A DNA stretch of 30,947 nucleotides from Gemmatimonadota bacterium (GTDB lineage: Bacteria > Latescibacterota > UBA2968), in the NCBI GenBank assembly GCA_002714465.1, contig PAXL01000058.1, positions 9,452 through 40,398 on the forward strand, given 5' to 3'. The notes beneath the pieces are model-generated. The model was not told the origin of the DNA. It saw only the letters and a list, made by a program, of their open reading frames with translations, and searched no databases. Below, piece after piece: positions 1 to 30,947 of the stretch (positions within the stretch are counted from its first letter, which is position 1; the number at the start of each line of letters is the position of its first letter). The translations under genes and the position numbers were made by a program.

Positions 1-1944
1 GGAAACGTCTTGGGAGGGCCAGGTGGGCAAGTGACTGGCACCCCTCCGGGTGGCACGCGCGGTATCTCACAAAAAGGAAGTAATCTGTTCATATCGGACG
101 GCTTCAGCGCTGCGGGCAAATCTCCAAGGACTGACGCCAACCTTTACGGGGTCATAACGCACACCGTTTCACCTAAAACGTTCTACGAGGTTCGGCTGGC
201 CTGGCAAAACACAAAGATCGACACGAACGGTGTTCCTGCGGCGACTGGGGATATCGTACGTGATGCCAACGGATTTTACGAAGCGCGCGACATACACGCG
301 TTTACGTATGCGGACCGTGGTCGTCTGATCCTTAAGGCGGATCTTAGCAGCCAGGCGACAAAGGGCCATTTCTTCAAGGCGGGGTTCGAGATCATCCGCA
401 ACAGTCTCTATCAACACGAGGAGACTTTTGTGGACACGAGGTCCCGGAGTGTACGCATGGTGGGCGAAGGAGATCCCGTCCTCGGTATGAAGCCCTTCAA
501 CCCGACCACATATGCGGCTTACGTGCAGGACAAAATGGAGTTTGAGGGTCTGGTTGTGAACGCAGGGCTCCGCTTGGATGTGCTGGATCCCGGGACGAGT
601 TACGGGCGTGCTATGGATGAGGTGTTGTGGAACCACTACAACTCCCTGACTCGCTGGCGTAACGTTCCCACCGTCGATTCGCCAAGACAAACGGCAGTCA
701 GTCCTCGGCTGGGCATCTCGCACCCAGTAACGGAAAAATCGACAATCCGGTTCTTTACGGGGCGGTTCTTCCAGTTTACGGGGCTTCAGCACCTTTACAA
801 CCGGGAGTTCAGGTCGACTACTCCGGATAAGGATCTGAACAACAACGGGCAGATCGACCAGGCGGAGCGTTTCAACTCGCTCATCTACCCGCTGGCCGGT
901 GAGTTCGGGAACATCAACATGAAACCGGAGCGGACGACGAACTTTGAAGTCGGCGTGGACTGGAACTTCACCCGAGAGTATGTGCTGGGTGTGACAGCTT
1001 TCTACAAAGATCAGGAAGGCGTTCTGTCGAGCGGTGGGTCTGACTTCTTCCTGCACGATCCGGTTAAGGGTTTCAATTCCTCCTACTCGCACGGCTTCTT
1101 TAATCGTCGGTTTGCCACATCGCGAGGGTTGGAACTGTCCTTCCGGAAAGCCTTCAGTCACATGACGGCTTTCAACGTGTCATATAACCTCAACTGGTCG
1201 AAGTCGAATCGTGGTGGACTTGCTTCCTGGGAATGGTTCGTCGTTCCGACGAACGCATATGTCCAGAGCAACAAGTTCTTCGCCGGTGTTGATATCCAAG
1301 CCGACGGTCAGGAGACCCCACGCGTTCCGACTCAGGCTGAACGTGATGCGCTTGGAGCCGCTGCGGACGCGATAGCCGTGTCATACCAAGCCAAGGCTGA
1401 TTCACGGGAGCCTAAGGCTGTCGCCTTCTGGGAGCAGCCGGTAAAGTTGGACACAGGCCTCTATTCGTTCAACATCGCGAACTACAACATTCCCGACCTG
1501 GAGAGTGGGGTAGACCGTCGAAACTTTGCCTCAGTCCAGTTCCTGTTCTCTGCGCCTCCGGACTTCCACGTTAAGCCGCTTGCCGGTTTTCGCGCGAGTC
1601 TGGTATGGCAGATGCAGAGCGGTACACCTTGGAACTACACGCCGCCGACGGGACCTGCTCAACGTCGCAAGGGCCCTGTGTCGACACTGACCGACATCAG
1701 CCTAGAACGTGATTTCAACTTGGGCAGCACGGCTGTTGGCACGGGATTCCTGGAAGTGCGGAACCTGTTCGGTCAACGGGATGACACCGGGACTGGGTTT
1801 GCCTGGGTTCAGTATGGTCTTCAACAGCCTCCGCCAGGTGACGGCAAGTTCACGACGTATGGTGACATCAAAGAATTGACACGCTACAACGGCGGTCTGG
1901 GAGATCCGAGAAACATCGTGATCGGCGCCCGGCTGAAGTTCTGA
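1..1944 (+). CDS. TonB-dependent receptor, C-terminal beta-barrel part (5' truncated by window edge)
   Basis: The reading frame is open from the first base, so the gene starts upstream of the window; the TTG at 10 is not a real start. What remains (about 647 codons) is outer-membrane beta-barrel sequence: alternating aromatic/polar strands, a typical receptor strand motif around 'MKPERTTNFEVGVDWNF' (near 920-970), and a final strand ending in 'GARLKF' with the C-terminal Phe expected for BAM-assembled barrels. The plug and any carboxypeptidase-regulatory-like N-terminal domain lie outside the window. An EF-hand-like acidic loop (DLNNNGQID, about 832-858) sits in what is probably an extracellular loop. 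It is followed after 56 bases by an exported protein and then a PorV-like gene, suggesting a SusC-like uptake or surface module. The substrate cannot be told. Family assignment is strong; the specific receptor class is uncertain. Confidence 0.88.
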   Translation, partial: GNVLGGPGGQVTGTPPGGTRGISQKGSNLFISDGFSAAGKSPRTDANLYGVITHTVSPKTFYEVRLAWQNTKIDTNGVPAATGDIVRDANGFYEARDIHAFTYADRGRLILKADLSSQATKGHFFKAGFEIIRNSLYQHEETFVDTRSRSVRMVGEGDPVLGMKPFNPTTYAAYVQDKMEFEGLVVNAGLRLDVLDPGTSYGRAMDEVLWNHYNSLTRWRNVPTVDSPRQTAVSPRLGISHPVTEKSTIRFFTGRFFQFTGLQHLYNREFRSTTPDKDLNNNGQIDQAERFNSLIYPLAGEFGNINMKPERTTNFEVGVDWNFTREYVLGVTAFYKDQEGVLSSGGSDFFLHDPVKGFNSSYSHGFFNRRFATSRGLELSFRKAFSHMTAFNVSYNLNWSKSNRGGLASWEWFVVPTNAYVQSNKFFAGVDIQADGQETPRVPTQAERDALGAAADAIAVSYQAKADSREPKAVAFWEQPVKLDTGLYSFNIANYNIPDLESGVDRRNFASVQFLFSAPPDFHVKPLAGFRASLVWQMQSGTPWNYTPPTGPAQRRKGPVSTLTDISLERDFNLGSTAVGTGFLEVRNLFGQRDDTGTGFAWVQYGLQQPPPGDGKFTTYGDIKELTRYNGGLGDPRNIVIGARLKF

Positions 1945-2000
1945 AAATGACCGACATCCTACAGCTTATCAGAAAGCACAAGATCGGGGAGGAATTCACT

Positions 2001-4343
2001 ATGTCGAGCCGTTCGCTCTGTAATCGGTGCGGATTCGGCTTTCTGCTGATCGCACTGCTCTTCACGAGTGCTCAGCAGTCCGAAGCTCAGGTGGTTTACG
2101 CCGCCTCGCGGCACATGACTCGGTCCCAGGTGTGGCTGTCGTTCACCAACTCCGGGACTTCCAGTATGCACTACAACAAAACGCCTTCACGCGTGATGAT
2201 GCGGATGTGCTACCCCGGGGCGATGTACTCGCTCTACGCGCTACTCGGCACGGAAGAGTTCGTGGAATACTGGGGTGACAAGACGTTTAAGTCCTCTCCG
2301 CAGAAAGCCGAGCCAGCCATGCATTCGTCAGGTGAAGGCGTGCTGGTACTCACAAATGTCGGCGGTGAAAAGTTCGTGTCCGTTACGGGACCCCGGCTGC
2401 CCACGGAGGACATCCAGCCGATGTTATACGACATCGAAAATCAACCCGAAGCGTCGTGGGGAGTAAGGACGGTGGTTCCGGCGCGTGGCGTATCTCCTGG
2501 CAGGGAAACCTCGAACTGGTATGCGGGGGCCATCCCGCAGGATGTCGACCTTTCGAAGGCTCGCCCATACGAGATCCACAACTTCGACTACGGGATCTAT
2601 CCCCCAGTGCAGAATGCTGGCGAGGAAGTCCACATCACGCAGTGGCGAACTCAGCACGATGTGATCGTTACCCGAAAGGCACACGCCTGGAGTAACCAAG
2701 ACTTCGACGACTTCTTCATCATAGAACTGGAATTCGAGAATCGTGGAAGTTTGCAGCTCGATGACACCTACTTCGGGGTAATGAACACGTTCTACGTGAA
2801 CAACGCTGAATCGGCGTATCGTTTCGGTCACGAAGGCGGGTTGATCACCTACAAGCGGACGGGCGCTCTGGACGACTGGTATCGCTACAGCGAGGCGTCG
2901 AATTTTACACCCAATCCCTATAGCGGACTAACGGCTGCGGATTTCACGGACAAGTATATCAACTACCAGTGGGACGGGAATTCCACAGCTCGGTTTGAGG
3001 AGGACACGGGTTCACCGTATTCCCCGGATCTCGAACATTCGCGGGGCGCCTTCCCGGGCAGCAAGAACAGGCCCGCCGGGACGCCAATCGCGCCGGCCTT
3101 CCAATTCATGGCACCGCTGGCTCTCAGCAACTCCGGAACCCATCCCTTCAATGCTGCTGATCAAGGCAAGTATGTGGATCCGGGGAGCACGGTTCCGCTC
3201 TCCCATTGGTATCAGGCCTACGCGCGTAACAATATCGACGATCCCACACGCGGTGCACTGAGTCCAGCCGATCAGTATGATTTTTTTGTGGGCCCGACGA
3301 TGGACAACCCGACGTCAGAGCAACAGCAGTGGCACGATCAGATTTACGGACCTTACAACCTAGCCCCCGGCCAGAAGGCGAAAGTTGTGCTTGTCTATGG
3401 GTTCGGTTCGGCGGCGGAATTCGAAATCAACCCGACCACCGGATATGCCAAAGACATCACGGACTGGTCATTTGGTGTCGGCGAACTCAGTGTGGATGCA
3501 CGAAAGACGCTGCTTGCAAAGGGCGAGGTGGCCATTCTCAGGCATCTCGAACACGCTCAGTTCGCGTATGATAACGAATTCATGATTCCCGACTCACCAC
3601 CGGATGTGGATTTCTTCCAGACGAGCAACGCGAACGCGCGAATCCTTCTGGAGTGGCCTGATGACGCCGAGTCCGCGATCAATCCCGATTACGGCACAGC
3701 CGATGTGACGGGCTATAGAGTTTACCGTTCCGTCTGGCAAGAGGTCGGACCTTGGGAGTTAGTGGGGGAGGTCGCTGCAGGGACGAGTTCCAGTGGTATG
3801 TATGAGTGGGAGGACACGAATTCATTAGCCGGATTCGGTTTCGCCTACAATGTGCGATCTGTGGCCAGTCCCAAAACAACGTGGTCGCAGGGAAGCAAAT
3901 CCTTCTCTGATCTGCCTGAAACGGTTCAGACGCATTTGAAAAGTGGGCTCGAGGGCGGCTGGGCCGCCGCTGAACAGAGGATGATCGTTAAAGGCAGCCC
4001 GCTACTTGCGGCGAATGCGGAGTCCAACGCGCTAACACGTGAAATTCTGGTGGTTCCGAATCCATTCAATCTCAATGAAACGGATCTCAACTACCAAGGC
4101 ACAAACAAGGTTCGATTCGTTGGCGTTCCCAGTAAGTCCAAGATCTCTATTTTCACGGTTTCGGGTGATCTGGTGGCGGTGATCAATCACGACGATCCTT
4201 CCGCCGGCGAGGCTCGCTGGATGTTGAAGGACCGGTTCCTTACGGGTGAAGCGACCTCCGCCGTTTACTTCTACGTGGTGGAATCGCTGGCGCCCGAAAG
4301 TCGGGGCAAGAAAGTCTCCGGCTCCTTCGTGATCAACCGATAA
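2001..4343 (+). CDS. Large exported protein with FN3-like and C-terminal sorting-like (T9SS/FlgD-type) domains
   Basis: The 780-residue product starts at the ATG at 2001, chosen over an in-frame ATG at 1947 because GGGGAGGA lies just upstream (about 1986-1993) and because this start places a signal peptide at the N-terminus (basic start, then FGFLLIALLFTSA, cleavage near SEAQ). Residues about 540-640 look like a fibronectin type III module ('GYRVYRSVWQ', 'WPDDAES'). The last about 95 residues have the pattern of type IX secretion sorting or FlgD-like Ig domains: 'VVPNPFN', then 'ISIFTVSGDLV', then 'AVYFYVVES' and a short terminal strand 'GSFVINR'. The body matches no family I recognise. Placement between a TonB receptor and a PorV-like gene suggests a surface protein exported with them, perhaps substrate-binding in the SusD position, although it has no SusD features I can see. 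Confidence 0.82.
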   Translation: MSSRSLCNRCGFGFLLIALLFTSAQQSEAQVVYAASRHMTRSQVWLSFTNSGTSSMHYNKTPSRVMMRMCYPGAMYSLYALLGTEEFVEYWGDKTFKSSPQKAEPAMHSSGEGVLVLTNVGGEKFVSVTGPRLPTEDIQPMLYDIENQPEASWGVRTVVPARGVSPGRETSNWYAGAIPQDVDLSKARPYEIHNFDYGIYPPVQNAGEEVHITQWRTQHDVIVTRKAHAWSNQDFDDFFIIELEFENRGSLQLDDTYFGVMNTFYVNNAESAYRFGHEGGLITYKRTGALDDWYRYSEASNFTPNPYSGLTAADFTDKYINYQWDGNSTARFEEDTGSPYSPDLEHSRGAFPGSKNRPAGTPIAPAFQFMAPLALSNSGTHPFNAADQGKYVDPGSTVPLSHWYQAYARNNIDDPTRGALSPADQYDFFVGPTMDNPTSEQQQWHDQIYGPYNLAPGQKAKVVLVYGFGSAAEFEINPTTGYAKDITDWSFGVGELSVDARKTLLAKGEVAILRHLEHAQFAYDNEFMIPDSPPDVDFFQTSNANARILLEWPDDAESAINPDYGTADVTGYRVYRSVWQEVGPWELVGEVAAGTSSSGMYEWEDTNSLAGFGFAYNVRSVASPKTTWSQGSKSFSDLPETVQTHLKSGLEGGWAAAEQRMIVKGSPLLAANAESNALTREILVVPNPFNLNETDLNYQGTNKVRFVGVPSKSKISIFTVSGDLVAVINHDDPSAGEARWMLKDRFLTGEATSAVYFYVVESLAPESRGKKVSGSFVINR

Positions 4344-4369
4344 GCCTTTCACTTCGCGAGGATTGGATC

Positions 4370-5350
4370 ATGAAACGATTGTTATTTAGCGTGATGTGCC
4401 TGGCTTTGGTGGCCTTTATGGCTACACCTTCAACTGGTCAGGAAATGTTTCCAAACGCCCCCGAAGTGCTGAATCCTGAGGGGCGTGATAAATTGAAACC
4501 CACCACTTTCAATTTTCTCAAAGTTTCGACGAACGCACGTGTCTCTGGGATGGGCGAAGCGTTCACGGCCGTGGCGGACGGAATGGACGGGATAATCTGG
4601 AATTCGGCCGGCCTGGCATCGGTCGAGGGGTTTGGCTACGCCCTGAACTACACCAGTTGGCTTGTCGATTCGCAGTTTTTCTCCGGAGCACTGGCCTACA
4701 ACACTGGATACGGAGTGCTGGGTGTGAGTCTCGTGTCATTCAGCCTGCCGGCCAGTCCGGAGACGACGACTATGAAACCCGACGGAACAGGCAGGAGTGT
4801 CAGCACGGGCGACATGGCAATTGGTGTTGCCTACGCCAAACAGCTAACGGACAAGCTGTCGGCGGGTGCGACCGTACGCTACGTACAGTCGAAGCTCGGT
4901 GAAGACACACTCAGCGGCGTGTCGATCAATGTAAACACGCTGATGTATACCGGTTTCCGGAGTCTTCGCGTTGGCATGAACATGAAGAATCTCGGTGGAG
5001 AACAGGAGATCGTTAGTCAGAAGTCGGAGATGCCACTCGTGTTCAACCTAGGTTCGGCTATGGAGGTCATCGGTGAACTCGGGGAGCCCGTTTCTTTGAC
5101 TGCTGCTTTTGAAGGGGCCTATTTTACGGATCGAAACCAAAGGTGGAACCTCGGTGGCGAACTCTGGCTGCGGAATATCTTTGCCGTCCGCGCAGGCTAC
5201 AAGTTTAAGTACGACGAAGAGACGTGGAGCATCGGCGGTGGCCTGAGAGCGAACTTCGATGGCCGGAAGATTCAGGTGGACGCATCCTACACGAACTTCG
5301 GCGATCTGTTCGATGCACCGCTTCGTCTTAGTCTCTCCGGTGCATTCTAG
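4370..5350 (+). CDS. PorV/PorQ-family outer-membrane beta-barrel protein
   Basis: This 326-residue protein has a signal peptide (MKRLLFSVMCLALVAFMATP, cleavage near STGQ). It then has the hallmark of the PorV/PorQ (UPF0164-like) family at about residues 48-85: 'FLKVSTNARVSGMGEAFTAV', followed by an 'ADGMDGIIWNSAGLA'-type segment. The rest is amphipathic beta strands ending in 'LRLSLSGAF' with a terminal Phe. In Bacteroidetes, PorV works in type IX secretion, releasing or shuttling proteins with C-terminal sorting domains; homologues in other FCB lineages are commonly paired with receptor and exported-protein genes, as here. It begins 26 bases after the exported protein with GAGGA at 4358-4362, so co-transcription is likely. 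It is followed by an intrinsic terminator, making it the last gene of the module. Role in secretion is inferred. Confidence 0.88.
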   Translation: MKRLLFSVMCLALVAFMATPSTGQEMFPNAPEVLNPEGRDKLKPTTFNFLKVSTNARVSGMGEAFTAVADGMDGIIWNSAGLASVEGFGYALNYTSWLVDSQFFSGALAYNTGYGVLGVSLVSFSLPASPETTTMKPDGTGRSVSTGDMAIGVAYAKQLTDKLSAGATVRYVQSKLGEDTLSGVSINVNTLMYTGFRSLRVGMNMKNLGGEQEIVSQKSEMPLVFNLGSAMEVIGELGEPVSLTAAFEGAYFTDRNQRWNLGGELWLRNIFAVRAGYKFKYDEETWSIGGGLRANFDGRKIQVDASYTNFGDLFDAPLRLSLSGAF

Positions 5351-5427
5351 AGGTCACGGCGACTCAGTTACCGGTGGCCGCGGTGCAACCGGGTAGGCAC
5401 ACACCACGGATAGAACTCAATCGGAAA

Positions 5428-5466
5428 CCCCGCTCGAAGCTAGGTAGAGCTTCAGCGGGGTCTTCC
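5428..5466 (+). terminator. Intrinsic terminator after the receptor/PorV module
   Basis: The arms 5428-5441 and 5448-5460 pair as CCCCGCT-(C)-GAAGCT with AGCTTC-AGCGGGG, with a single bulged C and a six-base loop, followed by TCTTCCGTTT. An outer pair (TCGGAAA at 5421-5427 with TTTCCGA at 5468-5474) could extend the structure. It lies 77 bases past the PorV-like stop and about 40 before the next start, separating the two + strand units. Confidence 0.8.
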
Positions 5467-5503
5467 GTTTCCGATAGACCCATCTGATTGAACGGGAGCT
5501 GGA

Positions 5504-7510
5504 TTGGCGATCCCAACGAAAAACCAAGCACGGTCTGACGGCGGACCTGCGACAGGGAGTGGTGCAGCCGGTGACCTGACACTCCGATCGGTGGTGCTCG
5601 GCGTTTTCGTCGTGGTCTTCATCAACCTCTGGGTCACCTATGCGGAAACCGTTGTACACGCCTCCCGGCTTAACCTGAGTTTCTTCCAGATCACGCTTCT
5701 CTTTGTCTTTCTTGTCCTGGTTGTGGTCTTGAACCCCCTTCTCAAATCGGTTAGACCGTCAGCAGTTCTTTCTACTGCTGAACTGCTTGTCGTTGTCGCG
5801 ATCGGGATGGTTGGCTGTGTGGTGCCGACATCCGGAATTGTCGGGTTCATGATCGGCGTCATCTCAACTCCCATATATTTTGCGACACCCGAAAACGGGT
5901 GGGCGGAGTTCTACCATCCACAACTCGATTCATGGATCGTCCCGACCAACCGGGAGGCTCTTCGAGTGTTCTATGAAGGTCTTCCACCTGGGGCTGACGG
6001 TCCCTGGAGGGCGTGGATTCCGTCGTTGGCGTGGTGGGCGTGCCTTGTCGGTGCGATCTTTACCGCTTCGGCGTCGGCGATGGTGATTCTGCGGAAGCCT
6101 TGGGTAGATCACGAGAAACTGGCCTATCCCCTGGTAGCGGTTCCTCTGGCGATGGTCGAGGAAGCTCGAGACTCCTCGCTGAGTTTTCCTGCGTTCACTA
6201 GGAGTCTGCTTTTCTGGGCAGCCGCAATGTTCGCGTTTCTTCTTCTGGTGTGGAATTCATTGTCGTGGCTCTATCCCGTATTGCCAAGCGTTTCACTGTA
6301 TCCGCATGGCGGCTACTTCCGGTTCACCCGATATTCGCCGGGCATCTACGTCCAACCCCTGCAGTTTTTCACCATGGCGTTTGCCTACTTTGCGAACACA
6401 CAGGTACTTTTCAGCGTCGTGTTTTTCTACATCCTCCACGTGGTAGAGGGGGGGATATTCAACCGTCTTGGCTACCAGATCGAAGCATCGACGGATTCCT
6501 TCAGCGCGGATCCCCCGACCCAAGCCTGGCAATGTTTCGGCGCACTCGCATTTATGGTGGTCTGGCGGCTGTGGGTCGCCCGGCACCACCTAAGAGACGT
6601 CTTTCTCAAGGCGCTTAACAAGGATCATCCGGCTGAGGACAGAGGAGAGGTTTTGTCCTACCGGACTGCCGTGATCTCTCTTGTGCTTAGCTTGACCTTC
6701 GCACTCTTCTGGTTTCACCGTGCGGGGATGGATCTCGTTAGCGGGGTGATGTTCCTGACGGGATTGACCATTGTTTACCTAGGAATGGCCCGCGTGGTCT
6801 CGGAGGCCGGTGTCGTGTATGCCCAGGCGACCGTTTCGCCGCAGGCTTTCGTCATGGATGTTCGGGGCACCGCCGCGCTTTCGTCCCGGACGATGACATC
6901 CCTGGTGCTCTCTTACTCGCTGATCGACTACATGCGGGGTCTTTTCATGCCGGGGCTCGCGCACGTTGTCAAGCTTGGGGACTTCATCCGGGGGAGTCGT
7001 CGTCTTCTGCTGATGGTTGCCGGTGTCGGTGTGCTTGCCGGGTTTGTGTCCTCCGTCTGGCTGACTATCTATCTGGGTCACGATCACGGCGCATACAACT
7101 TCCCGCGGTTTCCTTTTTTTAGCGGAGACCCAAAGGGCGTGTTCGGTTCCACCCTTGTACTGATCAAGACGCCAAATGTCCTTGACCCGAACCGGATCAT
7201 CTTTTTCTCGATCGGGGCATTTCTGTTCGCTTTGATAACCTTCCTGAGATACCGGTTCTCTTGGTGGCCGATCCACCCCGTGGGTCTAACCATCTCGGCA
7301 GCGGATAACAACGCTTCGCTTGTTATGCCCGTCTTCATGGTTTGGGTCGCCAAGTCGATTTTGTTACGGCTGGGCGGTGTCAATTTCTTCAACAAGGCAA
7401 AACCTCTGTTCATGGGACTTCTAACGGGTTACACCCTCGGCGTGGTGTGGTCCTTTACAGTGGACGCGATCTGGTTCAGCGGCAGAGGGCACCTCGTTCA
7501 CTGGTGGTGA
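5504..7510 (+). CDS. OPT-like multi-pass membrane protein (DUF6785/DUF6784 type), copy A
   Basis: This is a 668-residue polytopic inner-membrane protein with roughly a dozen hydrophobic segments, resembling the OPT-like proteins catalogued as DUF6785/DUF6784 in Planctomycetes, Latescibacteria and relatives. Visible landmarks are 'FINLWVTYAETVVHASRLNL' near residue 40, a 'DHEKLAYPLV' motif after the fifth or so helix, a loop with 'NRLGYQIEASTDSFSADPPT', 'YSLIDYMRGLF', and a C-terminal block 'WWPIHPVGLTISAADNNASL' with an 'FNKAKPLFMGLLTGY' helix. The start is a TTG at 5504 with GGGAG at 5494-5498; no better ATG fits upstream of the first helix. Transport of a peptide, siderophore or organic compound is plausible from the OPT resemblance but nothing here shows the substrate. 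A close paralogue follows. Confidence 0.8.
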   Translation: MAIPTKNQARSDGGPATGSGAAGDLTLRSVVLGVFVVVFINLWVTYAETVVHASRLNLSFFQITLLFVFLVLVVVLNPLLKSVRPSAVLSTAELLVVVAIGMVGCVVPTSGIVGFMIGVISTPIYFATPENGWAEFYHPQLDSWIVPTNREALRVFYEGLPPGADGPWRAWIPSLAWWACLVGAIFTASASAMVILRKPWVDHEKLAYPLVAVPLAMVEEARDSSLSFPAFTRSLLFWAAAMFAFLLLVWNSLSWLYPVLPSVSLYPHGGYFRFTRYSPGIYVQPLQFFTMAFAYFANTQVLFSVVFFYILHVVEGGIFNRLGYQIEASTDSFSADPPTQAWQCFGALAFMVVWRLWVARHHLRDVFLKALNKDHPAEDRGEVLSYRTAVISLVLSLTFALFWFHRAGMDLVSGVMFLTGLTIVYLGMARVVSEAGVVYAQATVSPQAFVMDVRGTAALSSRTMTSLVLSYSLIDYMRGLFMPGLAHVVKLGDFIRGSRRLLLMVAGVGVLAGFVSSVWLTIYLGHDHGAYNFPRFPFFSGDPKGVFGSTLVLIKTPNVLDPNRIIFFSIGAFLFALITFLRYRFSWWPIHPVGLTISAADNNASLVMPVFMVWVAKSILLRLGGVNFFNKAKPLFMGLLTGYTLGVVWSFTVDAIWFSGRGHLVHWW

Positions 7511-7809
7511 TGCTTTGAAGACGGAAGCAGTCAAATGACCGGAAGCGCGGGTGCGGTTGAAATGTTCGGGTGCAGTTTCGGAATCAATGACCAAATTGAA
7601 CCGAATGGACCATCGACCGGAAGTCCCGCCAAACTGACGCTAACAGAGGCGTCGTGGCATTCTCGATAATTATGAAGATTTCTTGTTTTCTGGCCCTAGC
7701 CCGTATAACGGACGAGGGTCCGGCTAGTTTGTGATGGGCGCTCAGAAGTTGGGTGGCTTTATCGTGGATTGGGATCGATGAGCCCCGACTAAGCCCAGGG
7801 GAATCTGAT
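7511..7809. other. Spacer between tandem OPT-like genes
   Basis: There are 299 bases between the two membrane-protein genes with no convincing ORF or RNA gene. A short inverted pair (CTAGCC and GGCTAG, about 7695-7726) brackets a 20-base interior but has no T-tract. The length suggests that copy B may have its own promoter, but I cannot point to clear -35/-10 boxes. Confidence 0.5.
7797..7803 (+). promoter_or_regulatory. Shine-Dalgarno site deciding the start of OPT-like copy B
   Basis: AGGGGAA lies six bases before the GTG at 7810. This favours 7810 over the in-frame GTG at 7753, which lacks such a site. Confidence 0.75.
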
Positions 7810-9801
7810 GTGTCAGTAGCACTGAAAGAATCGAACAACTCGCGTGTCGAGTCGGGTCAGAAAGGTGGCGCCTCACCCCGTGCGATCGTGATCGGTCTCA
7901 GCATCGTCGTGTTCATTAACCTCTGGGTGACGTATGCGGAGACTGTCGTCCACGCATCCCGACTGAACCTAAGCTTTTTCCAACTGACACTTTTTGTTGT
8001 GTTCATCTTTCTGGTCCTGGTTGCCAACCCGCTGCTTCGATCCCTCCGATCGGGATTGGCGCTCGAATCCGGCGAGTTGCTGTCGATAGTAGCCATCGGA
8101 ATGGTCGGGTGCGTGGTGCCGGCTTCCGGTGTGACCGGTTTCCTGATCGGCGTCATATCGACGCCAGTTTATTTTGCCACACCAGAAAATGCGTGGGCGG
8201 AGTTTTATCACCCGCATCTTAAGTCGTGGGTTGTCCCTCTGGATACGGAGGCCCTTCGCACGTTCTTCGAGGGTCTCCCGCCCGGAACGGCTGTTCCCTG
8301 GAGCGTTTGGGTCATCCCCTTGGCGTGGTGGGCGAGTTTGCTGGCGGCAGTGTTCGGTGCGTCGGCTGCCGTGATGATCATCCTTCGAAAGCAGTGGTCT
8401 GATCACGAAAAGCTCGTCTATCCACTCGTCGCGGTTCCAGTCGAGCTCGCTGAGTCGGCACGGGGGGGGCGATTCGTTCCCGATGTGTTCAGGAACTGGC
8501 TGTTTCTAGCCGGGGCATCCGTGCCCTTTGCGATGCTGGTTTGGAACTCGATTACCTGGTTCTACCCGGTCCTCCCATCAATCAATATTTTCCCCCACGC
8601 CGGACGGTTCTTTTTTACGCCATATTCTCCGCACTTCTACATAGAACCCTTCAATTGTTTGACGATCGGGTTTGCATATTTTGCGAACACGCAAGTTCTC
8701 TTCAGCATCTGGTTCTTCTTCCTGCTTCACATCGTTGAAGGGACGATTTTCAACCGGCTGGGCTACCAGATTGAAAAATCCTCCGATTCATTCAGCGCCG
8801 ACCCTCCGACGGAGGCCTACCAGTGTTTCGGCGCTCTCGCTTGCCTTGTAGTCTGGCGGCTCTGGGTTTCTCGGAAACATCTTCGCAACGTGCTCGGAAA
8901 GGCGCTCGATTCGAACCATCCCGCCGATGACAGCGGGGAAATCCTCTCTTATCGAACCGCGGTCGTAACCCTCGGTGTTTCGTTGCTCTATGCGATCTTC
9001 TGGCTGTTCCAGACAGGAATGGATTTGGTTACAGTTGTTTTTTTTCTTTCGGCAGTCGCGGTGATTTACATCGGGGTGGCTCGAATCGTGTGCGAAGCCG
9101 GGGTGGTCTATTCGGGAGCGACGATCACGCCACAGGCATTCACGATGGACATGAGGGGCAGCGCCTCGATGACAGGTCCAACACTGACCTCGATCGCTAT
9201 GACCTATTCGCTCGTCGACTATATGCGTGGCTTATTTGCTCCGGGTGTTGCAAACTCTGTCAAGCTGGGGGACCTCATCGGTTCCGGACGTCGTTCGCTC
9301 ATGTTATGGACGTGTGTCGGCGTTATCGTAGGATTGGCAGCGTCAGTCTGGTATACGCTTTATCTCGGCTACAGTCACGGTGCCTACAATTTCCCACGAT
9401 TCCCGTTCTTTAGCGGTGATCCGAAGGGGATTTACGGCTCGACCCTCATCCAGATGCGCACCCCGAAAGTGCCCGATGGCGAGCGGATAGTATTCTTCGC
9501 GATCGGGGCGGGACTGATGGGCCTACTCACTTTTCTCCGATACCGGCTCCCTTGGTGGCCGCTACATCCGATCGGATTAACTTTGTCCGCTGCGGACAAT
9601 ACCGCGCATCTCGTCTTGCCCGTTTTCGTGACCTGGCTAGCCAAATCAATCCTGATGTCAATCGGAGGTGTCCGGCTATACACGCAGGCCAAACCGGTTT
9701 TTCTAGGGCTTCTTGTGGGCTATGTCACCGGCGTTGTCTGGTGCTTCGTGGCCGACTCGCTCTGGTGGCCCGGTCAGGGGCACCTGGTCCACTACTGGTA
9801 G
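7810..9801 (+). CDS. OPT-like multi-pass membrane protein (DUF6785/DUF6784 type), copy B
   Basis: The 663-residue product is a close paralogue of the preceding gene, co-linear over its whole length. It repeats the same landmarks: 'FINLWVTYAETVVHASRLNL', 'DHEKLVYPLVAVP', 'NRLGYQIEKSSDSFSADPPT', 'YSLVDYMRGLF', 'HGAYNFPRFPFFSGDPKG', and an end of 'GHLVHYW' against 'GHLVHWW' in copy A. The soluble N-terminal tails (about 20-30 residues) are unlike each other, and substitutions concentrate in the helices between motifs, so the pair arose by tandem duplication with later divergence. The GTG start at 7810 gives a tail length like that of copy A. The next gene begins 22 bases after its stop, so it is probably co-transcribed with the GWxTD genes. 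They could form a heteromer or handle two related substrates; this is inference. Confidence 0.82.
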   Translation: MSVALKESNNSRVESGQKGGASPRAIVIGLSIVVFINLWVTYAETVVHASRLNLSFFQLTLFVVFIFLVLVANPLLRSLRSGLALESGELLSIVAIGMVGCVVPASGVTGFLIGVISTPVYFATPENAWAEFYHPHLKSWVVPLDTEALRTFFEGLPPGTAVPWSVWVIPLAWWASLLAAVFGASAAVMIILRKQWSDHEKLVYPLVAVPVELAESARGGRFVPDVFRNWLFLAGASVPFAMLVWNSITWFYPVLPSINIFPHAGRFFFTPYSPHFYIEPFNCLTIGFAYFANTQVLFSIWFFFLLHIVEGTIFNRLGYQIEKSSDSFSADPPTEAYQCFGALACLVVWRLWVSRKHLRNVLGKALDSNHPADDSGEILSYRTAVVTLGVSLLYAIFWLFQTGMDLVTVVFFLSAVAVIYIGVARIVCEAGVVYSGATITPQAFTMDMRGSASMTGPTLTSIAMTYSLVDYMRGLFAPGVANSVKLGDLIGSGRRSLMLWTCVGVIVGLAASVWYTLYLGYSHGAYNFPRFPFFSGDPKGIYGSTLIQMRTPKVPDGERIVFFAIGAGLMGLLTFLRYRLPWWPLHPIGLTLSAADNTAHLVLPVFVTWLAKSILMSIGGVRLYTQAKPVFLGLLVGYVTGVVWCFVADSLWWPGQGHLVHYW

Positions 9802-9823
9802 TTTTTATCGAAGGAACTGCTCG

Positions 9824-12250
9824 ATGATTCACCGACACACGATCAGACGGATCGTGCTACTGGGTCTTGCGGTCTTTACACCGTGCACGGTCGTGTCCCA
9901 ATCGGGCATATCGTCCTCTGGTGCGGACATTGAACCAGCCGACACTTACGACGACAGCCGCGCAACGCTCACGGCGCTTTTACTGATGGTGGAGGATGAT
10001 CCGGAAAACGTGGACACGCTCCTACGATTGGGTCGAGTCCAACTAACTTCGGGTCTTCATGCCGAAGCCGAAGAGACGTTCAAGAAAGCCAGAGACCTGG
10101 AGCGGTCTCGTCCAGAGGCCTATGTCGGCCTGGGACGCGTGCACGCAGAACGGCCGTCCAGAGGATCCGCTGCCTACTTCGGTTTCAGGCGAGCCCTTGG
10201 TTTGGCGCGGCGAGCGATAAAAATCGACTCAACCTACGCGCCGGCCTATCTGTTGTTGGGCGAGCTATATGAACGTTTCCAGGAGGACCACGCCAAAGCA
10301 GTCGAAAGCTACCTGAAGTATGTGACTCTTGAACCCGAGAACGCGGAGGGACTTTATTACTTCGGGCTCGCGCTTGTTCAAGCTGGAGAATACGATAAGA
10401 TCGATCAGCACATTGCCCCGTTCGTCGAGGTGCACCCGGATCAGGAGAGATTGATGCCTCTTGTGGCGATGGGCTATTTTTATCTCGAACGATACGAGGT
10501 GGCTCTGGAGCTGTTCGAACGCTACCTGCAACGAATCCCGGACGAAGAGCGCGGTCTCTATACGGACATATCATTGGTGGCCTCGGAAAAAGAAATGCAC
10601 GAGTTCCGATCCATCGAAGATCCTGCGGCACGTGACATATTTCTCAACAGTTTCTGGTTACGCCGCGATTCCGACATACTCACGAGCATCAATGAGCGAA
10701 TCATCGAGCATTACCGGAGGGTCTGGTATGCACGCACGTATTTCTCGCGTCGCGCAGACCCCTGGGATCGACGGGGAGAAGTATACATTCGATATGGAGA
10801 ACCTGATTTCCGGTCACGATCGAGCAACCGGCAGTTGATCGTGAGTCCAGCCGTGGAAACGGTTCGAACCCGGATGGCAGTTGACATGTACGGTTCGGAG
10901 GCATCGTATCTGACGTTTACGGGCCCGGTCTTTCCGATCCGAAAAGCCCGAGATCCCACCGGAGGAGATCAGGCCGTCCCCCGAGCCACCCTCTTGCCCG
11001 ACGATTCGGAGCAGGACGTATCGCTTGATCTCGATGCAAGCGAATCCAGCCCAGGGGAATCCCAAAGCTATCCCGATCTGGATCTAGGCCTGGAAGCGAC
11101 GGGCCCATATGATTTCGCGGGAAACCCCAACCTGAAACTGAACTTCGCCGACTACGGCCCCGTCACACTGACCGACGAGTCGGAAACGGTCCCCTGGGAG
11201 ACGTGGACCTATACACAACTTTTTCGAGGCGTAGAGTTTACGTTTACCGATGAAATCGGGACAGGCCATTTCGACTTTGCTCCGATTCCTCCGGTCCCAT
11301 CCGGAGACAACAAGATCGCAAACTCTGCCCGTATGATGCAGTATGCGCCTGGCGTTCTTTATCAGCGAGCATCTGCGGAGTCTCCCGATTATTATCGTCC
11401 GGGCCCGATGTCGGAGCCTCTCAATTTCTTTTACGATTACGGTGTCTTCCAGAGCGAGGGAGGGGGAAGTCGGCTTGAGGTCTACTATGGCGTGCCGCCA
11501 TCCGAGGTGCAGGTTCTGAAGACAGACACGGGACACCTGATTCAGGTAGAGAGCGCAGTCGCCCTCGCAAACGCGGATCACACGAGCATCCTGCGCCGAG
11601 GCGATTTGTTTTCATATGTGAATCAGGCCGAGTTCAACCGCGAGCGTGGAATGTTCGTTCCGGACCAACTCGAACTCGAGTCGCCACCAGGAAAATACAC
11701 TTTACAGGTTAAGTTGAAAGACGCTCTGTCCGGAAAGGTCGGGATCTTCAAGCAATCGGTGGAGATTCCAGACTATGCGGGTGAATCGCTCAAGCTCAGC
11801 AGCATTCTCCTCGCTTCTTCCGTGGGCGAATCAGGAGTGAATCCACGATTCAAGAAGGGCGACGTCTGGGTGACGCCGATGCCGACACGGACGTTCAGTC
11901 AAACCCAGACGACCAATGCATTCTTCGAAATTTACAACCTGCTGAAAGATGAGTTCGGACAAACACACTACAAGATTCAGTATCGTGTTCGGTTCAGCTC
12001 AAAAGGATCGGTCGGGTTGGCCGGGATGCTCACATCGGGTGTTCGGGCAATCATGAGACGAGGGAAGCCGGAGGTTCAGGTAACCTTCGAGCAGACGGGA
12101 TCTGAGTCCTTTAGCCGAGAATATGTCGAACTGGATCTGGGCAACGCTAGGTCGGGGATTAATGACCTGGAAGTAACCGTGACCGATCTTGTGAGCGCAA
12201 CGACTGCTTCAGAGGAAACCGTCTTCTTTTTTAGGGATGGCAAAGAATGA
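9824..12250 (+). CDS. Exported TPR and GWxTD-domain protein
   Basis: The 808-residue protein starts at the ATG at 9824 (AAGGA at 9811-9815), giving a signal peptide 'IRRIVLLGLAVFTPCTVVSQ'. A longer in-frame start at 9713 would run back into the upstream gene and is rejected. Residues about 45-250 are tetratricopeptide repeats ('AEETFKKARDLERSRPEAYV', 'GLYYFGLALVQAGEYDK', 'YEVALELFERYLQRIPDEE'). Residues about 255-330 form a GWxTD domain: 'FLNSFWLRRDSD', then 'EHYRRVWYARTYF', then 'RGEVYIRYGEPD'. The name-giving GWxTD segment is replaced by 'DPWDRR'. The remaining about 480 residues are beta-rich and unassigned, with an acidic low-complexity linker near residues 385-430. The GWxTD family has no established biochemical function; envelope location is inferred from the signal peptide. 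Confidence 0.83.
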   Translation: MIHRHTIRRIVLLGLAVFTPCTVVSQSGISSSGADIEPADTYDDSRATLTALLLMVEDDPENVDTLLRLGRVQLTSGLHAEAEETFKKARDLERSRPEAYVGLGRVHAERPSRGSAAYFGFRRALGLARRAIKIDSTYAPAYLLLGELYERFQEDHAKAVESYLKYVTLEPENAEGLYYFGLALVQAGEYDKIDQHIAPFVEVHPDQERLMPLVAMGYFYLERYEVALELFERYLQRIPDEERGLYTDISLVASEKEMHEFRSIEDPAARDIFLNSFWLRRDSDILTSINERIIEHYRRVWYARTYFSRRADPWDRRGEVYIRYGEPDFRSRSSNRQLIVSPAVETVRTRMAVDMYGSEASYLTFTGPVFPIRKARDPTGGDQAVPRATLLPDDSEQDVSLDLDASESSPGESQSYPDLDLGLEATGPYDFAGNPNLKLNFADYGPVTLTDESETVPWETWTYTQLFRGVEFTFTDEIGTGHFDFAPIPPVPSGDNKIANSARMMQYAPGVLYQRASAESPDYYRPGPMSEPLNFFYDYGVFQSEGGGSRLEVYYGVPPSEVQVLKTDTGHLIQVESAVALANADHTSILRRGDLFSYVNQAEFNRERGMFVPDQLELESPPGKYTLQVKLKDALSGKVGIFKQSVEIPDYAGESLKLSSILLASSVGESGVNPRFKKGDVWVTPMPTRTFSQTQTTNAFFEIYNLLKDEFGQTHYKIQYRVRFSSKGSVGLAGMLTSGVRAIMRRGKPEVQVTFEQTGSESFSREYVELDLGNARSGINDLEVTVTDLVSATTASEETVFFFRDGKE

Positions 12251-12315
12251 ACATTGGTTCTGGAGCGCCTCTCGAATCAGGCTCTCGCTGACCATCAGCC
12301 AAGGGTTGGGGCGAC

Positions 12316-13746
12316 GTGAGACCGATTATTTTCGTTTCTGCAAACATCCTTCTTCTGTGTCTGCCCGCACGACGAATTTCATGGTTGGGCTTACGCATTA
12401 TCCCCCTCGGGCTCTCTGTTCTCGCCGCCGCCGCGTTACCATCATTTGCTCAAAACAATGAGAGAGACGCTTCCGACCTCCCTGGTGTGAGCAAGGGCGA
12501 CCTCCAGTTCTACATCGATACTTCCGAGTACCGAGGTGCGCATAGATGGGCCAGGCGTGAGATTTACCTGCTGATTGATGTTCAGCAACTCTGGCCTGGC
12601 GATGAGACGGTGGGCGAACTGCATCTAAAAGCCGCGGTGAGGGATACGGCTGGCACGGTCGTCCTCGAAAGAATATGGACACGCCGAGTTTTCCGGGACG
12701 ACCGTGAGGGACGGGGCACGCATACGGCCCCCTACAAGGAAGCGATCTCACTGGATCTTCAACCAGGGACCTATCGCTACCGATTGGAGATCCAGAATCA
12801 CTACACCTCCAAGACCGGTGTGTTCGACGGGACGTTCATCGTCCGAAACTACGAACGAGAGGGTCTCGTTTTCAGCGACCTACAGTTCGCGTCGGACCTT
12901 GTCCGAACTCCGGAGATGGGACCGTTCATCCGGCAGGGCTGGAAGGTGACCCCTAATACGACCCGACATCACCTCGCAGGTGAATCGTTGAAGGTCTACT
13001 TCGAGCTCTACAACCTTGGAGTGGGGGGCGCCGCGACCGAGGATAGTTTCATCCTCGGTTACAGTCTTCGGGATTCGCTTGATGTAGTTGTCCGAACATT
13101 TCCCGCGAAGCGATTCCTGAAACCCGGCGAGAGCGTGGTGAAGGCTGAATTCCTGCAGACGGAAGATCTCCAAGAGGGGACTTATACGTTTCAGGTCGAG
13201 GCCTTTGACGGATCGACGCGGCAGTATGTACGAAGTCGGCGTACGCTGTTTGTTGTGTCAGGCGGTCCAGAAATTTCGATGGCTCAGGGTCAGCGGGACC
13301 TGATGACTTACTACGCTGACATCCGGTATGTAGCGGACGAAGCGACACTAACCGACTACCGTGCTCAGCGAACAGTAGAAGACCAGGCCGACTTTCTCAG
13401 AACATTCTGGAAGTCATTGGACCCCAGCCCGGACTCAGCCACTAACGAACGCCTCCTGGAGCACGTCCTCCGGATGAGCGAGGCGAACGGTCGATTCGGT
13501 GCGGGTAGCCGCCGAAAAGGAATCGACACGGATCGAGGTCGGGTGCTCGTCCACTACGGCCCTCCTGACGACATCGTCTACAACACTTCAGCAGCAGGGA
13601 GGCGTCCCTACGAGGTTTGGGTTTATGAAGCCGAAAGGCGGTATGAGTTCGTGTTTCGTGATCGTCGAGGTGTCGGTGTCTATGAGTTGATTCATTCTAC
13701 CTACCCCGGAGAGCTGCAGAATCCGTATTGGGCACAAGAGTTCTAG
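12316..13746 (+). CDS. Exported GWxTD-domain protein
   Basis: This protein of about 476 residues has its GWxTD domain at the C-terminus (about residues 325-476): 'RDLMTYYADIRYVAD', 'DFLRTFWKSLDPSPDSATNE', then 'GIDTDRGRVLVHYGPPDDI', a good match to the family's 'RG.v.i.YGpPd.i' signature with GIDTD where GWxTD is expected. It ends with the typical 'RRYEFVFRDRRGVGVYEL' segment. The first half is beta-sandwich-like. The signal region is long: a GTG start at 12316 puts 46 residues before the likely cleavage at 'PSFAQ', so translation may begin further in, for example at a TTG near 12385; the Shine-Dalgarno region is weak at both. It follows the TPR/GWxTD gene by 65 bases and is the last gene of the unit. 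The two may be partner subunits of an envelope complex. Confidence 0.8.
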   Translation: MRPIIFVSANILLLCLPARRISWLGLRIIPLGLSVLAAAALPSFAQNNERDASDLPGVSKGDLQFYIDTSEYRGAHRWARREIYLLIDVQQLWPGDETVGELHLKAAVRDTAGTVVLERIWTRRVFRDDREGRGTHTAPYKEAISLDLQPGTYRYRLEIQNHYTSKTGVFDGTFIVRNYEREGLVFSDLQFASDLVRTPEMGPFIRQGWKVTPNTTRHHLAGESLKVYFELYNLGVGGAATEDSFILGYSLRDSLDVVVRTFPAKRFLKPGESVVKAEFLQTEDLQEGTYTFQVEAFDGSTRQYVRSRRTLFVVSGGPEISMAQGQRDLMTYYADIRYVADEATLTDYRAQRTVEDQADFLRTFWKSLDPSPDSATNERLLEHVLRMSEANGRFGAGSRRKGIDTDRGRVLVHYGPPDDIVYNTSAAGRRPYEVWVYEAERRYEFVFRDRRGVGVYELIHSTYPGELQNPYWAQEF

Positions 13747-14125
13747 GGTCGTCTTCTCGCGGCTATCACACAAGCAGCCTGAGACGCGTCAAAAAGGCTG
13801 GAACGAACTTGAGGGCATTTCGTTTTCTCGTGGTCGCGCTAGATGCTGCTTCAGGCTGCCGCAAAAGCCCATTCCAAGATTTTGAAGAATATTTCTTAAT
13901 CTACGATTCACAAGCTGGCGCTTAAAGACATCGTAATGACAAGAACAACACTCGACTCCCTCGACTTGGCTCTGGGTGTACTAGGATTCGGTGCACTGAG
14001 AAATCATGGCTTAGTTTATGCCAACAACCTCTCACTTGTTCAAAAAGGGGGGGAGCTAGCCAATTGCGCGTAAGCAAGCTCTCCTTGATGTCACAGTAGT
14101 AATCGACCTCTCTCAATACCAATAA
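13747..14125. other. Convergent intergenic region
   Basis: This stretch of 379 bases lies between two convergent genes. I see no coding sequence with a plausible start and no tRNA-like fold. A weak six-base stem (CAGCCT with AGGCTG, about 13780-13800) without a T-tract is the nearest thing to a terminator. Base composition becomes visibly more AT-rich here, marking the left edge of the - strand accessory region. Confidence 0.5.
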
Positions 14126-14980
14126 CTACTCCTCTCCGTTAATCCATGCAGTTATTCCCTGGTTCTGGAGAGTGGCTCTCACTGAATTTTCGCTACGCTT
14201 TCCACATACCATGGGGTCCTGTGCCGTCACGCCCCGGTCGGCGATCAGGTTGTGTCCTGTTATCGCGGCAGATTCATCGCTTGCTAAGAAGAGCATCGTG
14301 TCCGCCACCTGCTCCGGGGTGCTTGGCGAACCTAATGGATAGAAAACGGCTTGTCTGCGGTATTCGGCCGGATTCTTATTCAACATGGTGAATTTTTTTT
14401 CCGTCAACATCCGTGCTGGAGTCAAAATATTTGCTCTGATACCCTGCATTCCGTATGTGACCGCTAGGTTTTTAGTCAGATTGATCATCCCTGCTTTTGC
14501 CGGCCCATATGACGAGATTGACTCGCCACCGACAAGACCTGTATGAGAAGCTACGTTGATGATATTCCCGCCACCCTGCTTTACCATGCTCGGTATCACT
14601 TCTTTGCAGAAAAGCAACGGTGCAGTCATGTGACAGAAAATTGTTTCTTCCCAATCTCGTAAGTTCACGTCTTCAATTTTTCCCCCTGGATTTTCAATGA
14701 TGGCATTGTTGACCATGACATCAACGCGTCCGTACTTCTTCTTGGTGAAGTCACAAAGCGCAACTATATCGTCTTGGTTCATTACATCACATCTTTTGTA
14801 GACGATTTCCCCAGAGAGTCCTTCGGCGGCTTTGAGTAACTTCTGCGCATTTTCAGGGCTTCGACCCCTGTCGCACGTGACCACTTTCGCCCCCTCGCGC
14901 GCAAAAATCAGTGCCGCGGCTTTACCGAGACCCAGAGTTGAGCCGGTTATGATGGCTACTTTTCCGTCAAGTCTTTTCAT
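14126..14980 (-). CDS. Classical short-chain dehydrogenase/reductase
   Basis: This 284-residue cytoplasmic SDR has a Rossmann nucleotide-binding motif TGSTLGLG (residues 12-19), an acidic Asp37 after the second strand suggesting NAD(H) preference, and a catalytic Ser145 with Tyr158 and Lys162 in 'SSYGPAK'. The structural NNAG motif is NNAI (91-94), an unusual change. The C-terminus carries the usual 'TPEQVADTMLFLASDESAAI' segment and a 'LIADRGVTAQDP' equivalent of the common 'DGG' strand, then about 30 extra residues. AGGA lies about seven bases before the ATG. Such enzymes oxidise or reduce sugars, uronate-derived keto acids or secondary alcohols; the neighbourhood suggests sugar-acid metabolism but the substrate is not shown. 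The gene is alone on its strand, over 1 kb downstream of the truncated sulfatase. Confidence 0.88.
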   Translation of the reverse strand: MKRLDGKVAIITGSTLGLGKAAALIFAREGAKVVTCDRGRSPENAQKLLKAAEGLSGEIVYKRCDVMNQDDIVALCDFTKKKYGRVDVMVNNAIIENPGGKIEDVNLRDWEETIFCHMTAPLLFCKEVIPSMVKQGGGNIINVASHTGLVGGESISSYGPAKAGMINLTKNLAVTYGMQGIRANILTPARMLTEKKFTMLNKNPAEYRRQAVFYPLGSPSTPEQVADTMLFLASDESAAITGHNLIADRGVTAQDPMVCGKRSENSVRATLQNQGITAWINGEE

Positions 14981-15427
14981 GTATCTGTCCTCGATAAGCT
15001 GATTTTAAGTAGTGAATGGAACACCTTAGGATTCAGGATGGATGGCGTGACACAATAGGTATTCACCCTTTTCCTCTCTTTATTCGTCTGCACTGGGTAT
15101 CCCACTTGAACATCCGGGATGTGCAACAAAATACGACGGGAAACAACACTTTCAGGCCCGAAATTCACAGATGAGTTAGGTGTCCTCCCGGCAACCACAC
15201 TTGCCTACATAACAATCAATAAAATGACTTCCAAGCTAAAGTTTGGCGCGGCGCGAGGGTCCAAGCATCGCGATAGGTTACAAGTATCCATCGGGCGCGT
15301 AATCTGAGGGATCTCAAGCAGATTTCATAAGACAGCGATGGAAGGGGAGGCCTGACGGCATTACCGTTGGCACTTGGTCACGGGGCTTCAACTAGAACTT
15401 AACCAACAGGCACGGAGGAAGATTACC
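14981..15427. other. Divergent intergenic region
   Basis: There are 447 bases between the SDR start (- strand) and the small membrane-protein start (+ strand). Any promoters for both would lie here. I see no confident promoter boxes, no tRNA, and no ORF with believable protein sequence on either strand. Confidence 0.5.
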
Positions 15428-15805
15428 ATGGCTAGGTGGAAAACAGTCACGGGATTGGGTATTGCATTAATCCTCGTCTGCATGGGCGTGCGTGCAAGTG
15501 GGGTGGTACTGGTATTTGTCGATCTACCATCGATGATTTTTGTGGCTGGGATTGCATTGCCTTTGACTTTGATCCGTGGCTGGAGCTGGCGTCGATTGCG
15601 TCACCTGCTCGTGATCGTTGGGGGAATCGGCACAATGATCGGACTGATTAGCACGCTGCAGACTCTCGGCGACCAGAACACACTGGGGCCTCGTATAGCA
15701 ACGGCAATGATTACGCTCTTTTACGGCTTAATTGGGTCCGCTGTATGTCGCGCTTTTGAAGTGGAGAACTCAGAGGCGGGGGGAGTCGTGAAGCCGTGCT
15801 GTTAG
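15428..15805 (+). CDS. Minimal MotA/TolQ/ExbB-like membrane protein
   Basis: This 125-residue membrane protein starts at the ATG at 15428, preceded seven bases away by GGAGGAA (15414-15420); an upstream in-frame start at 15374 has no such site. It has three or four hydrophobic segments. The first half has 'VDLPSMIFVAGIALPL', like the MotA 'D.ps..iv.GG' second helix. The second half 'GGIGTMIGLISTLQTLGDQ' followed by 'LGPRIATAMITLFYGLIGSA' closely follows the proton-channel helices of MotA/ExbB ('G.lGTviGLi..l..l.dp..lGp.ia.AL.tTlyG'). The large cytoplasmic domain that normally separates the two helix pairs in MotA is reduced to about ten residues (GWSWRRLRHL). No MotB/ExbD partner is visible in the window. 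It could be a degenerate stator relative or a small membrane protein with a separate role; activity is unproven. Confidence 0.7.
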   Translation: MARWKTVTGLGIALILVCMGVRASGVVLVFVDLPSMIFVAGIALPLTLIRGWSWRRLRHLLVIVGGIGTMIGLISTLQTLGDQNTLGPRIATAMITLFYGLIGSAVCRAFEVENSEAGGVVKPCC

Positions 15806-16169
15806 GAATCAATACACTTATGTGCGGTACACGGAAAACTTTTAGATCGATCACCTGGTTCGTGATCCATCCGCCCTCCTTGGTGGCAGATCCCCATCTC
15901 GGTGTGCGGTAGGGAAGGATCTCGTCGGGTAGACATTCGCCGTTGGTGCGAACGCCAATTTGTGACGGATAGAGTCCCAGCATCATGGAGTAGCGGCTGG
16001 GCACGCACGCTGGCGCCTGACACACGGCTTGGTCCAATCGAGTTCCAGACTCGGCCAGTCGATCTAGCGTCGGAGTTTTTACTAGTGGGTTGACGCAACC
16101 CATGGTGTCCCAGCGATGTTGGTCGTCCATCAGAAGAATGATGTTGGGTCGCTGGTCTGCCATCGACAC
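15711..16169 (-). pseudogene. Truncated type I sulfatase (N-terminal fragment)
   Basis: The first about 100 residues are a good sulfatase N-terminus: 'PNIILLMDDQHRWDTMGC' with the metal-binding Asp pair (D15, D16), 'TPTLDRLAESGTR', and the formylglycine signature C55-V-P-S-R59 followed by 'MMLGLYPSQIG'. After 'CLPDEILPYRT' the similarity fades, and the frame runs through non-homologous sequence that overlaps the small membrane-protein gene on the other strand. Family members are usually 450-550 residues, so the GKxH segment, the second metal site and the C-terminal domain are absent. The start is GTG at 16169 (AGGAAG seven bases before) or ATG at 16163; it follows the PhyH stop by two bases, so it was once, or still is, co-transcribed with that gene. 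I read it as a deletion remnant and do not expect activity. Confidence 0.75.
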
Positions 16170-16171
16170 TC

Positions 16172-16984
16172 TTACACTTCCTGCTCAGTGAGGAAAATCT
16201 GCTTCCGGGTCGCGATTTCTTTGGTATGGGTATAGTGAGCGAATTCGGTCAGCTCGCGTGTTTCGGGTGCTAGTCGCTCCTTAACTTCATCCGGAATATG
16301 CGAAATCCCCCGATGTTGCGGACGATATCTAAGGGTCAGAACGCGACGACGACGATTGGCTGGGCGCCAGGGCAGAACCCCGTGAGTCAGGGCTTCGGAT
16401 ATGATCACAACATCCCCGGCTGTGGGCGTGATATTTAGAACGCCCAACGGCAAGTTATCTTCGATCAGACCGTCCTTAAATAGGTGACGCGGACGATCGA
16501 ACTGACTCTTGTGCGAACCTGGAAGCACAAGCAATCCGCCATCACCTGGACGCACATCGTCCAAATACGGAAACACGACGACGTCGTCACAATAGATACG
16601 TCCGTTTCGGACTTCATACCGCACGCTCTCGAAACCAAAATCGTCGCGAGCACAGTGCAGCGGTGACGCTCCTGTATGTCCATCAGGCGCATCCATCATC
16701 ATCGTCCCGCTAGCAAGCAGAGGTTTTCCGTTTGTCAGTTCGAGGACGATTGGCCAAATGGGTGGCAAAAACGTCAATCGCTCGAGCGCACGATCGAATG
16801 CGAAACCGTGGGCGAATCCTTTAAGATTCTCGGACTGACCGAAATGAGGGGGTAGCTCTTCAGGAGAGCTGTCAATGTAGCGGTCGGCAGCTTCTGATGC
16901 GGCCTCAAGATCTTTCGGTGTTATGGCGTTCTCGAGATGCAGAAAGCCATAGAGATCAAATAAGTATCGCTGTTCGTCAGTCAT
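16172..16984 (-). CDS. Phytanoyl-CoA dioxygenase (PhyH)-family Fe(II)/2-oxoglutarate oxygenase
   Basis: The 270-residue protein has the PhyH layout: N-terminal 'LFDLYGFLHLENAI', a first metal His in 'SPLHCARDD' (near residue 110), 'NGRIYCDDVVVFPYLDD', then 'RPGDGGLLVLPGSHKSQF', and a distal His in 'ALTHGVLPWRPANRRRRVL', whose Arg-rich end is expected for 2-oxoglutarate binding. Bacterial members of this group, numerous in Planctomycetes and Latescibacteria, hydroxylate unknown small molecules. The ATG at 16984 is preferred (GGGAGG ten bases upstream) over a longer GTG start at 17017. It lies 101 bases after the toroid-like protein gene on the same strand and two bases before the sulfatase fragment, so these three probably formed one operon. 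The substrate is unknown; no CoA-related gene is nearby. Confidence 0.87.
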   Translation of the reverse strand: MTDEQRYLFDLYGFLHLENAITPKDLEAASEAADRYIDSSPEELPPHFGQSENLKGFAHGFAFDRALERLTFLPPIWPIVLELTNGKPLLASGTMMMDAPDGHTGASPLHCARDDFGFESVRYEVRNGRIYCDDVVVFPYLDDVRPGDGGLLVLPGSHKSQFDRPRHLFKDGLIEDNLPLGVLNITPTAGDVVIISEALTHGVLPWRPANRRRRVLTLRYRPQHRGISHIPDEVKERLAPETRELTEFAHYTHTKEIATRKQIFLTEQEV

Positions 16985-17085
16985 ACTGATCAAGCCTCCC
17001 AATCTACGTGCCACCAAAAGTTGGTTTATGGAGCACTCGGTTAGCGGGTGGAGGTCCGAAAAAGTTCAAACCAACATAAACTAAG

Positions 17086-18972
17086 TCAGTAGGCAAAACG
17101 CAAAACCATGTCATCATACCCCGGATAGCTGACAGTTGCGACGTCTGAGCCGTGCTCCATGGAGAGATATGGATAGTCATAAGTCTTGGCCGGATTTGGA
17201 TCGATCGGTTTTCCGTTGATGGTTGGCATCCGGCTACTGTTGATCCAGTACTCATATATGTGGTTGTCCAGAGAAGTGTGGCTCAGCTTGCCGTCTTCAC
17301 AGGAATGCGGCAGTGCCTTTACCGCTTCCTTAAACTGCTCGAATCCACCCTGATAATCTTCTGATCGGCCCATCTGGATCACCACGGGCGACCAGACATC
17401 ACCAAGCGCCAAGTAGTAACCTAATCCAAACGGCGAAGGTTCAACCGTGTAGTGTCCTGCAGCTATACGAATTCCGCAGTAAGCATTTCCGGCCTTGGTG
17501 AATAACCATCCGTCTCTATTTTCTTCGCGGTTGTCCCAGACTTCTCCTTTAGACACAAAAATACGCACACCATCCTTAGGGTCAGCACCTGGATCACGCG
17601 CAACGATCATGCATCCCGTGCCACATACTCCGTTTGTCGTGCAAAAACAGACTTGGTACTCCTTCGCAAGGGAGTCGTTGGCGTGTATTCCGCCAAAGCC
17701 ATAGACCATAATCCGATCGTCCACGTGGCTGGAAAACGTGACTCCCATGATGCGGCTCTGGCGCACCAGTTCGATATAACTCTTAGCTGAATTAAAGGTC
17801 AAAGCGGACAGCGTGTAGTCGGGCGTGTAATAGAGCGTGCGCAGAATGGAAGATCCGTGGCTTTTGTCAAAAAGTATCTTGTAAACTCCCCATCTTTCAG
17901 CGTCCGAAAGCTCCCATTTACCACCCATCCCGAAATGTCTTGCTGTGGCCAGATAGGCACCGCGGTCAGTGTCCCGTGCTATGGCTCGGACGATATTCGG
18001 CACCCGGTAGCTGCTAGTGAAAGAAGACATCGCGAACTTCATAGGGGTCGGATTTACGTCATGGTCGTGCCATCCATAAGCATAGAGTAGGCTCCGTGAC
18101 CAAGAAATGCTGCCAGTCTCGTGCCAAGTGTATACATAGCCACGCGTACATGCCCAAGCAGACCGGATGCCAGTACGCGGCTCAAACTCGCACGCGATCT
18201 TTGCCCAAAACAAATCCAAGCAATCTTGCCCGGCTTTTTTGAGGTCCGCCGATTCCGCCAGATCGTCGACACTATACCAGCAGCCTATGAGTTGCATCTC
18301 ATAATCAGCCGGATGAGCTATTTCGCAGTTAAATCCTTCACGTGCACGTTGACGGAAATTCTCCTTCCAATAATCCACCCACGCCTGGTAATGCTCTTCG
18401 ACTGGACTACCGTCCGCCAGCTTCATTTCGGGACCGTAAGGAGTTTCGGCTTGCCGTAGGATTTGTGCTGCTAGGATGTTGCAGGCATTCCAACTTGCAT
18501 CATGATTTTCACTGGCGGTGATATGCCATACACCCCGGCTCGCATTGTTCCACGAGCTGGCCAACGGATCTATTCGGCTTCGAACATAAATCCAGTTTCG
18601 GGCCATCTTTTCAATATTACGTCGGGCAGTGTCGGTAAGAAGCCGATGAGATCTAGGAAGAAGGTAGAGGCGAAACAGGTTATCCGGGTACATTGCGAAA
18701 TGTGCGACCGGTTCGATTGGGTTGCGCTCACAGTAAGCGTTAATCAGTTCATTGGCACGGTCAACCTGCTGGTTCATATACAGACACGCCAGGGCATAGC
18801 CTATGGCTGCTCTGGCATCTTGTTGCCCTGGCATCTCGTCATCGTCAGGTGGATTATCGATAACGAACTGGATTTTCTCCTCTATTCGCCCCTCAACAAC
18901 ACTGTTAATCCGATCCTGACCGACTTCTGCCGATATGTTGTGGTGCCCCGATTGATAGCGTCGATCAGACAT
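17086..18972 (-). CDS. Toroid/lyase-like protein of an unnamed family, non-secreted member
   Basis: This 628-residue protein has no signal peptide (ATG at 18972, GGGGAAGGA five bases before). The N-terminal two-thirds are helical with the look of an (alpha/alpha) toroid, as in heparinase- and alginate-lyase-type enzymes; the last third is beta-rich. Landmarks are 'SENHDA' (154-159), 'EEHYQAW' (192-198) with a conserved Glu at about 217, and a tail from residue 583, 'PTINGKPID', running 46 residues to the end. The same motifs in the same order occur in the secreted protein at 26690-28621, with the same 46-residue tail. Asn-His pairs on toroid helices are often catalytic in polysaccharide lyases, so a lyase or hydrolase role is reasonable, but I know no named family that it matches. 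It is followed by PhyH on the same strand. Confidence 0.72.
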   Translation of the reverse strand: MSDRRYQSGHHNISAEVGQDRINSVVEGRIEEKIQFVIDNPPDDDEMPGQQDARAAIGYALACLYMNQQVDRANELINAYCERNPIEPVAHFAMYPDNLFRLYLLPRSHRLLTDTARRNIEKMARNWIYVRSRIDPLASSWNNASRGVWHITASENHDASWNACNILAAQILRQAETPYGPEMKLADGSPVEEHYQAWVDYWKENFRQRAREGFNCEIAHPADYEMQLIGCWYSVDDLAESADLKKAGQDCLDLFWAKIACEFEPRTGIRSAWACTRGYVYTWHETGSISWSRSLLYAYGWHDHDVNPTPMKFAMSSFTSSYRVPNIVRAIARDTDRGAYLATARHFGMGGKWELSDAERWGVYKILFDKSHGSSILRTLYYTPDYTLSALTFNSAKSYIELVRQSRIMGVTFSSHVDDRIMVYGFGGIHANDSLAKEYQVCFCTTNGVCGTGCMIVARDPGADPKDGVRIFVSKGEVWDNREENRDGWLFTKAGNAYCGIRIAAGHYTVEPSPFGLGYYLALGDVWSPVVIQMGRSEDYQGGFEQFKEAVKALPHSCEDGKLSHTSLDNHIYEYWINSSRMPTINGKPIDPNPAKTYDYPYLSMEHGSDVATVSYPGYDDMVLRFAY

Positions 18973-19174
18973 TGATCCTTCCCCGTGAATTCTTATTCTG
19001 TTGTCTCTGCTACGCTTTGTATAGATGCTGAGTCAAGGAGGACAGGAAAAAGGTTAAGCGATTAAATTCACAGCGAAGACCCTTCGAGTTCAGTTCGTTT
19101 AAGGGACCTTTGGTCGTGCAAGAATGGTTTGTATTCTCCTTTTCGATTAAGTCTCAGGGCCTCCCGGTCGCGAC

Positions 19175-19948
19175 TCAATACACGCAAGATGTGGATCCTC
19201 CATCTACGGCGATAGCTGTCCCCTGGATGTGCCGTGCTTCTTGAGAACAGAGAAAACAGGCCAATTCGGCCACGTCCTCCGGCGTACCTAGGCGCCGAAT
19301 GCCCTGCTCTATAATGCCTTTCTGTTTGCTTTCTTCCACAGATGTGCCATCGATTCGGGCGCGATTCTCGAATAACTCTTCCAAACGTTCTGTCATAGTA
19401 AGCCCCGGATGGATCGCGTTCACATTGACGTCGTCCCTTAGTCCAAGGCCGGCCAACGCCTTGCTGAAGTTGGCGAAGGCAGCATTTACTGCTCCGCCTA
19501 TCATGAAATCTGGATCAGGCGTTCGGGAAAATCCACCGATGATGTTGACGACGGTTCCCTGTCTTTCTTTGAGCTTCGGCCAGAGCAGTCGTGACATTCG
19601 TACGGCACCAAAGAACTTGAGCGCAAATCCATCCTGCCAGACGTCATCCGACTGCTCTAGGAACAAACCGCCCTTCGTCGCTCCAGCGCAGTTTATTAAG
19701 ATGTCCAGACAGCCAAAGCTTTGATCTAGTGCTTGGGCTGCCTTTTCGCACCCTGCTCTGTCCCGGAGGTCGGTCGCGCAGGTTTTCACGCGCCGCCCCG
19801 CAGCACGCACCTCTTCAGCAGCAGCTTTTAGGTTTGTCTCGGATGCGGCGACTAGAAGAGTGTCGCATCCTTTGCGTGCCAATCGATGTGCTATGGCTTT
19901 GCCGATTCCACGGCTGCCTCCCGTTACAAGCGCTATTTTACCGTTCAT
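19175..19948 (-). CDS. SDR-family protein lacking the catalytic Ser-Tyr-Lys
   Basis: The 257-residue protein starts at the ATG at 19948 (AAGGAA about seven bases upstream). The fold is clear: TGGSRGIG (9-16), 'INCAGA' (85-90) in the NNAG position, 'VNAIHPGLTMTERL', 'GTPEDVAELACFL' and a final 'QGTAIAVDGGSTS'. At the active site, however, the usual NIxS reads NIIGG (135-139), and YxxxK reads GGAVN (151-155), so Ser, Tyr and Lys are all replaced. Some SDR subgroups share this 'G.xNAA' form, so it may be a conserved variant rather than decay. There is no acidic residue after the second strand (VAAS), which is compatible with NADP binding. It lies 202 bases upstream of the toroid-like gene on the same strand. 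Possible roles are a non-standard reductase or a cofactor-binding partner. Confidence 0.85.
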   Translation of the reverse strand: MNGKIALVTGGSRGIGKAIAHRLARKGCDTLLVAASETNLKAAAEEVRAAGRRVKTCATDLRDRAGCEKAAQALDQSFGCLDILINCAGATKGGLFLEQSDDVWQDGFALKFFGAVRMSRLLWPKLKERQGTVVNIIGGFSRTPDPDFMIGGAVNAAFANFSKALAGLGLRDDVNVNAIHPGLTMTERLEELFENRARIDGTSVEESKQKGIIEQGIRRLGTPEDVAELACFLCSQEARHIQGTAIAVDGGSTSCVY

Positions 19949-20322
19949 TATGATTCCTTCTGCTTTCCTTCGTGTGGGGCGGCTACGAGGGCCATAGAGA
20001 ATTTTAAAATGGTTCTTGTCCAAACCACAAACCGCAGGATAGATATACCGAGAATCAATGGTTATATAGCCAATACCAGGGAACAGTCAGATATAGTCCT
20101 GAAATAGTGTGGTGTCACGCTCTCGTGCGTTATAACCGCAGAGTTGCGCGTGATCATCAAAAATAGAATGGCTCCGACGCGGAAGAGAAGAGACCTTCCG
20201 TTATGGTGAAGAACCGGGTGCACACGGGAAAACTGATGTGGGACTTTGGTTGGGCGATGCGGCCCAGATAAGTCACCATAAGGTAGAAAAAAAACGCCAA
20301 CTAATCATAGTGGGAGAATTGC
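19949..20322. other. Divergent intergenic region
   Basis: There are 374 bases between the SDR start (- strand) and the 110-codon gene (+ strand). AT-rich segments, including an A8 run near 20288-20295, are compatible with promoters on both sides, but I cannot name specific boxes. No coding or RNA gene is seen. Confidence 0.5.
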
Positions 20323-20655
20323 ATGGAAATCGAAGACCGACTATCTGACCTAGAATGGCGTCTAAGTTATCACAAGGTCATGATCAACGTCCTTGCCCTC
20401 CTTGTCTTGGCCTCGGCAGGTAGCCGGGTGTGGGAGCAGTTTAGTGGCCCCGGAGAGTTGACGGTCACAAGGCTGAGTGTGGTTGACGCCGAAGGGAAGC
20501 AGTTGGTAATCTTGACTGCGGACGTGGCCGGTAACGGCGAGGTAGCGACCTACTCACCCGAAGGGAAGAAGCTCGTGACCTTGGCTGCGACCCCGAACGG
20601 TGACGGCGCGGTAGTGAACATCACAAAGTCTGGGAAACAGAATAGACGCGACTAA
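20323..20655 (+). CDS. Small membrane-anchored beta-repeat protein
   Basis: This 110-residue protein has GGGAGAA six bases before the ATG. It has a short charged, probably helical N-terminus (EIEDRLSDLEWRLSYHK), one transmembrane helix (about residues 20-36, INVLALLVLASAG), then two similar units of about 24 residues: 'VVDAEGKQLVILTADVAGNG' and 'SPEGKKLVTLAATPNGDG', each a 'x.xGK.lv.L.a...G.G' beta pattern. Short proteins with such 'DxxGK' repeats occur in Planctomycetes-like and Latescibacteria-like genomes, but their function is unknown to me. With a single N-terminal anchor the repeat domain would face the periplasm if the N-terminus is inside. A degraded relative lies near 24772-25052. 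No operon partner is evident. Confidence 0.7.
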   Translation: MEIEDRLSDLEWRLSYHKVMINVLALLVLASAGSRVWEQFSGPGELTVTRLSVVDAEGKQLVILTADVAGNGEVATYSPEGKKLVTLAATPNGDGAVVNITKSGKQNRRD

Positions 20656-20715
20656 ATCCTCGAGAGTATTGAATGAGAATGAAAAACCGGCTCTTGAGAA
20701 ACGGTCACGTTATTA

Positions 20716-20759
20716 CCAGCTAGTGGCGAGTATACTGGCATTGTGCCAGTACCTGCTGG
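20716..20759. repeat. Nested inverted repeat (possible RNA hairpin)
   Basis: TACTGGCA (20733-20740) and TGCCAGTA (20744-20751) form a perfect eight-base stem with a TTG loop, and CCAGC (20716-20720) with GCTGG (20755-20759) can close an outer stem. There is no following T-tract. It sits between the small repeat-protein gene and the BNR gene, so it could be a weak terminator, an operator, or a leader structure. Confidence 0.55.
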
Positions 20760-20932
20760 CTGTGGGCTAAGTACCTATACCCGCATACACCTAATCACCC
20801 GAGTTCTCATCAGATAGAATCAAGGCGGTTGAATTAGGCCGTTTCATTTGTCAGGAGGCTCCGTGTGCAAACTCCGGAAAGAGTAAATCTGGCAGAGTAG
20901 ACGTATTACACCTGTAGGAGGGAGGCAGCGCG

Positions 20933-22219
20933 ATGGATGTGCTGAACAACATAGAGATTTCTCCGGTCTGGGCGGGCCACCCGGTTGGGTTCGATCTGCT
21001 GACACACAAAGGACGGCAGTTCGTGGCGTTCTACGATCATGACCGAAAAATGACTGTTGGCCAGAGAAGCCTGAAAGAGAGCCGATTCGAGCTTCTGAGT
21101 CTTGAAGGCCGGTGGCTCGAGAATCGCGGGCGGCTTTCGACCAATATAGAGTGGGACACCCACAACTCCATCACCATGACGATCGATCGAAATGATCACA
21201 TCCATTTGTGCGGCAACATGCACGTGGACCCGCTGATCTACTTCAGGACATCATGGCCACTCGATGTCAGGAGTTTCGAACGGATCGACTGCATGGTCGG
21301 CAAGAACGAGGATCGATGCACGTATCCGCGGTTTATGTCTGGGCCCGGAGGAAAGCTAGTGTTCAGGTATCGAGACGGGATGAGCGGAAACGGTGTCGAC
21401 TACTACAACGTATACGACGAGGGCAGCCAGTCGTGGACACGGCTCGTCGACATCCCGATTCTCCACGGGATGGATCTGATGAACGCCTATGCGCGGCAGC
21501 CTGAACTGGGACCGGACAACCAGTATCATATGATCTGGATGTGGCGCGACACCCCCGATTGCTCCACAAACCACGACATCTCTTATGCGACGAGTCAGGA
21601 TCTTGTGAACTGGTCCGCCGCTGATGGATCACCACTTCCACTGTCGATTACTGTTGAAGCATCGGCTTCGATAATAGACCCCGTTCCTCCAAGGGGCGGG
21701 CTGAGCAACATGTGTGCGTCCCTCGGGTATGACTCCAAGCACCGTCCTGTAGTGAGTTACCACAAGAACGATGAGAAAGGGTTTACACAGGCCTACGTGG
21801 CGAGGCTCGAAAACGGAGATTGGAAGATTCACAAACTGTCCGACTGGGACTACCACTGGGACTTCAGTGGTAATGGCTCAATCGATACGGAAATCACCCT
21901 TGGAGTTGTTGAAACCCGAGAGGAAGCGTTCCTCGCTATGCCTTGGTGGCACGCCAGGAAGGGGTCAGGTATCTGGAAGATCGACGAGCCGACGCTAAAG
22001 GTTGTCGGAAGCTATCCCGATCCGGAGCCGGACCTGCCCCCGGAACTGTCGAATGTCGTTTCAGACTTGCCGGGAATGGGTGTTCGGACCGCTGCAGGTC
22101 GAGGTGACACGGAGCGAAAGTATTGGCTGCGGTGGGAAACACTCGAGAGAAACCGCGATCAACCGCGTGATGAGATCCCGCCGCCAAGTGATCTCGTACT
22201 CTACGAGGTTAAGGCGTAA
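20933..22219 (+). CDS. BNR-repeat beta-propeller protein, polysaccharide-lyase-like (PL24/PL25-like)
   Basis: This 428-residue protein starts at the ATG at 20933 (GGAGG at 20921-20925). It resembles the BNR_4 beta-propeller proteins that include ulvan lyases of families PL24 and PL25. The diagnostic stretch is at residues 74-107: 'WDTHN' (His77), 'DRNDHIHLCGNMHVDPLIYF' (His91, His97) and an Arg just after. Later blocks 'CTYPRF', 'FRYRDGMSGNG' and 'NHDISYATSQDLVNW' fit propeller blades. In those lyases, His, Tyr and Arg residues on the propeller face act in beta-elimination; a His-rich equivalent is visible here but I cannot confirm each position without alignment. There is no signal peptide, so it would act in the cytoplasm or leave by another route. 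It heads the + strand degradation cluster; PL25-like ulvan or related uronate lyase is the best guess, non-catalytic propeller the alternative. Confidence 0.75.
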   Translation: MDVLNNIEISPVWAGHPVGFDLLTHKGRQFVAFYDHDRKMTVGQRSLKESRFELLSLEGRWLENRGRLSTNIEWDTHNSITMTIDRNDHIHLCGNMHVDPLIYFRTSWPLDVRSFERIDCMVGKNEDRCTYPRFMSGPGGKLVFRYRDGMSGNGVDYYNVYDEGSQSWTRLVDIPILHGMDLMNAYARQPELGPDNQYHMIWMWRDTPDCSTNHDISYATSQDLVNWSAADGSPLPLSITVEASASIIDPVPPRGGLSNMCASLGYDSKHRPVVSYHKNDEKGFTQAYVARLENGDWKIHKLSDWDYHWDFSGNGSIDTEITLGVVETREEAFLAMPWWHARKGSGIWKIDEPTLKVVGSYPDPEPDLPPELSNVVSDLPGMGVRTAAGRGDTERKYWLRWETLERNRDQPRDEIPPPSDLVLYEVKA

Positions 22220-22266
22220 GAGGCGGTATGACCGGTTCTGGTTGGGTTCCCATGCGACGATCTGTT

Positions 22267-22293
22267 TGATCCCATTACATCTGAATGGGATCA
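22267..22293. repeat. Perfect inverted repeat after the BNR gene
   Basis: TGATCCCATT (22267-22276) and AATGGGATCA (22284-22293) form a ten-base perfect stem with a seven-base loop, 47 bases after the BNR stop. There is no T-run afterwards. It may limit read-through, stabilise the 3' end, or be a protein-binding palindrome for regulation of the GH3 gene. Confidence 0.6.
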
Positions 22294-22496
22294 GTAGATG
22301 CTGTATGCTTCAGGCAAAGTGAGAATAGGCTCGTGGGTGTTCAACGCCCCCCTCCGGAATACAGGGAAAAATACTGACGTCTAAACGGTGTAGGCTCTTT
22401 CCTTAGGCTTCCAGGATTGATTCCATTTTGCTTTCACTTTTCACGTAATCCGGGAATTCTAGGGTCTACGGCCGCTAGGCTTTGGAGGACGTTACA

Positions 22497-22544
22497 ATGC
22501 ATCTGCGTAACGTGCTGGACCGGAATGCCTTAGGAAGATTCTAA
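22497..22544 (+). CDS. Possible 15-residue leader ORF before GH3
   Basis: ATG at 22497 is preceded, seven bases away, by GGAGGA (22484-22489) and opens a 15-codon frame (MHLRNVLDRNALGRF) ending at TAA 22542-22544, 25 bases before the GH3 start. The strong ribosome site is the main evidence; the frame is short enough to arise by chance. If real it could be a translational leader or a remnant of a lost gene. Confidence 0.35.
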   Translation: MHLRNVLDRNALGRF

Positions 22545-22569
22545 AATAGAACTTTTGTGGAGGAATGAC

Positions 22570-24654
22570 GTGAGAAGAAGGAATGTAATGGCGTGTCTGT
22601 TTTCCATACTGATCACGACCGGCGCGCTGCAATCGCAGCCCGTGATCGATGCGAGGACTGTCGGCCTAATCGAAAGCGATCAGCTCCAGTTCAAAGATCT
22701 GAACAAGAATGGCGCACTTGACGCCTATGAGGATTGGCGGAATTCTGCGGAAGAACGGGCGCAGGACCTGGTTTCTAAGATGACGCTTGAAGAGAAGGCC
22801 GGGATGCTGCTGATCAACACGCTGAATGCTGAATCCGGAGGGACGCTTTCGGAAACCGCGATCCGCTATGTAGAAGAGGAGAAGATGACACGGTTTGTGT
22901 TCCGGAACACCGTCACATCTTCCCCCAAGCCCCCGACTGGAGGCGGATGGCGCGGAGCAGAGGTCACCCCATATCAGGCAGCGCAGTTCATGAACGCGAT
23001 TCAGGAAGTCGCGGAAGGGACGCGATTGGGCATTCCGCCTTTGTTCAAGTCCAACGCTCGTAATCACTTCACTCACGATGCGCGCGCAGGTATAAACGTC
23101 TCCGCGGGATCGTTCTCGGCCTGGCCTAAAGAGGCGGGACTCGCCGCGACACGTGACATGGACCTAGTTGCCGACTTCGCCCAGACGATGAGGAAAGAGT
23201 GGACGTCTATCGGGCTGCGAGGGATGTATGGCTACATGGCTGACCTCGCAACCGAGCCCCGATGGTATCGAATTCACGAGACGTTCACCGAAGACGCTAA
23301 TCTTCTAGCAGATATCGTGTCTGTGCTTGTCTCGAACCTTCAAGGATCGAGGCTCGGGTCGGGTAGCGTTGCTCTAACAATGAAGCACTTCCCGGGCGGC
23401 GGGCCACAGGAAGGCGGCGGAGATCCGCACTACGACTTCGGGAAGCGTCAGGTGTATCCCGCAGGGAATTTTGAATACCACTACAAGCCGTTTGTGGCAG
23501 CCATCGACGCAGGCGTTTCCTCAATCATGCCATATTATGGAATTCCGGTAGGCCAAAAATATTTACCAAACGACGTAGGTATGGCCTTTTCAAAAGGCAT
23601 CGTTACAGACTTGCTCCGAGGCGAGCTTGGCTTCAAAGGGTATGTCAACTCGGATACCGGGATTATCCTTCGTACGTCTTGGGGTCTGGAGGACAAGACG
23701 TTGGATGAGCGTATCGCGATCGCGATCGAGGCTGGAACGGATGTCTTGTCTGGGTTCGACAGCAATGCTCAGATCATCGGAGTGCTGAATGCCGGTCTAT
23801 TGATGGAAGCCCGACTCGATGTATCGATAAAGCGGTTGCTGAAAGAGCAGTTCGAACTTGGTCTCTTCGAGAACCCATACGTGGATGCCGATCGCGCGGC
23901 GTACATCGTTGGTAACCGTTCATTTCAGCTCAAGGCGGAAAAAGCCCAGCGTAAATCGATCGTGCTTTTGCAGAATGATGGGTCGGTCCTGCCATTGCGT
24001 ATGCCACCAGCTGATCCACCCCAGACTTTCTTTGATCGGACACCACCCAAGCCACGTCATGAGGAGGACAAGGTTCATCTCTATACGATGGGGATGAATA
24101 AAGAAGTCGTCGCGAACAGTCGTTGGCATCGATACAACGTGGTCTCGGGTGACGCGGAAGCGGATGGGTCCCGGAAGGCTGTTCCTGAGGGCACAGACTA
24201 CGCGATTATTCGTGTGATCGTATCGAACGAGGGCGCCAGACCCGACCTGCGCTTCGGCGGTTCGAATCCTGACGAGTTGGACATGATCTCGTTCTCAGGA
24301 ATGGCCAAATCGAAATCATGGAAAATCACGCCTTCCATGGAAGACATCCAGGATGTGATGGAGGAGGCCGGTCCAAAGAAGACGGTTCTGGCGATCTACT
24401 TCCGCCAGCCTTTCGTTCTCGACAAGGAGAGCGGCCTGCTGGATGCGAGTGCGATCCTTGCCACCTTTGGGGTAAGCGATGCGTCGATAATGGATGTGCT
24501 TACGGGCAAACACAACCCCTCAGGGAAGCTGCCCTTTGCGCTTGCGAACAGCAGCGAGGCTATCACGAAACAGGCATCCGATGCGCCCGGGTATGCAGAG
24601 GGGGATACGCTGTTTCCGTTCGGACACGGGTTGAGTTACCGATCCCAGAACTAA
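22570..24654 (+). CDS. Secreted glycoside hydrolase family 3 (beta-glycosidase)
   Basis: The 694-residue enzyme begins at a GTG at 22570, supported by GGAGGAA at 22559-22565; an in-frame TTG at 22555 would lie before this site. The N-terminus is a signal peptide ('RRRNVMACLFSILITTGAL', cleavage near 'QSQP'). An acidic loop 'DLNKNGALDAYEDW' (about residues 44-57) is the calcium-type motif seen in many Bacteroidetes-type GH3 enzymes. The TIM-barrel domain has 'KHFPGGGPQEGG' and the nucleophile Asp362 in 'GYVNSDTGI'; the second alpha/beta domain contains 'RKSIVLLQNDGSVLPL' and ends with 'PFGHGLSYRS', with no FN3 domain after it. GH3 enzymes remove beta-linked glucose, xylose or similar units from oligosaccharides. 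Periplasmic or outer-surface location is likely. It sits between a lyase-like gene and a sulfatase, fitting the trimming step of polysaccharide degradation. Confidence 0.92.
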   Translation: MRRRNVMACLFSILITTGALQSQPVIDARTVGLIESDQLQFKDLNKNGALDAYEDWRNSAEERAQDLVSKMTLEEKAGMLLINTLNAESGGTLSETAIRYVEEEKMTRFVFRNTVTSSPKPPTGGGWRGAEVTPYQAAQFMNAIQEVAEGTRLGIPPLFKSNARNHFTHDARAGINVSAGSFSAWPKEAGLAATRDMDLVADFAQTMRKEWTSIGLRGMYGYMADLATEPRWYRIHETFTEDANLLADIVSVLVSNLQGSRLGSGSVALTMKHFPGGGPQEGGGDPHYDFGKRQVYPAGNFEYHYKPFVAAIDAGVSSIMPYYGIPVGQKYLPNDVGMAFSKGIVTDLLRGELGFKGYVNSDTGIILRTSWGLEDKTLDERIAIAIEAGTDVLSGFDSNAQIIGVLNAGLLMEARLDVSIKRLLKEQFELGLFENPYVDADRAAYIVGNRSFQLKAEKAQRKSIVLLQNDGSVLPLRMPPADPPQTFFDRTPPKPRHEEDKVHLYTMGMNKEVVANSRWHRYNVVSGDAEADGSRKAVPEGTDYAIIRVIVSNEGARPDLRFGGSNPDELDMISFSGMAKSKSWKITPSMEDIQDVMEEAGPKKTVLAIYFRQPFVLDKESGLLDASAILATFGVSDASIMDVLTGKHNPSGKLPFALANSSEAITKQASDAPGYAEGDTLFPFGHGLSYRSQN

Positions 24655-24729
24655 GCGCAGGGGACTAAGAGACGGCAAAGGACTACTGGAAGGGGGATGT
24701 GCGAAGTTCGAGAACGGGCAAAAGACTGC

Positions 24730-24750
24730 CACAACTCTGAAAGGGTTGTG
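24730..24750 (+). terminator. Hairpin downstream of GH3 (weak terminator candidate)
   Basis: CACAACTCT and AGGGTTGTG pair over nine bases (one G-T wobble) around a GAA loop, 75 bases after the GH3 stop. No T-tract follows, so intrinsic termination is doubtful; a 3'-end stabilising hairpin is equally likely. Confidence 0.35.
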
Positions 24751-24771
24751 AAATACAACTCAGATTTGCCG

Positions 24772-25052
24772 TGGGGAATTGAAGGGAAATCGAAGACCGG
24801 TTAACGATTTTGAAGAAGCATCTAGGCAATCACCACGCAGTAGGGGGCGAACTGGCTCATTGCCTAATATTGGATGTGGCTAAACATCAGGATGCCCTGA
24901 ATAACATATCCGGTACACCTTTCTGTTTCTTGCAAAATGCTACACGGGCTTTAGGCCGAAACTCAACGAATCAACCCAGCATATATAGGGCAGAAAGCCG
25001 AACCATTTCGGCAGTTCCTGTATTACAGTCGACAATCAAAGGAAGATCATGA
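24772..25052 (+). pseudogene. Degraded copy of the small anchored repeat-protein gene
   Basis: Bases 24785-24799 are identical to 20325-20339, the first codons of the 110-residue gene, and similarity runs upstream through its ribosome-binding region (TGGG-GAATTG). The ATG is changed to AGG at 24783-24785. Read in that frame, the sequence begins EIEDRLTILKKHLGNHHAV against EIEDRLSDLEWRLSYHKVM, then a short hydrophobic stretch, after which resemblance is lost; the frame stays open to a TGA at 25050-25052 overlapping the sulfatase start. A TTG at 24810 could initiate translation but has no ribosome site. I read it as a duplicate decayed by loss of start and divergence. Confidence 0.55.
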
Positions 25053-26584
25053 CGGGACAGCCCAACATTCTTTTCATCATGTCGGACGATCACGCGTCCA
25101 AAGCGATCAGCTGCTACGGCGGGGGAATCAATCACACGCCGAATCTTGACCGGCTCGCCAACGAGGGAATGCGACTCAATCACTGTTACGTCACCAACTC
25201 GATCTGCACTCCCAGTCGAGCCGCAATATTGACTGGCACCTACAATCACGTCAATTCGGTAACGACGCTTAATACGCATATCAACAATCGCCAGCCGAAT
25301 GTCGCGAAACATCTGCGTACCGGCGGCTACCAGACGGCAATTGTCGGGAAGTGGCATCTGGGTCAAGGCAAAGCTCACGAGCCTACCGGTTTCGACTTCT
25401 GGTCGGTTTTGCCGGGACAGGGTGAGTATTTCGATCCTTTCATGACCGAGATGGGCGAAAAAATTCAGGTTCCTGGGTACTGCACCGACATCATCACCGA
25501 CAAAAGCATCAAATGGCTCGACCGACGCGACGAGAATAAGCCGTTTTTTCTTATGTGCCACCACAAGGCACCACATCGGGAGTGGGAACCCCACCCAAAG
25601 AACCGCGGGCTCTATCAGAATGATATCGAACTGCCCGAGAGCTTTGACGACGATTATGGAAACCGTGCAAGGGCGGCAGCAGAAGCCACAATGCGTATCA
25701 AGACCGACATGAAATACTCCGATCTCGGTCTTGTGCAGCCTGAGGGCGGATCCGAGGTCGGTGAGCGCGTAACCCCCGGATCAGCACAGCGCAAGGTCCC
25801 GTTTCCCGAGGACGTGTCGGACTTTCGCCTGGTCGACAAGCATACCGGTGAAGTATTTACCTTCAAGGATCAGGAGGAGTTAGCTCACTTCAAGTATCAG
25901 CGATATCTGCAGCGCTACCTGCAGACCGTTCATTCTGTCGATGAGAGCGTCGGGCGTTTGCTTGACTATCTGGATGATAATGGTCTCACAGAGAACACGA
26001 TCGTGATCTATACATCTGACCAGGGCTTCTTCCTCGGGGAACACGGCTGGTTCGACAAACGATTTATGTATGAAGAGTCCTTCCAGATGCCGTTCCTGAT
26101 TCGTTTCCCGAAAGAAATCGAATCTGTGGGAACCTGCGATGAGATGGTCTGTAATGTCGACTTTGCCCCGACCTTCCTCGACTATGCAGGATTGAAAACG
26201 CCGTCCTACATGCAGGGCAGCAGTATCAGGCCGCTCCTGAAGAAGGAGAAGCCGGATGACTGGACGGAGTATGCCTACCATCGCTACTGGATGCACCGTG
26301 ACGCCAACCACAATGCCTACGCCCACTATGGCATTCGCGACAAGCGTTACAAGCTTATCTATTGGTACAATGAAGGCTATGATCTGCCCGGCACAAACCA
26401 CGGAGGCGAAGATCGTGAGTGGGAGCTGTTTGATTGCCAGAAAGATCCCTTGGAATTATTCAACATTCACGCAGATCCAGCGTATCAGGATGTGGTTAAA
26501 CGCCTGACGGCGGCGCTGGATACCAAGATGGCAGAGATTGGCGACGAGCCCGAGCACGAAACAGGTAGTCCAGTATGCGTGTAG
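25049..26584 (+). CDS. Type I (formylglycine) sulfatase
   Basis: This intact 511-residue sulfatase has AAGGAAG five bases before the ATG at 25049. Metal-binding Asp13/Asp14 lie in 'ILFIMSDDHAS'; the formylglycine signature is C53-T-P-S-R57 followed by 'AAILTGTYNH'; K101-W-H103 in 'GKWHLG' and D324-Q325-G in 'YTSDQGFFLGEHGWFDKR' supply the remaining substrate and metal contacts. The C-terminus has 'WELFDCQKDPLELFNIHADP', as usual for the family. It hydrolyses sulfate esters, here probably on a sulfated sugar released by neighbouring enzymes. Cys must be converted to formylglycine by a maturase (FGE or anaerobic SME), which is not in the window. There is no signal peptide, unusual for this class; an internal site of action or an unrecognised start would explain it. 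The substrate subfamily cannot be set by eye. Confidence 0.92.
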   Translation: MTGQPNILFIMSDDHASKAISCYGGGINHTPNLDRLANEGMRLNHCYVTNSICTPSRAAILTGTYNHVNSVTTLNTHINNRQPNVAKHLRTGGYQTAIVGKWHLGQGKAHEPTGFDFWSVLPGQGEYFDPFMTEMGEKIQVPGYCTDIITDKSIKWLDRRDENKPFFLMCHHKAPHREWEPHPKNRGLYQNDIELPESFDDDYGNRARAAAEATMRIKTDMKYSDLGLVQPEGGSEVGERVTPGSAQRKVPFPEDVSDFRLVDKHTGEVFTFKDQEELAHFKYQRYLQRYLQTVHSVDESVGRLLDYLDDNGLTENTIVIYTSDQGFFLGEHGWFDKRFMYEESFQMPFLIRFPKEIESVGTCDEMVCNVDFAPTFLDYAGLKTPSYMQGSSIRPLLKKEKPDDWTEYAYHRYWMHRDANHNAYAHYGIRDKRYKLIYWYNEGYDLPGTNHGGEDREWELFDCQKDPLELFNIHADPAYQDVVKRLTAALDTKMAEIGDEPEHETGSPVCV

Positions 26585-26689
26585 CCGGTCAAGCTGCCGA
26601 TTATGGAACAGGGCAGAGGTGGCAGAGAGAGCGCTGGCAACAATGACGTGGTCACAAAAGCAACCTTACATACACGAAGGATTGCGTCG

Positions 26690-28621
26690 ATGCGCATGGT
26701 AGCCGCCTGGCATATCACGCTCATCGCCGCCCTTGTTGGATCGTGGATACCAAGAGCAGCAGGTGCAATGGAGCAAAAGAAACCCGAGGAAATTGTCGCA
26801 GCATTCGACAAACGCGTAGGGGCGTACTTTCGCGCCGAATCTGGCAGTCCTCTTTTACGAGCCAGGAAGCGTCCGCCGTTGGATCCCGGACGTGGGAATT
26901 ACGTCCGAGCATATTCCTATTCACTCGTTGGGTTCGCGGCGCGCTGCCTCTATCTGGGCGAGATGCTGGATGAGGCAAATGCCGCTCTTGCCGAAAACGC
27001 CCAGCATTATATCGACAATCCTCTAGACATCCTGGATCGAGACAGCTTTCACTGGCACGCGGAGACTGTGCTGCGCCTGATCGAGATGTACGGCAGCAAC
27101 GGGACTAAACACCCGGGTCGCCTCACCTCTAAAACAGAATCGCTCGCACTCCAACCGATTTGGGAATATGTGCGGAAGGTCTCGACGCTCGAGAAGGCAG
27201 AGCACGAGGAGTCAGAGACGTGGCACATCTACCTGTCCGAGAATCACCACGCGATGATGTTCACGCTTTGCTGGCACTTCGCTAAGCTCGCAAAAGACCG
27301 CTACGAGTATCAGGATCTCAGATACGAGGACGGGGCCACAGCCGAGGAACATTACCGGGCTTGGAGCGAATACTTCGTAACCTATTGCCGAGAGCGTGCC
27401 CGCAAGAGTCCATGCATTGAGATGATGAGTGATGGCTATAACAGCACACTCATCAAAGGTTTTTACAATTTTTTCGACTTTGGTGACGCTCGTGTCCGCC
27501 GGTCCGCCGGTTTGTTTCTGGATCTCTACTTTGCCTATTGGGCTCAGGAGCAGATCGGTGGTGTCCAGGGAGGTGGGCGGTCGCGCATCTATTTCCATAA
27601 TGCATTTCGACACAATCCAAACCACGGGAATGCACCGCTTGCGTGGCTCTACTTCGGTATAGGCGACCAGCCTGAGGTGTATGGTCACGACGTGAATGCA
27701 GCACTGAGTGAATACCGTCCTCCTGGCGTCATCGCCGACATCGCAAGGGACGTGGATGGGCGAGGCCGATACATCGTCCGGCAACGTCCTCAAGGGCTTG
27801 GTAAAACGGGAATTCCCACCAAGAACGCGCATACAGCCGTCCCGACCCGGATGCGGACAGATGGCGGTGGCATCATTCGATACTCGTATTGCGAACCCGC
27901 TTTCATCCTCGGCACACCGATGACTGAAGCTCGTCCTATCGAGGACTGGGCGGCGATCAGCATCCAGAATAGATGGCAGGGCGTGATCTTCTCGGGTGAG
28001 GACGATGCACGTATCGTACCGATCGTTCGTCCCGTCGACCATCGAGTGACAATGAACGCTCAGCGGTCTATGCAGAGCCAGGGATGCCTGATCACGCAGA
28101 AGATCAAATACAGCAAAGGCGCGGCTGAGATGATCGTCTGGCTGTCGAAGGAAGGTCTGACAGTGCCCTCGGAGGAGGACGGCGTTGTATTCGTTGAGGC
28201 GGAAGGCGCCTATGCTGCCGTTCGTGTGGTCACGGGAGGCTACACCTGGATGGGGGGCCGGTTCGAATCGGACCGCAACATACGCGAAGGGCTCACGTTA
28301 ATCGCAAACGAGGAGTTCGCGCCTGTGATTCTCGAGGTGATGTCGAAGAGCTACGTGGCGAGCTACGAGGCCTTCAAGGATAAAGTCAAGGCTTCCGAAG
28401 CAAATCTCGACGGAGATCTTCTCACCTATGAAAGCATCTACGGAGATAAGATGACGTTCAACACGAGCGGCGGCGCACCCCCGACGATTAATGGAGAGCC
28501 AATCGATTATTCACCAAAAATGGTCTTCGAGAGCCCATTCCTGAATGCAGAGTGGAACAACGGCGTTGTAACGGTCAGCAAGGGGAAGCGGAAGAAGGTT
28601 CTGGACTTTACGGAGGACTGA
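26690..28621 (+). CDS. Toroid/lyase-like protein of an unnamed family, secreted member
   Basis: This 643-residue protein starts at the ATG at 26690 (AAGGA about nine bases upstream), giving a signal peptide 'MRMVAAWHITLIAALVGSWI' cleaved near 'RAAGA'; a longer start at 26603 would bury it. The helical N-terminal part and beta-rich C-terminal part resemble the arrangement of toroid polysaccharide lyases. It shares with the non-secreted relative at 17086-18972 the motifs 'SENHHA' (183-188), 'EEHYRAW' (219-225), a Glu at about 244, and 'PTINGEPID' starting 46 residues from the end. Overall similarity is otherwise low, so these are good candidates for functional residues. It follows the sulfatase by 105 bases on the same strand and faces the heparinase gene. 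Likely a periplasmic lyase or hydrolase acting on an acidic polysaccharide; reaction and substrate unproven. Confidence 0.75.
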   Translation: MRMVAAWHITLIAALVGSWIPRAAGAMEQKKPEEIVAAFDKRVGAYFRAESGSPLLRARKRPPLDPGRGNYVRAYSYSLVGFAARCLYLGEMLDEANAALAENAQHYIDNPLDILDRDSFHWHAETVLRLIEMYGSNGTKHPGRLTSKTESLALQPIWEYVRKVSTLEKAEHEESETWHIYLSENHHAMMFTLCWHFAKLAKDRYEYQDLRYEDGATAEEHYRAWSEYFVTYCRERARKSPCIEMMSDGYNSTLIKGFYNFFDFGDARVRRSAGLFLDLYFAYWAQEQIGGVQGGGRSRIYFHNAFRHNPNHGNAPLAWLYFGIGDQPEVYGHDVNAALSEYRPPGVIADIARDVDGRGRYIVRQRPQGLGKTGIPTKNAHTAVPTRMRTDGGGIIRYSYCEPAFILGTPMTEARPIEDWAAISIQNRWQGVIFSGEDDARIVPIVRPVDHRVTMNAQRSMQSQGCLITQKIKYSKGAAEMIVWLSKEGLTVPSEEDGVVFVEAEGAYAAVRVVTGGYTWMGGRFESDRNIREGLTLIANEEFAPVILEVMSKSYVASYEAFKDKVKASEANLDGDLLTYESIYGDKMTFNTSGGAPPTINGEPIDYSPKMVFESPFLNAEWNNGVVTVSKGKRKKVLDFTED

Positions 28622-28742
28622 GGCTGCGTCGATCGTGATTAGTTGCACGTTGGATGTTATAGACATGAGTCCCGAGAAAACGGGAATCCAACTCCAGCCC
28701 TCTTGCATACCCTGGATGCCGGCCGACTTCTCCTACGTCTTC

Positions 28743-30629
28743 CTAGACACCACGCGTAAACCGCACGGTGTTATTCCCCCGTTCACCCGGGCTTGTCAAC
28801 GTCAGTATGATCCGATACAGCCGCTCGCCCCAGACACTGCGGACCCTGCTATCCTCGAGTTCTATCGTCTCGATAGAGGGTGTTAGCTTCGCCGCTTCGA
28901 AAATGATTTGTCCGTTTGCAGTGGTCCTGTCTTTGGCGATATCTCTCGCGCTAAGCTGGATTACGCCATCTCCGATCGCGACTCCACACGGCGTCAGCAG
29001 GCTGAGCGTGATCTCATTTGTAACCTTCGTGAGCTCATAGAAGTCTTCGATCAGCACTTCCTTCCCGCGCACGAGAGTCACCTTTCGGACATACGAGTCG
29101 AGATTCGCGTCTTCGGGATATGCGCCGGAAATGTCTGTTGCGAAAACCATCTCTTGGTCACTGATCTCACAAGTGGACGGGCCGGCTGCATACTCAGGTC
29201 CTGGTGCCTGCATCACACCATCGATTGTCGGTAAGGTGTGATAGGCGGACTGCATCGTCCAGATTTCGTACCTGTTGGGGCTAAAGGTCTTTCCCGTATA
29301 GGTTTCGACCCCCGCATCGACGATCAGTGGCTGTCCATCGATGTAGATACTCACGTGACCGACATCGTTATGATTGTGGCTTTCATCGTTGTGACCACCC
29401 TTGGCTGCCACAAAGAACCCGCTTGGGCTTCCGGCCTTATCCCTGGCGGTCACAACCTGGATATAGGGCAGCCAGGTGTCTCTTGGCAGTGCCTGTGAGG
29501 CATTGGCTTCAATCAAATCCCTTGCTGACAGCATTGCAGGTAACAGTCTGGCAATCGTCTCGCTGAATCCCTTTACCGCTACAGACGTGCCTTCGGCGAA
29601 GTGAGCTCCCATCGCCATCATCTCAGGATCCCCGATCCGTTTTCCGAAATGGTAGACCAGCGATGGTGATGGTGTTAACAGACCATGCGCATCCGCGAAG
29701 TTCACGAAGTATCTGTCGTCGATCTGAACGCCCTTGATGTAGGTCCCGATGTTGCGAATAAGTGGATCATCCCACACATCGATCTCACCGTTTGTGGCAC
29801 TGTGAAGTGTCTCGAGACACTCATACAACGACGCCCCCGCCCGCTCCCAGTAGCCAGGTCCTTCGTCGCATCCACCGTCTCTCGGGTAGGGATCGATGAA
29901 GTTGTCGAGACAACGAATACTCTTGGCAACGGCGGCAGTGCGCCGATCCGGATCGGGCTCCTGCAAGAGGGCTGCCGTCAGCCAGTTTGATATGATCCAG
30001 GGATTCCAGTTATTAACGCGGCGTGCCGGGTTCTTGAGTCCCATCCACGTGAAGTCCTCACGCTCGAGACAGGGGGTCAAGACGCGACGCTCCATCTCGC
30101 GTTCGATCCTGGGTAGAATCAGTGTGGAGTAGGAATCGATCTGTGGGCCGAGAAGATAAACCGTCCAGCTCAGTAGGCTCGCCGCCTCCGCCACGAACAA
30201 GGCGACGATCGGTTCGGACGTATCGGGCAGGTCGAAGCCGGCCTTCTGATTGGATAGGGTGAACGGCTTGCCCCAGAAGGATTCCTCACACAGGGCCCAG
30301 ACTCCATCGACGATGTCGTCGAGAAACCGACCTTCAGCCTCGAGACATTCTGCCATCACCAGATCGCACAGCGCTGTCCGATGGCGGGCACGGTGCTTGT
30401 CGTAGATCGCACGTTTACCGGTATGTGCCATCTCAAGGAATAGCGTCGCCCTAAAGGGCTCCCACTGATAGCCGATACAGGCCTCACCCTTCAAGACATG
30501 AGCCTTCCGTACGCCATCTGGAATCGCTTCCCAGGGGTCGCGCTCATCCCTTGTAGGGTATGGGTGCCAAACGTCTCGGAGAACTAGGATGTCTCTCAAT
30601 CGATCAGGTGGATATAGTTCGCTCAACAT
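28743..30629 (-). CDS. Heparinase II/III-family polysaccharide lyase
   Basis: The 628-residue protein has the two-part heparinase II/III architecture: a helical toroid with 'NNWNPW' (206-211) and 'DGGCDEGPGYW' (251-261, candidate catalytic Tyr260), then a beta-sandwich domain starting with 'GHNDESHNHNDVGHVSIYID' (His418/His420) and 'QPLIVDAGVETYTG', with 'SAYHTLPTIDG' (His464) after it. In heparinase II the corresponding Tyr and His residues carry out beta-elimination at uronic acids, and a His in the sandwich domain binds metal. The ATG at 30629 follows a GGGAGAAG ribosome site; there is no signal peptide, so it may cleave oligosaccharides in the cytoplasm. It is convergent with the secreted toroid protein gene, with 121 bases between. 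Related members act on heparin, alginate and other uronates; the substrate here is open. Confidence 0.88.
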   Translation of the reverse strand: MLSELYPPDRLRDILVLRDVWHPYPTRDERDPWEAIPDGVRKAHVLKGEACIGYQWEPFRATLFLEMAHTGKRAIYDKHRARHRTALCDLVMAECLEAEGRFLDDIVDGVWALCEESFWGKPFTLSNQKAGFDLPDTSEPIVALFVAEAASLLSWTVYLLGPQIDSYSTLILPRIEREMERRVLTPCLEREDFTWMGLKNPARRVNNWNPWIISNWLTAALLQEPDPDRRTAAVAKSIRCLDNFIDPYPRDGGCDEGPGYWERAGASLYECLETLHSATNGEIDVWDDPLIRNIGTYIKGVQIDDRYFVNFADAHGLLTPSPSLVYHFGKRIGDPEMMAMGAHFAEGTSVAVKGFSETIARLLPAMLSARDLIEANASQALPRDTWLPYIQVVTARDKAGSPSGFFVAAKGGHNDESHNHNDVGHVSIYIDGQPLIVDAGVETYTGKTFSPNRYEIWTMQSAYHTLPTIDGVMQAPGPEYAAGPSTCEISDQEMVFATDISGAYPEDANLDSYVRKVTLVRGKEVLIEDFYELTKVTNEITLSLLTPCGVAIGDGVIQLSARDIAKDRTTANGQIIFEAAKLTPSIETIELEDSRVRSVWGERLYRIILTLTSPGERGNNTVRFTRGV

Positions 30630-30947
30630 GCTGCTTCTCCCTCGAATACAGTCAAATACCGCAGCTGATAAAGAAAAAGGGTTACGACTACACGAGTCGT
30701 AACCCTTTTCCTATCTGTTTGTCGATCTAACTTCAGAAAACGATTACAATGCAACGAATAGGAGAGGCAATGCGCTAGCCATCGCTTAGGATGGAACTGC
30801 ATACTATAGGGGTGCAAGGTAATGACGACGAACGGTGCGGCTGACCCATACCATGGTCACAATGAGTTTCGAGATGATTGGCTCTGGGATAGCTGCGCTC
30901 GGTGCCTCAGCTAATCAAACATCCGTCTAGGCACCTTCTTTCTCGTT
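30630..30947. other. Region upstream of the heparinase gene to the window edge
   Basis: These 318 bases hold the heparinase leader and a strong terminator hairpin. Short frames near 30822-30914 and 30861-30930 look like chance; no gene can be supported before the window ends. Confidence 0.5.
30675..30709 (-). terminator. Strong intrinsic terminator hairpin
   Basis: A perfect 15-base stem (30675-30689 with 30695-30709) encloses a five-base loop. The stem is GC-rich in its centre and bordered by A-runs on the left and T-runs on the right, so it would work in either direction. Read on the - strand it ends in TTTTTCTTTATC, the better tract. It lies 46 bases upstream of the heparinase start, so it either ends a - strand gene beyond the right edge or lies in the heparinase leader as an attenuator. 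Confidence 0.82.

Follow-up and report, generated by a model that had tools for sequence, protein, structure and literature searches.

Two proteins encoded in the window (the whole stretch of 30,947 nucleotides analysed here) carry the same unusual set of motifs, and the question that they raise is what kind of enzyme, if any, this shared pattern defines. We consider it probable (roughly 0.7) that both belong to a single uncharacterised family of polysaccharide lyases, composed of an (α/α)-toroid and a β-sheet domain, that would cleave by β-elimination next to a uronic acid.

The two genes lie on opposite strands, and both reading frames are open: P0001 (628 residues) is encoded by positions 17086..18972 of the reverse strand, and P0002 (643 residues) by 26690..28621 of the forward strand, where the mechanical ORF begins at 26603, 29 codons before 26690. 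They are homologous well above chance, aligning in BLASTP over 601 columns with 26% identity and an E-value of 3e-37. The motifs picked out in the first-pass annotation, namely, SENHxA, EEHYxAW and a later glutamate, are all found in both proteins. In P0001, the SENH motif (Ser154 to His157, within SENHDA at 154-159) is encoded by 18502..18513, EEHYQAW (192-198, including the conserved His194 and Trp198) by 18379..18399 and Glu217 by 18322..18324, all on the reverse strand; the forward-strand equivalents in P0002 are SENH (Ser183 to His186, within SENHHA at 183-188; 27236..27247), EEHYRAW (219-225; 27344..27364) and Glu244 (27419..27421), the motifs being assigned from sequence and family conservation. 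The claim that motif spacing is maintained holds for the tryptophan-to-glutamate distance, which is exactly 19 residues in both, but not for the gap between SENHxA and EEHYxAW, which is 32 residues in P0001 and 30 in P0002. The PTINGxPID tails are indeed of equal length, with 46 residues from PTING to the protein end: PTINGKPID (17089..17226, reverse strand) closes the β domain of P0001, and PTINGEPID (28481..28618, forward strand) terminates P0002.

Both proteins look like members of a large, so far unnamed bacterial family that resembles the lyases of acidic polysaccharides. P0001 and P0002 represent two deep branches, A and B, and a third branch, C, belongs to the same family; the three share about 25% identity. 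Searches yielded 32 (A), 419 (B) and 295 (C) proteins, where the B and C lists are of protein clusters at a cut-off of E ≤ 0.001 and the lists may overlap. A fourth branch, 'D', suggested by single-linkage clustering, was rejected: according to Pfam, it consists of PL4 and GH28 proteins that were probably joined via fused proteins. The 120 B and 120 C entries listed are labelled 'hypothetical' or 'uncharacterized' at source, the exceptions being one 'heparin-sulfate lyase N-terminal domain' and a small number called after a fused domain; dockerin, type IX tail, CBM96 or esterase domains are carried by some members. The earlier impression that no named family fits was borne out: neither protein has a match in Pfam (at E ≤ 1), NCBIfam or PADLOC, nor a convincing one among the PDB sequences, profile searches included, and literature searches directed broadly at lyases and the organisms that carry them listed nothing on the family.

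The proposed toroid is upheld by structure prediction, the models of the two proteins (pLDDT 91 and 94) each comprising a helical toroid followed by a β domain (approximately residues 12-333 and 340-628 in P0001, and 32-358 and 361-643 in P0002). Among the 50 fold matches listed per protein, those covering most of the chain include PL35, PL15, PL17, PL12, PL8 and PL33 lyases, with PL35 being the best full-length match of P0002 and near-best of P0001. In the P0002 model, one of the toroid helices begins at the Asn-His pair of the SENH motif.

Conservation was counted over 62 sequences from branches A (23), B (28) and C (11), with the five 'D' rows left out. Four residues are invariant (62/62 each): the asparagine of SENH, the tryptophan of EEHYxAW, and two that were absent from the original motif list, namely, a tyrosine that follows the later glutamate by seven residues in P0001 (Tyr224; 18301..18303, reverse strand) and by six in P0002 (Tyr250; 27437..27439, forward strand), and an arginine 49-53 residues past that tyrosine in every case (Arg277, 18142..18144, reverse strand; Arg299, 27584..27586, forward strand). 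The tryptophan-to-glutamate distance of 19 is likewise kept in 62/62, and the histidine of EEHYxAW (His194 in P0001) in 59. The earlier reading of Asn, His and Glu as a lyase-type site survives in part: the Asn-His pair is in a lyase-like register at the start of its helix, but the glutamate (Glu217/Glu244) is probably a supporting residue of an E...Y motif, as in the heparinase-like lyases, and the tyrosine is the likelier catalytic residue, as judged from the sequences. We envisage that Asn156/Asn185, together with the adjoining His157/His186, would neutralise the carboxylate of the uronic acid, that Tyr224/Tyr250 may act as acid/base by abstracting the C5 proton and/or protonating the leaving oxygen, and that Arg277/Arg299 could play a supporting role near the tyrosine.

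Two acidic residues, Glu155/Glu184 in SENH and Glu217/Glu244, are each present in 61/62 sequences, as might be expected if the family were instead a glycoside hydrolase built on a toroid and using these glutamates as acid and base; moreover, the P0002 fold list does include toroid hydrolases (a GH76 mannanase, endoglucanase A and an unsaturated glucuronyl hydrolase). These matches cover only 234-254 residues, mostly of the toroid, whereas those spanning both toroid and β domain, among the 50 listed per protein, are lyases or a related epimerase. Furthermore, the glutamate ahead of the tyrosine is also kept in 27 of the 30 proteins of our heparinase-like reference set, and the asparagine, tyrosine and arginine are fixed in 62/62, such that we regard hydrolysis as unlikely.

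The surroundings of the two genes are consistent with the breakdown of uronic-acid glycans. Directly upstream of P0002 on the forward strand is a sulfatase (25049..26584), which is closest in the PDB to the N-acetylglucosamine-6-sulfatase 5g2v (444 bits), preceded by a GH3 enzyme (22555..24654) closest to the β-glucuronidase SN243 (652 bits), and a BNR_4 protein (20933..22219) similar to 4irt, 5mum and 5muk, and more weakly to 7esk, an L-rhamnose-α-1,4-D-glucuronate lyase. On the reverse strand, P0003 (28743..30629) is a PL33-like lyase without a signal peptide, whose residues 8-620 match BtPL33HA at 409 bits; it was considered as a third family member and discarded, since BLASTP relates it to neither P0001 nor P0002. 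P0001 is flanked on its own strand by an SDR dehydrogenase upstream (19175..20023) and a PhyH dioxygenase downstream (16172..17017). Also on this strand are a 152-residue ORF (15711..16169), which matches only the first 72 positions of a sulfatase model and, on that sequence evidence, is a short or broken sulfatase, and a second SDR dehydrogenase (14126..14980). The closest SDR structure is PDB 6jh7, on whose identity the literature gave nothing useful.

Elsewhere, family loci have sulfatases, PL4, GH28, GH88 and GH115 enzymes as neighbours. Relatives of the window's sulfatase, taken as a single-linkage cluster whose members were not all scanned singly, occur at 23 of 51 family loci; sulfatase neighbours were set aside as evidence for substrate, the background being very high (with at most ~98 candidates per genome scored and the list truncated). 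The proton abstraction proposed above could also serve a uronate C5-epimerase or another non-cleaving enzyme, as it does, on this fold, in human dermatan sulfate epimerase. The catabolic appearance of the neighbourhoods, together with the additional domains noted above for some members, makes this very unlikely.

A division between secreted and internal proteins had also been proposed. This is true of the pair, inspected by eye and with a hydrophobicity rule: residues 1-26 of P0002 (26690..26767, forward strand) are signal-peptide-like, and P0001 has no signal peptide. It is not a property of the branches, however, since a simple rule finds a hydrophobic N-terminus in 24 of the 31 branch-A proteins that begin with methionine; therefore, P0001 and its nearest relative, P0005, have probably lost the signal. 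Polysaccharide lyases of the proposed kind might divide the work, with P0002 acting beyond the cytoplasm, alongside the sulfatase, GH3 and BNR_4 proteins, on a glycan that contains glucuronate and carries sulfate, and P0001, among its same-strand SDR and PhyH genes, cutting imported oligosaccharides inside the cell.

No β-domain histidine is kept at 85% in the 23 A rows, save His607 in the C-terminal tail (21/23), and none in the 28 B rows; branch C retains His477 and His484 in 10/11. The absence of a conserved histidine of the usual kind from A and B would suit a divergent lyase-fold protein that still binds glycan and has lost the ability to cut, the least probable reading of all, as mere binding would hardly need asparagine, tyrosine and arginine fixed in 62/62, nor presumed-site residues invariant over three branches at about 25% identity.

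We would put at slightly short of even odds the more specific proposal that A, B and C constitute a new family of polysaccharide lyases whose site is mixed, in which Asn-His and tyrosine are heparinase-like and the arginine is PL8-like, and in which A and B have no β-domain catalytic histidine and probably no β-domain metal; novelty is relative to Pfam, NCBIfam, PADLOC and the PDB. Such a family would range across Latescibacterota, Gemmatimonadota, Planctomycetota, Verrucomicrobiota, Kiritimatiellota, Lentisphaerota and Bacteroidota, commonly serving there to process acidic glycans that are as yet unassigned. If its members are lyases, current annotation overlooks a sizeable share of how these phyla degrade uronic-acid glycans.

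The nearest comparison is with the heparinase II/III-like lyases of PF07940 (PL12, PL15, PL17, PL21, PL33 and PL39), which likewise have a toroid and a β sheet, Asn(-His) in the toroid, a later E...Y motif and presumed β-elimination. Neither protein matches PF07940, nor does any of the 72 rows of family alignment A3 at E ≤ 0.1, and the common register comes from a weak profile alignment that scores above its nulls: in 40 resamplings of it, the family asparagine falls on the catalytic asparagine 31 times and the tyrosines are aligned only 13 times. The E-to-Y distance is 6-7 residues in the family and ~5 in the heparinase-like proteins, whose invariant aspartate (30/30, ~53 residues past the tyrosine) is apparently replaced by the family arginine, an equivalence based on spacing, and whose β-domain histidines (29/30 and 22/30) are not conserved in branches A and B. 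No sequence match was found between P0001 or P0002 and solved PL33 or PL35 members. The asparagine and tyrosine of the triad in the PL35 GAGases II and VII (8khv, 8khw) have likely counterparts in the family; the GAGases depend on His401/His397, and their β-sheet domain holds a Mn site (PMC12088678), and this histidine has no counterpart kept in A or B. No profile similarity to GH88 or sulfatases was detected, nor to nine PL8 (Lyase_8) proteins (probability 0.1-1.3%). PL8 (chondroitin AC, hyaluronate and xanthan lyases) does have the two-domain toroid and β-sheet fold, and its arginine lies 52-54 residues past the tyrosine of the HH/HG...Y motif in 7/9 proteins, the pattern having missed this motif in the other two; the PL8 histidine ahead of the tyrosine differs, as no histidine 8-10 residues before the tyrosine is common to all branches in the 62 sequences. 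The PL40 ulvan lyase Uly1040, whose family is not among the 50 fold matches listed per protein and which was compared through its published description only (PMC12915356), also combines a toroid, bearing asparagine and tyrosine, with a β domain, and differs in employing Asn-Trp, His485/His487 and a metal. The proposed site, if true, would show that the toroid and β fold can act without the β-domain histidine used by most known lyases of this fold.

P0001 (17086-18972, minus strand, 628 aa) and P0002 (26690-28621, plus strand, 643 aa), the two homologous lyase-like proteins of the window, are complete reading frames that share 26% identity over 601 columns (BLASTP, E 3e-37). The motifs that the first-pass annotation had named for the pair, namely, SENHxA, EEHYxAW, a Glu and a PTINGxPID tail, are all found in both sequences. 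Counted in the sequences from PTING to the C-terminus, each tail has 46 residues, as it had stated. Its proposal that the motif spacing is kept holds in part: the distance from W to E is 19 in every one of the 62 members that were examined, and the remaining toroid spacings are almost constant inside each branch of these 62, whereas 33-36 additional residues separate Asn and Trp in 10 of the 11 members from branch C. The pair is a real finding.

This uncharacterized family, predicted to combine a toroid with a beta domain, has two deep branches, A (with P0001) and B (with P0002), and a third branch, C. The relatives listed by protein searches numbered 32 for P0001 (including P0004, 100% identical along its length), 419 for P0002 and 295 for a branch C protein from locus L044, in lists that may overlap; for the latter two, scoring was limited to the candidates with most words in common, and the best 120 of 419 and the best 120 of 295 were viewed. 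Scanning genomes yielded 50 loci; among the groups that appear in their titles are Latescibacterota, Gemmatimonadota, Planctomycetota, Verrucomicrobiota, Kiritimatiellia, Lentisphaerae and Bacteroidota. Profile-profile comparisons of A with B, A with C and B with C each returned a probability of 100% (E 8e-64, 1e-61 and 4e-97, respectively). In a 62-protein tree, A and B each form one side of a branch (support 100/100 and 100/99); C does not, owing to the single long branch L029, whose placement is unsure (tool warning). Together, the tree and the profile comparison indicate that P0001 and P0002 are old paralogues and not products of a recent duplication. The Gemmatimonadetes genome that includes L006 and L044 has 13 family matches, some of which are partial or contain stops, spread over about 10 sites; it also has 32 heparinase II/III-like (PF07940) matches, with no GH88 above the cut-off. 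At L048:9770-13156, one 1128-aa protein joins a branch C domain to a GH28 domain, and a DUF1961 domain is present at the C-terminal end of several family members (P0043, P0076, P0090 and L029:13900-16608), with a GDSL esterase besides in P0090.

The view that no named family fits the pair agrees with profile and sequence searches, which gave no convincing family match. At E <= 1, neither P0001 nor P0002 matched any Pfam or NCBIfam model, and nothing was found in PADLOC; against PDB sequences, neither the single proteins (best E 1.0 and 1.1) nor their profiles, built from 72 and 48 sequences (E no better than 2.6 and 0.95), gave a convincing match, and 0 of the 72 rows of the P0001 profile matched the Pfam lyase families at E <= 0.1. 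A source labels the relative P0076 'Heparin-sulfate lyase N-terminal d...', a name that is a lead only; its Pfam scan returned just DUF1961 and a weak DUF6250.

Across 62 members (A 23, B 28, C 11), N156/N185, W198/W225, Y224/Y250 and R277/R299 (P0001/P0002 numbering) are kept in all, E155/E184, R209/R236 and E217/E244 in 61, H157/H186 in 60 and H194/H221 in 59. The joint family profile was aligned by hhalign with a reference set of 30 proteins, comprising P0003, a PL33-like lyase encoded in the window, and 29 of 60 heparinase II/III-like matches from relatives' genomes. It scored 33.1 (probability 5.9%), against 20.5 for the best of 40 block-shuffled profiles and 12.6 for the reversed profile; singly, A and C scored 29.2 and 33.9, and B 19.5, roughly the null level. 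In 40 resamplings, N156 fell on N207 of P0003 in 31 and was uncovered in 9, and Y224 fell on the W261 column in 13 and was uncovered in 27. Of the 30 reference proteins, 17 have Tyr and 11 have Trp in this column; among those listed with Trp, a Tyr mostly lies one column before. By alignment, N207 is the counterpart of N238 in BtPL33HA, an enzyme in which N238A and Y291A are reported to have had rates that were not measurable, with some residual activity, and H444A an about 17,000-fold loss (PMC11848413).

P0003 (28743-30629, minus strand; 409 bits to BtPL33HA) retains the Asn and Tyr typical of PL33, together with the His-rich motif of its beta domain. The window BNR_4 protein resembles 4irt, 5mum and 5muk, which we take to be GH145, and weakly L-rhamnose-glucuronate lyase; it falls far below the NCBIfam cut-off of the rhamnosidase model. 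The window sulfatase is closest to the N-acetylglucosamine-6-sulfatase 5g2v (444 bits) and the GH3 to SN243 (652 bits), presumably a beta-glucuronidase out of a functional metagenomic screen. A review passage describes such a beta-glucuronidase but does not name it SN243 (PMC10176489). The plus strand also encodes, within 10-13746, a TonB-dependent barrel, a 798-aa protein (1947-4343) that matches neither Pfam nor NCBIfam, a member of the PorV/PorQ family and two consecutive GWxTD-domain proteins, as well as two uncharacterized DUF6785/DUF6784 proteins in tandem (5504-7510 and 7753-9801); a protein related to the latter pair occurs near a partial branch B member in L042.

The proposal that one protein of the pair is secreted and the other not is consistent with a signal-peptide-like start on P0002 and none on P0001; P0003 likewise has none. 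By a simple rule applied to Met-starting proteins, a hydrophobic N-terminus is present in 24/31 of A, 87/115 of B and 83/115 of C (from 32 of 32, the best 120 of 419 and the best 120 of 295, respectively), counts that incomplete genes may lower. P0001 and P0005 are without one, and since P0006 and P0007, which come next to them in the tree, keep it, loss in the P0001/P0005 group is likely. P0001 shares its strand with two SDR genes and with a PhyH gene, beside which lies a 152-aa frame (15711-16169, minus strand) of a short or broken sulfatase, its match to the 301-position sulfatase model being confined to positions 1-72. In L001, L003 and L012, members of this PhyH cluster adjoin full-length sulfatases. 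Of the two SDR proteins, the one encoded at 19175 has 6jh7 and NADPH-sorbose reductase as its closest matches, and the second has no PDB match at E <= 1e-40. In alginate use, an SDR reductase is fed by intracellular exo-lyases (PMC8778563); by analogy, P0001 may supply unsaturated uronates to an SDR.

At other loci, proteins of the P0003 cluster lie near branch B members in L006 and L040 (the latter below the Pfam cut-off), PL4 is present in L001, L002, L012 and L046, and GH115 is two genes from an A member in L049; another A member, in L050, sits between housekeeping-type genes. In 3 of 10 genomes, GH88 lies <2 kb from a B member, and in the other 7 it is far off or not above the cut-off; the three loci, all from Bacteroidota, are probably related and hence not three independent events. 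Of 51 loci, window included, 23 have sulfatases, which is weak evidence because these enzymes are very frequent in most of these genomes.

Overall, a lyase is the reading with the best support, at a probability of about 0.7, and the family is a candidate new one, with a known fold and a predicted altered active site. Asn/Tyr/His sites are given for PL35, PL12, PL15, PL17, PL21, PL39, PL8 and PL23 in PMC12088678 (including Table 4). In the heparinase II/III-like reference set, His is found at P0003 position 418 in 29/30 and at 420 in 22/30, whereas branch B keeps no post-toroid His at the 85% level, the sole one so kept in branch A is H607, in the C-terminal tail, and branch C keeps two others in 10/11. 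Likewise, the reference set has Asp at P0003 position 313, 53 residues past Tyr 260, in 30/30, whereas all 62 family members have Arg 49-53 residues past the Tyr. The PL8 proteins fetched have Arg 52-54 residues past the Tyr of the H...Y motif in 7/9 (the motif pattern missed the other 2); we infer this to be the catalytic Tyr, because the same source gives the PL8 His-Tyr distance as 9 residues (PMC12088678). With residues equated by spacing rather than by coordinates, the family site may be read as a mixed one, joining heparinase-like and PL8 features.
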